Made by a program: the position numbers and the translations under genes | Shown here: piece after piece, positions 1-64,000 of the stretch | Layout of the letters: each line of letters starts with the position of its first letter | How positions within the stretch are numbered: the first letter of the stretch is position 1 | From: Pseudomonas alloputida | Lineage (GTDB): Bacteria; Pseudomonadota; Gammaproteobacteria; Pseudomonadales; Pseudomonadaceae | DNA: 64,000 nucleotides | Assembly (NCBI RefSeq): GCF_021283545.2 | Contig: NZ_CP128540.1 | Coordinates: 6,374,597-6,438,596, forward strand | Reading direction: 5' to 3' | Notes under the pieces: generated by a model | Seen by the model: the letters and a program-made list of their open reading frames with translations, nothing else | Database searches by the model: none | What the model was told of the DNA's origin: nothing

Positions 1-119
1 GGGCATAGCCAGTCTTCGGGCACGTCCTCCCAGCGGGTACCGGGGGCAATGCCGTCGTCGGGCCAACCTTTGGCTTCGTCGTAGATCAGACCACAGATGA
101 TGCAGAGCCAGGTTTTCAT
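1..119 (-). CDS. rubredoxin, N-terminal part (runs off the window)
   Basis: The reverse strand opens with ATG at 119 and encodes [19 protein letters not shown] and onward to a WLCP at the window edge. The CxxC at residues 6-9, the GLIYDEA and [12 protein letters not shown] blocks and the start of the second Cys pair are typical of small iron-rubredoxins, which carry single electrons in the cytoplasm. It follows the aldehyde dehydrogenase by 12 bp on the same strand, so it may be the last gene of that operon. It could supply electrons to the Rieske oxygenase, but that is inference. Only about 40 residues are visible. Confidence 0.85.
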
Positions 120-131
120 TATGCTGCCTCC

Positions 132-1577
132 TCACTCGCCCTTGATACGCACGGCCAGGTTCTTGGTCCTGACGTAGCTGTAGAGCGCCTCCTGGCCTTT
201 TTCCCGTCCGAAGCCCGAGAGCCCGACGCCGCCGAACGGCGTTTCGATGCCACCGGCATACCATTCGTTGACGAACACCTGGCCGGTGCACAGTCGCCGG
301 GCACAGCGCAGGGCGCGATTGAGGTCCTGGGTGAATACGCCGGCCACCAGACCGAACACGGTGCCGTTGGCAATGGCGAGGGCCTCCTCTTCGCTGTCGA
401 AGGGAATTACTGCCAGCACAGGGCCGAAGACTTCAGTCTGGGCTATCTCCATCTGCGCAGTCACATCGCGCAATACGGTTGGCGCCATGTAATGCCCGCT
501 CAGGCCGCTGATGGCCTCGCCGCCGGTTGCGACCACCGCGCCTTGCTGCTGGGCACGTCGGCACAAGGCCTCGATGCCTTCGAGCTGAGCAGCAGAAATC
601 ACGGGTGTGTGGTCAGGGTTGTCCTGGCCCAGGCCCACGGTCAGCCCCTCGGCCATCGCTACCACGTCAGCTACAACCTCGTCGTAGATAGAGCGATGTA
701 CCAGCAAGCGCGACATGGCAGAGCACACCTGGCCGGCATTGAAGAAGATGCCGCTTTTAACGCTGCTGATCAGTTGCTCACGATCGGCATCCGGGAACAC
801 TAGGGCCGCCGACTTCCCGCCCAGCTCCATGACGCTGGGAATCGCGTGTTCGGCGGCACTGCGCAGAATGCTCTGGCCGGTGCCGACGGAACCTGTGAAG
901 ACGATCTGGTCGACATCGCGATGGCCGGCCAGGTAGGCACCCACTTCACGACCACGGCCGCAGATCAGATTGACGGCCCCCTGTGGCAGGCCGGCACGCT
1001 CGATGGCCTGCATCAGCACGCACAGGCCAAGTGGCGACAGTTCCGGCGACTTGATCACTACCGCGTTGCCGGCCGCCAAGGCAGGGGCCAGGGAGCGGGC
1101 GCAGATGGATACCGGGAAATTCCACGGCACGATCTGCAGCGACACGCCCAAGGGGTCGTAGACGGTGAAATCTATGTAGCCGTCGCCCAGCGGAATCGAC
1201 TTCCCTTCGATCTTGTCGGCCATGCCGGCGTAGTATTCGAAGTAGCGCGCGGCCTCGATGAATTCGTCACGGGCATCACGCAGGCTCTTGCCGTTTTCCT
1301 GGCAAAGCACCCACGCCCCTTCGTCGGTGATCGCACGAATCTGCGCGGCAACCTCAAGCAACCAGGTCACCCGCTGCGCAGGACGCACACGGTTCAGAGC
1401 GTTGCTGTCAGCACAGCGCCGAGCCGCCTGCAGGGCGCATTCGGCGTCGGCCACACTGGCTTGGGCGATGGTCGCCACAAGGTCCGTGGTGCCAGGGTTG
1501 TGGATACTCAGGTGCTGCTCACTGTCGGTCCACTGGCCGTCGATGAAGTTTAGCCAGTGCGGAGCTATCGGATGCAT
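132..1577 (-). CDS. NAD(P)-dependent aldehyde dehydrogenase (betaine-aldehyde-dehydrogenase-like)
   Basis: This 481-residue protein has the full aldehyde dehydrogenase fold signature: PWNFP with Asn153, FTGSVGTG in the cofactor site, MELGGKSA with the general base Glu251, and NAGQVCSA with the catalytic Cys285. The frame is open 99 bases further upstream, but ATG at 1577 is preferred because TGAGGTGAT, a good ribosome site, lies just before it, overlapping the stop of the oxygenase gene. The length is normal for the family. Co-transcription with a Rieske oxygenase, and a BCCT transporter next door, suggests it oxidises an aldehyde made from a quaternary or methylated amine. The exact substrate cannot be read from the sequence. 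Confidence 0.88.
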   Translation of the reverse strand: MHPIAPHWLNFIDGQWTDSEQHLSIHNPGTTDLVATIAQASVADAECALQAARRCADSNALNRVRPAQRVTWLLEVAAQIRAITDEGAWVLCQENGKSLRDARDEFIEAARYFEYYAGMADKIEGKSIPLGDGYIDFTVYDPLGVSLQIVPWNFPVSICARSLAPALAAGNAVVIKSPELSPLGLCVLMQAIERAGLPQGAVNLICGRGREVGAYLAGHRDVDQIVFTGSVGTGQSILRSAAEHAIPSVMELGGKSAALVFPDADREQLISSVKSGIFFNAGQVCSAMSRLLVHRSIYDEVVADVVAMAEGLTVGLGQDNPDHTPVISAAQLEGIEALCRRAQQQGAVVATGGEAISGLSGHYMAPTVLRDVTAQMEIAQTEVFGPVLAVIPFDSEEEALAIANGTVFGLVAGVFTQDLNRALRCARRLCTGQVFVNEWYAGGIETPFGGVGLSGFGREKGQEALYSYVRTKNLAVRIKGE

Positions 1578-1587
1578 GATGATCACC

Positions 1588-2778
1588 TCAGGCGCGTTGA
1601 GCACAGTCAAGCAATTGGCGGGCAGCCCACTTGTGGAAGTAGTGAGTCGGCAGATCCATTTCCGGCGAGAACGCACCGCCGCTGTAACCAGGCGAGGAGC
1701 GACCCTTCTGCATGCCTTCGACCGAGGCGATGTCTTCGGCGAACACTACGCGCCAGGATTCCATTACCGCTTTGCGCGAGGCGTCGTAGCGGCTGTCGAG
1801 CGCTTCGTCACCCACGTAGAACAGGCGCAGGTGCTCGATGGTTTTACCCGGCGCCACAGGCTCGAGCATCATGGCGAACGCATGGTCGGCCTGGATGCCC
1901 AGCAGCACATTGGGGAAGAACGCCACGTACTCAGCAGTGCGCAGGCGGTCCTGTGGCCAGGATGGGAAGATCGGCAAATGGGTACCGGCAACGGCCGAGA
2001 GGTTGTAGGCGTGGCTGCCTTGGCCAGCGAATTCCTCGAACATGATGTTGTAGTGGTCTTCCAGGCGCGAGTAGCTGTTCAGGCTCGGGTGCACCCACGG
2101 CAGGTGATAGGCCTCACAGTAGTTCTCGACTGCTAGCTTCCAGTTGCAGTTGACCTCGATGCTCATAGCACCACCGTTCGCTTCACGACGCAGCAGACTC
2201 ATGCCGTCATTGCCCAGGAACTGAGTCCAGCGTTCGGTCAACGGCTGCAGTTGCTCTTCAAGCGCCGGTGCCTCGCCAGACAGGTTGATGAACACCATGT
2301 CCATCCAGATCGTGGTGCGCAGCGCCTTCAGGCCGTGTTTCTCGCATGCGAAACGTTCGTCTTTGTGCTGGTTGATCCCGCCAATGTGCGGAGTGCCTTT
2401 GAGACCTCCGTTCAGGTCGTAAGTCCAGGAGTGGTAGGGGCAGCGGATCACACCCTGCACTTCACCCGCCTGTTGAACCAGTTTCACGCCGCGGTGGCTG
2501 CAGACGTTGTGAAACACCTGCACCAGGCCTTCACGGTTGCGCATCATCAGCAGCGGCAGGCCCATGAAATCGACCGGCTTGACGTAGCTGTTGGTCGGCA
2601 AGTCGCTGGCAAAACCTATACACGCCCAGTTACGCCCCAGCACTTCGTCGCGCTCGAGTTCGAAATAGCGCTGGTCGGTGTAGAACTCGTTGGTCAGGCC
2701 ATGAGCTTCATGGATAGGCGCCAGAACGGTTTCCAAGACGTGGACGGGAATAAGGCGGGAGTCAGTCGATACGGTCAT
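1588..2778 (-). CDS. Rieske-type oxygenase, alpha subunit (carnitine/betaine oxygenase-like)
   Basis: The protein has 396 residues. The Rieske 2Fe-2S motif is C93-x-H95 with C113-x2-H116 (CSHRG and CPYHSW). The mononuclear iron site is in NWKLAVENYCEAYH with H225 and H230. The residue bridging the two centres is Glu222, where ring-hydroxylating dioxygenases normally have Asp. The same Glu is known in CntA-type carnitine oxygenases, which act on quaternary amines. It is transcribed divergently from a BCCT transporter and is followed after 10 bp by an aldehyde dehydrogenase. No flavin reductase gene is visible in the window, so its electron donor is unknown. A role in oxidative demethylation or cleavage of a betaine-like compound is inferred. 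Confidence 0.85.
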   Translation of the reverse strand: MTVSTDSRLIPVHVLETVLAPIHEAHGLTNEFYTDQRYFELERDEVLGRNWACIGFASDLPTNSYVKPVDFMGLPLLMMRNREGLVQVFHNVCSHRGVKLVQQAGEVQGVIRCPYHSWTYDLNGGLKGTPHIGGINQHKDERFACEKHGLKALRTTIWMDMVFINLSGEAPALEEQLQPLTERWTQFLGNDGMSLLRREANGGAMSIEVNCNWKLAVENYCEAYHLPWVHPSLNSYSRLEDHYNIMFEEFAGQGSHAYNLSAVAGTHLPIFPSWPQDRLRTAEYVAFFPNVLLGIQADHAFAMMLEPVAPGKTIEHLRLFYVGDEALDSRYDASRKAVMESWRVVFAEDIASVEGMQKGRSSPGYSGGAFSPEMDLPTHYFHKWAARQLLDCAQRA

Positions 2779-3175
2779 TTTTGTTTTCTCTTGTTAGATG
2801 CACGGCAGGCAATGCCTTGATGCCTGGTGCCAGTTTCAGCAAGAGAAGAAGGGCGCGACAAACGATTTATTTCAACGCTATTTATCAGTTTTTATCATTA
2901 ATGATTTATTCGTCGATGACGGTAGTGGTAGATAATCGTTGATGAACTGCCAGGCTCTGGAATTTTCAGATTAATGACTTTTGGTAATCAATTAATGACT
3001 AGAAATGGTTTGTCGAAGAGCGGGTAATTCTCCCATTTTGATAGGGCCCGAGAGAGCGTACCTCGCCTTGGGCCTGCGGGAAGACCGCCGCCAGGGATCC
3101 GGCACCTGCCTGTGGCAGCGGCTCTACCCAAACCGTGACATCAAACCCTTGAACAAAAACAATAGGGGATAACCA
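2779..3175. promoter_or_regulatory. divergent promoter region between oxygenase and BCCT transporter
   Basis: These 397 bp separate two divergently read genes and contain no convincing ORF. The half nearest the oxygenase is very A+T rich and holds a perfect 12-bp palindrome, ATCATTAATGAT at 2894-2905, a plausible operator. The AGGGGATAACC just before 3176 supplies the ribosome site for the transporter. Promoter elements were not assigned. Confidence 0.5.
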
Positions 3176-4879
3176 ATGCGTGCCGAATCTGGCCTGCTCA
3201 AAGGCCTCAATCCCACCGTGACGATCTGGTCGTTACTGGCCGTAGTAGCCTTTGTGCTGTTTTGCGCCCTGTTTGCCGAACATGCAGCAGCGGTTTTTCA
3301 ACGTGCATCTGACTTCATCCTGCAGAATTTCAAATGGTTCTACCTGATTTCCGTCACGGGTGTGCTGGGGCTACTGATCTATCTGATGTGCAGCAAGTTT
3401 GGGTCTATGAAGCTTGGGCGAGACGACGACAAACCCGAGTTCAGCTTCGGCTCCTGGATCGCCATGTTGTTCAGTGGCGGCATGGGCATCGGACTGATCT
3501 TCTGGTCGGTTGCCGAACCCATGTGGCATTACGCGGGCAACCCGTTCGCCACCGGCCTCACCGACGAAGCCGCCACCACAGCTATGCGAATTACCCTATT
3601 CCACTGGGGCCTGCATCCCTGGGCTATTTTTACCATCGTTGGCCTGGGCCTTGCCTACTTTGCCTATCGCAAGGGCTTGCCGCTGAGCATGCGCTCGATC
3701 CTTTACCCGCTGATTGGTGAGCGCATCTATGGGCCCATCGGACATGTGGTGGACATCCTTGCCGTGGTGATTACCGCGTTCGGTGTATCCCAGTCGCTGG
3801 GCCTGGGCGTGGTGCAAATGAACACCGGGCTGAGCCAGGTGTTTGACCTGCCCATCAGCCTGGGGGTGCAGATCACCTTGATCGTGCTCATTACCCTCGT
3901 TACTACCGTATCGGTGATGGCCGGCGTGTCGCGTGGCATGAAGCGCCTTTCGGAATGGAATATGCTGTTGTCGGTGGTGCTGGTGGTGTTGATCCTGCTG
4001 CTGGGGCCAACCCGCTACATCATCAACCTGATGTTGGAGAGCACCGGCGACTACGCCAGCCATGTAGTGGGTCTGAGCTTTTGGAGCGATACCCAGAAGG
4101 ACAGCGGCTGGCAGAACTGGTGGACGGCGTTCTACTGGCCGTGGTGGATGACCTGGGGCCCGTTTGTCGGTCTGTTCATTGCGCGAATTTCCAAAGGCCG
4201 CAGCATCCGTGAACTGATCGCCGGCGCGCTGTTGGTACCCACCCTGGTGACGATCATCTGGATGTCGGTGTTCGGTGGTACCGCGCTCAAGGCTGAGCAG
4301 CTCGATCGTCAGCAGCACGCAGAACTGGTTGCCAGTGGTGAGCTGCAGGGCGACAAGGCCAAGTACGAAGGTGGCACGGTATTGCTGGCGACCAAGCAGG
4401 AAACCACCGCTGCCATGTTCACCCTGCTGCACAAGATCGACGCCGGTACGTTGGGCAAGGTGCTGAGCGTGCTGGTCTGTATCCTGCTGGCGACGTACTT
4501 CATCACCTCGGCCGACTCCGGCACCCAGGTGCTGTGTACGTTGAACTCCATGGGCAGCGCCAACCCGCCGCAGAGTATCCGCCTGCTCTGGTGCATCCTG
4601 GAAGGTGCTATAGCCATGGCTCTGCTGATGGCGGGGGGGCTCAAGGCGATCCAGATGGCGAGCATTGCGGCGGGATTGCCGATTGCGGGGTTCATCCTGC
4701 TGATTAGTTACACCCTGATGCGCAGCTTGCGCCAGGAGATGGCTGACGGCCTGCTTGATACGCCGCCGGGTGGGCGCCTTCCTATACCTGGGATTCACCC
4801 GCAAGGCATCACGCCGGTGGCTGGGCCCTTGGCCTGCGAGGGGCTTGATATGGGGCTGACAGCGAAGAAAGCCAGCTAA
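3176..4879 (+). CDS. BCCT-family choline/carnitine/betaine transporter
   Basis: This 567-residue inner-membrane protein has about twelve hydrophobic segments and BCCT hallmarks: the GGMGIGLIFWSVAEP region, HWGLHPWAIF, and the Trp-rich substrate segment FYWPWWMTWGPFVGLFIARISKGRSIRE. The family imports trimethylammonium compounds using sodium or proton gradients. The cytoplasmic C-terminus is short, so it lacks the long regulatory tail of the osmosensing BetP/BetT type. Its divergent position from the Rieske oxygenase and aldehyde dehydrogenase suggests it feeds that pathway. A strong hairpin terminator follows the stop. Confidence 0.92.
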   Translation: MRAESGLLKGLNPTVTIWSLLAVVAFVLFCALFAEHAAAVFQRASDFILQNFKWFYLISVTGVLGLLIYLMCSKFGSMKLGRDDDKPEFSFGSWIAMLFSGGMGIGLIFWSVAEPMWHYAGNPFATGLTDEAATTAMRITLFHWGLHPWAIFTIVGLGLAYFAYRKGLPLSMRSILYPLIGERIYGPIGHVVDILAVVITAFGVSQSLGLGVVQMNTGLSQVFDLPISLGVQITLIVLITLVTTVSVMAGVSRGMKRLSEWNMLLSVVLVVLILLLGPTRYIINLMLESTGDYASHVVGLSFWSDTQKDSGWQNWWTAFYWPWWMTWGPFVGLFIARISKGRSIRELIAGALLVPTLVTIIWMSVFGGTALKAEQLDRQQHAELVASGELQGDKAKYEGGTVLLATKQETTAAMFTLLHKIDAGTLGKVLSVLVCILLATYFITSADSGTQVLCTLNSMGSANPPQSIRLLWCILEGAIAMALLMAGGLKAIQMASIAAGLPIAGFILLISYTLMRSLRQEMADGLLDTPPGGRLPIPGIHPQGITPVAGPLACEGLDMGLTAKKAS

Positions 4880-4898
4880 CCTAAAGCCACCCTGGAAG

Positions 4899-4935
4899 AC
4901 ACAAGACCGACAGCCATCAGCTGTCGGTCTTGTGT
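4899..4935. terminator. bidirectional rho-independent terminator
   Basis: A perfect 15-bp stem (4899-4913 with 4921-4935) and a 7-nt loop are followed by TTTT on the plus strand. It lies between the convergent BCCT transporter and LysR genes and probably ends both transcripts. Confidence 0.85.
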
Positions 4936-4945
4936 TTTGGGCAGG

Positions 4946-5869
4946 CTATTTCTGCACCGAAGGCAGGGCCATCAACCAGTCCCGGAACAGCCGCACGCTT
5001 TCACGAGGACCACGCTCGGTGGACGACTCCAGCAGGCAGAACTTGGCGTCGGTCTGGAGTACCACATCGTTGGGCTTGACCAGCGCACCGGTGCTCAACG
5101 CATCGTCCACCAGGTTGCCCCAGGCCAGGGCCACGCCCTGGCCACTGATCGCCGACTGGATCAGCATACCGTAGCTGTTGATATTGACGCGATGCTTGGG
5201 GGTCATGGGCTCGTATCCCAGGCGCTTGAACCATTCGGGCCAACCTACCCAGTCGCGCTGGGAGTCTTCAAGCCAGAGCCAGGTACACGACGACAACCCT
5301 TCGATGCTGCTCAGTTGCGGATGCCTGGCCAGATAGGCCGGGCTGCACACCAGGAAGATTTCTTCCGAGAACAGCGGCGTGACAGCCATGTCCTTGGGCG
5401 GTGGGTTGCAGTAGTAAAGCGCCAGGTCGCTGTCGAGCCTGGCGTAATCCTTCACATGATCGTGGGCGATGATCCGCAGGTCGATGTTTTCATGGGCACT
5501 CTGGAATTCCGACACCTTGGGCAGTAACCACAGCGACGCCATGGCGGTACTGGTGGCAACGGTGACTTGTTGGTTGCCTTGCCACTGGCGTATATCGCCG
5601 GTGGCGCGGGCCAGGTGAAGCATGCATTCACGCACCGTTTCGTAATACTGCGCGCCGGTGGGGGTCAGGGACATGCTACGGGTGGTACGGGTGAATAGTG
5701 CCTTGCCCAGGTAGTCCTCAAGAAGGCGAACCTGACGGCTAATTGCACCCTGGGTAACATTCAATTCCTTGGCGGCAAGGGTAAAGCTCAAGTGGCGTGC
5801 CGCAGACTCAAACGCATGAAGACTGTTGAGCGGCGGAAGAGGCTGGATTTTCACAGGCAGGGGTTCCAC
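4946..5869 (-). CDS. LysR-family transcriptional regulator (GcvA-like)
   Basis: The 307-residue product begins with a winged-helix DNA-binding domain at about residues 12-70 (LNSLHAFESAARHLSFTLAA, then ELNVTQGAISRQVRLLE). It continues with a periplasmic-binding-protein-like effector domain. The PPLNSLHAFE opening is typical of the GcvA/AmpR branch. The start is uncertain: the frame opens at GTG 5869, another GTG lies at 5854, and neither has a strong ribosome site. It is convergent with the BCCT gene. It may regulate the amine cluster or something else; nothing in the sequence decides this. Confidence 0.88.
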   Translation of the reverse strand: MEPLPVKIQPLPPLNSLHAFESAARHLSFTLAAKELNVTQGAISRQVRLLEDYLGKALFTRTTRSMSLTPTGAQYYETVRECMLHLARATGDIRQWQGNQQVTVATSTAMASLWLLPKVSEFQSAHENIDLRIIAHDHVKDYARLDSDLALYYCNPPPKDMAVTPLFSEEIFLVCSPAYLARHPQLSSIEGLSSCTWLWLEDSQRDWVGWPEWFKRLGYEPMTPKHRVNINSYGMLIQSAISGQGVALAWGNLVDDALSTGALVKPNDVVLQTDAKFCLLESSTERGPRESVRLFRDWLMALPSVQK

Positions 5870-6328
5870 TCATTTTTATTATCATCCGCTCACTGGAGTG
5901 GCGGTTTCCTCCCTAACGCATTCAGGGCAGAACGAAGCAACCGGTTCACTATACTGCACATTTGCAGAAAGATATTCGTTCCCTGAATAGGCAATATCCC
6001 AATCACTTTTAATGACATTGAACGCGGCGTGCATTGTGTGACAGTGAACAAGCCGATTGAAGCCATAGCACCGTGGTCACCCGAGTTCAGCAGCGAGCAT
6101 GTGGAACTCGGAGCTCTTGATCACATGGCTTGGGGCCAGGATTTCGAAGGTTGCTGCCTTGGGATCAGCCCAGGAGAGCAGCAAATTCCTTCTCATGTAA
6201 TGACAGAAAAGGTTCATCAGTCTGAATTGGAAGGGGCATAGGCGAACGCCAGACCAAGGGGGAGACGGGACGCGAGGGAGACGGTTGAAACCGTCCGATG
6301 AAGGGAAACGAGCGCTTCCCCTCTACCG
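5870..6328. other. intergenic stretch between LysR gene and the Tn7-like insertion site
   Basis: No convincing gene is seen. An open frame at 6029-6241 has no recognisable domain and no good ribosome site. Two small hairpins occur near the right side: GACGGTTGAAACCGTC around 6280-6296 and GGGAA...TTCCC around 6303-6320. Because a solo right end of an older element begins at 6329, part of this stretch could be residue of an earlier insertion rather than ancestral chromosome. Confidence 0.4.
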
Positions 6329-6373
6329 GCGACAGTTTTAATTGTTCGACGACTGTTTTAATTCAACGAAACC
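6329..6373 (-). repeat. solo right end of an older, diverged Tn7-like element
   Basis: Two abutting 20-bp units, 6329-6348 and 6349-6368, resemble the binding repeats of the resident element but differ in sequence (cores GCGACAGTTTTAATTG and CGACTGTTTTAATTC). They point in the orientation expected for a right end. Unit count, 20-bp spacing and distance to the AAGTT duplication (5 bp here, 6 bp at 43021-43026) match the resident right end. This is best explained as the right end of an element that used the same attachment site earlier. No left end or tns genes of that element are visible in the window. Confidence 0.6.
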
Positions 6374-6378
6374 AAGTT
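6374..6378. repeat. target-site duplication, left copy (AAGTT)
   Basis: AAGTT immediately precedes the left terminus of the element and is repeated at 43027-43031 immediately after the right terminus. Five base pairs is the duplication length known for Tn7 transposition. Confidence 0.75.
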
Positions 6379-6515
6379 GGATTTAGAGAATTAAAACTGT
6401 CGCTAGAGGGTCCCGTCTTTCGCGGCCTGCAGCCATTTGGAGAGGAAACGCAAAACTGTCGCAATCACCCAAAACGCCGGTTCAGACTGATTCGCTAGAG
6501 AATTAAAACTGTCGC
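6379..6515 (+). repeat. transposon left end with three spaced transposase-binding repeats
   Basis: Exact copies of a 20-bp repeat lie at 6384-6403 and 6496-6515, and a degenerate copy ending CAAAACTGTCGC lies at about 6443-6462. Spacing of roughly 55-60 bp between separated sites is like the left end of Tn7, which has three separated TnsB sites. All three face inward. Confidence 0.75.
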
Positions 6516-6572
6516 AGCCTGAAACGACGCGGCTTTCACGTGTATTCAGAGCCATCATTATCGATAGCCTGC

Positions 6573-6586
6573 TTACAAACATGTAA
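6573..6586. promoter_or_regulatory. CopR-type box upstream of the DUF2790 gene
   Basis: TTACAAACATGTAA is a TTACA-N4-TGTAA dyad lying about 70 bp before the start at 6655. The same dyad occurs at 11834-11847 in front of copA. CopR boxes of pseudomonads have this general form, so copper-dependent activation by CopR is likely. Confidence 0.6.
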
Positions 6587-6654
6587 TTCCTGGATCACGT
6601 GGATGACAGCTCCCAGTCGGTAAGCTTCACTCATGTCTTCATGGAGTAACAGAA

Positions 6655-6987
6655 ATGAACACCGCTAAAAGCATTGCCGCCCTCATGCTCGTAATCGCCT
6701 CCTCATCCGCTTTAGCTGAAGGAGGATCTGATCGCTTACACGGAAAGATGATTCAGGCAAATGAGCAAGCAATGCGTGCCTACGCCGCTGCCAATGGAAA
6801 AAAACCACCTGAAGTGATCCATTATCGCTACGGAATGAAACTGGATGTGGCGAGAGTTATCAGTATGACTTCGCTCAAAGGTAGCTGCGACGTGATGCCG
6901 ACACAGATGAATTACGAGGACTCAACAGGTGAGTTGAAAATCCTCGAATATCGCTCTGCTGGAATTAACTGTAGAGGTCAAAACTGA
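6655..6987 (+). CDS. DUF2790-family small periplasmic protein
   Basis: The 110-residue protein has a clear signal peptide (Lys, then a hydrophobic run ending ALA at about residue 21). The mature part has the VIHYRYGMKLDVARVIS block and two Cys residues, as in DUF2790 proteins of Pseudomonas. The mature N-terminus EGGSDR resembles that of the PtrA-like protein at 11855. A TTACA-N4-TGTAA box lies upstream, which points to copper induction. Biochemical function is unknown. It is the first gene inside the transposon left end and is convergent with the next operon. Confidence 0.75.
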   Translation: MNTAKSIAALMLVIASSSALAEGGSDRLHGKMIQANEQAMRAYAAANGKKPPEVIHYRYGMKLDVARVISMTSLKGSCDVMPTQMNYEDSTGELKILEYRSAGINCRGQN

Positions 6988-7024
6988 CCGAAGGGACAGG
7001 GTAAGTCTTGGAGTAAGCTGACCA

Positions 7025-7046
7025 CGACCAGCGCTGCAGCTGGTCG
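7025..7046. terminator. hairpin between convergent genes
   Basis: CGACCAGC and GCTGGTCG form a perfect 8-bp stem around a 6-nt loop in the gap between the convergent DUF2790 and DUF411 genes. There is no U-tract, so it is only a probable terminator. Confidence 0.45.
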
Positions 7047-7084
7047 GCTGGCCGGCAGAAGCCCTTCCCCCGGGGCATCTTGCA

Positions 7085-7540
7085 TTACGTGTCAGGATAA
7101 CTGGCAACTACTTGATCGTCCCCACTCTTGGTGAGGCCGATGACTTGATAGGCGTGTTTCATGCCATCAACCTCCATACCTGGTGAGCCAGCGGGCATGC
7201 CAGGTACCGCGACGCCTGCCAGGTCGTTGCGCTTTATGAGCTCCTGCACCTGGGCTGCGGGGACGTGACCTTCCACAAACTTGCCATCGATAACCGCGGT
7301 GTGACACGAAGCCAGCCTCGGAGCTACTCCTAGCTCTTGCTTCACCGCCCTCATGTCCGTTTCAACGTGGTCGACGACCTTGAAGCCGTTTGCCTCCAAG
7401 TGCGCTATCCATTTCTTACAGCAACCGCAATTAGCGTCCCGGTGCACATCGATAGTCAGGGGCTCCGCAGCAAAGGCGGCTGAGGCGATTAGAAGTGACG
7501 CTGCGGTACTTAAACCGAGGAAGCGGCGCTTACTTGTCAT
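7085..7540 (-). CDS. DUF411-family periplasmic metal-binding protein
   Basis: This 151-residue protein has a signal peptide ending AFA at about residue 24. It then has the DUF411 signature HRDANCGCCKKW, HLEANGFKVVDH and RLASCHTAVIDGKFVEGHVPA, with conserved Cys and His that can bind copper. ATG at 7540 is chosen because AAGGAG precedes it by 8 bases, although the frame is open 90 bases upstream. The gene overlaps the end of the cytochrome gene by 11 bases, which suggests translational coupling as the last gene of the copper operon. Proteins of this family are common in copper and other metal-resistance operons. Confidence 0.85.
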   Translation of the reverse strand: MTSKRRFLGLSTAASLLIASAAFAAEPLTIDVHRDANCGCCKKWIAHLEANGFKVVDHVETDMRAVKQELGVAPRLASCHTAVIDGKFVEGHVPAAQVQELIKRNDLAGVAVPGMPAGSPGMEVDGMKHAYQVIGLTKSGDDQVVASYPDT

Positions 7541-8309
7541 GAGTGTGCTCCTTCCCGTCTTTGTGCACATGGGTTTTGGGAGTAGAACCTGTGTGGTGGT
7601 CCGAGTGCGCCTCGCCGGACTCGTGTTCACCGTGGTGCTCCGCTACTGATGAAGACTCCGAATGCGAACTGCCATGATCATGACTTTCCTCAGCCACGCC
7701 GTTTGCTGCGGAATCATCATGATTTCCATGACCTGATTTCGCACCACCGTGTTGGCCTTCATGGTTATGCATATCGCTTTCGCCACCGCCATGTTGGTGA
7801 CCACCACTGGAAGCGACCATCATCTGGTACTGCTCAGCATTGAGTTGCGGTAGCTGGTCCAGGAACGCGACGATTCCCCAGATGTACTGGTCGTCCATGC
7901 TCTTACCCCAGGCTGGCATGCCTGTCGCTTTGATACCGTGCTTGATGGTCCAAAACGCAGCAGCAGGGTCACCGCTTACACCTATCTCGGTGAGGTTTGG
8001 TGGGGATGGGTATAGGGCTTGGCTGAGTTCAGTTTTCTCCACCCCTGGCGCGAGGTGGCAACCGATACACATGGCGTTGTAGTTGCCTGCCCCTGCTTGG
8101 ATGAGAGCAGGATCTTTAAGGTTTGGCACCTCAATGTCGCTTGCTCGGACTTCAATCGAGCGATCCCGCGCCATGGCCAAAAACGCATGCACAGCGGGGA
8201 AGTGTGGGTCGTCCGCACCAACGTTCACGAGACCGAAGTAAGCAGCACCTAGCACTGCTGCGCTAGTAACAGCACCTGCCGCCACCAGCGTTGTAATTGT
8301 TTTTTTCAT
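7530..8309 (-). CDS. mono-haem c-type cytochrome with a His-rich tail
   Basis: The 259-residue protein has an N-terminal membrane anchor or signal (residues 4-30) and a class I cytochrome c domain with the haem site CIGCH at 81-85. GMPAW at about residue 137 supplies a likely Met ligand. From about residue 165 it carries an unusual low-complexity extension rich in His, Gly, Ser and Asp (for example HNHEGQHGG and SHDHGSSHSE), probably a copper-binding tail. It sits between copB and the DUF411 gene. Electron transfer from the CopA oxidase is a reasonable guess but is not shown by the sequence. Confidence 0.82.
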   Translation of the reverse strand: MKKTITTLVAAGAVTSAAVLGAAYFGLVNVGADDPHFPAVHAFLAMARDRSIEVRASDIEVPNLKDPALIQAGAGNYNAMCIGCHLAPGVEKTELSQALYPSPPNLTEIGVSGDPAAAFWTIKHGIKATGMPAWGKSMDDQYIWGIVAFLDQLPQLNAEQYQMMVASSGGHQHGGGESDMHNHEGQHGGAKSGHGNHDDSAANGVAEESHDHGSSHSESSSVAEHHGEHESGEAHSDHHTGSTPKTHVHKDGKEHTHDK

Positions 8310-8318
8310 GTTGAGTTC

Positions 8319-9434
8319 TCAAAACCACATCCGAATACCGGCCACAAAACGAGCTTCGTCCACGTCCCCGCCTTCATCCCGAATGAAATCGGCGGTTTTG
8401 CCGTAGGAACGGCTCCAGGTGACACCTATGTATGGCGCGAACTGGCGAACAATCTCGTACCGTAACCGCAGCCCGACTTCGGTGTTTGCCAGGCCAGAGC
8501 CGACGCCGCGTTCCGGGTCGTTCTTGCCATAAAAGTTGGCCTCAGCGGTTGGCTGAAGAATTAAACGATTGGTTAGCAAGATGTCGTACTCGCCCTCCAG
8601 ACGGGCAGCGGTTTGACCGTTCTCGCCGATAAAGGCGGTGGCTTCAGCTTCGAAGTCATACAGGGCCAGGCCCTGAATACCGAACGCAGCCCAGGTCTGC
8701 GGATCCTCCGGTTTGAAATCCTGCCGGACGCCGGCGACAACATCCCACCACGGGCTTACCGAGCGGCCATAGAGGAGCTGCAGCTCAGCATCTTCAGTCA
8801 CACCATTGGTTCGTTCACCTTCCGAGCGAATCCAGAGCCTATTGATATCGCCGCCCACCCAGCCGGATGCATCCCAAGCAAGCGTGCTACCTTCATCGGC
8901 ATCTTGGTATTCCAGTTGGTCCAGCAAGAAAAAGCTGTTGAACCCGCTGTCATCCATTTTGTGCCCGTCAAGCGGGGGGAAGGCAGCCTGCCGGTCGGCA
9001 TCAGTCAGCACCGGGATTGGCGTACGGCTGGTCGGGGTCGGCGAATCAGCGTTCCCGTTTCCCATCGTGGAATGACCCATCGCGCCATGATCCATGCCTT
9101 CCATGGACCCGTGATCCATGCCTTTCATGCTTCCATGGTCCATCTTGCTGTGGTCCATCGAGGCGGGTTTCGCTTTGGGCTGGCCATGGCCCATTTTGCT
9201 GTGATCAACGGGTGCAGGTTGCGTGGGTTGCTTGCTCGCGCCCATCTGGCTGTGGTCCATGCCCGGCATCGCAGCCTGTGATGAGGCGTCGTCCATCTGC
9301 ATGGCACCGTGGCCCATTGCCGAGTGGTCCATTCCGGAATGATCCATTTCAGCGGCGAAGCTGGGCGAAACGCCCAGCACACCTAGAGAAACGGCGAATG
9401 CCAGCAGCGATGGTCGTGCAACGCTATTGGCCAT
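8319..9434 (-). CDS. copB: CopB copper-resistance outer-membrane protein
   Basis: The 371-residue protein has a signal peptide ending SFA and then Met/His-rich repeats ([24 protein letters not shown]). A conserved beta-barrel domain follows: [28 protein letters not shown] and [16 protein letters not shown], ending [13 protein letters not shown] and IRMWF. CopB proteins lie in the outer membrane and sequester or export copper together with CopA. ATG 9434 follows AGGGA and overlaps the preceding gene's stop by 11 bases. Confidence 0.93.
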
Positions 9435-9747
9435 TTTTCCCTGCCTTAGCTTTGTCGCTGCCATGCGATTCCATCATTTTGCTGTGATCCATTCCTTCCA
9501 TGGAACCATGATCCATGCCCTCCATAGAGCCATGATCCATGCCTTTCATGGAGCCGTGATCCATGCCTTCATGGTTCATGCCCTGGGCTTGCTTGCTCTT
9601 CGAGCCGTTCGATTGCGCCGCGTTGGACGACTTTTGAGAGTGCTGATCATGGTTGTCACTGGACCAGGAAGACGGGGCGTACACCGCGAGCAGGCCAACC
9701 ATCGCGGCAGAGAGGAAAAAGGCGCTTCGTTTCATTGGTTTGCTCAT
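9424..9747 (-). CDS. Met/His-rich periplasmic copper-binding protein
   Basis: This is a 107-residue product starting at [16 protein letters not shown] 9747 is preferred over 9765 because GGAG lies 8 bases before it, within the end of copA. A signal peptide is followed by four to five MDHGSM-type octapeptide units. The same motif is found in both neighbours, CopA and CopB. No catalytic domain is present, so it is probably a periplasmic copper sponge or shuttle. It is coupled to copB by an 11-base overlap. Confidence 0.72.
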
Positions 9748-9761
9748 CTCGTATCTCCAGT

Positions 9762-11672
9762 TCATTCGTCCACGCGGACTTCTCGGAACATGCCCATCTC
9801 CATGTGGTACATGAGGTGACAGTGATAGGCCCAGCGCCCGAGTGCATCTGCGGTTACGCGATAGCTTCGTTTCGAGCCAGGCGGCATATCGATCGTGTGT
9901 TTTCGCACCATGAAATTGCCGTCCTCATCCTCCAGGTCACTCCACATGCCGTGCAGATGGATGGGGTGAGTCATCATGGTGTCGTTGACCAAGGTAATAC
10001 GCAGGCGCTCGCCGTACTTGAGCCGCAGCGGCTCTGCGTCAGAAAACTTGATCCCATCGAAGGACCAAGCGAACTTTTCCATATGCCCGGTAAGGTGCAG
10101 TTCGATGGTCCGGCCAGGTTCCCGGCCGTCCGGGTCGATGAAGGTGCTACGCAAATCCGAATACGTGAGAACCCGACGCCCGTTATCGCGAAACCCGATC
10201 CCCGGATCGTTCAGCTTTGGCGTAGGGGTCATGGTCTGCATATCGACCAGAGGGTTGTTTGTTTCGGAGGCGGGATGAGTTTGCATGCCACCGCTGGAGG
10301 CCATATTGCTGTGATCCATACCGGCCATGTTGCCGTGGTCCATGCCAGCCATCTTGCTGTGGTCCATACCGGCCATGCTGCCGTGGTCCATGCCAGCCAT
10401 CTTGCTGTGGTCCATACCGGCCATGCTGCCGTGGTCCATGCCAGCCATCTTGCTGTGGTCCATACCGGCCATGCTGCCGTGGTCCATGCCGGCCATCTTG
10501 CTGTGGTCCATACCGGCCATACCGCCGTGATCCATGCCACCCATGCTGCCGTGGTCCATCCCCATATCACTCATGGAGATGAGAGGCCTTGGATCTACAG
10601 CCGGCACCGGTGCCTGCAGGCCCTCACGGACAGCCAAGGTACCCCTTGAATAGCCGGTGCGATCCATGGATTGAGCAAAGATGGTGTAAGCCTGCTCGTT
10701 TTCAGGCTCGACAATGACATCGTAGGTTTCAGCAACGGCAATCCGGAATTCATCGATCGACACTGGCTTAACGTACTGACCGTCGGCTGCGACAACCGTC
10801 ATTTTCAAGCCGGGGATCCGCACGTCGAAATAGGTCATCGCCGAGCCATTGATAAAGCGAAGCCGGATTTTCTCCCCTGGCTTGAAGATTCCCGTCCAGT
10901 TCCCATTTGGCGCCTGGCCGTTCATGAGGTAGGTGTAGGTGTGCCCGCTCACGTCAGCGAGATCGGTTGGGCTCATCTTCATCTCGGCCCACATCTTTCG
11001 ATCGGCCACAGCAGCAGACCAACCTTTCTCGCTCACGTCGTCGACGAAGTCGCCAACGGTGCGCTTGTGGAAGTTGTAATAGTCCGACTGTTTTTTGAGC
11101 TTGGACATAACTCGCGCCGGATCTTCGTCGGTCCAATCACTCAGCATGACGACATAGTCACGATCGTAGGTGAAAGGCTCTGGATCCTTGGCATCAATCA
11201 CCAGCGCACCGTAAACACCGACCTGCTCCTGGAAGCCCGAATGGCTGTGGTACCAGTAGGTGCCGTTCTGGTGGACCTTGAACTTGTACTCGTACATGCC
11301 GTCGGGAGCGATGCCATGGAAGCTTAGACCCGGCACGCCGTCCATATTCGCCGGCAGGATGATGCCGTGCCAGTGGATGGACGTGTCCTGCTTCAAGCGG
11401 TTGCGAACCCGTAGCGTGACCGTGTCGCCTTCGCGCCAACGGAGTATTGGTCCTGGCAGCGAACCGTTGATGGCCATCGCCGTTCGAGCTGCCCCGGTAA
11501 TGTTCACCGGGAGCTCCCCGATGTACAGGTCAAAATCGGTGCCGGTCAGTACGTTAGGCTGGCCAGGGCTGGTTACGGCCCAGACCGGCGCGCGCCACAT
11601 GCCCAGCCCACCCAGTAGTCCGGTAGCAGCCAGGCCTTTGACGAATGAACGTCTCGTGGTTTTGCTTTGCAT
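9762..11672 (-). CDS. copA: CopA multicopper oxidase (periplasmic)
   Basis: The 636-residue protein begins with a twin-arginine signal ([18 protein letters not shown]). It has the three cupredoxin domains of multicopper oxidases. The copper ligands are seen as HWHG and HSHSG near the N-terminus and HPIHLHG and [13 protein letters not shown] near the C-terminus. A Met/His octapeptide repeat tract lies between domains 2 and 3. It oxidises Cu(I) in the periplasm and binds excess copper. It is the first gene of the operon copA-9424 gene-copB-cytochrome-DUF411. A CopR-type box lies about 160 bp upstream. ATG 11672 places the Tat motif at the very N-terminus. Confidence 0.95.
10296..10559 (-). repeat. 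24-bp tandem repeat inside copA (Met/His octapeptide)
   Basis: Eleven units of 24 bp encode MDH(S/G)xM(A/G)G octapeptides. The middle of the tract alternates MDHSKMAG and MDHGSMAG, giving a nearly perfect 48-bp higher-order period. Such tracts change length by slippage and probably set copper-binding capacity. Confidence 0.9.
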
Positions 11673-11833
11673 GCCGTTGCGTCCAATCAGGTAGATCGCT
11701 GATATCCAGACTGCGGGGTCCGCAGCCATCTGGTTTCAATTGAGCTCCCCCAAGCCTCGTAGACTTTCGCCAAAGCACAAGGATTGCGGGAGGCAATACC
11801 CCGAAAGCTGACATAGTTCAGATTCCGGGGTGA

Positions 11834-11847
11834 TTACATTTCTGTAA
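11834..11847. promoter_or_regulatory. CopR-type box upstream of copA
   Basis: TTACATTTCTGTAA is a perfect TTACA-N4-TGTAA dyad in the gap upstream of copA and just past the stop of the PtrA-like gene. It matches the dyad at 6573-6586, and the two are likely CopR sites. Confidence 0.62.
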
Positions 11848-11854
11848 GCTAAGC

Positions 11855-12061
11855 TCAGCAGCTCTCGTGGCCGGGGTGCTTTTGGCTTTGGGCGGTAACG
11901 GGAGCCTCTGCTTTTTTCTCCTGAGCAACCTGGTAAGCCTGCATGGAAGATGCACGTGCAGCTTCCATCCTGGCGAAGGTGCGATCCGCGCCGCCTTCAG
12001 CCAGGGCGAGGCTCGCCATGCCGAAGGTGACTACCATCACAATCGCTTTGATCATGTTCAT
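11855..12061 (-). CDS. small periplasmic PtrA-like copper-responsive protein
   Basis: This 68-residue protein has a signal peptide ending LALA and a mature part starting EGGADRTFARMEAARASSM, with a His/Cys-containing tail HPGHESC. It resembles PtrA, the short copper-tolerance protein of Pseudomonas. GAGGA lies upstream of ATG 12061. It is divergent from copRS across a gap containing a degenerate CopR-like box, and is upstream of copA. The function in metal binding is inferred. Confidence 0.68.
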   Translation of the reverse strand: MNMIKAIVMVVTFGMASLALAEGGADRTFARMEAARASSMQAYQVAQEKKAEAPVTAQSQKHPGHESC

Positions 12062-12151
12062 TTGCGTTTCCTCTAAGGGTCAGTTTCGCCTGATTGGCGC
12101 CGTTCACAGTGCTCAAGCTAGCTACCCGGCACTGTCAGCAAGCTGAGCCCG

Positions 12152-12168
12152 ACATTACTTTTCCGTCA
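12152..12168. promoter_or_regulatory. degenerate CopR-like box between ptrA-like gene and copRS
   Basis: ATTAC and CCGTCAG half-sites around 12154-12168 (reverse: CTGACGG-AAAA-GTAAT) lie midway between the divergent starts at 12061 and 12228. The match to the TTACA-N4-TGTAA dyad is partial. Confidence 0.35.
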
Positions 12169-12227
12169 GCTTCTGGTTGGGTGCCTTTTTTGCTGCACAC
12201 TGAAGGGCATCCAAGGGGGCGCAGCAG

Positions 12228-12905
12228 ATGAAATTACTCGTAGCCGAAGATGAGCCAAAAATCGGGGCCTACCTGCAGCAAGGGCTGACGGAGGCAGGCT
12301 TTACCGTCGATCGTGTGGTTACAGGGACCGACGCGCTGCAATACGCTTTGAGCGAGGCGTATGACCTGCTGATTCTTGATGTAATGATGCCGGGGCTAGA
12401 CGGCTGGGAGGTGCTGCGGATGGTACGTGCGGCAGGGAAAGAGGTCCCAGTCTTGTTTTTGACGGCCCGTGATGGCGTGGACGATCGCGTGAAAGGGTTA
12501 GAACTCGGGGCTGACGATTACCTGGTCAAACCCTTTGCATTCTCGGAACTGCTAGCGCGTGTGCGCACTTTGCTGCGAAGAGGCAGCAGTGGCTCTGCTC
12601 AGACCACTATGAAGATGGCTGACCTGGAGGTAGACCTGCTTAAGCGCCGGGCCACCCGAAATGGCAAGCGGATCGACCTCACAGCCAAGGAGTTCTCCTT
12701 ACTGGAACTACTCATGCGCCGACGCGGCGAGGTGCTGCCGAAGTCCCTGATCGCATCGCAGGTGTGGGATATGAACTTCGACAGCGACACTAACGTGATC
12801 GAGGTTGCTGTTCGTAGGTTGCGGGCCAAGATTGATGACGATTTCGCCCCCAAGCTCATACATACAGTTCGTGGCATGGGCTATCTGATGGATGTTCCCG
12901 AGTAA
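12228..12905 (+). CDS. copR: CopR copper response regulator
   Basis: The 225-residue OmpR/PhoB-type regulator has acidic residues ED at 7-8, the phosphoacceptor Asp51 in [10 protein letters not shown] and Lys101 in DYLVKPF. A C-terminal winged helix ends [10 protein letters not shown]. Its stop overlaps the start of copS (TAATG), so the pair is translationally coupled. It probably activates the copper operons through the TTACA-N4-TGTAA boxes and may autoregulate. Confidence 0.93.
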
Positions 12906-14311
12906 TGCGCGCCCAATCGTCGCTCGTTAAACGCCTTACCCTCATGTTCATGTTCGCGGTCATCGCCGTATTGGTCGTTGCCGGCGTGAGCTTCTACATG
13001 CTCAGTCAGCACCATTTCCAGATGCTGGATGAGCAAGCCCTGGCCGAGAAACTCGAATCCACCCGGCACATCCTTTCACTTTCAGCAGCACGTGATGAAC
13101 TTGAGGATCAGGAGCCTCAACTGCGTGCTTTGTTGGGGGCTCATCAGGACCTTTCTGCGGAGATTCTTGATGCTGACGGTACTGTCCTGTTCTCGGACTC
13201 CAAGGCATCCCGCATCCCTGAGCGCTTTAAGCAGGCCTCTTCTGGCGCCGTTTGGGACTGGAAAATCGACTCGCGGAACTTCCGGGGGATTACCTCTCAA
13301 CTGGCTATAGCGCAGTCGCAGGCGCCGGTAACAGTCATGTTGATGCTGGATGTCACCAGCCATGCCCACTTTTTCAAGACGCTGCAATGGTGGTTCGGCA
13401 TTGGCTTGGTCATCAGCGCTCTGGTTAGTGCAGGATTAGGGTGGATCGTGGCCAAGAGCGGTCTTCGGCCGGTTGGGCAGATCACCAAGGTGGCGACATC
13501 CATGTCTGCCCGGTCCCTTCGCGAGCGAATTCCATTGGAGCCCGTGCCGCTTGAATTGCAGGAGCTGATCCTCTCCTTCAACGGAATGCTTGCACGCCTG
13601 GAAGACGCGTTCGTCCGGCTATCAAACTTCTCAGCCGACATCGCACATGAGCTGCGGACTCCGGTAAGTAATCTTCTGACGCATACCGAAGTCGTTCTGA
13701 CCAAAAAACGCGACCTCGATGCCTACGAAGACAACCTCTACTCCAATCTTGAAGACCTCAAGCGCATGTCGCGCATGATCGATGACATGCTGTTCCTGGC
13801 AAAAGCTGATAACGGCTTGATCATCCCCGAGCAGGTTGATATCGATCTGGTCGGGCTAGTGTCCAGACTGATTGAGTACTACCAGCTTGCAGCCGAAGAC
13901 CGAAGCATTCGGCTTGCCCTTCAAGGCGAAGGTACGATCCGTGGTGACCGGCTAATGATTGACCGGGCGGTTTCCAACATTCTATCCAACGCTTTGCGCT
14001 ATACCCCCGAAGGCCACGATATCGCCGTCCGGATTGTCGAGGCGGCTGATCAAGTGAACCTGTCCGTCCAGAACAATGGGGCCACGATTGATCCGGAACA
14101 TATCAACAAAATCTTCGACCGGTTCTATCGCGCTGACCCTGCAAGGCGGGAAGGAAGCCCAAGCAACGCCGGCTTGGGTCTGGCCATAACGCGTTCGATC
14201 ATCGAGGCTCATGGTGGGCGGATTTGGTGTACCTCCGCTGACGGCGTGACGAGTTTTCACATCGCTCTGCCGCACGCCAAACAATCCACTTCCAAGCCTC
14301 AAACGGCTTAA
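12905..14311 (+). CDS. copS: CopS heavy-metal sensor histidine kinase
   Basis: The 468-residue kinase has two transmembrane segments (about 12-34 and 164-184) flanking a periplasmic sensor loop, then a HAMP segment. HisKA follows with His248 in SADIAHELRTP. The HATPase has the N box RAVSNILSNALRYTP and a G2 box NAGLGLAI. The layout matches the CopS/CusS subfamily that senses periplasmic copper or silver. It partners CopR and is immediately downstream of it. Confidence 0.93.
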   Translation: MRAQSSLVKRLTLMFMFAVIAVLVVAGVSFYMLSQHHFQMLDEQALAEKLESTRHILSLSAARDELEDQEPQLRALLGAHQDLSAEILDADGTVLFSDSKASRIPERFKQASSGAVWDWKIDSRNFRGITSQLAIAQSQAPVTVMLMLDVTSHAHFFKTLQWWFGIGLVISALVSAGLGWIVAKSGLRPVGQITKVATSMSARSLRERIPLEPVPLELQELILSFNGMLARLEDAFVRLSNFSADIAHELRTPVSNLLTHTEVVLTKKRDLDAYEDNLYSNLEDLKRMSRMIDDMLFLAKADNGLIIPEQVDIDLVGLVSRLIEYYQLAAEDRSIRLALQGEGTIRGDRLMIDRAVSNILSNALRYTPEGHDIAVRIVEAADQVNLSVQNNGATIDPEHINKIFDRFYRADPARREGSPSNAGLGLAITRSIIEAHGGRIWCTSADGVTSFHIALPHAKQSTSKPQTA

Positions 14312-14347
14312 TGCTCATTTCATGCGTGTAACCTATACTCGGCCATC

Positions 14348-14695
14348 ATGAACCGGCTCCTACGACTGTTCACCATCCTGCTTCTAATCGCATCGCTTCC
14401 TCTCAACGGAATGGCGGGAGTCGACTCGGCCATTGAACCATGCCCCATGCAAACCATGGGGATGGAGATGATGGCGGGGATGGATCCCGATTGTTGCCAG
14501 GATACTGATCCAGGATCAGCTGCCGACCACTCCAAAGCCTGCAAAGTGGGCCAGGAGTGTAGAACCGCGAGCACAGTTCAGGTCGAAATAATTAACCCCA
14601 CGCTCACCTATTCTGCGCCTAGGCCAGTGGATACCTATGCGGTGAGCCTCGTAAACAGGGCGCCTCCTGACCCTTGGCGGCCACCCCGCGCCTGA
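14348..14695 (+). CDS. small secreted Cys/Met-rich protein (CzcI/CopL-like position)
   Basis: This 115-residue protein has an N-terminal signal (NRLLRLFTILLLIASLPLNGMAG) and a short Met/Cys-rich segment (CPMQTMGMEMMAGMDPDCC). It ends DPWRPPRA, as in small proteins that precede RND metal-efflux operons. It sits between copRS and the cusCBAF operon. A role as a periplasmic metal binder or pump accessory is a positional guess. Confidence 0.6.
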   Translation: MNRLLRLFTILLLIASLPLNGMAGVDSAIEPCPMQTMGMEMMAGMDPDCCQDTDPGSAADHSKACKVGQECRTASTVQVEIINPTLTYSAPRPVDTYAVSLVNRAPPDPWRPPRA

Positions 14696-14781
14696 TTACC
14701 TCTTAAATTCACCCCATCGTCCTGTTTTGCAGCCGGATGATGGCATGCGCTTGCGCGCTGATTTTTTGAGGAATCATTTCC

Positions 14782-16035
14782 ATGACTCCCCCACGTTACC
14801 GATTAGGGATGGCATGTCTGGCCGCTCTGATCAGCCTGTTGTCGACGTTACCGGCTCAGGCTACACCGTTGTCTCTGGAGGAAGCGCTTCAACTTGCCGA
14901 ACGCAATGCCCCCATCCTCCAGGCCAGGCAAGAGCAAATGACGGCCGCTCGACACGCGGTGATCCCAGCAGGCGAGCTGCCTGATCCACGTCTCAACCTA
15001 GGAGTGCAGAACCTTCCTGTTGACGGCAGTGATCGTTGGAGCATGAACCGCGATTTCATGACGATGCAGGTTGTCGGCCTCTCCCAGGAAGTACCAAACC
15101 GGGACAAGCGGGAGGCACGAGTTGAGACGGCACGAGCGAGCGTTGAGCGAGCCGATGCAGAGGCGGTGTTCGAGCGCTTAAAAGTGCGTGCTGCCACAGC
15201 CCAAGCTTGGGTCGCGGCGTACACCGTTCAACGGAAACTGCAGCAGTTTGAGGACTTCTACAAAGAAAACCGTCTGTTGGCCGCAGCAATCCGCGCACGC
15301 CTGGCCGGCGGTACCGGCGCGACGGCCGACGCACTTGCTCCTGACCAGGAAGCTGCGCAACTCGATGAGCAAAAAGATGTTCTGCTCACACAGGCCGCTC
15401 AGGCACGGGCTGCGCTCAAGCGCTGGATTGGGGAGGATGCTGATACGCAAGCCCAAGCATTTCCGCAGTGGGCAGTGAGCGCGCCGGACTATCTACACGC
15501 CATACATGCACACCCCGAGTTGGCGACCTACAACGCCCTTACGCGGGAAGCACAAGCTCAGGTTCACCAAGCCTTGGCAGAAAAGAAGTCGGACTGGGGG
15601 TGGCAGGTGGACTACCAGCGGCGCGGGCCTGACTTCAGCAATATGGTGAGCCTGCAGGTAAGTTTCCAACTACCCCTGTTCGCTGGCTCACGGCAGGACC
15701 CGATGATCGCGGCACGTCGCGCACAGGTCCGGCAACTGGAAGACGAGCAGGAAGCGGCATTGCGTGAGCATAAGGCGCAGTTGGAGACAGATCTTGCGGA
15801 TTACCAGCGATTGCAGCGAGCAGTGCAGCGCAGCCGTGAAACACTGCTGCCGCTGGCCGAGGATCGGGTCCGCCTCGCCCTTGCCGACTATCGCGCCGGT
15901 AAATCGCCCTTAAGTGAGGTTCTCACCGCTCGACGTCAGCGCGTTGAGGTACGACTGCAAGACATCGATCTTCAAGGACAATTGGCCGCGACAGCTGCAC
16001 GGCTGCACTTCGCGTATGGAGAGGTGCGCGCATGA
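14782..16035 (+). CDS. cusC: CusC-type outer-membrane efflux channel (TolC family)
   Basis: The 417-residue protein has a signal peptide ending AQA, then the two alpha-helical repeats of outer-membrane efflux proteins (LSLEEALQLAERNAPILQARQ; LSEVLTARRQRVEVRLQ). It would form the outer-membrane duct of the copper/silver RND pump. GAGG precedes ATG 14782. The stop overlaps the start of cusB by ATGA. Confidence 0.88.
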   Translation: MTPPRYRLGMACLAALISLLSTLPAQATPLSLEEALQLAERNAPILQARQEQMTAARHAVIPAGELPDPRLNLGVQNLPVDGSDRWSMNRDFMTMQVVGLSQEVPNRDKREARVETARASVERADAEAVFERLKVRAATAQAWVAAYTVQRKLQQFEDFYKENRLLAAAIRARLAGGTGATADALAPDQEAAQLDEQKDVLLTQAAQARAALKRWIGEDADTQAQAFPQWAVSAPDYLHAIHAHPELATYNALTREAQAQVHQALAEKKSDWGWQVDYQRRGPDFSNMVSLQVSFQLPLFAGSRQDPMIAARRAQVRQLEDEQEAALREHKAQLETDLADYQRLQRAVQRSRETLLPLAEDRVRLALADYRAGKSPLSEVLTARRQRVEVRLQDIDLQGQLAATAARLHFAYGEVRA

Positions 16036-17498
16036 GAAATTCAACTATCAGCCTTGTGGTATTGGCCGCGTTGGCTATCGGCGGTGGCGTTGGCTATCAG
16101 CTAGCAAAGCGTGGGCAGGTGTCCACTGCCTCCCCTGAAACGCAACAGAAGGTGCTGTATTGGTATGACCCGATGTACCCCCAGCAGCACTTTCCAGCAC
16201 CGGGCAAGTCGCCCTTTATGGACATGCCACTGGTGCCGAAGTACCAGGAAAGCACTGCTGCTGAGGTAAGCCCCGCAGTTCAAGTTTCACAGGGGCTCCA
16301 ACAAAATCTGGGGGTCCGTCTGGCTACCGTAGCGAAAGGGCAGCTTGCTCGAACCCTCCAGGTGAGCGGCGTGCTTACCTTCGATGAGCGGGATTTTAGC
16401 GTTCTGCAGGCTCGTACCGGTGGCTACGTCGAACGCACCTATGGCCGCGCTACAGGCGACATGGTTGCCAAGGGCGCCCCATTGGCAGATGTGTTGACGC
16501 CTGAATGGGCGGGCTTGCAGGAAGAGTACCTGGCGCTTCAGCGATCTGGGGACACTGAATTGCGCGCTGCAGCTCGGCAACGACTACTGCTGGCGGGTAT
16601 GCCTGCCGATCTTATCAACCGGATTGACCGTACGGGAAGGGTCCAGAATTCGGTAACGCTCTTGGCCCCAACAGCAGGCGTCCTTCAGGCTCTGGAATTG
16701 CGGCCAGGCATGACAATGACACCGGGTGCAACGTTGGCGAAGATCAATGGTATCGCGAACGTCTGGCTTGAGGCCGCAGTACCTGAAGCGCAAGCCCAAG
16801 GCCTACAGGAAGGACAGGCAGTGCAGGCGAATCTGGCAGCGTTCCCAGGCGAACCTGTTCCCGGCAAGCTGACCGCATTGCTGGCTGATGCTGATCTGCA
16901 AAGCCGCACCTTGCGGCTTCGTATAGAACTGCCCAACCCCGGCGGCCGGTTACGCCCAGGCATGACCGCGCAGGTTTCCCTCCATCCGTCCGGGCAACAG
17001 GATGACAGCCTACTGGTGCCAGCCGAGGCGATCATTCGGACGGGGAAACGCGATCTCGTAATGGTGTCAGAAGACGGAGGTCGATTCTGGCCGGTGGAAG
17101 TAGTGCTCGGCCAGGAAAGTGCTGGCCAGGTGGTCGTGCTGCGAGGCCTTCAGGCGGGCCAGCGCGTTGTGGCGTCCGGGCAGTTTCTGCTGGACTCTGA
17201 AGCGAGCTTGAAAGGTATCGAGGCCGTTACTGCTGGCGATGCTCCACTTGCGCAACCTGTTCAGCCAGCTCTACATCAGACCAATGGGCGCATCGTTCAA
17301 ATAGAAGGTAATCAGCTGACCATCGCTCATGGACCGTTCGTGACGCTGGGCATGCCTGGAATGACGATGACTTTCCCTGTGGCAGATCCCCGCTTGATTG
17401 CCGGACTCAAGGTTGGCGAACGCATCCGGTTTGGAGTGCGCGAGCGCGATGAAGGCATGGTCATCGAGCAAATAACCCAGCAGGAGAACCAGCCATGA
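16032..17498 (+). CDS. cusB: CusB periplasmic adaptor with fused CusF-like C-terminal domain
   Basis: The 488-residue protein has an N-terminal anchor and a heavy-metal-binding segment ([24 protein letters not shown]), Met residues included. The membrane-fusion-protein hairpin and barrel domains follow. The last about 70 residues ([28 protein letters not shown]) repeat the CusF copper-chaperone fold, so a metal donor is fused to the adaptor in addition to the separate cusF gene. It links CusA to CusC and passes Cu(I)/Ag(I) to the pump. It overlaps both neighbours by ATGA. Confidence 0.92.
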
Positions 17499-20400
17499 TC
17501 GCGAACCTGATTCGTTGGTCGGTTGGCAACCGCGTCCTGGTCTTGCTGGCAACACTGTTTGCCGTAGCTTGGGGCGTTTTCTCTCTGCGCAGTTTGCCGA
17601 TCGACGCGTTGCCTGACCTGTCAGATGTGCAGGTGATTATCCGCACCTCCTACCCAGGGCAGGCACCGCAGATCGTGGAAAATCAGGTGACATATCCCCT
17701 GACCACCACAATGCTTTCCGTACCCGGAGCCAAGACAGTGCGGGGCTTTTCAGCATTTGGAGACAGCTTCGTATATGTGTTGTTTGAGGACGGCACAGAT
17801 CTCTATTGGGCGCGGTCCAGGGTGCTCGAATACCTAAGCCAGGTTCAGTCTCGATTACCGGCGTCCGCTAAGCCAGTGCTCGGACCCGATGCCACTGGTG
17901 TAGGCTGGATCTACCAGTATGCGCTGGTGGACCGCAGTGGTACCCATGACCTGGCACAGCTGCGCAGCCTTCAGGACTGGTTCCTGCGCTTCGAGTTGAA
18001 AACTCTTCCGGACGTTGCCGAAGTGGCGACGATAGGCGGGATGGTCAAGCAGTACCAGGTAGTGCTCGATCCGCTGCGCATGGCCAGCTTGGGAATCACT
18101 CAAGTTGAGGTTTCGGACGCCATCGCCAAGGCCAATCAGGAAACCGGTGGCGGCGTGCTCGAACAAGGCGAAGCTGAGTTCATGGTAAGGGCTTCCGGCT
18201 ATCTGAAGTCACTCGATGATTTCCGAGCTATTCCCCTGCGCCTGGCTGCGAAGGGTATACCCGTAACACTGGGCGATGTAGCCACTGTACAGCTGGGCCC
18301 TGAGGCACGTCGCGGCATCGGCGAACTTGATGGACAGGGCGAAGCGGTGGGCGGCGTAGTAATCCTGCGCAATGGCAAGAATGCGAAAGATGCCATCGCT
18401 CACGTCAAATCCAAGCTTGAATCGCTGGAAAAAAGCCTGCCTGCCGGGGTCGAGCTGGTCACTACCTACGACCGTAGCCAGTTGATCGATCGTGCTGTGG
18501 AAAATCTCAGCCAGAAGCTGATTGAAGAGTTCATCGTGGTCGCACTGGTGTGCGCTGCATTTCTTTGGCATCTGCGCTCATCGTTGGTCGCCATCGTCTC
18601 GCTTCCGGTTGGTGTCCTCATTGCCCTGATCGTCATGCGCCACCAGGGCATCAACGCCAACATCATGTCGCTTGGGGGCATAGCCATTGCAATCGGTGCG
18701 ATGGTGGACGCCGCTGTGGTGATGATTGAGAACGCGCACAAACGGGTTGAGGCTTGGCATACGTGGCACCCTGGAAAGTCGTTGCGTGGCGAAGATCATT
18801 GGAAAGTGATGACTGAGGCAGCAGTCGAGGTCGGGCCTGCGCTGTTCTTCAGCCTCATGATCATTACGCTGTCCTTCATACCGGTATTCACCTTGCAGGC
18901 TCAGGAGGGAAGGCTGTTTGCGCCCCTCGCATTCACCAAGACTTACGCCATGGCAGCAGCAGCGGGCCTGTCGGTCACCCTGGTGCCCGTGCTGATGGGG
19001 TACTGGATTCGGGGTCGTTTACCGGCAGAAGAGCGCAACCCACTCAATCGAACTCTGATACGGCTCTATCGCCCAGCATTGGAGATCGTTCTACGCCGGC
19101 CAAAGCTCACGTTGGCGGGTGCACTGTTAATTTTGCTCAGCAGTGTCTGGCCCCTGAGCCGGCTCGGCGGCGAATTCTTGCCGCCACTGGATGAAGGCGA
19201 TTTGCTGTACATGCCGTCTGCCCTGCCAGGTCTTTCGGCGCAGAAAGCCTCTGAGCTTTTGCAACATACGGACCGGCTGATCCGAACGGTGCCGGAGGTC
19301 GCCAGTGTCTTCGGTAAAGCGGGCCGGGCTGAATCAGCGACCGACCCGGCCCCGCTGGAGATGTTCGAGACGACTGTCCGACTTAAACCGAAGGATCAGT
19401 GGCGAGCAGGGATGACCACTGAGAAGCTGATCGAAGAGCTGGACCGTACCGTGCAGGTACCTGGGCTAACCAATATCTGGATCCCACCGATTCGAAACCG
19501 TATCGACATGCTCGCCACCGGTATCAAAAGCCCGATCGGCGTAAAGGTCGCCGGCAGCAATTTGAATGAGATCGACCGGGTGACTCAGGCTATCGAGAAG
19601 GTGGCCAAAACGGTTCCAGGGGTGACTTCCGCCCTCGCCGAGCGATTAACCGGTGGACGCTACATCGATCTGGATATCGACCGCCAATCCGCAGCGCGTT
19701 ACGGCCTGAACATTGCTGATGTCCAAGCGATTGTTGCCGGCGCCGTTGGGGGCGAAAACATCGGCGAAACCGTAGAAGGCCTGGCGCGATATCCCATCAG
19801 TGTTCGGTACCCACGGGAGTGGCGTGACTCTGTTGATGCCCTGCGGCAGCTACCGATTTACACCAGCCAAGGGGGGCGAATCACACTGGGAACCGTGGCA
19901 CGGGTGCGTATTGCGGACGGTCCACCCATGCTCAAGAGTGAAAACGCGCGCCCCTCGGGCTGGGTGTATATCGACGTGCGGAGACGGGACCTGTCCTCCG
20001 TCGTTGCCGACCTGCGCCGGCTAGTCGATCAGCAGGTGAAGCTCGATCCTGGCATAAGCTTGAGCTATTCCGGGCAGTTCGAATACCTGGAGCGCGCCAA
20101 TGCGCGCTTAGCATGGGTAGTACCGGCGACGCTGGCCATTATTTTCGTCCTTCTCTACCTCACGTTTGGCCGCCTCGGTGAAGCGCTGCTGATCATGGCT
20201 ACCTTGCCATTTGCGCTAACCGGCGGCGTATGGCTGCTGTACATGATGGGCTACAACCTGTCGGTGGCCACGGGTGTCGGCTTTATCGCCTTGGCTGGGG
20301 TCGCAGCAGAGTTTGGAGTCATCATGCTGATCTACCTCAACAATGCCTGGACTGAACGAAACGGCAACGGTACGCAGGGGCAACCTGCGCTTCTGGATGC

Positions 20401-20653
20401 TATCCGCGAAGGGGCCGTGCAGCGCATCCGCCCCAAAGCCATGACCGTAGCAGTGATCGTCGCAGGCTTGATGCCAATCCTCTGGAGTAGCGGTACCGGC
20501 AGCGAAGTCATGAGCCGGATCGCTGTACCCATGGTCGGCGGCATGCTCACCGCGCCTTTGCTCTCACTATTTGTAATCCCTGCGGCTTACTGGCTCGTCA
20601 GGCGCCGCGGACTCGCTGTACACGATAACCCCCAAACAGGAGTAACCCGATGA
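17495..20653 (+). CDS. cusA: CusA heavy-metal RND efflux pump
   Basis: The 1,052-residue inner-membrane transporter starts [22 protein letters not shown], typical of heavy-metal RND pumps. It has twelve predicted membrane segments and the proton-relay stretch [17 protein letters not shown]. The second half carries Met-rich copper-path segments (PAMTMG is in the adjacent CusF). Length and order match Cus/Sil pumps that expel Cu(I) and Ag(I) using the proton gradient. It is the third gene of cusCBAF. Confidence 0.94.
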
Positions 20654-20997
20654 AGAAGCTACTGATCAGCGCTGGCCTGGTGTTCGCCGTTGCGGCGGCG
20701 GTGCAGGCCCAAGACATGTATGGCACGGATATGAAGAATATGCCCATGGAAGGCAACGAGACCCAAGGCAGCCAGGCGGCTCCGACTGCATCGGCTGAGG
20801 GCACCATCAAAGCTTTGGAACCAGGTAAAGTTACCTTGGCGCATGGACCAGTATCAGCCCTGAAATGGCCGGCAATGACCATGGGCTTCAGCGCTACCGA
20901 GCAGCAACTCAAGGGACTCAAGGTAGGCGACAAGGTCAGCTTCGATTTCCGAATGAATGGGGGCACAGCGACGATCGTAGGTATTCGCAAGCAGTGA
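20650..20997 (+). CDS. cusF: CusF periplasmic Cu(I)/Ag(I) chaperone
   Basis: The 115-residue protein has a signal peptide ending VQA and a Met-rich linker ([14 protein letters not shown]). The CusF OB-fold has the metal-site residues in [20 protein letters not shown] (one His, a Trp and two Met). It hands metal to CusB/CusA. ATGA overlap with cusA places it in the same operon, and a hairpin terminator follows the stop. Confidence 0.93.
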
Positions 20998-21012
20998 CGG
21001 ATTGACTTCTAA

Positions 21013-21040
21013 CCCTGCCTATTAGAGCTGATAGGCAGGG
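21013..21040 (+). terminator. terminator after cusCBAF
   Basis: CCCTGCCTAT and ATAGGCAGGG form a perfect 10-bp stem with an 8-nt loop, followed by TCATTT. Confidence 0.75.
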
Positions 21041-21411
21041 TCATTTAGCCAAACTTTGGAAAAAGTGCTGCCGCAATTCCTGACCGCGCCGCCTTCAGCT
21101 CTGTGCCTCGGGACGCTAGTTGGTCTTTGCGCTCTGTAGCCGGGATGCATTCAGATCAGAGTAGTAGCTGACGTTTGAGCAGAGATCTTCGTGCATCACG
21201 ATCTATATGGGTCGAAAGCGGACAGGGCATCGCAAAGTCATCCAACTGCCTGAGTTATCCGAACGCCAAAAAGGATTCCACCGAGCTTGTCGACAAGAAA
21301 ACCCGCGACAACTCAGAGTGTTATCCGAGCAAACAGACTTTGGATACCCTATTCCCGCTAGAAACACTGCCGCTGAAACCCTCCTGGCATGTAGCTCCTT
21401 CGTCCTACGCT
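21041..21411. other. intergenic stretch with no recognised feature
   Basis: Short open frames are present on the plus strand (from 21175 and 21207) but overlap in two frames and show no domain or ribosome site. The stretch separates the convergent cus operon and the methyltransferase operon. Confidence 0.4.
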
Positions 21412-22071
21412 TCAGCCTCTATGACCCCCACCCAACCTTTCGCGCAGGTGCGGAACGAACCTAGGCGTAACGCGGGTATAAGCTTCGTAGGCAGCGCCAA
21501 ACTGCTTGTGCATTTCCCGCTCTTCGGAAACCGCCAAACGCCCGTACATCACCAGCAACACCGGGAACATTGCCAGCGTCAGCAGCGTCGGCCACTGAAG
21601 GAGAAAGCCCAGAAGAATCAGCACAAATGCCACGTACTGCGGATGTCTGATCCAGCCATATGGCCCGACCGTTGCAAGTGAATGGCGGCGTTGCGCGTGA
21701 TATAGCACGTTCCAGGCGGCAGAAAGCAAATAGAAGCCGAAACCCAGGAATAGGTAACTGGCAATGTGCAAAACACTGAAGTGTGGGTTGCCCTGGTCAC
21801 CGAGCAACGTCGACCACAGATGGCCGGATTCGTGGGAAAGCAGATCAAGGTTGGGGAACCTGGCCTGCAACCAGCCTGACAACAGATAGATCGTCAGGGG
21901 GAAGCCATACATTTCCACAAACAGGGCAACGATGAAGGCCGAGAATGCACCGAAGCTCCTCCAGTCTCTCGCCGTTGCCGGCTTGAAGAAACTGAAGGCA
22001 AACATGATGAAGATCGCGGAGTTGATGAAAACCAGCGACCAGAGGCCATACGCGCTTTCACCATGATTCAT
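21412..22071 (-). CDS. integral-membrane methyltransferase-family protein (ICMT/PEMT-like)
   Basis: This 219-residue protein has about five membrane segments and the C-terminal isoprenylcysteine/phospholipid methyltransferase signature: GPYGWIRHPQYVAF, then YGRLAVSEEREMHKQFGAAYEAYTRVTPRFVP. The RHPxY and E-E residues that bind S-adenosylmethionine are present. The natural substrate of these copper-island homologues is unknown. Its start overlaps the stop of the DUF2933 gene by four bases. Confidence 0.82.
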   Translation of the reverse strand: MNHGESAYGLWSLVFINSAIFIMFAFSFFKPATARDWRSFGAFSAFIVALFVEMYGFPLTIYLLSGWLQARFPNLDLLSHESGHLWSTLLGDQGNPHFSVLHIASYLFLGFGFYLLSAAWNVLYHAQRRHSLATVGPYGWIRHPQYVAFVLILLGFLLQWPTLLTLAMFPVLLVMYGRLAVSEEREMHKQFGAAYEAYTRVTPRFVPHLRERLGGGHRG

Positions 22072-22343
22072 GATGGATCTCCCGGCTTATGGATATCAGC
22101 CTTATCGGAGGGGGCCGGTTTGCTCTGGCCCTGGTGATGGTGTCCCCCATGCCCTCGATGCATGAAGACATGCATCAGCGGACAGGCGAGCAACAACAGA
22201 TAAGGCAGGGCTCCAACGACATGGACAAGGTGCTCGGTGAGCAGGAAGTAGACGGCGACCCCGCCGATTACCACCAGGCCGATTGCGTAGCGTGAACGCC
22301 AGAAACTGGGTGGTGAGCCGTTTTCATCGAAGTGAGGGTTCAT
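22068..22343 (-). CDS. DUF2933-family small membrane protein
   Basis: The 91-residue protein has two hydrophobic segments and ends with the His/Gly-rich sequence PLMHVFMHRGHGGHHHQGQS, typical of DUF2933 proteins found beside copper-resistance genes. AGGAG lies 7 bases before ATG 22343. It is coupled to the downstream methyltransferase-like gene by an ATGA overlap. Its function is unknown; the His cluster suggests metal binding. Confidence 0.8.
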   Translation of the reverse strand: MNPHFDENGSPPSFWRSRYAIGLVVIGGVAVYFLLTEHLVHVVGALPYLLLLACPLMHVFMHRGHGGHHHQGQSKPAPSDKADIHKPGDPS

Positions 22344-22368
22344 AGCGACTCCTGGGAAAGGAGATGGG

Positions 22369-22824
22369 TTACTTCGATGCAGGAGATGGCATGCGGTCCA
22401 TCATCATCTGCATCATCGACTCCATCATGTCCATGCGCTTTTCCATCATCTGGTGGCGGGCGGCCATATCCCCGCCCATGCCGCCATGCATGCCCCCCAT
22501 TTCAGGCATGCCACCCTCCATGGACTTCATCATGGCTATGCCATTTTTCATCAGCGCCATATGCTCGGCCATCAACGCCTGACGGGCTTCCGGCGTTTTG
22601 GCTGCAGCCATCTTTTCGTGCATGGCTTGCATGGCCTTCATTTGCTGGTCCATCGCCGCCATTTGCCCTTTGTCCATTGGCTGAGAAGGCGTCTTCTCGG
22701 TAGCCGCCGCGCTTGGTGCATCGGCCGGTTGATGTGTCGAGTGTTCATCGGTGTTTTGCGCCATGGCGCCCACGGACGCTGCGGCCAAACAAAGTCCGAT
22801 CAGTAAATTTCGAACGTTGTTCAT
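22369..22824 (-). CDS. Met-rich secreted protein, putative copper binder
   Basis: The 151-residue product has a signal peptide ending AMA, a Pro/Ala linker, and an alpha-helical Met-rich body (MAAMDQQMKAMQAMHEKMAAA, shown in part). It ends in a MGGMHGGMGGDM segment and MMESMMQMMMDRM. Three ATGs are in a row at 22824-22830; the third is chosen because TAAGGAG then has a 6-base gap. It is likely a periplasmic Cu(I)/Ag(I) sponge. It leads a small operon with DUF2933 and the methyltransferase-like gene. Confidence 0.75.
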   Translation of the reverse strand: MNNVRNLLIGLCLAAASVGAMAQNTDEHSTHQPADAPSAAATEKTPSQPMDKGQMAAMDQQMKAMQAMHEKMAAAKTPEARQALMAEHMALMKNGIAMMKSMEGGMPEMGGMHGGMGGDMAARHQMMEKRMDMMESMMQMMMDRMPSPASK

Positions 22825-22959
22825 CATCATCTCCTTAGCACTGTTTTAAAGCCGGATGCCTTGGTCTGGGCGCCAGGCCTCACCTGGCACGACAAGCAAA
22901 TTACTGCGCCGGCGTGAATGCTCATTTTTCGCCTCGTGCTCGGGTTGTACACCGACGGG

Positions 22960-23982
22960 CTATTGGGCACTCGGCGGCTCGAAGCTGATCCCGTTTGGCC
23001 CGGCGCCAACCTTATGGGTAGCAACGACCTTACGGCTGCTCGTATCGATGACAGATACGGTGCCCGCTTCAATATTGCTGACAAACACATAAGCGCCGTC
23101 GCTGCTGATGGCCACACCATGGGCACCCTTGCCGGTGGTCACGGTGCCCAGGCTGCTACGCGTCTGGAGATCTACGATGGAGACTCGGTCGTCCGGATTC
23201 TGGCCGCTGCCCTGATTCGCGACATAGACCTGGCGACCGTCAACGGTGGCCATCATCTGGATTGGCGTGCGGCCAACATCAACCTTGCTGATCACCTTGC
23301 GTCTGGCTGTGTCGATGATGCCAAGCTGATTTGTCGCACTGAGCGAGACGAATGCCAGGCGACCGTCAGGGGCAAAGCCGACCTGGACAGGGCCTTTGCC
23401 CACGGGAATCTGCGCGGTTTCTTTGAGTGTGACGACATCGATAAGCGATACGCTGTCGCTCTTCATGTTCGCGATATAGAGTGTCCGGCCATCAGGGCTC
23501 AAGCGCAGCCCATGGGGATAACGCCCAGTTGGAATACCGGGCAACTCGATTCGCTGCTCAAGGTCAAATACTCGCACCTGGTTGGCAGCGGAATCGGTCA
23601 CAAAAGCTCGCAGCCCGGTGACGTCGGTGACCACATGAGCCGGGTGATCGCCTGCCGGGAAGCTGAACGGTGGCCTGTCCAGCGCGCTGGTACTGAACAC
23701 CAGCAACTGCCCACCGGGCTTTTCACCGCTCGAATGCCCCGCATGTCCAGCCACTCCAACAACCAGAAGCAAGCTGCCGTCGGGCGAAACCTGTAGGTTG
23801 TGGGGTGCGATCGGCAATGCGACCGTGCTCACATCACCTGTCGCAAGATTTACCTGGCTAATGGAAGCGGACCGTTCATTGGCCGTGTAGACGTTACCCG
23901 TAGGGTTTGCCATGACCAGCCCCAGAGGGATGAGCAGGGATATCCCCAAGGCCATAGAACTAAACCGCTTGGCAGTCATCAT
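22960..23982 (-). CDS. secreted YncE-like beta-propeller protein
   Basis: The 340-residue protein has a signal peptide ending VMA and repeated beta-propeller blades of the type VSPDGSLLLVVG, LSPDGRTLYIANMKSDSVSLIDV and ISSDGAYVFVSNIEAGTVSVID. This is the YncE/40-residue YVTN family. One loop has an HAGHSSG insertion. The start is ATG 23982, with GGAG upstream. These proteins occur in copper islands, but no activity is established. It stands alone between the Met-rich gene and copZ, on the same strand as both. Confidence 0.8.
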   Translation of the reverse strand: MMTAKRFSSMALGISLLIPLGLVMANPTGNVYTANERSASISQVNLATGDVSTVALPIAPHNLQVSPDGSLLLVVGVAGHAGHSSGEKPGGQLLVFSTSALDRPPFSFPAGDHPAHVVTDVTGLRAFVTDSAANQVRVFDLEQRIELPGIPTGRYPHGLRLSPDGRTLYIANMKSDSVSLIDVVTLKETAQIPVGKGPVQVGFAPDGRLAFVSLSATNQLGIIDTARRKVISKVDVGRTPIQMMATVDGRQVYVANQGSGQNPDDRVSIVDLQTRSSLGTVTTGKGAHGVAISSDGAYVFVSNIEAGTVSVIDTSSRKVVATHKVGAGPNGISFEPPSAQ

Positions 23983-24247
23983 TGTGAATGAGCTCCAACG
24001 AGGGGCCGGGGTATGTGAGCCAGGCTGGCCTATACATTTACTCAAGATAAACACCAATCGCGAAGCATTTTCTTGATCAGCGTCAACGTCCACGGCTTGA
24101 CTTGGCGCTGGGTGATCGAAGGCCGTCCATTTCTTGGGGAGTATTGCTGGCTATCCCGACCCGGAGTCAGTCGACATCAGGCTGTATATGAAGAAACCGC
24201 GCCATGAAACATGGCACGGCGGCTTGCCATCTGAGCGGTAACGAGAC

Positions 24248-24448
24248 TTAGCGACTGACTTTGGTTGGGTAACCAAGCGCCTGGACCAGTGCACCGACGC
24301 GTTCCGCCTCGATGTTGCTTTGGACACTCACTGTACCGGCAGCACGATCAACGATCACCTTCGCGTCGCCATCGGCAGCCTGGATGGCCTTGGTGATCTT
24401 GTTGACACAACTGCCACATCCCATACCGGAAACTTCCAAAACGAACAT
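24248..24448 (-). CDS. copZ: CopZ-like cytosolic copper chaperone (HMA domain)
   Basis: The 66-residue protein is a single heavy-metal-associated domain with the metal site GMGCGSC (Cys11 and Cys14) and the terminal ALGYP motif. It binds Cu(I) in the cytoplasm and delivers it to the P-type ATPase encoded upstream on the same strand. A CueR-type dyad lies about 50 bp before its start, so it has its own copper-responsive promoter. Confidence 0.9.
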   Translation of the reverse strand: MFVLEVSGMGCGSCVNKITKAIQAADGDAKVIVDRAAGTVSVQSNIEAERVGALVQALGYPTKVSR

Positions 24449-24785
24449 AGCGGGCCTCTCATGTTGGTACGGCTTTTCTCGCCGCTTTTACAGCTTCAAC
24501 CTTGACACGATGACAAGGTCAAGGCCCGGTCAAGGGATTTATCTTCGCCCTGAAATCTTGTCCAACTCCTCTGGCGGCGGACCCTGCTGCATCACAATTG
24601 TCCCTTACGATCTTGGCAGAAGATGGCGGACGTCGCAGTTGCCCGATGTCCTCCATCAGGACCAGATTGGCGCCGAACTCGCGGACATACCCGCTAAGGC
24701 CAAAGCCCTAGACAGTCAGTCATATGGATCAGGCGTTGAAACGCTGATGGCGGAACTTCCTCTCATAGGTTGCGGTGTGCCCATT
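24449..24785. other. gap between copZ and P-type ATPase gene, containing the copZ promoter
   Basis: Apart from the CueR-type dyad at 24500-24520, these 337 bp hold no recognised gene. An open plus-strand frame runs across it but encodes nothing recognisable. Confidence 0.4.
24500..24520 (-). promoter_or_regulatory. CueR/MerR-type dyad in the copZ promoter
   Basis: ACCTTG-N9-CAAGGT is a perfect 21-bp dyad. On the minus strand it overlaps TTGACC, a -35-like hexamer, as in MerR-family promoters with long spacers. This predicts Cu(I)-dependent activation of copZ by CueR. No cueR gene is found in the window, so the regulator would have to be chromosomal. Confidence 0.65.
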
Positions 24786-27155
24786 TCAGTCTGTGACTAC
24801 GCGCTTCAGTCGCAGTGCGTTGAACACCACGGAAGCCGAACTTACGCTCATGGCCAATGCCGCAATCATCGGTGACAATAGATGGCCGGTAAGCGGGTAG
24901 AACAAACCTGCCGCCAGCGGTATGCCCATAGCGTTGTAGAAAAATGCGAAGCCCAAGTTTTGACGCATGTTCTTCACCGTGGCCACGGATAGTGTTCTGG
25001 CCCGCAGGATGCCCATCAGGTCGCCCTTGACCAGCGTCAACTGGGAGCTGTTCATGGCAACATCGGTGCCAGTTCCCATGGCGATCCCAACATCAGCCCG
25101 GGCCAGCGCGGGGGCATCGTTGATCCCATCTCCTGCCATGGCAACCCGGCGCTTATCGCCCTGCAGGAGCGCCACCAGTTGCTCCTTGTCCTCGGGCTTC
25201 ACTTCTCCGTGGACTTCCTCGATGCCGAGTTGTTTCGCGACCGCACGTGCCGTAGTCAGACCGTCGCCGGTGGCCATGATGACCTTCACATTTTCTGCCT
25301 GTAACCGGGTTACCGCCTCCTTGGAGGTGGGTTTGACCGGATCGGACACCGCTAGCAGGCCAGCGAGCACGCCATCGACGGCCAGGTACATGATGCTCAT
25401 GCCTTCCAGACGTAGCTGCTCGGCGCGGTCTCGCAACGGACTGGTGTCGAGGCCAGCCTCTTCCATCAAGGTCGTGTTGCCAAGCTGCAGCCGTTTGCCG
25501 TCCACCTGGCCACGTACACCGATCCCAGAGCCCGACTCAAACGTCTCTGGCTTGGACAAGCTGTGTCCATGCGCTCGCGCATGATCGACAATCGCATGTG
25601 CCAGCGGGTGCTCGCTGCCTTGGTCCAGGCTGGCGGCAAGGCGCAAGACTTCGGGTGGCATGAACTGCCCGGTACCGACCACACTATGAAATACTGGCCG
25701 GCCCTCGGTGAGGGTCCCGGTCTTGTCGACGATCAGCGTGTCGATCTTGCAGAGGTTCTCGATAGCACTGGCGTCTCGGAAGAGCACGCCACTGCTGGCA
25801 GCCTTCCCGGTAGCGACCATGATCGACATGGGAGTGGCCAGGCCGAGCGCGCAGGGGCAGGCAATGATCAGGACCGCGACCGCATTGATCAGGCCGAAGA
25901 CCCAGCCAGGCTCCGGTCCGAAAAGCCCCCAGCCGAAGAGGGTGACCAGCGCGACCAGAATCACCCCCATGACGAAATAGCCGGCCACGGTGTCCGCCAT
26001 CCGCTGCATCGGGGCTTTCGAGCGCTGAGCCCGCGCGACCATCTGCACGATTTGCGAGAGCACTGTCTCGGCGCCGACCTTCTGCGCCGCCATCACAAGG
26101 CTGCCGTGGGTATTCAGCGTGGCACCGATGAGTGCATCCCCAGCTTTCTTCATCACTGGCACGGGCTCGCCTGTCAGCATGGATTCATCGATAGCACTTT
26201 CGCCCTCCAGGACCACCCCGTCGACCGGCACCTTCTCGCCAGGGCGAACGCGCAGGTGGTCGCCCGTATGCACGTGGGTGAGCGGAATATCTTCCTCCTG
26301 ACCATCGGCCCCGATGCGACGGGCGGTCTTGGGGGCAAGGCCCAGGAGCGACTTGATGGCGGCAGAGGTTTGTGAGCGCGCCTTGAGCTCGAGCATTTGG
26401 CCGAGCAACGTTAATGAGATGATGACCGCGGCCGCTTCGAAGTAGACGCCAATGCGGCCATCCTGCATGAAAGTCGTCGGGAAAACCTGCGGGAACACTG
26501 TGGCCGCAACGCTGTATAGGTACGCCGCAGCCGTTCCCAAACCTATCAAGGTCCACATATTCGGGCTGCGATTACGAATCGATGCGACCCCACGCACGAA
26601 AAACGGCCAGCCAGCCCATAGTGTCACGGGAGTGGCCAGAATCAACTCCACCCAATTCTGTGTGGCACCATGCAGCAATTGGAGCTGGTGGGCAGTCATG
26701 GCCAACACGGTCACGATGACCGTCAGGGGCAAGGTCCACCAGAAGCGGCGGGAGAAGTCCTTGAGTTCCGGGTTCTCGTCTTCCTCAAGCTCCGGTATTA
26801 CCGGCTCTAGGGCCATGCCACAGATTGGGCAACTGCCCGGCCCACGCTGGCGGATTTGGGGATGCATCGGGCAAGTGTATTCGGCGTCCGCCGCGTTGCT
26901 TGGCTGCGGGGCAGCCGAGTGGAGATGGCCCGCGTGTTCTTGGTCCTGGGGAGGGCTAAGATAATGCACAGGCGCTGCGCGGAATTTCGTCAGGCACTTT
27001 TCACTGCAGAAGCGGTATGTCCTTCCCTCGTATAGCTCGAAGTAGCGACTATCCGGTGGCACCGTCATACCGCATACCAAATCGCGCTGACTACCATCCG
27101 GTTGCTCATGCGGGTGCGAGTGGTCATGGTCATGCTGGCACGATTCGGTGTGCAT
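24786..27155 (-). CDS. Cu(I)/Ag(I)-exporting P1B-type ATPase (SilP/CopA-type)
   Basis: The 789-residue ATPase opens with a His-rich stretch (residues 1-17). A YHS domain follows (DLVCGMTV and RFCSEKC, Cys28, Cys50, Cys54), then a heavy-metal-binding YTCPMHP...CPICGM segment in place of HMA domains. Catalytic motifs are complete: TGEPVPV, the membrane CPC in ACPCALG, DKTGTLT with the phosphorylated Asp, SEHPLA, and [10 protein letters not shown]. It exports Cu(I) or Ag(I) from the cytoplasm. ATG 27155 follows AAGGGA; the frame is open 171 bases further upstream. Confidence 0.93.
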
Positions 27156-27566
27156 GAAGTAGTTCCCTTTGTTGTCCGGTTTGGACGAGTTTTCACCCTT
27201 TTGGTGAGAATACCCGCCATGGTTGTGCCCGAAGAGGTGCGTCAGCAGACAGAGCAACAAAATTAAATCAGTGTAGTACCTGTGACAGGTGGCCATAGTG
27301 CTCACGAGCCACATATAACAGGCCAAATATGACCTGTATGATCAGTGCGATACCGCCTTTAGTCCGCCAAAAAGGTATTGCCAGATCAGCACCATGGCGA
27401 TGGGCTCCGTCATGATCAACTCCCAAGCTGGGTGGGAAATATCGGCCGCTGCCGTATTGCTCAGCCTAGACAACATCTCCTTGTACAACTGTGACGCCAA
27501 TCAATGCTCCTGTAAGGGTGTCGATTATTGTTGTGGTGTAGCGTCATGGCATAGATCATTTCTGGA
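27156..27566. other. ATPase upstream region with a DUF2933-like remnant
   Basis: The ATPase frame stays open upstream and encodes [25 protein letters not shown] sequence (minus strand, about 27210-27296). It resembles the end of DUF2933 proteins such as that at 22068-22343. It has no stop before the ATPase start, so it may be a decayed DUF2933 gene whose stop was lost or an N-terminal extension. No clear CueR dyad was seen. The rest of the interval shows nothing. Confidence 0.4.
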
Positions 27567-27889
27567 GGTTGCTGATCCTGCTGCTGCACCAGTGGTTGCC
27601 CTTCGACACTGCGCTGGCTGCCTTGTACCCCGGCGAGGGAGTGCCCAAGCCGCTGGAGGAGTACGACGCCGGCTCCCGGAGGGGAACGCCGTCCATGCTT
27701 TCCTGCCTGGACGGCCTATACTTGCTCGACCCCTTCTACCGGGCCTGTCAGGAAGGCCTGCCCAGTGGGCTGTAACGCCTGGAGGAGATCGCTTCTGACC
27801 AGTTCCGTCAAAGCGAGTACTTCCTCAGTTACTTCCACGCCAACGCATTGGAAGACGAGGTGCAGTTCGTTCTCCAGTTGCCGGCCTAG
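27567..27889 (+). pseudogene. fragment of a Pseudomonas LuxR-family regulator, N-terminal domain
   Basis: The translation reads LLHQWLPFDTALAALYPGEG...DPFYRACQEGLPSGL, an in-frame TAA at 27773-27775, then RLEEIASDQFRQSEYFLSYF...EDEVQFVLQLPA and TAG at 27887. This is the N-terminal sensory part of a common Pseudomonas LuxR-type regulator. The internal nonsense codon and the absence of the helix-turn-helix show it is a relic. It marks the junction between the copper cargo and the second cargo block. Confidence 0.65.
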
Positions 27890-28306
27890 GTAGCCTTATG
27901 CGATCTAACAGCTCAAGCCCCAGACCTGATACATGCGGTGCGATACAGCGCTGATCGGGTCACTCTTCGCTGTTCCCCTTCCAGCTTTGCCTTTGCCCAC
28001 AGCAGACGTCGGAGATGAAACTGCTCGGCGGACTCACAAACCTGCTCCAGTGCTCTCGCACAAGGCTTTGATCTGGCCATCTTTGCTTGAATGGCTGACC
28101 CGTGGCAGGGCGTTGGCCGTGTTTTCTTCGTGCGTGTTGAGCCCAATGCGAGCGCGATCCACCATCCACAGGCCGCTACTGCCGCGCGCCAATTCTATGC
28201 CGGCACTACTCGTCAAAAATTAGGTGAGTGCCTACCCGGCAGGCAATGGGCTACTATCGAGCCCTATCTCTATCCGAAAGGGTTAGCTCCGTTGCCAGGG
28301 AATTGC
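27890..28306. other. stretch without a recognised gene
   Basis: Several overlapping frames are open on both strands, none with a domain or ribosome site. The frame of the downstream STAS-HATPase gene is open back to 28091, but that extension has no similarity to the domain. Confidence 0.4.
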
Positions 28307-29326
28307 ATGCAGGCCATCGATATTGAAAACGCGATCGTTCTTCCTTGGGGGCTTGGCTCAAGATCGCCCCATGACCTGTTTTCTGTGTGCTCAGAAATCA
28401 TTAACTGCCCTGGCGACATCGTTTTAGACGCTAGCAACCTCTCGTATATCGATCCGTTAGGGATGGCCACGCTGCGGGCGTTGTTTGAGAACCAGTTGGC
28501 CCAGAAGCGAGTTTCGATGCAGTTTCTGAGCAGAGACCTGACCTCCTACCTAGCCAGGATGGATTTTTTCAAGGACATTGATGTAGAGGGTGTTGATCTA
28601 TCGGGAGTAGGACGTCGAAACGACCGAAGCACCTCGTTGGTGGAAATCACCAAAATCAGCGAACACCATCAAGCAGAGGCTGCAGCGTCTCGCCTCGCTA
28701 GGGCTATCACGGGAAGGTTGACTCAGTCGGACCCGGACGCTCCAGTCGACGAGTACACGGGACGGAATGAGTTTGACTCCTACCGGGGCCCTTTGGAGTA
28801 TTCGCTCAAGGAGCTATTGGAAAACTCGCTTACTCACGCCCGCAGAGAGGGACGTGGTGACGCCGCCGTTTGGCTGACCTGTCAGTTTTATCCAAAATTG
28901 AACCTTGTACGCATGGCGATCGTCGATAATGGGTGTGGGTTTCTCGCGACACTGAGGAATCACCCTGAGCTTCATGACCGCACGCATTTGCACGCGATCG
29001 AGGCGGCACTCAAACCGCGAGTGAGCTGCAACCGGGGTGCGATGGCCGAGATCCTGGGTAGCGAGAACCAAGGTATCGGGTTAACAACTACCGCAAAAAT
29101 TGCAGACGCGGCGGGCGGTGGTTTGATCATCGTGAGCGGCAATGGCATACATGACACAAAGCGTCGGCAGTCTCAGGAGCTGCATGATGCGCTGTGGAAT
29201 GGTGTATCGATCGCGTTTAGCTGTACCCGTGAGCTGCTGCCCACCATTTCGATCAGTGACTTGCTGCCGAAGGACGATGCGGGACAGGTTGACGACGATC
29301 TCGACCTAGATCTGAATTTCCGCTAG
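28307..29326 (+). CDS. STAS-HATPase fusion protein, possible partner-switch regulator
   Basis: The 339-residue protein begins with a STAS-like domain (about 1-100: GDIVLDASNLSYIDPLGMATLRALFE). A linker follows, then a GHKL ATPase domain at about 155-300. The ATPase has an N box (LKELLENSLTHA), G1 (IVDNGCGF) and G2 (QGIGLTTTAKIADAAGGG). No His-kinase dimerisation domain, receiver or membrane segment is present, so it is cytosolic and unlike ordinary two-component kinases. An Asp-rich tail ends DDDLDLDLNFR. ATG 28307 is preceded by CAGGGA. A STAS-like DUF4325 gene follows 123 bp later. A switch resembling anti-sigma/anti-anti-sigma pairs is inferred; its target is unknown. Confidence 0.72.
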   Translation: MQAIDIENAIVLPWGLGSRSPHDLFSVCSEIINCPGDIVLDASNLSYIDPLGMATLRALFENQLAQKRVSMQFLSRDLTSYLARMDFFKDIDVEGVDLSGVGRRNDRSTSLVEITKISEHHQAEAAASRLARAITGRLTQSDPDAPVDEYTGRNEFDSYRGPLEYSLKELLENSLTHARREGRGDAAVWLTCQFYPKLNLVRMAIVDNGCGFLATLRNHPELHDRTHLHAIEAALKPRVSCNRGAMAEILGSENQGIGLTTTAKIADAAGGGLIIVSGNGIHDTKRRQSQELHDALWNGVSIAFSCTRELLPTISISDLLPKDDAGQVDDDLDLDLNFR

Positions 29327-29449
29327 CTCTGGCTTTTTGATAGCTCGAGGGCTAGAGTCGATCATGCAAGGAGCGGTAAATGGGAGATTCAGCGTCAACT
29401 GAAACTCTCGGGCTGCAAAAAAGGATTATGCAATACAAGGGGTTACGAC

Positions 29450-29755
29450 ATGCAAACTCAAATTCGATTAAGTAGGGATAGTTCTATCCGAACGTACGGA
29501 ATGCGAGCTTCAGCGATCCCCTACCGTACCGAAATCGAACGCTCGCTCAGTAGTGGTGAGAGCGTTGTCATAGATTTCGCTGGGAACGATGTCACTCAGT
29601 CCTTCGTCGACGAGTTGATCGGGGCGCTGATTCTGAAGGAGGGTCGCCAGGTGGTATCGCGCCTTGCCTTTGAAAACTGCACCAACGATGTCAAAGGAAT
29701 CATTAAATTTGTGGTCCATGATCGAGTTCGACAGCTGCAAAAAATGCCCGCGTGA
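29450..29755 (+). CDS. STAS-like domain protein (DUF4325)
   Basis: This 101-residue protein contains SGESVVIDFAGNDVTQSFVDELIGAL, the DUF4325 form of a STAS-like fold. The conserved Asp and Ser-Phe-x-Asp-Glu are in the positions where SpoIIAA-type antagonists carry their phosphorylated Ser. It lies directly after the STAS-HATPase gene and is followed by a perfect palindromic terminator. It is probably the partner of that ATPase. Confidence 0.75.
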   Translation: MQTQIRLSRDSSIRTYGMRASAIPYRTEIERSLSSGESVVIDFAGNDVTQSFVDELIGALILKEGRQVVSRLAFENCTNDVKGIIKFVVHDRVRQLQKMPA

Positions 29756-29773
29756 CGGATCCGCATTGAATTT

Positions 29774-29797
29774 AAGGCCCTCAATATTGAGGGCCTT
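29774..29797 (+). terminator. terminator after the DUF4325 gene
   Basis: A perfect 24-bp palindrome (AAGGCCCTCAAT and its complement) followed by TTC lies 18 bp after the stop. Confidence 0.8.
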
Positions 29798-30072
29798 TTC
29801 ATTGGTGCCAGGCAAAAGATAGCCGTCTTGAGTGGCCCCCATAGCTCGCCCTGAAAAGCGAATGTCAGGGGACACACCGCAGAAAAGCGTTCTGTAGCGG
29901 AGGAATACGTGGAAAACGGAGCTTAGGTTTCCTCATTGAGATGTGTAGAAATCCATCGCGACTCACCTATGCAAAGGCTGCGAAAAGCCTGAATCTACTG
30001 GGGTATCGTGGCGTGAGATATGTGCAAAAAAATGTGCACAGCATCTGCGGATTGGAGAGCTGGCTTGGCTCC

Positions 30073-30861
30073 TTAAGTAAAACCATCAAGCTGCAACGGA
30101 CCTGCAACTCCTGCGGCTTGAAGCAAAGCGGGTAATACCACCCCTGCAGGCCCAACGAGCATTATCTCTTCCGCCCCGTCCATCCCCACGTCGTCAAGGT
30201 TCACATGGATCACGGTTGCCCCGGCCGCCAGAGCCATATCTGGAATACCGGCTGCCGGCATGACTACGCCAGATGTACCCACCGAAATCAGCAAGTCACA
30301 GGCTTCCACAAGCCTTACTGCTGAACGCCACGCATCCTCTGGAAGATTCTCTCTGAACCAGACCACCCCAGGGCGCAACCTTCCGTTGCATCGAGTGCAT
30401 CGCGGGGGCTCGATCATCTGTCCCGCCGGGGGAACCGCCAGTTGGTCTGGTGATAACTCTGCTGGCCGGTGACATCCAAAGCATTTCACGTCCATCAAGC
30501 TGCCATGGAGGTGTATCACCGGACTGGAGCCGGCTCGTTCATGCAGATCATCGATGTTCTGGGTAACGACAGATACGTTCCAGCCAGCATCAGCTATCCG
30601 TGGAATAGATAGATGAGCCAAGTTAGGTTTGGCCTGGCCAACCTGCTGTCGACGCCAGAGATACCAGCTCCAGACGAGAGCTGGATTCTCGCGAAAGGCG
30701 TTCGCTGTTTCGAGACGCTGAGGGTCATGCTTCGCCCAGAGCCCTGTCAGTTTGTCGCGGAAGGTCGGAATTCCGCTGTCAGCAGAGATACCTGCACCCG
30801 TGAAAAAAACGACCCTCTTGGACCTGCGCAAAGCCTCAGCAGCTCTTCGCAAATTGCTCAT
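30073..30861 (-). CDS. Sir2-family NAD-dependent protein deacylase (CobB-like)
   Basis: The 262-residue sirtuin has GAGISADSGIPTFRD (residues 22-36), the catalytic TQNIDDLHERAG and HLHGS with the active-site His. A zinc-binding four-Cys module (CFGCH and CTRC) and GTSGVVMPA for NAD follow. It removes acyl groups from lysines using NAD. ATG 30861 follows GAGGTG by 8 bases. It stands alone on the minus strand between two plus-strand cargo units, so it may be an accessory rather than part of a system. Some Sir2 proteins act in phage defence by NAD depletion, but this one looks like the short deacylase class. Confidence 0.88.
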   Translation of the reverse strand: MSNLRRAAEALRRSKRVVFFTGAGISADSGIPTFRDKLTGLWAKHDPQRLETANAFRENPALVWSWYLWRRQQVGQAKPNLAHLSIPRIADAGWNVSVVTQNIDDLHERAGSSPVIHLHGSLMDVKCFGCHRPAELSPDQLAVPPAGQMIEPPRCTRCNGRLRPGVVWFRENLPEDAWRSAVRLVEACDLLISVGTSGVVMPAAGIPDMALAAGATVIHVNLDDVGMDGAEEIMLVGPAGVVLPALLQAAGVAGPLQLDGFT

Positions 30862-31068
30862 TGGACACACCTCAGCCCCGCAGCAGGGACACCCTTGCAG
30901 TAAACACGGGAAAAGCCGCACATCCTAGCTAAAGCACTCGCGTTTGATCGGAAAACCAAGCGTTGAGTGCAGGGTGCCGCATACTGATCTCACCGATTTT
31001 AGGAAAGCTCCAATGGATTTCAGCTTCCCGATCTACAGCTAGCCGTAGCCCCATCGCGGGAGGTGCTT

Positions 31069-31725
31069 GTGACCACTCCCTTTGCTCACATCCAGACCCG
31101 ACATGAGCCTTCAACCGAGCCGAATAAAAGCAAGGTCGCTTTGGTTGCTACCCTGTCGATTGAAGCCAATACAGACCAGACGATCGATGCTTACCTCGGT
31201 GGGCTGCAGATGTACAACGATCTATTCGAGTGGCGGCTGGATGAGTACCCCCAGAAAGCGCTAGATCTCATCATCGACTGCTTTCTCCCCGCAGAGTCGG
31301 TGCCTCAATCCATCCTGAAGAACGGCGTTTCAGTCGGGCTCATCCGCTCCAGGGTCTTCCAAAGCGGAGACTGGATATCAGGCAAGCAATGGCTTCAGCT
31401 GGCATCTACCTCCACCCCAGGCGGTGAAGTTGATCCCAACCAGTCACTGGCTGATGGTCAGATCTTCTCGCTTCGACCTGGGAAGGTCGACTTCTTCCCC
31501 GTTTATGCTTTGGACGGTAGCAACGGCTATCGACCGATCAGCAGACTTAGCGACGTACTGTCCGTTCTCTCGACTCGCATGGACGAGTGGTCTATGGCGG
31601 CTTGGTTCCAATCAGAAAATTCGTCTCTGGGCGGTATCGCTCCCAAGGCCTTGCTGTTATCCGCCCCAGAACAGGTGCTAGCTGCCGCAAAGAAAAAGCC
31701 AAGAGGAAGACGTGTGAGCAGATGA
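31069..31725 (+). CDS. unknown protein with ParS/MbcA-like (DUF2384-type) C-terminus
   Basis: The start GTG 31069 follows GGGAGG by 6 bases. The 218-residue product has no recognised N-terminal domain. Its last about 50 residues, VLSTRMDEWSMAAWFQSENSSL and GIAPKALLLSAPEQVLAAAKK, follow the pattern of the toxin-binding domain of Xre/MbcA/ParS antitoxins (Trp-rich helix, small loop, P-x-x-L, P-E-x-V). No RES toxin gene is adjacent. It leads a group of three plus-strand genes that ends at a terminator before tnsC. Confidence 0.6.
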   Translation: MTTPFAHIQTRHEPSTEPNKSKVALVATLSIEANTDQTIDAYLGGLQMYNDLFEWRLDEYPQKALDLIIDCFLPAESVPQSILKNGVSVGLIRSRVFQSGDWISGKQWLQLASTSTPGGEVDPNQSLADGQIFSLRPGKVDFFPVYALDGSNGYRPISRLSDVLSVLSTRMDEWSMAAWFQSENSSLGGIAPKALLLSAPEQVLAAAKKKPRGRRVSR

Positions 31726-31783
31726 ACGGCTTCAGACTGCATACCGTGCCGCGTCCGATGGATGGCGTCTCAGGGGATCAAAG

Positions 31784-32080
31784 ATGAACAGTCAAGCAGC
31801 TCTCGGCAGCGATCGTAACTGGCGACCCGTCTTCCATGATTGCTATTCGACGGTGATCAAGGCGGTTGATGCTCGGTATGACGTTCGCGGTTATCTGTTA
31901 TCAGAGTTGGTGAAGCTTTGCCTGAAAAATCGGGCCAAAGTTCCGCTAGCTCGGCGCGCCTACTACGAGGGATGCGTTCAGAAGGAAGCCATAGCTTTTC
32001 TGGAGCGTTACACCTCCCACCTGCTATTCGGCCCTGGCGGCCGACTCTCGCCGCAGGAATACCGATACGACACATATTGA
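31784..32080 (+). CDS. hypothetical protein (98 residues)
   Basis: ATG 31784 opens a frame of 98 residues rich in charged and aromatic residues (NWRPVFHDCYSTVIKAVDARYDVRGYLLSELVKL, in part). It is largely helical in appearance, with no signal or membrane segment. It is 58 bp after the ParS-like gene and on the same strand, so the two may form an operon. I recognise no family. Confidence 0.5.
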   Translation: MNSQAALGSDRNWRPVFHDCYSTVIKAVDARYDVRGYLLSELVKLCLKNRAKVPLARRAYYEGCVQKEAIAFLERYTSHLLFGPGGRLSPQEYRYDTY

Positions 32081-32140
32081 TGCTGTCAAAGGCGCGACTC
32101 TGGCTTAACCAATTGTCCCAACGTTGGCAGAGGCTTGATG

Positions 32141-32446
32141 ATGAAAATCACTGGTCGTGTAGAAACGGAAGCGGTGGTCGACGTGAGCTGCGACGTATGC
32201 GGCTCCTCCACACGTTTGGAAACCGGCAGTCTTCAGTATGGGGTGCTCCACGCGCACTGGGGCTTCGGTGCACTGCATGACGGAGAGCGCTATGAGGTGC
32301 ACCTATGTGAACCTTGCTTCTTCCAGACCATCGCTTACCTCAAGCAAGAGCGGCGCACAGCCAACATGTTTGAAGGTGATCCACAGCAGCCCGAGGATGA
32401 CTTCGGCCTCGCTTCCAGGGATGACTTTTTCCGTGATGGTCACTGA
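32141..32446 (+). CDS. small zinc-ribbon-like protein
   Basis: The 101-residue protein has CDVC at about residues 18-21 and CEPC at about 58-61, spaced as in a zinc ribbon, with GALHDGERYEVHLCEPCFFQ between and around them. TTG, ATG and ATG starts occur in succession (32135, 32138, 32141); 32141 gives the best distance from AGAGG. No catalytic motif is visible. It is the last of three plus-strand genes and ends next to a terminator that overlaps the tail of tnsC. Confidence 0.6.
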   Translation: MKITGRVETEAVVDVSCDVCGSSTRLETGSLQYGVLHAHWGFGALHDGERYEVHLCEPCFFQTIAYLKQERRTANMFEGDPQQPEDDFGLASRDDFFRDGH

Positions 32447-32450
32447 TTTG

Positions 32451-32481
32451 AAAGCCGAGCTGGACATGCTACTTCGGCTTT
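32451..32481. terminator. terminator between convergent zinc-ribbon gene and tnsC
   Basis: AAAGCCGA pairs with TCGGCTTT around a 15-nt loop and is followed by TTTAG on the plus strand. It overlaps the end of tnsC. Confidence 0.6.
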
Positions 32482-33815
32482 TTAGGGGGTGAGGACGGGG
32501 ACTGTGAGTCCGCATATCGATGGAAGGCTAGTGCTAGGTCTTCGTCGGTCGCCTTTGGAAGCGGTTTACGACGGGGCGCTTTGGCCGGAGCTTTCTCATC
32601 CGGTTGGGTAATCTGCCTAAGTAGGGAGCGCTCAGTCTCGGTAGCCGACGAATCGAAGACCTTTGTCTGTACACGCTGATCACGGTCTGTCCTGTTAAAG
32701 CTCACCACGTTCGACTTGTATTCAACAGGTAAGTCAAATGGACAGCGCAGGTCCAAATGCCCCCCTTGATTGCCTTTGCTAATGGCCAGCAATTGCAACT
32801 CTTCGACCTCTTTCGAGCTGGTGGTATACGCGCTCGATCTGTAGGCCTTGTGGAGGTCGTCGACTTCAATCCGGTTTCTGCCGGCGACTCGGCATTCGAT
32901 GTAGGCAAGCTTCAGCAGTTGTACGACAAGCCGCTTGATACCAAAAGTGGAACGGTAAAGCTCAGCCGCAAATTCATCCTTTCCTGAACTGATACGGCCG
33001 TCACTGAGCCTCATGCACTCGCCTACGTACTCTGCCCAATCCTGGCTCCTTGGATCCTCGGGCAGCATTACCCTGGGTTGAGAAAGCAGCCTCTGCTTGT
33101 CCTCACTGTTGCGACGAAACAGCTTGTGCCCGAGGCTATAGTTGGACACAAAAATCGTCGGCACTCCGATGGCTACCATCGTCAATAGTATGTCGGTCAC
33201 TTTGGACGCGCCCATGCCGGTGTTGATGTGCTGCGTCTCATCCAGGACAACTGTTAAAACCCCGTCCCGGTTGGCGCGACGGCGACACTCCACAAGCAGT
33301 TTTGCCAGGTTACCACCCCGCCCCTCATGACCACTTCCATGAATGAAGTCTAGTAGGAGCTGTTTACCACTCGCTTTACCGCGGGCGCTCGCATACCACA
33401 TCGAGGCAAGCTCTATGCTGCCCTCGAACAGGTCACAAGTCAGTTCTACCGGCGGGGGCATCGCTCTTCGAAGAGCAGCAATCGTCTGGCTTTTACCGAC
33501 CCCAGCTAGGCCGGTAAGGCAAATCGGTGAAGCTTCCACGTCGGGCGGATTAAAGATCCTTCCGGCGTACTCTGCTTCACTCCTGAAATTTTTGAGGTTG
33601 TGCAAATATGCCAAACCGATCATTTCTTGAATAAAGGCAAGCGAGAACTGGTTGGGGAGGTACATCTCTTTGAGCCGCTCAGCGAGTAGCTCAGCACCGA
33701 GCAAGGGAGGAAGCGCCTCCAAATCCTTTATCGGATCTGGTCGAACAGTCACTCGACTACGGATGGATTCGATGTCCATATAACCATCGAAGCGAGCTTC
33801 AATGATTCTGTTCAT
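32469..33815 (-). CDS. tnsC: TnsC, AAA+ ATPase regulator of transposition
   Basis: The 448-residue ATPase has Walker A GLAGVGKSQT at 102-111, Walker B VLTVVLDETQH at 187-197 and a sensor region FVSNYSLGHKL. This is the pattern of TnsC/TniB proteins, which link target selectors (TnsD) to the TnsAB transposase. Its C-terminus is Lys/Pro-rich, where Tn7 TnsC contacts TnsA. Its ATG overlaps the tnsB stop by four bases. With tnsB interrupted by an IS, its expression may depend on read-through or on an IS promoter. Confidence 0.9.
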   Translation of the reverse strand: MNRIIEARFDGYMDIESIRSRVTVRPDPIKDLEALPPLLGAELLAERLKEMYLPNQFSLAFIQEMIGLAYLHNLKNFRSEAEYAGRIFNPPDVEASPICLTGLAGVGKSQTIAALRRAMPPPVELTCDLFEGSIELASMWYASARGKASGKQLLLDFIHGSGHEGRGGNLAKLLVECRRRANRDGVLTVVLDETQHINTGMGASKVTDILLTMVAIGVPTIFVSNYSLGHKLFRRNSEDKQRLLSQPRVMLPEDPRSQDWAEYVGECMRLSDGRISSGKDEFAAELYRSTFGIKRLVVQLLKLAYIECRVAGRNRIEVDDLHKAYRSSAYTTSSKEVEELQLLAISKGNQGGHLDLRCPFDLPVEYKSNVVSFNRTDRDQRVQTKVFDSSATETERSLLRQITQPDEKAPAKAPRRKPLPKATDEDLALAFHRYADSQSPSSPPKKPK

Positions 33816-35149
33816 TTTTTAGCGCCCCTGAATCGATTGAAATCGTCCGTGTCGCGCTGGGCAGCACCTCCTTTCGAGGGCCGCCCAAATTTTCTCTCGC
33901 CAGCATCCCATTCTTCGCCTGTATTCTGTTTGAATCTGTCTTCGAAATGCTGCTCATGCGCAGGGCGCTCGTCTCTGAGATCAGCAGCAGCTCCTCGACG
34001 TACCTGATCAATGTCTTGAAGATCACGCAAGGAAATATCGACGGAGCTTTGCGGACTACGCGATGGCCGCATGAAGTCTAACTGGTATAAAACCCCTTTA
34101 ACTTCTATCCATATATGACGAACACACATGACCAAAACATATACGGAGGTGTTGATGACACCTTGCCGGGCCACCAAATCAAAAATTCCTGTTTCTTCCA
34201 ATTCACGGGATCGGTATTTTCGCCCGTAAAAATAGACACCGTCCTTTCTTATCGCAGCTGGTCGTACATCCAGAAACTGCCTCACAGCCGTTTCGAAGGG
34301 GACCCCAATCGAGGAATCTCGTCCACGCATACTCCAATAGCAGTAAATGTCATGTGGGGTAGGCTTAATGCCGGCCAGAATCATCTCCTCGTCCATACGC
34401 AGGCCAGCGTCAGAGGTATGGTTATCCTTCAGGACCCGCACAATCTCCCGCTTGGCCATCTGTACGAAATCGAGCTTGCTGTGAAAATAGGTCGGCTGCC
34501 CGAGGGTTTTCTTGTCTCTCGGGTGTGAGGATTCGACAGTAGCCTTGGACTGACCTGAGTAGATTGGCGTCAGATCTACCGACTTTAACCAGTGAATCTC
34601 TGGATCTACTTCGTACCCTGCAGCAGGTCCTCTATCAAGCACCATAGAGCCCGACAAACCAGCACTCGGCCATTCTTCGGCACTGATTTCAATACCGTAC
34701 TGCTCGCAGAATTTAACTTTGTCACATGCCATGCAGTAGATTGCCATGCGATAAGCGGCCATATTTTCTTTGCCTTCCGAAAAGCCAATGCCAAGCACCA
34801 TCCCTGACAACGCACAAACAGCACGGACGACACAAAAGCTGTCAACTGCACTGCCTTCAGTCAACCCAGATAGTTTCTCGGAAATATTATATCCGTCAAA
34901 CTCAATTCGCTGACTCACATTAATTAGGTTGTCGGCAAAACTTCCCTCTGAACCAGATTGAGCACGAGCCCGGTGCGCTCCTTTCAAAGCGATACGGAGC
35001 TGTTTTGCGCTGATTAGTTTAGATATCCAATACCTAAACTGTGGGAATGAAGGGAATGGCATGCCTTTAGGATGTCTGTATTCAACAGCCTCTCCCGCCA
35101 GCTTGTATGCATTGCAGCCAAACTCTCCTATAAGGATGTCGCTGTAGAT

Positions 35150-35157
35150 CTTATTTT
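35150..35157. repeat. 8-bp target duplication of the IS66-family element, left copy
   Basis: CTTATTTT here is repeated exactly at 37199-37206. Eight base pairs is the characteristic duplication of IS66-family elements. Confidence 0.93.
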
Positions 35158-35242
35158 GTAAGGGATCCATCATCCCCACATTCCAACCGTCCACCTGATT
35201 CCCGATGCTGTGCTCCCGATTTCTTTCTGGAGCCAGCCCGCC

Positions 35243-35602
35243 ATGATGCGCCCCGACAGCAAAGTCGAAAAAGTCTACCTCTACCCCAAGCCCGTGGACT
35301 TTCGAAAGTCCATCGACGGCCTCACTGCCCTGGTCGAACTGGACATCAAGGTCGCCGTGTTCGACCCGGTACTTTTCGTCTTCCTCAATAAAGCCCGTAA
35401 CCGCATCAAGGTGTTGTATTGGGAGCGCAACGGCTTCTGCCTTTGGCTCAAGCGCCTCGAAGCCGAGCGTTTCAAAACTTCACCCGACGCGACCGACGAA
35501 GCTATCGTACTGACCGTCCAGGAACTGAATTGGCTACTCGACGGTTTCGATCTCTGGCGCAACCGTCCGCATCAGGTTTTGACTCCTCGTTTCGTCGCCT
35601 GA
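35243..35602 (+). CDS. tnpB: IS66-family accessory protein TnpB
   Basis: The 119-residue protein has the IS66 Orf2 signature: VYLYPKPVDFRKSIDGLTALVE, FVFLNKARNRIKVLYWERNGFCLWLKRLE. TnpB is needed for IS66 transposition although its biochemical role is unclear. ATG 35243 is preceded by GGAG. It is followed after 18 bp by tnpC. Confidence 0.92.
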   Translation: MMRPDSKVEKVYLYPKPVDFRKSIDGLTALVELDIKVAVFDPVLFVFLNKARNRIKVLYWERNGFCLWLKRLEAERFKTSPDATDEAIVLTVQELNWLLDGFDLWRNRPHQVLTPRFVA

Positions 35603-35620
35603 CCGGGTATAATCCGGGCC

Positions 35621-37153
35621 ATGATTTCAGTGCCCGATAACCTTCCTGACGACCCTGCCGCGCTCAAACTACTGCTTGCGCAGTTGTTGGCCGAGCGCAC
35701 GGTCGACAAAGGTCAGATCGTCGACCTTAAAGAACAGGTCAAGCTGCTGCGTGACCGATTATTCAATCGCAAGTCCGAGCAAACCGTCGAGTCCAACACG
35801 CCCCAACTGGCGTTGTTCAATGAACCCGAAAGTCAGTGGGTACCTACCGCTGATGATGCCGACGAAGAAGTTGTTGCGCCAAGCAAGCAGCGCGGCAAAC
35901 GCAAGCCACTGTCGGCTGACCTGCCACGCATTGAAGTCATTCATGACTTGCCCGAGCACGAACTGACTTGCGCCTGTGGTTGCCGCAAACACGTGGTTGG
36001 CGAGCAAACCAGCGAACAACTCGACATCGTGCCGATGCAGATCCGTGTGCTTAAACACGTACGCAAAATCTATGGCTGCCGTGGCTGCGAAACCGCGCCG
36101 GTCACCGCTGACAAGCCGGCCCAATTGATTGAAAAGAGCATGGCCAGTCCCAGCGTGCTGGCGATGTTGCTAACCACCAAGTACGTCGATGGCCTGCCGC
36201 TGCACCGCTTCGAAACGGTGCTGAACCGACATGGTATCGAGATCCCCCGGCAAACCCTGGCCCGCTGGGTCATCCAGTGCAGCGAACACTTTCAGCCACT
36301 GCTGAACCTGATGCGTGACCGCCTGCTGGAAAGCCCGGTGATCCATTGCGATGAAACTCGCGTGCAGGTGCTCAAAGAGCCGGATCGTGATCCGACCAGT
36401 CAATCCTGGATGTGGGTGCAGGCCAGTGGCCCGCCTGATCGACAAGTCGTGCTGTTCGATTACACCACCAGCCGCGCGCAGGAGGTGCCGCTGCGCCTGC
36501 TGGAGGGCTATCGCGGTTACGTGATGACCGATGATTACGCCGGTTACAACGCGTTGGCGCTACAGCCGGGCGTTGAACGACTGGCGTGCATGGCGCATGT
36601 CCGGCGTAAATTCGTCGAAGCGCAGAAGGTGCAGCCTAAGGGCAAGAGCGGTCGCGCCGATGTTGCGCTGACGATGATCAACAAACTGTATGGCATCGAA
36701 CGCGACCTCAAGGATGCCAGCGATGAACAGCGATTCATCGGTCGTCAGGAACGAAGCCTGCCGATCCTTGAGCAGTTGAAAAGTTGGCTCGACAAGACGC
36801 ACTCACAGGTGACACCGCAAAGCGTACTGGGCAAGGCGGTGCTTTACCTGGCAAACAACTGGAACCGCCTGGAGCGGTATGTCGAGGCGGGCCACCTGCC
36901 GATCGACAACAACCTGGCAGAGCGGGCCATAAAGCCGTTTGTGATCGGGCGCAAAGCTTGGCTGTTCAGTGACACGCCCAAGGGAGCCACGGCTAGCGCG
37001 CAGATCTACAGCTTGGTCGAAACCGCCAAGGTCAACGGCCAAGAGCCCTATACGTGGCTGCGCCACGTCCTGGAGCGACTGCCGCACGCCTCATCGGTAG
37101 CAGACTACGAAGCGCTGCTGCCATGGAACTGTTCGCCAGAGATGCCACGGTAA
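35621..37153 (+). CDS. tnpC: IS66-family transposase TnpC
   Basis: The 510-residue transposase has an N-terminal leucine-rich coil, a zinc-binding segment (CACGC ... YGCRGCE) and the DDE core. The core is visible as [21 protein letters not shown] and [20 protein letters not shown]. The reading frame is complete, so the IS may still be active and could in principle excise or move. The stop is 45 bp from the right IS end. Confidence 0.94.
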
Positions 37154-37198
37154 CTTTGGCTTCCACCTTGTGGTAGGTGGGGTTCATGGATCGGTTAC

Positions 37199-37206
37199 CT
37201 TATTTT
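37199..37206. repeat. 8-bp target duplication of the IS66-family element, right copy
   Basis: CTTATTTT matches 35150-35157 exactly. Confidence 0.93.
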
Positions 37207-37869
37207 GAGTCTTGTGGGGGGATTTATTGGCGAGGAACCCCTTTAGCAACCTCTGCTGCATTTCTGCATCGCAACGATAACCATGCCTTTTTCCCTTGCG
37301 AGAGGGCCGACCAAGCTTCGTCATACGCCCTGGCCCTTCTCGATTCCATGCCCCAATACGGTGGAGAGGTGGCAGCAAGGACCACTTAGTCCGACCAAAC
37401 ACCATGTATGAGTAGAACCAGAGCCTTGTCCTGGCTGCGTTCTGATGGGGTCGTTGTGCTTTGGCGTAGGCGTTAATTAGGGCGTCAGGATCATCGCTCG
37501 CGAGGATTTCATTTTGGCGAGCAACCAAGCCAGATATCGCAGCAAAACGCTTGTCCACCTTCTGCTCGTAGCTTTCTTTCTTTGAAGCTCGCCGATACTC
37601 CAGATGCTCGATGGCAACGCCCTCGATGGGTGTAAGCCATGGAGGACTTGAATCGGCCGATCCATCCTCAACCAGCCACCCATTCTCGACTGCCTCCTCA
37701 AAATCAAACTGGCTCAGTTGGATCAGGTGGGTGCTGATGTGTTTGCCATCGTCTTTGAATTCGACCAAGCGAACACGGTTTTGCCGGCCATCGCTGACCA
37801 ATAGGTGATATACATCGCCTTGTGGAAGGTTACGAAACCCCTCGGGGGCTATGATTCGCGAGCCTGCCC

Positions 37870-38832
37870 TCATGGCGCGGCCTCTTCAAAAAGCGAGCCG
37901 AACTCCTGGAGCAGATCGCATCCACCGGTAATCAACGGGCGATCGATCAAGATAGGTTCGCTGAAGTCGACTTGAAGCTTTCGGTCCCAAATCAGTTGGT
38001 AGATCTTGGCTATGAACTGGTCACGGAAGCCCCACCGAGCACCGTATTCAATCGCCACGTAGGCCACGGGCTTCCCGACCTGAACAGCCTCAGCAATCGC
38101 ACCGACAAAGTCTTGAAGCAGATTCGGTTCAAGTGAAAAATCAAGACCGTGCATACCAAACAACAGGTCTAGATTCGCCTGAATAGTGGGCGATATCAGA
38201 TCTCGGGAAACCTCTACGGTCCGGATGCCGGCGCTGGCGTAGTATCGGCGCTCGAGCTCTCCCCGAAGCTCGGCATGGTCGCGGTCCTTCTTTTGTTGAA
38301 CAGGGGTCTTCGCAGACGTGCTTCGACGTTCTCGAAATTCCTGGGCCTGGTCCTTGACCGTCCAGTTGATGGCAAACGGTTCTCCTCGACAGTTGAAGAG
38401 GAAGAGCAGGAGGTCGCCTTGGTACGGGTACGGGACCCAGCCCCTGTTTCCGCTCGCGTCTTCGACTACGATTTCATGATGTTTGAAACCGATCTCTCTT
38501 GCGATATCCATGGTGCCGCGGAGAGGGGGCGGGAATGTGCCCTTCGTCAATGGGTGCCCTTTCAGTGGGTGCCCTGTGTTCACTGGCCAAAGCATCTTCT
38601 GCTCGTGCAGCTCAAAAAGCTCGGGGTGGAAGAGAGCTAATTGAGCAAACACCTTCTCTGGGTGGGAAAGGAGATGAATCGTGCGCCCCAGCTTTCGGCT
38701 ATGCAGTCTGCTAATGCGAGAGCCTTTAGGTGCCTCTCGTGGAACCGCCAGCGTGGACGGTACATATTCCTGGCCCCATTCGAACCGGGCCTGGCGTTTC
38801 ATGATCAGGTCAAATCGTTCCTGCGGTTTCAT
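37870..38832 (-). CDS. tnsA: TnsA, endonuclease subunit of the heteromeric transposase
   Basis: The 320-residue protein matches TnsA in layout: an N-terminal restriction-enzyme-like fold with catalytic Glu (71 or 74 in ELFELHEQKM), Asp140 (PYQGDLLLF) and Lys160 (INWTVKDQ). A C-terminal winged-helix part follows. TnsA makes the 5-prime cuts that let Tn7 move by cut-and-paste. ATG 38832 is chosen because the upstream extension (to 39069) is unlike the family and GGAAAG precedes 38832. The stop overlaps the tnsB start by ATGA. It is divergent from tnsD. Confidence 0.85.
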   Translation of the reverse strand: MKPQERFDLIMKRQARFEWGQEYVPSTLAVPREAPKGSRISRLHSRKLGRTIHLLSHPEKVFAQLALFHPELFELHEQKMLWPVNTGHPLKGHPLTKGTFPPPLRGTMDIAREIGFKHHEIVVEDASGNRGWVPYPYQGDLLLFLFNCRGEPFAINWTVKDQAQEFRERRSTSAKTPVQQKKDRDHAELRGELERRYYASAGIRTVEVSRDLISPTIQANLDLLFGMHGLDFSLEPNLLQDFVGAIAEAVQVGKPVAYVAIEYGARWGFRDQFIAKIYQLIWDRKLQVDFSEPILIDRPLITGGCDLLQEFGSLFEEAAP

Positions 38833-39513
38833 CCAAGCTTTCCAATCTAACCAGGATTTGTTGCTGAAGGCGCACGTTGGGGATAACAACGCGCACACCG
38901 GCAAAACCCTTATCCTGCGGGCAGGTAACCGCGTTTCCGGTTGTGGATAACGCGGAGATTCTTGTGGATGAGCGAATCCGTGCGAAACTTGACGTTTCAC
39001 ATGCAAGGGATAGACAATGGAGGAGTCAGGTGCCTTTTCTGACTTATCCACAAGGGCCCAAGGTCGCACTTGGGCCTTTGTCTATCTCATTTTCAGCGCT
39101 CTCGTTTAGCTAGCTGTCGTCTGAATTTCTATCGTTAGGTCTACCTTAGGCGTCTCCGCCGATTGTGATCTTGCCCATGCTCACGAACCCTTCTTTCAGG
39201 GTTCGCTGACGCAGCGCTTTTGGGCTACGAGCTTGGTTAACTCAATATGTTAACGCTGGAAATTCCTAGCTGACAACAAGTTTGCGCGCAAACCACACAT
39301 AACTTTCAAATACTCCCACCTAGCAAATTTCCGCCTATACGAAGCGCTCACAGGATTCCGGTCCATGCCAGGACCATGCTGCCTTGGTCCGCCCCTGAGA
39401 ACCGCCGAAGACGCTTCAAAACTGAAAATTCTAACCAGCTCTAGACCGATAATTTATTGGACTTTAAGAGTCCAAGACAATGTATTAGATTAATATTCTT
39501 TGAGGCATATCTC
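38833..39513. promoter_or_regulatory. divergent tnsA/tnsD control region
   Basis: These 681 bp contain no convincing gene. They hold an imperfect hairpin (AAGGGCCCAAG with CTTGGGCCTT at about 39052-39078), a perfect 7-bp hairpin CGAACCC...GGGTTCG at 39184-39205, and GTTAAC-N7-GTTAAC at 39236-39254. The last is a perfect 19-bp dyad that could be an operator. TGAGG at 39501 is the ribosome site for tnsD. Compared with the island the last 250 bp are A+T rich. Confidence 0.5.
39236..39254. promoter_or_regulatory. GTTAAC-N7-GTTAAC dyad, candidate operator
   Basis: Each half is itself palindromic, so the 19-bp unit is both a direct and an inverted repeat. It lies 260 bp before tnsD and 404 bp before tnsA. 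No regulator gene is obvious in the module, so a Tns protein or host factor would be the binder. Confidence 0.35.
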
Positions 39514-41112
39514 ATGAACCTCAAAGGCAAGCATTTACCCTTTTTACACTGGCTCCCAGATGAATGTCTTTACAGCGTATGCAGCCGCCAGCATATTCTT
39601 TGGGGCAACCCGTCACCTACAGATACACTGAGTTTTCTTTTTGGAAGCGGGTATAAAAAATTTGCACACGACTTTCCAAGTAACCTGAGTCTATTAATCG
39701 AGTCTGCAAAGTCTACTTGGGGAACCCCAGAGGAATTGATATCTGAACACACCATTGCACCCATTTTCTTTCCTTTCCAATCTTCTGATCACATTCAGGA
39801 ACTGAAACAAGCATTGATGGGGCCCAAAATTGGATCTATGAAGTATAGGCTTGGACTTGTGACTGGCCGCTTCGGTGGTGCGCACCCTCTTAAGGCGTGT
39901 GTTAAATGCATGGCAACTGACCGATCAGTTCTGGGCGCCACATATTGGCACTTATCTCACCAGCTTCCTGGTGTTACGACTTGTCCAGTGCATGGAGTCT
40001 TGCTCTCGGAGTCAATCGAGAACAGGCAGTGGTCCAGGGGTTTTCAGTGGCTTCTTCCTGATGAATTAGCCCTCAGCGTAACTGATCAATCGGCCATAGA
40101 TCCTGCAACCTTCGAAGCACTACAAAACATGTCTGAGTTAGCGGTGGACCTGTGGAAATCAGGCTCCTCCTGCCAGTTTGATAGCACTACAGTCGCTAAC
40201 GTTTACAAGGAAGCCTTCAGTAATTTTGGCCGCTCCCAGAAGTCTCGCGATGCTGCTGCCGACCGCTTTGCTGAGCTCTGTGCAATGCTCAAACAGCACC
40301 CGCCTTTCACCGCTTTGCCAACCACGCGCAAGTGTGCAATAGGGTTCATTTCTCAAATGACCCGTAAGCCCCGTGGTTACTGCCATCCGTTGAAGCATCT
40401 GACCCTGATTTGGTGGCTATTCGGGAGCTTAGAATCATTCGTTAAGGCCTATCAACATGCCGCGAACCAGCAGAAACTTCCAGGGACTAGCCCCTCAGTG
40501 AAGCTTAACTTAAATAACTCTTTCGTTAATCCTATTTCAGCTCAAATAAGGAGAACTGGAGCCCCGAAACCCAAAAAGCTATTTAATGACTTGAAGGAGA
40601 AAATCCTCCGGGAACTGATGACTGGCTCTAGCAAAAAAGAGGTCTGTGTTAACTTTGAGATATCTATGAGCACGGTAAATCGGCTACTACGGCTTAACCC
40701 GAGTGTCGACGAGAAGATAAAAATATACTTTAAACTCAAGAAACTTGAGGAACAGCGTACCTTGTGGCGCTGCGCCGTGGACAAATCGCCCTTCGCCAGC
40801 GCGAATGTAATTAAGCGGTCAGTACCCAACGTCTATGCATGGCTCTACAGAAACGATCAGTCTTGGTTACTTTCGCAAACAGGCTCACTACCAAGTGGCA
40901 GGGCCGGCAACCATGTCGCAATTGACTGGGATGCCCGGGATGAGAATTTGTGTACCTTGATTAAGAAGGTACTGGTAACGTCGACCACCGAACCCAGAAA
41001 AATCCGAAAACGTGACTTGTACCAAATGGTACCTAGTCTTTTTTCTTCGCTTGAGCAGAAGTCGCACTATCCAAAGACGAGGCAGCTCGTCTCCGAAATA
41101 TCTCAGCAGTAG
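39514..41112 (+). CDS. tnsD: TnsD, attTn7-targeting protein (TniQ family)
   Basis: The 532-residue protein has an N-terminal TniQ domain with LPFLHWLPDECLYSVCSRQH and the zinc-binding set C129-x2-C132 with C157-x2-H160 (YWHLSHQLPGVTTCPVHG). A C-terminal region with a likely helix-turn-helix (SKKEVCVNFEISMSTVNRLLRL) follows. Tn7 TnsD, 508 residues, binds the 3-prime end of glmS and recruits TnsC. ATG 39514 has TGAGG 8 bases before it; the frame is open 57 bases earlier. It is read away from tnsABC, unlike the single-direction tnsABCDE of Tn7, and has lower G+C than the copper cargo. Confidence 0.85.
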   Translation: MNLKGKHLPFLHWLPDECLYSVCSRQHILWGNPSPTDTLSFLFGSGYKKFAHDFPSNLSLLIESAKSTWGTPEELISEHTIAPIFFPFQSSDHIQELKQALMGPKIGSMKYRLGLVTGRFGGAHPLKACVKCMATDRSVLGATYWHLSHQLPGVTTCPVHGVLLSESIENRQWSRGFQWLLPDELALSVTDQSAIDPATFEALQNMSELAVDLWKSGSSCQFDSTTVANVYKEAFSNFGRSQKSRDAAADRFAELCAMLKQHPPFTALPTTRKCAIGFISQMTRKPRGYCHPLKHLTLIWWLFGSLESFVKAYQHAANQQKLPGTSPSVKLNLNNSFVNPISAQIRRTGAPKPKKLFNDLKEKILRELMTGSSKKEVCVNFEISMSTVNRLLRLNPSVDEKIKIYFKLKKLEEQRTLWRCAVDKSPFASANVIKRSVPNVYAWLYRNDQSWLLSQTGSLPSGRAGNHVAIDWDARDENLCTLIKKVLVTSTTEPRKIRKRDLYQMVPSLFSSLEQKSHYPKTRQLVSEISQQ

Positions 41113-41388
41113 ATTTTTAATGATTGACTGTTACTTGTACGAGCTCACGGAAATACGGGTACATATGACTGTAGCTCGTGAAAAGTCCCTCAATCTATGG
41201 TACTTTTTTGATTTATGCGTGAGTAACTCCTTAGCGTTTAAGAGTTAGGCCACATGAGACTTACATTGAAGCAACAGCCGCCTCTGTTCCGGGGTAGCAA
41301 CGGCCTCACTCGTGCCGATTAGTGTGCCAAACCGCCTGGTAGTGAATGTCCATGAGGTGCCGCTCCACCAGCCGCAGGGCAATCCACC

Positions 41389-41655
41389 TCAGCAGTAAAC
41401 GCCGTACTCGATCCTCATGAGGTAGTCGCAGACTTGCCGATAGCCTTGGGCATCAGCTAGAAGGCTACAGGGGATCCGTCGATCTAGGCCGATTGCTGGC
41501 CGCTTTAGCCATTCAGCCGCCAGGCGATTGTTGCCAAGAACGTAGGCCGCCTGGCCTTGAACCTGTTCTCGACGCGCAACGAAACAACGGTGCTGGCTGC
41601 TCCAGCAATGGGAAGGAGCGAAAGGACAGGGACCGAGCAGGTCAGTTGTAAGCAT
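41389..41655 (-). pseudogene. C-terminal fragment of a ParS/MbcA-type antitoxin
   Basis: The 88-residue frame ends AAEWLKRPAIGLDRRIPCSL-LADAQGYRQVCDYLMRIEYGVYC, a clear match to the toxin-binding (DUF2384) end of Xre/MbcA/ParS antitoxins. The N-terminal helix-turn-helix is missing and replaced by unrelated sequence, and no RES-domain toxin follows downstream. It is probably the remains of a lost toxin-antitoxin pair between tnsD and the second tniQ. Confidence 0.6.
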
Positions 41656-41696
41656 AGCGCCTCCGCTACCACGCGACCGCGAGGGTAAGGCTTACC

Positions 41697-42878
41697 TTAC
41701 TGCAACTGACGCTCACAGGTGTCATCGATAGATGACCGGTTCCCCAGCAGGGATCTGCTCGTGGTCACTGGCGCCCAACCGGTGGCTCCAAGTCGAGGAA
41801 CCGCTGGGAGTGATGCTTTTACCAGTCTGGGACTGAAACGCAAGTCGCGTCTTGAATCAGCTACGTTGCAGCAACGATAGAGTCTTGGTCGGCGGTCTCG
41901 GAGTGAGTGTGCCTTGTAGTGGTCAAAATCGCGGAGTGACCATAAGGCAACTCCATGGCGGTAATCTTCTTCGATGTAGTGATCAAAGTAATCACTGCGA
42001 ATTTGATAAGTGCTCCAACAAGAGTCAATCAGTGCTGAACCCGATTCTAGGCTTAAGTAATGGCCTAGGAAGTCATCAAACCCCTCGTAGATAAGCGCTA
42101 TTAAATCAAGCAGGCCATACTGCCGATCTTCGTGGAGGATAAACCCATAACCACGTTCCTTACGCAATTCAGTGTCAGCTATAAATTCATCAATAGCTTC
42201 CCTAAAGCTTTGATCAACAATTCGATTGTCTATGTTTTTGAGTTTGCTTTCGAGCACCCGTAGAACCGTTTCAAGTGCAAGGTGGTGCTCAAGGAGGCAG
42301 ATCCTTTCGTAGAATTGTGCCAGCCGCAATGCCAATGGGTCCCTGTTGGCCGCAGGCCTTGCGCTGCCTAGGCTGCGCCCGCAACATCCGCTCCACATTA
42401 CCTGGACAGAGTGGCCATCGCGAGAAAATGGCTGCTCACAGAACTGGCAGTACGAGAGCAAATCGACGTTGTGCTTCGCGCACACAGTTACATGTGGGTG
42501 AAGACGTCGCCAATAAGAGTAACCTAGCGACTGAATATCTTCATTCACGCACAATGGACAGTAGGTTCGAGTATCTGCGAGGGAGTCAAAACAGTATTGC
42601 CCATATACATACTCTGCGCCAGAGTAAGCTAAAAACTTTGCTGGCTTAAACACACTTCGAAAGGGGTAATCGCTATGCAAATGCACCAACTTGTTAAAGC
42701 CGTAACAGCCATGCCAGCCCATGATACTGCCTACGAGCTTTACCTGCCTGTTGCTCCAGCTGAAGTAACGGAGCTCCGCCGACTTCAGAATATCTAAGTC
42801 AGAGTTACGGAATTGTAGGTAAAGGTTTCGTTCAACATAAGAACGGAGCGATTCATCAGGTTGGATTCGCAACAGCAT
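41697..42878 (-). CDS. second TniQ-family protein, next to the transposon right end
   Basis: The 393-residue protein begins with a TniQ-like domain (IQPDESLRSYVERNLYLQF). Its zinc-binding set is C107-x2-C110, C133-x2-H136 and C144-x2-C147 (TYCPLC, VTVCAKHN, SYCQFC). The rest is not recognised, and the C-terminal about 60 residues are Arg/Pro/Ser-rich with little predicted structure. TniQ proteins choose the target of Tn7-like elements. Having it in addition to TnsD suggests an alternative target pathway, in the place TnsE holds in Tn7, though it is not TnsE-like. AGGGA lies 11 bases before ATG 42878. Confidence 0.75.
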   Translation of the reverse strand: MLLRIQPDESLRSYVERNLYLQFRNSDLDILKSAELRYFSWSNRQVKLVGSIMGWHGCYGFNKLVHLHSDYPFRSVFKPAKFLAYSGAEYVYGQYCFDSLADTRTYCPLCVNEDIQSLGYSYWRRLHPHVTVCAKHNVDLLSYCQFCEQPFSRDGHSVQVMWSGCCGRSLGSARPAANRDPLALRLAQFYERICLLEHHLALETVLRVLESKLKNIDNRIVDQSFREAIDEFIADTELRKERGYGFILHEDRQYGLLDLIALIYEGFDDFLGHYLSLESGSALIDSCWSTYQIRSDYFDHYIEEDYRHGVALWSLRDFDHYKAHSLRDRRPRLYRCCNVADSRRDLRFSPRLVKASLPAVPRLGATGWAPVTTSRSLLGNRSSIDDTCERQLQ

Positions 42879-42945
42879 GGATTGCTGGTCCCTAGGGAGC
42901 AGGAAAGGTGAGCGAGTGGAGGGTCAGGCGAAGGGCTGGGACCAT

Positions 42946-42983
42946 CGCAGGAGCCGATGAGACAGACCTCACCGGCTCCTGCG
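42946..42983. terminator. 11-bp hairpin at the transposon right end
   Basis: CGCAGGAGCCG pairs perfectly with CGGCTCCTGCG across a 16-nt loop; the right arm overlaps the inner binding repeat. It has no U-tract. It may shield the tniQ gene and the end from glmS read-through. Confidence 0.45.
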
Positions 42984-43026
42984 ACAGCTTTAATTCTCTA
43001 GCGACAGTTTTAATTCTCTAAAATCA
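42981..43026 (-). repeat. transposon right end with two abutting transposase-binding repeats
   Basis: Two 20-bp repeats, 42981-43000 and 43001-43020, abut without a gap and differ at one base. They face inward and match the left-end repeats. Six bases (TGATTT read inward) separate the outer repeat from the duplication. Close packing on the right and wide spacing on the left reproduce the asymmetry of Tn7 ends. Confidence 0.8.
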
Positions 43027-43031
43027 AAGTT
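43027..43031. repeat. target-site duplication, right copy (attTn7)
   Basis: AAGTT lies 21-25 bp past the glmS stop codon, which is the duplicated pentamer position in classical attTn7, and matches 6374-6378. Confidence 0.75.
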
Positions 43032-43051
43032 GATCAACACCTGACTACCCG

Positions 43052-44887
43052 TTACTCGACAGTCACCGACTTGGCCAGATTACGAGGCTGGTCAACGTCG
43101 GTCCCCTTTAGCACGGCCACGTAATAAGACAGCAACTGCAGCGGAATGGTGTACAGGATTGGCGCCAGGGCATCGGCAATGTGCGGCACCTTGATCACGT
43201 GGGTGCCTTCGCCATTGGTCATGCCAGCGTGCTCGTCGGCGAACACGACCAGCTCGCCACCACGGGCACGCACTTCCTGCAGGTTGGACTTCAGCTTCTC
43301 CAGCAGTTCGTTGTTCGGTGCAACGGTAACCACCGGCATGTCGTTGTCCACCAGAGCCAGCGGGCCGTGCTTCAGCTCGCCTGCTGGGTATGCTTCGGCG
43401 TGGATGTAGGAGATTTCTTTAAGCTTGAGAGCACCTTCCATCGCCACCGGGTACTGCGCGCCGCGGCCGAGGAACAGGGTATGGTGCTTGTCGGCGAACA
43501 GCTCGGCAATTTTCTCGACGGTGGCATCCATGGCCAGGGCTTCGCCCAGGCGGGTAGGCAGTCGACGCAGCTCTTCAACCAGCTCAGCTTCGACACCGGC
43601 TTCCAGCGTACCGCGCACCTGACCAAGGGCCAGGGTCAGCAGCATCAGCGAAACCAGCTGAGTGGTGAACGCTTTGGTCGAAGCCACGCCGATTTCAGGG
43701 CCGGCCAAGGTCAGCAGGGTCAAGTCCGACTCGCGTACCAGCGAGCTGATACCCACGTTGCAGATCGCCAGGCTGCCAAGGAAACCCAACTCCTTGGCGT
43801 TGCGCAGTGCGGCCAAGGTATCGGCGGTTTCGCCGGACTGCGAGATGGAGACGAACAGAGTGTCCGGCTGCACCACCACCTTGCGGTAACGGAACTCGCT
43901 GGCCACTTCTACCTGGCAAGGGATGCCGGCCAGGCTTTCCAGCCAGTAGCGCGCAACCATACCGGCGTGGTAGCTGGTGCCACAGGCAACGATCTGCACG
44001 TTGCGCACCTTGGCAAACAGGTCGGCAGCTTGCGGGCCAAAGGCCTGGACCAGCACGTTGTCCTTGCCCAGGCGGCCTTCAAGCGTGCGCTGAACAACGC
44101 TTGGCTGCTCGTGAATTTCCTTGAGCATGAAGTGACGGTAAGCGCCCTTGTCGGCAGCCTCGGCACCTTCGTGGTACTGCACGGTTTCGCGCTGGACCTT
44201 GTTGCCCTGCTGGTCCCAGATAGAGACCTGATCACGGCGGATTTCAGCGATGTCGCCTTCTTCCAGGTACATGAAGCGGTCAGTAACCTGACGCAGCGCC
44301 AGCTGGTCGGACGCCAGGAAGTTCTCGCCAAGGCCCAGGCCGATAACCAGCGGGCTACCACTGCGTGCTGCCACCAGGCGGTCCGGCTGCTTGGCACTGA
44401 TCAGCGCCAGGCCGTAAGCGCCGTGCAGGCGCTTCACCGCCGCCTTAAGGGCGTCGGTCAGGTCTGGAATGCTCTTCAGGGTGTGGTGGATCAGGTGGAC
44501 GATGACTTCGGTATCGGTCTGCGAAGTGAAGACATAGCCCAGGCCCTTCAGCTCTTCGCGCAGCTCCTCATGGTTCTCGATGATGCCGTTGTGCACCACG
44601 GCCACATCATTGCCCGAGAAGTGCGGGTGGGCGTTGCCTTCAGTCGGCGCGCCGTGAGTAGCCCAGCGGGTGTGGGCAATACCCAGCTGGCCTGCCAATG
44701 GGTCATCAGCAACAGCAACCTCCAGCTCGCTGACCTTGCCGATGCGGCGGCGGCGCTGCAGTTCACCGTTCTGGGTGAGTACAGCCAAACCGGCGCTGTC
44801 GTAACCGCGGTATTCAAGACGCTTAAGGCCTTCGATCAGGATGGCTGTGATATTACGCTCGGCGACAGCACCAACGATTCCACACAT
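43052..44887 (-). CDS. glmS: glucosamine-6-phosphate synthase (glutamine-hydrolysing)
   Basis: The 611-residue enzyme starts [11 protein letters not shown], exposing the catalytic Cys after Met removal. It has the glutaminase motifs ARTRWATHG-like ([19 protein letters not shown]) and two SIS sugar-isomerase domains ([36 protein letters not shown]). It ends [13 protein letters not shown], the conserved C-terminus whose codons are the TnsD recognition sequence. It makes glucosamine-6-phosphate for cell-wall synthesis. A regulator gene lies 3 bp upstream, suggesting co-transcription. Confidence 0.97.
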
Positions 44888-44890
44888 GTT

Positions 44891-45667
44891 TTATTGCTCC
44901 TGGCTGATCGCGGCGCAGATCAGGTTGATGCCGCGGGCTTGAATTTGTTCGCGCGCTGCTGCTGGCAGGCGTTCATCTGTAATAAGGGTGTGCACACTGC
45001 CCCAGGGCAGCTCGAGGTTAGGGATCTTGCGCCCCACCTTGTCCGACTCGACCATCACGATCACTTCACGGGCAACTTCCGCCATGACCCGGCTCAGCCC
45101 AAGCAACTCGTTGAAGGTAGTGGTACCCCGGCCCAGGTCGATGCCGTCGGCGCCGATGAATAATTGGTCGAAATCGTAGGAGCGCAGTACCTGCTCCGCG
45201 ACCTGGCCCTGGAACGATTCGGAATGCGGGTCCCAGGTGCCACCGGTCATCAGCAGCACCGGCTCGTGTTCGAGGTCGCAGATTGCACGGGCCACATTGA
45301 GCGAATTGGTCATCACCACCAGGCCTGGCTGGCGCCCCAGTTCGGGGATCATTGCCGCCGTGGTGCTGCCGCTGTCGATGATAATGCGCGCATGTTCGCG
45401 GATACGCCCCACGGCGGCACGCGCAATGGCCTTTTTATAGGAAGAGACGGGTTGTGCCGGTTCACCGAGCAACTCTTGCGGTACCGGCACAGCACCACCG
45501 TAGCGGCGTAACAACAAGCCGTTGGTTTCCAAGGCGGCGAGGTCTTTGCGAATGGTCACTTCCGAGGTGGCGAAACGCTTGGCCAACGCGTCCACACTTA
45601 CCTCACCCTGCTCGCTGAGCAGAGCCAGAATATTGTGTCGCCGTTGTGGTGTGTTTCGTTTCGACAT
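44891..45667 (-). CDS. DeoR-family transcriptional regulator upstream of glmS
   Basis: The 258-residue protein has an N-terminal DeoR helix-turn-helix (RRHNILALLSEQGEVSVDALAKRFATSEVTIRKDLAALE). A sugar-phosphate-binding C-terminal domain follows (IIDSGSTTAAMIPELG, LMTGGTWDPHSESFQG, FIGADGID). It is three bases from glmS, so control of amino-sugar synthesis by a phosphorylated sugar is a natural guess. Confidence 0.9.
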   Translation of the reverse strand: MSKRNTPQRRHNILALLSEQGEVSVDALAKRFATSEVTIRKDLAALETNGLLLRRYGGAVPVPQELLGEPAQPVSSYKKAIARAAVGRIREHARIIIDSGSTTAAMIPELGRQPGLVVMTNSLNVARAICDLEHEPVLLMTGGTWDPHSESFQGQVAEQVLRSYDFDQLFIGADGIDLGRGTTTFNELLGLSRVMAEVAREVIVMVESDKVGRKIPNLELPWGSVHTLITDERLPAAAREQIQARGINLICAAISQEQ

Positions 45668-45803
45668 GTGCGTTTAAGTTTCGATTCGAAAGTTAATGGT
45701 TGCAATCAAAACCTAAGACGCGCGATTCGTCAAGCTGTCGCTGACCTGTGGATTGTTTGCTTCTGCTTTGAGGCGGTCCTATAGGCGCAGCCGCGCCAAT
45801 AAA

Positions 45804-45833
45804 AAAGCCGACTTATTCACATAAGTCGGCTTT
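45804..45833 (-). terminator. terminator downstream of glmU
   Basis: A perfect 12-bp stem (AAAGCCGACTTA with TAAGTCGGCTTT) around a 6-nt loop has an A-run on its left, giving a U-tract on the minus strand. Confidence 0.88.
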
Positions 45834-45856
45834 CGATGGAAAGGGCTGTGAATAAC

Positions 45857-47224
45857 TCAGCTCTTCTTGATCTTCTCCGGGCGCTTCCAGCCCGAAATGT
45901 TGCGCTGGCGCGCACGGGCTACAGCCAGGTCACCCGCTTCTACAGCCTGGGTGATGGTCGAGCCGGCTGCGGTGGTCGCGCCGGCCTTGATTTCCACAGG
46001 CGCCACCAGCGAGTTGTTCGAACCGATGAACACGTCTTCACCCATCACGGTCTTGAACTTGTTGGCGCCATCGTAGTTGCAGGTGATGGTGCCGGCGCCG
46101 ATATTGGTGCGCGCACCGATTTCGGCATCCCCCAGGTAGGTCAGGTGACCAGCCTTGGCCCCTTCACCCAGGTGGGCGTTTTTCAGTTCAACGAAGTTAC
46201 CCACATGGGCCTTGGCGTCCAGTACGCTGCCCGGGCGCAGGCGAGCAAACGGGCCAGCATCGCTGCCTTCGCCCATCACGGCGCCTTCGAGGTGGCTGTT
46301 GGCCTTGACCACCGCGCCTTTGCGCAGGGTCGTGTTCTTGATCACGCAGTTAGGGCCGATCTGCACATCGTCTTCGATGACCACCTTGCCTTCGAGAATC
46401 ACGTTGATGTCGATCAGCACGTCACGACCAACGCTTACTTCACCACGAACATCGAAGCGTGCCGGATCACGCAGGGTAACCCCCTGAGCCATCAGACGGC
46501 GGCCTTCACGCAACTGGTAGTGACGCTCCAGCTCGGAGAGTTGGCGGCGGTCGTTGGCGCCCTGCACTTCCATAGCGTCGTGTGGCTGTTCAGTGGCCAC
46601 CACCAAGCCATCGGCCACTGCCATGGCGATTACGTCAGTCAGGTAGTACTCGCCCTGGGCGTTGTTGTTCGACAGGCGGCCCATCCAGTCGGCGAGGCGC
46701 GCGGCCGGCAAGGCCAGAATGCCGGTGTTGCCTTCCTTGATCGCTTTTTGCGCGTCGTTGGCGTCCTTGTGCTCAACGATGGCAGTTACCTTGCCCTGCT
46801 CGTCACGCACGATCCGGCCATAGCCGGTCGGATCGTCGAGGGTGACTGTCAGAAGCCCCAGCTGCTGATCGTTGGCTTTGGCCAACAGACGCTGCAGGGT
46901 CTCCACTTCGATCAAAGGCACGTCGCCGTACAACACCAGCACGGTGTCAGCGGTCAGCGCTGGCAGTGCCTGGGCAACAGCATGACCGGTACCCAGCTGT
47001 TTATCCTGCATGACGAAATTCAGGTCGTCAGCAGCCAGCCGCTCGCGAACCAGCTCGGCACCATGGCCAATGACCACGTGAATACCTTGCGGCTGAAGTT
47101 GACGCGCGCTGTGGATAACATGGCCGAGCATGGAATTGCCAGCTACCGGGTGCAACACTTTGGGCAGCGCCGAGCGCATGCGGGTGCCTTGACCGGCGGC
47201 GAGAATAACGATATCGAGTGACAT
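45857..47224 (-). CDS. glmU: bifunctional GlmU: GlcN-1-P acetyltransferase / UDP-GlcNAc pyrophosphorylase
   Basis: The 455-residue enzyme has the uridyltransferase signature [19 protein letters not shown] at the N-terminus and YGDVPL for metal binding. A left-handed beta-helix of hexapeptide repeats follows from about residue 250 ([47 protein letters not shown]). It makes UDP-N-acetylglucosamine, the step after GlmS and GlmM. Confidence 0.97.
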
Positions 47225-47280
47225 TACTGGCTACCAATCCTGTGCGGTCAGTGAAAGACCGGGGGAGAAAACAGAAAAAG

Positions 47281-47306
47281 AAAAAGGGTAGCCGAGGCTA
47301 CCCTTT
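47281..47306 (-). terminator. terminator at the end of the atp operon
   Basis: AAAGGGTAGCC and GGCTACCCTTT form an 11-bp stem with a very short loop. It lies between atpC and glmU and can work on both strands. Confidence 0.85.
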
Positions 47307-47342
47307 TACTCAATCGCAACAGAAGTTATCAGCCGGGGCCGA

Positions 47343-47762
47343 TTACTTGCCTTTGCGCATTTGCTGGACGGTACGCAGCTGGGCTGCGGCCTCGGCCAGA
47401 CGTGCGGCGGCGGCGCCGTAGTCGAAGTCCGCGCCTTTCAGATTCAGGGCGTTCTCGGCAGCCTTGAGGGCCTCCTGAGCCTGAGCTTCATCCAGGTCTG
47501 CAGCACGTTGCACGGTATCGGCAAGCACCTTGACCATGTTCGGCTGAACCTCGAGGAAACCACCAGAGATGTAGAACACCTCGTGTGCGCCACCCTGCTT
47601 GGTCAGCGTGATCGGACCAGGCTTGAGATTGGTGATCAGCGGCGCATGGCCTGGAGCGATACCAAGATCACCCAGGTTACCGTGCGCAACCACCATCTCG
47701 ACCAGGCCGGAGAAGATCTCTCCTTCCGCGCTGACGATATCGCAATGGACTGTCATAGCCAT
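47343..47762 (-). CDS. atpC: ATP synthase F1 epsilon subunit
   Basis: The 139-residue protein has the epsilon beta-sandwich ([38 protein letters not shown]) and a helical hairpin C-terminus that can inhibit ATPase activity. GAGG lies 8 bases before ATG 47762. It is the last gene of atpIBEFHAGDC. Confidence 0.96.
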
Positions 47763-47782
47763 CTGCTTGCCTCAACCTGATA

Positions 47783-47800
47783 GCGCCCCTTGCGGGGCGC
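47783..47800. other. intercistronic hairpin between atpD and atpC
   Basis: GCGCCCC pairs with GGGGCGC around a 4-nt loop and has no U-tract. It may protect or attenuate the transcript so that atpD and atpC are made in different amounts. Confidence 0.55.
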
Positions 47801-47805
47801 AGGAA

Positions 47806-49209
<1,404 letters not shown>

Positions 49210-50070
49210 TTAAACCGCGGCAGCGCCGCCGACGATTTCCGAGATCTCCTGGGTGATCGCAGCCTGACGCGCCTTGTTGTAGATCAACTGAAGCTCTTTG
49301 ATCAAATCACCGGCGTTGTCTGTGGCGTTCTTCATGGCGATCATCCGGGCCGCTTGTTCAGCAGCGTTGTTCTCGACCACCGCCTGGTAAACCTGCGACT
49401 CCACGTAGCGCACCATCAAGCCGTCCAGCAGCTCTTTTGCGTCGGGTTCGTACAGGTAGTCCCAGTGATGCTTGAGATCCTGATCCGGGGTTGCCACCAA
49501 CGGTACCAATTGCTCGACCGTCGGCTTCTGGGTCATGGTATTGATGAACTTGTTCGAAACCACCGAGAGGCGATCGATACGGCCGTCCAGGTAGGCGTCC
49601 AGCATCACTTTGACGGAGCCGATCAGATCGTTGATCGATGGCTCTTCGCCCAAGTGGCTGATCGCTGCTACGACGTTGCCGCCAAAGATGCGGAAGAAAG
49701 TCGCACCCTTGCTGCCGATCACGCACAGGTCGATTTCCACGCCCTGTTCGCGGTTTGCGCTCATGTCCTTGACCAGGGCCTTGAACAGGTTGGTGTTCAA
49801 GCCACCGCACAGACCACGGTCACTGCTCACCACGATATAACCAGCGCGCTTTACAGGGCGCTCGATCATGAACGGGTGGCGGTATTCCGGGTTGGCGTTG
49901 GCCAGATGACCGATCACCTGGCGGATACGTTCCGCGTAAGGACGGCTAGCAGCCATGCGCATTTGTGCCTTGCGCATCTTGCTGACCGCCACTTTCTCCA
50001 TGGCGCTGGTAATTTTTTGCGTGCTTTTGATGCTCGCAATCTTACTGCGAATCTCTTTTGCGCCTGCCAT
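49210..50070 (-). CDS. atpG: ATP synthase F1 gamma subunit
   Basis: The 286-residue rotor shaft protein starts [31 protein letters not shown] and ends with the conserved helix [36 protein letters not shown] (shown in part), both long coiled-coil helices. It transmits rotation from the c-ring to the catalytic sites. Confidence 0.97.
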
Positions 50071-50092
50071 GTATCACCTATCAGGTTAGCAA

Positions 50093-50112
50093 GCGGGGGC
50101 CTGAGCCCCCGC
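50093..50112. other. intercistronic hairpin between atpA and atpG
   Basis: GCGGGGGC and GCCCCCGC form a perfect 8-bp stem with a CTGA tetraloop and no U-tract. It is probably an RNA-stability element. Confidence 0.6.
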
Positions 50113-50118
50113 TGCGGC

Positions 50119-51663
50119 TTACCAGGTCTGGGTGGCCTTGAACTTCTCGATACCGGCTTTCAGGCCTGCGTCGATTTCGTCGTTGAAGTCACCCTTCACG
50201 TTGATCTTCGCCATCAGTTCAGCGTGATCACGGTTGAAGAAGGCGATCAGAGCTTGCTCGAAGCTGCCGATCTTGGAGACTTCTACGTCGATCAGGAAGC
50301 CACGCTCAGCGGCGTACAGCGACAGAGCCATGTCCGCGATGGACATCGGCGCGTACTGCTTCTGCTTCATCAGCTCGGTAACGCGCTGACCATGCTCCAG
50401 CTGCTTGCGGGTCGCTTCGTCCAGATCGGACGCGAACTGGGCGAATGCAGCCAGTTCACGGTACTGAGCCAGAGCGGTACGAATACCACCGGACAGCTTC
50501 TTGATGATCTTGGTCTGAGCGGCACCACCTACGCGGGATACCGAAACACCGGCGTTAACTGCAGGGCGGATGCCCGAGTTGAACATGGCCGATTCCAGGA
50601 AGATCTGACCGTCGGTGATGGAAATCACGTTGGTCGGAACGAACGCAGAAACGTCGCCAGCCTGGGTTTCGATGATCGGCAGAGCGGTCAGGGAACCGGT
50701 TTTGCCAGTGACAGCACCGTTGGTGAACTTCTCGACGTACTCTTCCGAAACGCGCGATGCACGCTCCAGCAGACGGGAGTGGAGATAGAACACGTCGCCT
50801 GGGTATGCTTCGCGTCCTGGTGGACGGCGCAGCAGCAGGGAGATCTGACGGTAGGCAACGGCCTGCTTGGACAGGTCATCGTAAACGATCAGTGCGTCTT
50901 CACCGCGGTCGCGGAAGAACTCGCCCATGGTGCAACCGGCGTATGGCGCCAGGAATTGCAGTGCGGCGGATTCCGAAGCACTGGCAACAACCACGATGGT
51001 GTTGGCCAGGGCGCCGGTTTCTTCCAGCTTGCGAACGATGTTGGCAACGGTGGAACGCTTCTGGCCGACTGCAACATAAACACAGAAAATACCGGAGTCT
51101 TTCTGGTTGATGATGGCGTCGATGGCCATGGCGGTCTTGCCGATCTGACGGTCGCCAATGATCAGCTCACGCTGGCCACGGCCGACAGGGATCATGGCGT
51201 CGACGGATTTGTAACCAGTCTGTACAGGCTGGTCTACCGACTTACGCCAGATCACGCCTGGAGCCACTTTCTCGACTGCGTCGGTCTGGGTGTTGCCCAG
51301 AGGACCTTTGCCGTCGATCGGGTTACCCAGTGCGTCAACGACGCGACCCAGCAGTTCCTTACCAACCGGAACTTCCAGGATGCGGCCGGTGCACTTGGCG
51401 CTCATGCCTTCGGCGAGGGTGTCATAGGCACCCAGGATCACTGCACCTACGGAGTCTTGCTCCAGGTTCAAGGCCATGCCGTAGACGCTGCCAGGGAACT
51501 CGATCATTTCGCCGTACATGACGTCGGCCAGACCGTGGATCCGCACGATACCGTCGGATACCGAAACGACGGTACCTTCGTTACGGGCTTGGGAGCTCAC
51601 ATCGAGGTTATCGATGCGGCCCTTGATGATTTCACTAATTTCGGAAGGATTGAGTTGCTGCAT
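50119..51663 (-). CDS. atpA: ATP synthase F1 alpha subunit
   Basis: The 514-residue protein has Walker [10 protein letters not shown], the [25 protein letters not shown] stretch (in part) and the arginine-finger region [11 protein letters not shown]. It is the non-catalytic nucleotide-binding partner of beta. Confidence 0.98.
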
Positions 51664-51684
51664 TGCTCTGCTGCCCCTTCAAAC

Positions 51685-52221
51685 TCAAGATTTCAATGCT
51701 TCGGCCAGTTTCGCGATTTTGCCGCGAACAGAGCCATCGATTACCAGGTCACCGGCGCGGATGACGACGCCGCCAATCAGGCTGGCATCCTCCGACGCGT
51801 GCAGGCGCACTTCCTGGCCTAACCGTGCACTGAGAACCTTGGCGAGTTTGTCTTGCTGTTCTTGGTTCAACGCGAAGGCACTGGTGACTTCCACGTCCAC
51901 GGATTTCTCTTGCTCGGCCTTGTACAGGTCGAACAGAGCGGCAATCTCCGGCAGAAGCAGGAGACGGTCGTTTTCCGCGGCAACATGAATGAAATTCTGT
52001 GCCTGTGCATTGAACTTGTCACCGCACACGTCAATGAACGTGGCGGCCTTTTCTGCGCTCGTCAGTCGCGGGGCCTTGAGCAGGCGCTGCATGGTGTCGT
52101 CTTGCGACACCGCAGCAGCCAGGCCGAGCATGGCTGACCAATTGGCCAGTTGCTGATGGGCCTGGGCATGCTCAAAGGCAGCCTTAGCGTAAGGTCGGGC
52201 CAACGTGGTCAGTTCTGCCAT
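51685..52221 (-). CDS. atpH: ATP synthase F1 delta subunit
   Basis: The 178-residue stator protein starts [19 protein letters not shown] and ends with the [25 protein letters not shown] motif (in part) typical of the delta/OSCP family. It joins the peripheral stalk to the top of F1. Confidence 0.97.
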
Positions 52222-52233
52222 GATCGCCCTCGC

Positions 52234-52704
52234 TTAAATTTCAGCGGCCAGTTTGTTAACCAGCTCCGCATGCGCGTTTTGATCGATTGTGGCGCCAAGG
52301 ATCTTTTCAGCACCACCAACGGCCAGAGCACCCACTTGGGCACGCAGGGCGTCTTTAGCGCTGTTCAGTTCCTGTTCGATCTCGGCCAGAGCCTGAGCCT
52401 TCACACGGTCAGCTTCGACGCGAGCCTGTTCACGGGCTTCGTCGACAAGCTGAGCAGCGCGTTTCTTGCTTTGCTCGATGATTTCGGCTGCTTGTGCTTT
52501 AGCTTCACGCAGTTGCTGACCCGCTTTCTCTTGGGCCAGCTCCAGGTCGCGAGCTGCGCGGTTGGCAGCGTCCAAGCCGTCGGCAATCTTCTTTTGGCGC
52601 TCTTGCAGAGCAGTGATGACCGGAGGCCATACATACTTCATGCAGAAGAGTACAAAAATCAGGAAAGCAACGGATTGGCCAATCAGGGTTGCATTAATGT
52701 TCAC
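52234..52704 (-). CDS. atpF: ATP synthase Fo b subunit
   Basis: The 156-residue protein has one N-terminal membrane segment ([25 protein letters not shown]) and then a long charged helix that dimerises to form the peripheral stalk. Length and position are as usual. Confidence 0.96.
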
Positions 52705-52760
52705 GCCAACACCTCGCTCGGTCTTAATTCATACAGCCATCAACTCGTGGTGACGAGTGA

Positions 52761-53033
<273 letters not shown>

Positions 53034-53162
53034 TTACGTCGTATTGGTTAGGTTTTTAGTTTGAAGCGGTAAAACAAATCGTTTGGTACAGCATGCCCTT
53101 GCGGACTTTTTAAGCCCTCCCCCCGTACAGGCAGGGAAGGCTATCAGACACGCCAGGCGGTC

Positions 53163-54456
<1,294 letters not shown>

Positions 54457-54605
54457 CACAACTGCTCCTCGGAAGTCGACCAACAAGTCAGCTATGACTT
54501 GGCATAATTTGTGCCGACAAAATGCGCGCAGAGTATAGGGGTGGATTAACCCCTATTCAACTCTTCGGTAGTGATTTCCGACTTCACGCTACAACAGGAA
54601 TTGTT

Positions 54606-55478
54606 TCAGCGGATGTGAGCGAGCACGCCTTGCAACTCGTCAAGCGAGTTGTAGCGAATAACCAACTGGCCTTTGCCCTTGTTGCCATGACGGATCTGCA
54701 CGGCCGAGCCCAGGCGCTCTGCGAGCCGCTGTTCAAGGCGTGCGATATCCGGATCAGGTTTGCTCGGTTCGACCGGATCAGGCTTGTCGCTGAGCCACTG
54801 ACGGACCAGTGCCTCGGTTTGGCGCACGGTGAGGCCACGTGCGACAACATGACGCGCCCCCTCCTCCTGACGATTTTCGTCCAGGCCCAGCAATGCACGG
54901 GCGTGCCCCATCTCCAGATCACCGTGGGCGAGCATGGTCTTGATCGCATCGGGCAAGGTGATGAGGCGCAGCAGGTTGGCCACAGTCACCCGCGACTTGC
55001 CCACAGCGTCAGCCACCTGCTGCTGGGTGAGTTCGAATTCCTGTTGCAGGCGCTGCAGGGCCATGGCCTCTTCCAGTGGGTTGAGGTCTTCGCGCTGGAT
55101 GTTCTCGATCAATGCCATGGCGATGGCGGCTTCGTCGGGCACTTCGCGGACCATGGCCGGGATCGTGTCCAGGCCGGCCTGCTGGGTAGCGCGCCAACGG
55201 CGCTCACCGGCGATGATCTCGTATCGGTTGTCGCCAATCGGGCGTACCACGATCGGTTGCATCACACCATGGTTGCGAATCGAGTGCGCAAGCTCTTCCA
55301 GCGCCTCCGGGTCCATGTCCCGGCGAGGCTGATACTTGCCGCGCTGGACCAGCTCGACCGGCAGGTGTTGCAGTTCTTTCTGGTCGATCTTCACAGCCTG
55401 CTCTTCGAGCGCGCTGACGGAAGGACCACTGAGCAGTGCATCCAACCCACGTCCGAGACCCCGTTTCTTGACGGCCAT
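54606..55478 (-). CDS. parB: ParB chromosome-partitioning protein
   Basis: The 290-residue protein starts MAVKKRGLGRGLDALL and has the CTPase motif region GERRWRATQ and NIQREDLNPLEEA. A helix-turn-helix (TQQQVADAVGKSRVTVANLLRL) and a C-terminal dimer domain follow. It loads on parS sites near the origin. It is 9 bp downstream of parA. Confidence 0.96.
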   Translation of the reverse strand: MAVKKRGLGRGLDALLSGPSVSALEEQAVKIDQKELQHLPVELVQRGKYQPRRDMDPEALEELAHSIRNHGVMQPIVVRPIGDNRYEIIAGERRWRATQQAGLDTIPAMVREVPDEAAIAMALIENIQREDLNPLEEAMALQRLQQEFELTQQQVADAVGKSRVTVANLLRLITLPDAIKTMLAHGDLEMGHARALLGLDENRQEEGARHVVARGLTVRQTEALVRQWLSDKPDPVEPSKPDPDIARLEQRLAERLGSAVQIRHGNKGKGQLVIRYNSLDELQGVLAHIR

Positions 55479-55487
55479 ACGGATTCC

Positions 55488-56279
55488 TTAAGTTGTTTGT
55501 GCAGTGCGTGATGGACGGCGTTGACGGCGTACCAGTTCCCCAGCCAGGGCCAGGTACGCCAGCGCGCCCCGCGATTGCTTGTCGTAAGCAAGGGCTGGCA
55601 TGCCGAAGCTGGGGGCCTCGGCCAAGCGAATGTTGCGCGGAATGACCGTGTCGTACAGCTGAGGGCCAAAGTGCTCCTTCAACTGTGCCGAAACATCGTT
55701 GTTCAGGCTCAGACGCGGATCGTACATGGTCCGCAGCAGGCCCTCGATCTTCAACTCCGGGTTCAACCGGGCGGCGATACGCTTGATGTTATCCACAAGG
55801 TCGCTGAGACCTTCCAGTGCGTAGTACTCACACTGCATGGGGATAATCACGCCATCGGAAGCGACCAGAGCATTCAGCGTGAGCATCGACAGCGACGGCG
55901 GGCAGTCGATGAGGATGTAGTCGTAGTTATCGCGAATAGGCGCCAGGGCGTTGCGCAGACGGCTTTCCTTGACCTGCATTTCCAGCAGCACCACCTCAGC
56001 GGCGGTCAGGTCACGGTTGGCCGGCAGCAACTGGAAGCCTCCGTGCTCGGAGTAGTGCATAGCCTGGGCCAAGTCGCACTCCCCGATGAGCAGGTCGTAG
56101 ACCGAATGCTCGAGCTCGTGCTTGTCCACACCGCTGCCCATGGTGGCGTTGCCCTGCGGATCGAGGTCGATCAGCAGGACACGACGCTTGGTCGCAGCCA
56201 GCGAGGCGGCGAGATTGATACAGGTGGTTGTCTTGCCCACACCACCTTTCTGGTTCGCGATTGCGAATACCTTAGCCAT
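55488..56279 (-). CDS. parA: ParA (Soj) partitioning ATPase
   Basis: The 263-residue ATPase has the deviant Walker A KGGVGKTTT at residues 11-19 and Walker B ILIDCPPSL. It drives segregation of ParB-parS complexes away from the cell pole. It lies in an operon-like run with rsmG and parB. Confidence 0.96.
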   Translation of the reverse strand: MAKVFAIANQKGGVGKTTTCINLAASLAATKRRVLLIDLDPQGNATMGSGVDKHELEHSVYDLLIGECDLAQAMHYSEHGGFQLLPANRDLTAAEVVLLEMQVKESRLRNALAPIRDNYDYILIDCPPSLSMLTLNALVASDGVIIPMQCEYYALEGLSDLVDNIKRIAARLNPELKIEGLLRTMYDPRLSLNNDVSAQLKEHFGPQLYDTVIPRNIRLAEAPSFGMPALAYDKQSRGALAYLALAGELVRRQRRPSRTAQTT

Positions 56280-56297
56280 TGTTGCGAGTGTTCCCAG

Positions 56298-56948
56298 TCA
56301 TGCCTTGCGGCGCAGTATCAGCAGATGGCGCTGGCCCTGGCAACCCGGAACGGTCAGGGCCTGTTCGCTTTCCACTGTGAAGTCTGCGGGCAATGCTACC
56401 AGTTCATCGGCAGGATGCAGCCCCTTCATTGCAAGCCATTGCGTCCCGGTGTCGCCCAAGTGGCGGGTCCAGTTGGTGAAGTTCTCCATGCTGCTGAAGG
56501 CGCGGGAGATGATTCCGTCGAACGGTTGTGCCGGCTGGAAGGCCTCGACCCGGCTGTGGATAACCGTGAGGTTGTCCAGCTTGAGTTCCATTTTCACCTG
56601 AGTCAGGAAACGGGTCTTCTTGCCATTGGCGTCCAGCACGGTGACGCGCTTGTGTGGATGCAGGATAGCCAGCGGGATGCCGGGCATGCCACCGCCGCTG
56701 CCAACATCCAGCCAGTTATCACGATCGTTGTGGATAAAAGACATGACGCTAAGGCTGTCGAGCAGGTGACGCGAAACCATCTCGTCCGGGTCGCGCACAG
56801 CAGTCAGGTTGTAGGCTTTGTTCCATTTGATCAACAGAGCCAGGTAGCCAAGCAGCTTCTCGTGCTGCTCGGCAGTCAGCTCGACACCAAGCTGGCGCGC
56901 ACCTGTGGACAACTCTTCAGCGTGTTGAGGGGTGACCAGGGAACTCAA
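56298..56948 (-). CDS. rsmG: RsmG, 16S rRNA m7G527 methyltransferase
   Basis: The 216-residue enzyme has the SAM-binding motif [17 protein letters not shown] and the [14 protein letters not shown] block. The start is TTG 56948, overlapping the mnmG stop as TTGA, which gives the usual Pseudomonas N-terminus [13 protein letters not shown]. No in-frame ATG occurs before the conserved core. Confidence 0.95.
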
Positions 56949-58837
56949 GCGCTTTGCTCCAATTCGCGGCCAGCGCCGCGTTTTTTCAAGTGAATCAGCA
57001 ACAGGGAAATCGCCGCCGGGGTCACACCCGGGATACGCGAAGCCTGACCCAGCGTCTGCGGACGGGTCTGGCTCAGCTTGCCCTGTATCTCCTTGGACAG
57101 GCCGGAAATCGTCGTGTAGTCGATATCCACAGGCAGGCGTGTGTCTTCGCTGGCGCGCAGTCGGGCAATTTCATCCTGCTGGCGGTCGATGTAGCCGGCG
57201 TACTTGGTGCGGATCTCGACCTGCTCGGCAACCTGTGGATCGATCGCTTCACCGCCAGTCGCTTCGATCAGGCCGGCGTAGTCGATTTCGGGGCGCGCCA
57301 GCAGGTTGAGCAGGCTGTACTCGTGGCTCAGCGGAGTGCCGAATTTATCCACAATGGCCTGGCCTTGCTCGGTATTGGGCCGAACCCAGGTCGATTTCAG
57401 GCGCTGTTCCTCACGCTCGATACCGTCGCGCTTGGCGCAGAATGCGGCCCAGCGCTGGTCATCGATCAGGCCCAGTTCACGGCCCTTTTCGGTCAGGCGC
57501 AGGTCGGCGTTGTCTTCGCGCAGTATCAGCCGGTACTCGGCACGCGAGGTAAACATGCGGTACGGCTCCTGAGTACCCAAGGTAATCAGGTCGTCCACCA
57601 GTACGCCGATGTATGCCTCGTCGCGGCGCGGGCACCAGCTGTCACGGCCCTGCGCCCGAAGTGCGGCGTTAGTCCCGGCCAGCAGGCCCTGGGCGCCGGC
57701 TTCTTCGTACCCGGTGGTGCCGTTGATCTGCCCGGCGAAGAACAGGCCGCCGATGACTTTCGTCTCGAGGCTGTACTTGAGGTCGCGGGGATCGAAGTAG
57801 TCGTATTCGATGGCGTAGCCGGGGCGCACGATGTGGGCGTTTTCCATGCCACGGATGGAACGCACGAGCTCCAACTGCACGTCGAACGGCAGCGAAGTGG
57901 AAATACCGTTGGGATACAACTCATGGGTGTTCAAGCCTTCCGGCTCGATGAACACCTGGTGGCTTTCCTTGTCGGCAAAGCGGTGGATCTTGTCTTCGAT
58001 AGACGGACAGTAGCGCGGACCGACACCTTCGATCACGCCCGAGTACATCGGTGAACGGTCGAGGTTCGACGCAATGATCTCGTGGGTGCGCGCATTGGTG
58101 TGGGTAATCCAGCAGCTCACCTGTCGCGGGTGCATTTCGGCATTGCCCATGAACGACATCACCGGGATCGGCGTATCGCCTGGCTGTTCGGTCATTACCG
58201 AGAAGTCCACCGAGCGGCCGTCAATGCGTGGCGGGGTACCGGTTTTCAGGCGGCCGACGCGCAACGGCAGTTCACGCATGCGGTGGGCCAGGGCAATCGA
58301 AGGTGGATCACCGGCGCGACCACCGGAATGGTTTTGCAGACCAATGTGGATAAGGCCGCCGAGGAAGGTACCGGTAGTCAGCACCACAGATTCGGCAAAG
58401 AAACGCAGGCCCATCTGGGTCACCACGCCTTTGACCTGGTCCTGCTCGACGATCAGGTCGTCGCAGGACTGCTGGAATATCCACAGGTTTGGCTGGTTTT
58501 CCAGGATTTCACGTACCACTGCCTTGTAGATGGCGCGGTCGGCTTGCGCACGGGTGGCACGTACGGCCGGGCCCTTGCGGTTGTTCAGAACGCGGAACTG
58601 GATGCCGCTCTTGTCGGTGGCCAGCGCCATGGCGCCGCCGAGCGCATCGATCTCTTTGACCAGATGGCTTTTGCCAATACCGCCGATGGCGGGGTTGCAG
58701 CTCATGTGACCGAGGGTTTCCACGTTATGGGTCAGCAGCAGGGTTTTCACACCCATGCGTGCAGACGCAAGCGCAGCCTCGGTACCGGCATGGCCGCCGC
58801 CGATGACGATCACGTCAAAACGGGAAGGGAAATCCAC
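56945..58837 (-). CDS. mnmG: MnmG (GidA), tRNA uridine-34 carboxymethylaminomethyl synthesis, FAD subunit
   Basis: The 630-residue protein has the FAD motif [21 protein letters not shown] at its N-terminus and [22 protein letters not shown] (in part). It ends with the helical GidA C-terminal domain ([19 protein letters not shown]). With MnmE it modifies wobble uridines. The start is GTG 58837, since GAGGTGC lies just upstream; the frame extends 117 bases further without similarity. Confidence 0.96.
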
Positions 58838-59470
58838 CACGCACCTCGTGCCTGTTTTTGCGAATAGAGAAGGTAAGCGGACAAGTATAGGGACTTCCCC
58901 CCCAGTAAAGAAACCGTCTGAGCAAATTTTGACCAGTCTGTGGATGAGTGGCAAACAACAGAAATCAGAGAGAAGAAATTTAAAAAGCTTTGTTTTTATG
59001 TTTATTCTTATGCACAGCGACTTCTGTGGATAAAGTCCTGCATCCCAATAATGTCGCTATGTAGAGAGAAATTAAACCCTGTGCCTGGAGTGCCATGAGG
59101 GCTCTGGATAACGTCATTTAGCCTGTGGATTAAATGGCTGTTTACCCACAGGCGGGTTTTTCCTCAGAAAAAAAGCCCGCTTATCAACTGAGCTGAAGGC
59201 GACTTTTCCACAGGGCTCCTGAGCACAGTTTTCAAACCGAGCAGGGAAAATTCATCGCGCTGGCGGCTAGGCATGGTCAGGTTGGAGCGGTCGAGCCCGC
59301 GAAAGGATGGGTACATCCACAGAGATCTGGTGCTTGTAAGAGCTTCATCACGGGTCCACCCGCTCCCACAGGTGCTTGGGTCAGCGGCCTGCATTCATCT
59401 TCTGCAACGAATTTCAGGCAAAAAAAAGCCGCTCCCTAAGGAGCGGCGCTTGGCCTTGCGTGGCTGTGGA
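58838..59470. promoter_or_regulatory. mnmG-mnmE intergenic region with a cluster of DnaA-box-like 9-mers
   Basis: These 633 bp have no gene. DnaA-box-like sequences are TGTGGATGA (58939), TTATGCACA (59008), TGTGGATAA (59025, perfect), TCTGGATAA (59103), TGTGGATTA (59124), TTACCCACA (59142) and TTTTCCACA (59204). An A+T-rich run lies at about 58970-59010, beside the perfect box. This is the layout of a replication origin or of a DnaA titration or regulatory locus. E. coli oriC lies next to gidA. Confidence 0.6.
59428..59447 (-). terminator. terminator downstream of mnmE
   Basis: GCCGCTCC and GGAGCGGC form an 8-bp stem with a CTAA loop. A run of A's on the left gives a U-tract on the minus strand. 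Confidence 0.88.
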
Positions 59471-60841
59471 TTACTTGCCGATGCAGAAGCTGGAGAAAAT
59501 CCGCCCAAGCAGGTCATCCGAGCTGAATGCTCCTGTGATCTCCCCCAGCGCATGCTGTGCCTGGCGTAAGTCCTCAGCCAGAAGCTCTCCCGCGCCCGCC
59601 AAGGTCAATTGAGCACGGCCGTGCTCCAGGTGCTCGCTGGCCTGGCGCAAGGCATCCAGATGGCGCCGGCGGGCGCTGAAGCCACTCTCTGCAGTCTGCT
59701 CATAACCCATACAGCCTTTCAGATGGTCGCGGAGCAGTTGCAGCCCTGTGTCGTCGCCCTTGGCGCTCAGGGTAATGGTCACATGGCCGTCATCGCACTG
59801 TTCCAGCGCTACCCGCTCACCACTCAGGTCGGCCTTGTTGCGAATCAGCGTGACCTTGGCCGGGTCAGGCCGCTGAGCCAGAAACTCAGGCCACAAAGCG
59901 AACGGGTCGCTGGCCTCGGGCGCAGTAGAGTCGACTACCAGCAGAACGCGGTCTGCCTCGCCAATGGCCTTCAGGGCGCGTTCCACGCCGATCTTTTCCA
60001 CATGGTCATCGGTATCGCGCAAACCGGCAGTATCGACAACGTGCAGCGGCATGCCGTCGATGTGGATATGTTCGCGCAGGATATCCCGCGTAGTGCCGGC
60101 GATGTCAGTGACGATGGCAGCTTCCCGACCAGCCAGCTGGTTCAGCAAGCTCGATTTACCGGCATTCGGCCGGCCGGCAATGACTACCGTCATGCCGTCA
60201 CGCAGCAAGGCGCCCTGCCCGGCCTCGCGCTGCACAGTGGATAACTCGCTGCGCACGGCATCAAGCATCGACAGCACGTGGCCATCGGCGAGGAAGTCGA
60301 TCTCTTCTTCAGGAAAATCGATCGCCGCCTCGACGTAAATACGCAAGGCAATCAACGCCTCGGTGAGGCTGTGCACACGCCTGGAGAATTCCCCTTGCAG
60401 CGAGCGCAGGGCGTTGCGCGCTGCCTGGCTGGAACTGGCCTCGATCAGGTCGGCGATGGCTTCAGCCTGCGCCAGGTCGAGCTTGTCGTTGAGGAAGGCG
60501 CGCTCGCTGAACTCGCCCGGGCGGGCCAGACGACAGCCGACTTGTACACAGCGCTGCAGCAGCATGTCCAAGACCACAGGGCCACCGTGTCCCTGCAGTT
60601 CAAGCACGTCCTCGCCAGTGAACGAATTAGGCCCTGGAAAGAACAGAGCAATCCCTTCGTCCAGCACCAGCCCTTCATCGTCGCGGAATGGACCGTAATG
60701 GGCATGCCGCGGGGTCAGGGTGCGGCCGGTGATCAACAGGCCGGCCTTGGCAGCCAGAGGGCCGGACAACCTGACAATTCCCACACCGCCCCGGCCCTGG
60801 GCCGTGGCGATGGCGGCGATGGTTTCACGCACAGTGTTCAT
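59471..60841 (-). CDS. mnmE: MnmE (TrmE), GTPase for tRNA wobble-uridine modification
   Basis: The 456-residue protein has the N-terminal tetrahydrofolate-binding domain ([21 protein letters not shown]), the G domain with [32 protein letters not shown] and NKADL. The C-terminal Cys-containing FCIGK binds the modification intermediate. It works with MnmG. Confidence 0.97.
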
Positions 60842-60880
60842 GCTCGAAAGCCTCTACGACAAAAACGACAGATAGCAAAA

Positions 60881-60907
60881 ACGCCCCACTAGGGGGCGTT
60901 TTTTATT
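60881..60907. terminator. terminator between yidC and mnmE
   Basis: AACGCCCC pairs with GGGGGCGTT around a short loop, with A-rich and T-rich flanks, so it can work on both strands. Confidence 0.82.
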
Positions 60908-60929
60908 CACAGGCTAGCGTATTAGCCCG

Positions 60930-62612
60930 TCAAGCAGCAGCTTTTTTGGTAGCTGCTTCGATACGGCGAGTGATGTACCACTGCTGCGAAATCGACAGGC
61001 AGTTGTTCACAACCCAGTACAGCACCAGACCGGCAGGGAACCACAGGAAGAAGAAGGTGAAGATGATTGGCATCATTTTCATCACCTTGGCCTGCATCGG
61101 ATCCGGCGGAGTCGGGTTCAGGCGCTGCTGGATGAACATGGTGGCGCCCATGATGATCGGCAGGATGAAGAACGGATCCTTGATCGACAGGTCGGTAATC
61201 CACAGGATCCACGGGGCCTGGCGCATTTCCACGCTTTCCAGCAATACCCAGTACAGGGCCAGGAATACCGGCATCTGCACCAGGATCGGCAGGCAGCCGC
61301 CCAGTGGGTTGATCTTCTCTTTCTTGTAAAGCTCCATCATCGCCTGGGACATCTTCTGGCGATCGTCACCGAAGCGTTCCTTGAGTGCGGCGAGCTTAGG
61401 TGCAACGGCACGCATACGCGCCATGGAGCGGTAGCTGGCAGCCGACAGCGGGAAGAACAGGCCTTTGATCAACATGGTCAGCACGATGATCGACCAGCCC
61501 CAGTTACCCAGCAGGCTGTGGATATGTTGCAGCAGCCAGAAGATCGGCTGGGCGATGAACCACAGGAAGCCGTAGTCGACGGTCAATTCCAGGCCTGGGG
61601 ACAACTCTTTCAGCTTGGACTGGATCTTCGGGCCGGCGTACAGCAGGGCACTGGTTTCGACCTTGCCGCCAGCCGGTACGCTGATAACCGGGCCGGTGTA
61701 GCCGATGATGTAGTTGCCCTGGCTATCCTTGCGGGTCTGGACAACGTTGTTGTCCGACTTGGCCGGAATCCAGGCGGTCACGAAGTAGTGCTGCAGCCAG
61801 GCAACCCAGCCGCCGGACACATTTTCTTTCAAACTACCTTTGTCGATGTCCTTCATCGAGACCTTTTTGTAAGGCTCAGAAGCTGTCCACAGGGCAGCAC
61901 CCAGGTAGGTCGCGGTGCCGGTGGCAGTACTGGAGGACGGATCGCCGCTGGCATCACGCTTGAGCTGGGCAAACATGTTGCCGTTCCAGGCCTGGCCGCT
62001 CTGGTTGTCGATCAGGTAGCTGACATTCAGGTCGTACTCACCGCGCTTGAAGCTGAAACGCTTGATGTAGTTGACACCGTTGTCACTGAACTTCAGGTCT
62101 ACCACCAGTTGTTCCTGGCCATCGGCCAGCTGGTAGCTCTTCTGTTCGGCGGCATACAGGGGACGGCCGCTGGCGCGGGCATCCGGGCCGTCGGTACCGG
62201 TCAGACCGCTTTGTGCCAGGTAAACACGCTCACCACCGTTGTCGAACAACTGGAATGGAATGTTCGGGTGGTCTTGACGGCGTGGGTACTTCGGCAGGTT
62301 CAGCTGGACGATGTCACCACCGACCGGATCGATAGCCAGTTCCAGAACGTCGGTCTTGACTCGGATCAGGTCCTTGCTGAGTGCGACCGGTGCCAGTTCG
62401 GCAGGGCTCGATTCGGCGTTGGCGCTCGGTACATCGGCGCTGGCACCGTTGTTACCGGCCGGCACGCCATCGGGCAAGCCCGGAGCAACAGTGCTGGCAG
62501 CAGTATTCTGAGTCGGCAGGGCAGCCTGGCCGTAGTCATCGTTCCACTTCAGGACCATGACGTAGGACACGACTGCCAGCGCGGCGATCAGGATCGTGCG
62601 TTTAATATCCAT
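60930..62612 (-). CDS. yidC: YidC membrane-protein insertase
   Basis: The 560-residue protein has an N-terminal membrane anchor (MDIKRTILIAALAVVSYVMVL), a large periplasmic beta-sandwich domain and the conserved five-helix insertase core. The core includes GNWGWSIIVLTMLIKGLFFPLS and PILVQMPVFLALYWVLLESVEMR (in part). It inserts small membrane proteins such as AtpE, encoded nearby. Confidence 0.97.
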   Translation of the reverse strand: MDIKRTILIAALAVVSYVMVLKWNDDYGQAALPTQNTAASTVAPGLPDGVPAGNNGASADVPSANAESSPAELAPVALSKDLIRVKTDVLELAIDPVGGDIVQLNLPKYPRRQDHPNIPFQLFDNGGERVYLAQSGLTGTDGPDARASGRPLYAAEQKSYQLADGQEQLVVDLKFSDNGVNYIKRFSFKRGEYDLNVSYLIDNQSGQAWNGNMFAQLKRDASGDPSSSTATGTATYLGAALWTASEPYKKVSMKDIDKGSLKENVSGGWVAWLQHYFVTAWIPAKSDNNVVQTRKDSQGNYIIGYTGPVISVPAGGKVETSALLYAGPKIQSKLKELSPGLELTVDYGFLWFIAQPIFWLLQHIHSLLGNWGWSIIVLTMLIKGLFFPLSAASYRSMARMRAVAPKLAALKERFGDDRQKMSQAMMELYKKEKINPLGGCLPILVQMPVFLALYWVLLESVEMRQAPWILWITDLSIKDPFFILPIIMGATMFIQQRLNPTPPDPMQAKVMKMMPIIFTFFFLWFPAGLVLYWVVNNCLSISQQWYITRRIEAATKKAAA

Positions 62613-62614
62613 GA

Positions 62615-62860
62615 TTACTCGGCTATCGAAGAAGTTCGGGAGGAAGGAGCGGGTGGAACGGGGTCGTAACCGCCGTCATTCCACGGATGACAACGCCCCA
62701 GGCGACGAACGGCCAGCCACCCACCACGCCAGATGCCATGGTTTTCGATGGCTTCATACGCGTAACAGGAGCAACTGGGGAAAAACCGACAGTGATTGGC
62801 CATCAGAGGACTAATGGCATAACGGTAAAACTGGATCGGAACGAGTGCCAGTTTACGCAT
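62615..62860 (-). CDS. yidD: YidD membrane-protein insertion efficiency factor
   Basis: The 81-residue protein has the YidD core [28 protein letters not shown] with three conserved Cys and [23 protein letters not shown] (in part). It lies 2 bp from yidC and overlaps rnpA by 8 bases, the universal order rpmH-rnpA-yidD-yidC. Confidence 0.95.
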
Positions 62861-63257
62861 CTTGGCTGTCTACCCCTGCGGAATTGGCGGTGACTGCTGG
62901 TGTCGGCCGGCTGCGCGCCAGGCGTTTCCAGAGCTTGCCAAAATGTTGGTGCAATTCCGGGTTTTCTATCTCACCCAATCCCTTGCGCGCGACGATCACG
63001 ATGTCCAGACCGGCAAGCAATTGCTGGTTCAGACGAAAGGAATCGCGCATCAAGCGCTTGAGGCGGTTGCGTTGAACGGCGAGCTTGACACTCTTCTTGC
63101 CGATTACCAAGCCAAGGCGTGGGTGATCGAGGCCGTTCTCGCGAGCAAGGATCAGCAGGTTTTTCCCTGGAACCTTGCCGGTTGGGGAGTCGAAGACCGC
63201 TTTGAAATGCCGGGGTGTAAGCAGTCGCTTTTCCCGACTGAAGTCCTGACTCACCAC
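62853..63257 (-). CDS. rnpA: RNase P protein component
   Basis: The 134-residue basic protein has the RnpA signature [27 protein letters not shown] (in part). It helps the RNA subunit mature tRNA 5-prime ends. The start is taken as GTG 63257, the first of two adjacent GTG codons, giving the usual [15 protein letters not shown]-terminus. The open frame to 63350 overlaps rpmH and is not used. Confidence 0.93.
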
Positions 63258-63270
63258 CTGTGCCGAAAAA

Positions 63271-63405
63271 TCAAATGGCCAGACGCTTACGGCCTTTGGC
63301 ACGACGACGCGACAGAACAGCACGGCCGTTCTTGGTAGCCATACGGGCACGGAAACCGTGGGTGCGGGCGCGCTTGATGGTGCTTGGTTGGAAAGTACGT
63401 TTCAT
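63271..63405 (-). CDS. rpmH: 50S ribosomal protein L34
   Basis: The 44-residue protein reads [20 protein letters not shown] and continues [23 protein letters not shown], a textbook bacterial L34. It is the first gene of the rpmH-rnpA-yidD-yidC cluster and lies 13 bp before rnpA. Confidence 0.98.
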
Positions 63406-64000
63406 GGCGTGTTACCTGGTTTGTCGACGACGGGCCGGGATGGCCCCCTTTTTAAGAGACCGGCGATTCTAGAGAAAGCAAGCCCATAGGTCAATTTCCA
63501 ACCAGTCTTTCCATATAGAGCATGTGATGGACGGTGCCTGTTGATCAGTGCCCAAGGGGTGCTTGATCGGACACACGGATCGGGGACAACATGAAAAAAA
63601 AGAAGAGACATATAAAAAGCTTTTTTGAAGAACTTATAACTCTTAAGTGGATAACCTTCTGTGGATAACCTGCGCTGGCCCATGAATTACGGGGTGTACA
63701 GAGTTTTACAACTTTGTTCTGATCCCGTGCTGCGCTTGTTCCAATCGTGAGCGAAAGCTGTGGATGAAAACACCTGTTATCCACAGCGGAGTTATCAACA
63801 GGCTAAGGGGTGGGGTTGTGCATAGCCCTCATGGTCGTTTATCCACAGGGCTTATTCACAGAGGCGAAAAGCCGTTTTGGTCGATAAATGGCTGTTTTGT
63901 CGTGGTTCCTAACGTGTCCACATGTGGATAACTGAACGCTCGACCGGTACAATGGCGGTTTGTTTTTGCCTCATCCGGCTTTCAAACTCAGGGGATATCC
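63406..64000. promoter_or_regulatory. rpmH-dnaA intergenic region: chromosomal origin (oriC)
   Basis: Consensus or near-consensus DnaA boxes occur at 63660 (TGTGGATAA), 63760 (TGTGGATGA), 63777 (TTATCCACA), 63792 (TTATCAACA), 63839 (TTATCCACA), 63852 (TTATTCACA) and 63923 (TGTGGATAA). An A+T-rich run lies at 63590-63660. The known Pseudomonas origin lies between rpmH and dnaA, and dnaA would start just to the right of the window. Promoters for rpmH and dnaA must also lie here. Confidence 0.9.

Follow-up and report, generated by a model that had tools for sequence, protein, structure and literature searches.

The landing site beside glmS in Pseudomonas alloputida has been filled at least twice. 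In the window (the whole stretch of 64,000 nucleotides that was analysed), the right end of an older Tn7-like element, now a fossil, directly precedes the target duplication of a resident Tn7-like element, and a decaying tniQ from a lineage other than the resident's lies inside that end. An account with an older element, a later resident, deletions and a probable cargo left behind explains this arrangement best, and we assign to it as a whole a probability of about 0.92. Comparisons were made with 398 Pseudomonas genomes, one per species; genomes and loci compared are designated by G and L numbers, respectively, and negative coordinates are positions to the left of the window. The relevant features are collected in Table 1.

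Table 1. Coordinates of the remains of the older element, of the resident element and of the neighbouring genes.
Feature	Positions	Strand	Basis or remark
Catabolic cluster, right part: aldehyde dehydrogenase, Rieske oxygenase, BCCT transporter, LysR regulator	132-5869		
Decayed 5' third of tniQ, older element	5882-6239	-	TniQ profile matches, frames, alignment
G+C-rich stretch resembling a hairpin, on the inner side of the fossil right end	6296-6328	+	By eye
Fossil right end, older Tn7-like element	6329-6373	+	Direct reading; other Pseudomonas elements with the same architecture
AAGTT, left copy of the resident's target duplication	6374-6378		Equals 43027-43031
Resident left end	6379-6515	+	Three spaced repeats: 6384-6403, 6443-6462 (weaker), 6496-6515
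Resident tnsC (AAA ATPase)	32469-33815	-	Pfam AAA_22; name by position
Resident tnsB, two halves	33812-37873	-	Named by position
Resident tnsA	37870-39069	-	Named by position; 60-81% identical to the gene in the same place in G002 and G007
Resident tnsD	39457-41112	+	Pfam TnsD and TniQ, above cut-offs
Resident tniQ	41697-42878	-	Pfam TniQ; orientation and place relative to the right end as in the fossil tniQ
Resident right end	42981-43026	+	Two abutting repeats (42981-43020) and AAATCA (6 bp)
AAGTT, right copy of the duplication	43027-43031		20 bp past the glmS stop
glmS	43052-44887	-	Pfam SIS and GATase domains, 611 aa

The resident element and the right end beside it

According to two published accounts, Tn7 and Tn7-like elements that use attTn7 have packed repeats at the right end, spaced repeats at the left end and a 5-bp target duplication, and they insert about 20 bp beyond the glmS stop with the right end towards glmS (PMC2918618, PMC11406308). 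The resident element, which spans 6379-43026, presents both ends, a 5-bp duplication and a right end about 20 bp beyond glmS, as well as tnsD and a second gene of the TniQ family. In the register used here the target duplication fits at 5/5 bases in the window, in G349 and in G383, while in G240 and G081 a full fit is obtained only after a shift of one base (read by eye). No Pfam or NCBIfam match was obtained for tnsA or for either half of tnsB, and these genes were named from their position and from relatives. An IS66-family element (genes at 35210-37153) splits tnsB and is accompanied by a 9-bp repeat, CTTATTTTG, at 35150 and 37199; in L133 a single open segment of 693 aa covers both halves. 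The resident is probably immobile by itself. Much of its cargo (7085-27326) serves the handling of copper or metals, with CopB, a multicopper oxidase, a CusS-type sensor, a response regulator, an outer membrane efflux protein and a metal P-type ATPase. At 28091-29326 a GHKL-type ATPase protein gave a weak match to DrmA in PADLOC (E 5e-5), and a PADLOC scan of eight proteins recognised zero defence systems.

Immediately to the left of AAGTT, two repeats of 20 bp each abut head to tail, repeat 1 at 6329-6348 (GCGACAGTTTTAATTGTTCG) and repeat 2 at 6349-6368 (ACGACTGTTTTAATTCAACG). This is the closely packed array of transposase-type repeats expected of a Tn7-like right end. Direct reading confirmed the original prediction on the presence of this pair and on its coordinates, which were exact, and the spacing to AAGTT that it gave was also correct, namely 5 bp in the fossil (AAACC, 6369-6373) and 6 bp in the resident. 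Moreover, the fossil repeats had been described as related to, but different from, those of the resident, and they proved identical to its commonest repeat at 16/20 and 14/20 positions. The core of the two repeats scored 28/30, against 19/30 or less across 60 Markov sequences of 7 kb. Since the right ends of relatives terminate in ..CCA or ..TCA, the A at 6374 may be the last base of the old end itself, and in that case the old insertion would have been one base nearer to glmS than the resident's. The same overlap between the final A of a right end and the first base of the duplication was read by eye in G383. The fossil right end is now 36.7 kb from glmS, and if the resident is mentally removed it would fall within a base of the resident's site.

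The two-repeat pattern with 20-bp spacing was detected at 16 places in 13 of the 398 genomes (own genome included), and its reversed-pattern control at 0. Eleven of these places adjoin glmS and three adjoin a left end, as read by eye; the latter are the fossil end described here and those of G022 and G059, with the G059 left end carrying repeats of another type. As for the remaining places, the one in G086 adjoins neither, and another, in G022, duplicates a right end next to an N of the assembly. The G086 place is located 21.5 kb from glmS, which in that genome has another element's tnsC-like and tniQ-like genes beside it (L210). A scan of named Pseudomonas contigs returned 16 stretches, 10 of which probably derive from genomes already in the two-repeat set, and plasmid records yielded a single match, 39 bases long, from Pseudomonas koreensis. 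An end pattern after that of E. coli Tn7 had zero matches; the Pseudomonas family has its own repeats. Around the fossil end, 6309-6364 resembles the G059 right end (82%), and comparable stretches were noticed by eye in L037 and L043. The original prediction had also looked for the same right end on a different, complete Tn7-like element, and in this respect it was disappointed, as none with exactly this right end was found among the 398 genomes. Just past glmS in L127, L129, L134 and L135, repeats of another type occur in three copies (TGTGTCAATCTTTATT-like, by eye), and several Tn7-like families seem to use the glmS site.

Remains of the older element

A TniQ-family selector gene is expected inside the right end of a Tn7-like element, and the older element retains one in decayed form. 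A TniQ profile of 13 proteins (12 from other loci plus the resident's), run on 303 stop-to-stop segments between -4814 and 6378, matched only two segments, 5885-6076 (E 5e-20) and 6080-6322 (E 1e-3), which are side by side and collinear. The gene shows a frame change in its N-terminal part and an in-frame stop at 6077-6079, and it is cut off near 5885, the copy stopping near residue 113 of about 390. Its start lies 90 bp inside its own right-end repeats, compared to 103 bp for the resident tniQ, and the same place is occupied by tniQ in the resident, G221, G022 and G352.

The larger piece of the fossil tniQ is nearest to the TniQ of G221 (60% identity over 57 aa), while the resident TniQ, at 38.6%, ranks 11th of 13 by score. 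The smaller piece has clear matches to three proteins only, again with G221 as the best (45% over 40 aa). The fossil thus belongs to a different element and is not a copy of the resident's end. The G221 element carries tnsABCD and tniQ, and it is oriented with the right end at glmS. No TniQ closer to the fossil one was found, but the right-end repeats of this element are of another type than the fossil's.

The broken tniQ of another lineage inside the end, together with the same junction geometry in two other genomes, supports the claim of an earlier occupation by another Tn7-like element. The original prediction had named as a refutation empty-site strains with 6329-6373 as ordinary chromosome, and in a genus-wide search 5870-6378 was not seen as such. 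Among the matches listed for the 398 genomes (one per species, with scores for two candidates per genome and with the own genome missing from the list), there were three places, all of them Tn7-like parts, i.e., the G221 tniQ and the G059 and G349 right ends. When 5600-6372 was compared with 57 relatives, the LysR part alone was matched.

The other parts expected of the older element are missing. Searching -4999 to 6373 by tblastn with the resident's proteins revealed no tns genes besides the tniQ piece, and as tnsABC of the older element was not found there, we call it a remnant and not an element. Neither its matching left end nor its target duplication was found: the exact core pattern gave zero matches in the whole genome beyond the five of the window, and the 120 kb preceding the window, when scanned loosely, contained zero near-exact or clustered cores.

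The catabolic cluster and the probable order of insertion

To the left of the fossil, a catabolic cluster extends past the left edge of the window towards -4814, with 10.7 kb separating lpdA from the tniQ remnant. From left to right the order is two gene pieces, MFS, cupin, FAD oxidase, FAD reductase, aldehyde dehydrogenase, Rieske oxygenase, BCCT, LysR and the tniQ remnant, of which the gene pieces and the genes from MFS to FAD reductase were named by eye. Among the relatives compared, the best synteny was found with G081 (roughly 84-99% at the amino acid level for the longer genes up to lpdA), and the DNA similarity to this genome (90% over 585 bp) ends at -4814, 24 bp past the lpdA stop. 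In G081 lpdA is followed by about 180-200 bp and then by a Tn7-like element. About 180 bp of this G081 interval are missing here, which indicates that the left border has been reworked. At this border (L147 15274-15749, window -4726 to -4251) overlapping transketolase-like and amino-acid-permease-like pieces were read by eye. Such gene pieces could mark the deletion that took the old left end. Another element in G081, 6 kb in size (L143 10713-16830), has both ends, but its tniQ match covers only 32 residues and tns matches are missing; it is probably non-autonomous.

We believe that the catabolic cluster is likely to be the surviving cargo of the older element. It may also be argued that the older element was real but that the cluster (-4814 to 5869) was never its cargo, being chromosomal or acquired by another route, and that one deletion proceeded from inside tniQ outwards and took the remainder of the element together with its left end. 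Consistent with this, the old left end was not found between the cluster and lpdA, truncated gene pieces sit at the left border, and the cluster is found elsewhere: G172 has all eight genes in the same order (66-88% at the amino acid level), G264 has it nearly whole with the Rieske and BCCT genes matched only partly, and the BCCT or LysR part has matches in 70 of the 398 genomes, own included. However, the cluster was not found in the 39 glmS-side stretches of relatives, where its eight genes matched only a distant FAD reductase (26%) and a distant LysR (23%) at E 1e-8. In addition, G081 has its Tn7-like element within about 200 bp after lpdA, and cargo is the simplest source for the 10.7 kb between native DNA and the right end. 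We therefore regard a cluster that was never cargo as rather unlikely.

Returning to the two successive insertions, a Tn7-like element of another lineage than the resident's would have inserted first downstream of glmS, with its right end facing glmS. The copper-resistance resident would later have inserted at the same spot chosen by TnsD, on the glmS side of the old right end, with duplication of AAGTT; it is the place where TnsD acts that suggests this order of events. The older element, at its present distance from glmS, would have been stripped of tnsABC and of its left end by deletions. What survives is the old right end, the decaying 5' third of tniQ and, probably, the catabolic cluster as cargo. 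The old right end, the tniQ remnant with its separate lineage, the junction and the duplication of the resident are established by the sequence; the order of insertion, the deletions and the cargo status are deduced. Alternatively, both elements may have arrived as one block from another strain through homologous recombination at glmS, with neither insertion having occurred in this lineage. This scenario is compatible with all the data, but the same junction appeared in 0 of the 398 genomes, which at one per species is a thin sample, and we find it improbable.

Junctions in other genomes and the use of the glmS site

Among the loci surveyed for junctions, and with two substitutions per core allowed, a right end and a left end of this repeat family face each other here, in G383 and in G022, with the facing cores 25, 25, and 26 nt apart, respectively. 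Two further right ends, in G059 and in P. abietaniphila (L115), face repeats of another type. Ten outer left ends were seen in total. Three adjoin right-end repeats, namely the one here and the other two right-left junctions, and in the remaining seven such repeats are absent from the 45-60 nt outside, which accords with the earlier view that the resident left end does not reach 6329. The idea that the fossil repeats belong to a resident left end extending to that position can draw on their adjoining that end and sharing its core, but this distribution, the tniQ beyond the repeats and the AAGTT in between, duplicated at the right border, make it hardly tenable, and we take it as refuted unless the AAGTT match is due to chance (1 in 1024 for five bases). 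Just as implausible is a duplicated or rearranged copy of the resident's right end. Repeat 1 shares its 15 core bases with the resident, but the repeats deviate in their outer parts, and the tniQ piece scores higher against the TniQ of 10 other elements than against the resident's; in view of this tniQ lineage we consider the copy refuted.

The displaced right ends of G383 and G059 resemble the fossil one, in that the left end of another element follows directly and tns genes are missing nearby. They also differ from it. The 15 kb examined on the left side of the G383 end contained zero tns or tniQ genes. In G059 the left end that follows has repeats of another type, and 71 kb separate the right end from glmS. 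G059 retains only a tniQ stub of 61 residues, beside a SIR2 gene. A SIR2-family gene is also located near the resident tns genes (30073-30921), and it is 75% identical over 163 aa to the G059 gene (L196 18342-18830). Its presence in both settings suggests that SIR2 may travel with this Tn7-like family. A fourth of the ten outer left ends, that of G096, adjoins a stretch that by eye resembles the interior of a right end whose repeats are missing. Finally, the G022 junction is doubtful in the assembly, as the repeats lie 146 bp from the start of the contig, the first 192 bases of which are the same as in the other right end. On contig C16 of this genome (L046/L200 near 15555) a right end occurs twice, 86 bp apart and with N between, probably as an assembly artefact from tandem right ends. 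A tie between the inner element of the G022 tandem (L146) and the cluster described here was considered and rejected, the BCCT-like (26%) and LysR-like (39%) proteins being too distant.

With the attTn7-type Tn7 (TnsABC+D), the resident shares the end architecture, the 5-bp duplication, the distance to glmS and the orientation of the right end. The older element differs from Tn7 in being a remnant, composed of a right end and a tniQ piece, for which the left end and tnsABC were not found, and from prototypic Tn7 in having two abutting 20-bp repeats instead of four overlapping 22-bp sites. Serial insertion at glmS, as reportedly put forward by Parks and Peters, builds islands. Adjacent or internal insertions of Tn7-like elements, resulting in multiple left and right ends, are suggested by Benler et al. 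(2021; PMC8649781). The present case is alike in that one element inserted beside an existing one, and it differs in that the earlier of the two is reduced to a fossil end and the junction is readable at the level of single bases. Given that adjacent Tn7-like insertion is already in print, we consider this a well-preserved example of a known event and not a new kind. What is added here is the readable junction, the tniQ fossil of another lineage, the probable domesticated cargo and two repeats that did not exclude a newcomer.

The last point touches on target immunity, which is described for Tn7 in PMC11406308 and PMC12452197; in the latter, Tn7 ends are cited as lowering insertion nearby, up to 190 kb away. 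We tentatively propose, and hold it somewhat less probable than its opposite, that in this Pseudomonas family leftover repeats at glmS give no protection, that a relative with near-identical repeats can land a few bases away and displace the old element outwards, and that the flank is a one-way conveyor that fixes cargo. If this is true, transposon cargo, in this case an entire catabolic cluster, is continually converted into ordinary fixed genes. The locus offers a base-level record of one attachment site used twice in succession and shows what remains of a displaced element, i.e., its right end, a tniQ stub and probable cargo. Other such fossils can be searched for by means of right-end repeats that lie 25-26 nt from an opposing left end. 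Furthermore, since the old end retains two near-intact repeats, target immunity between related elements becomes testable.
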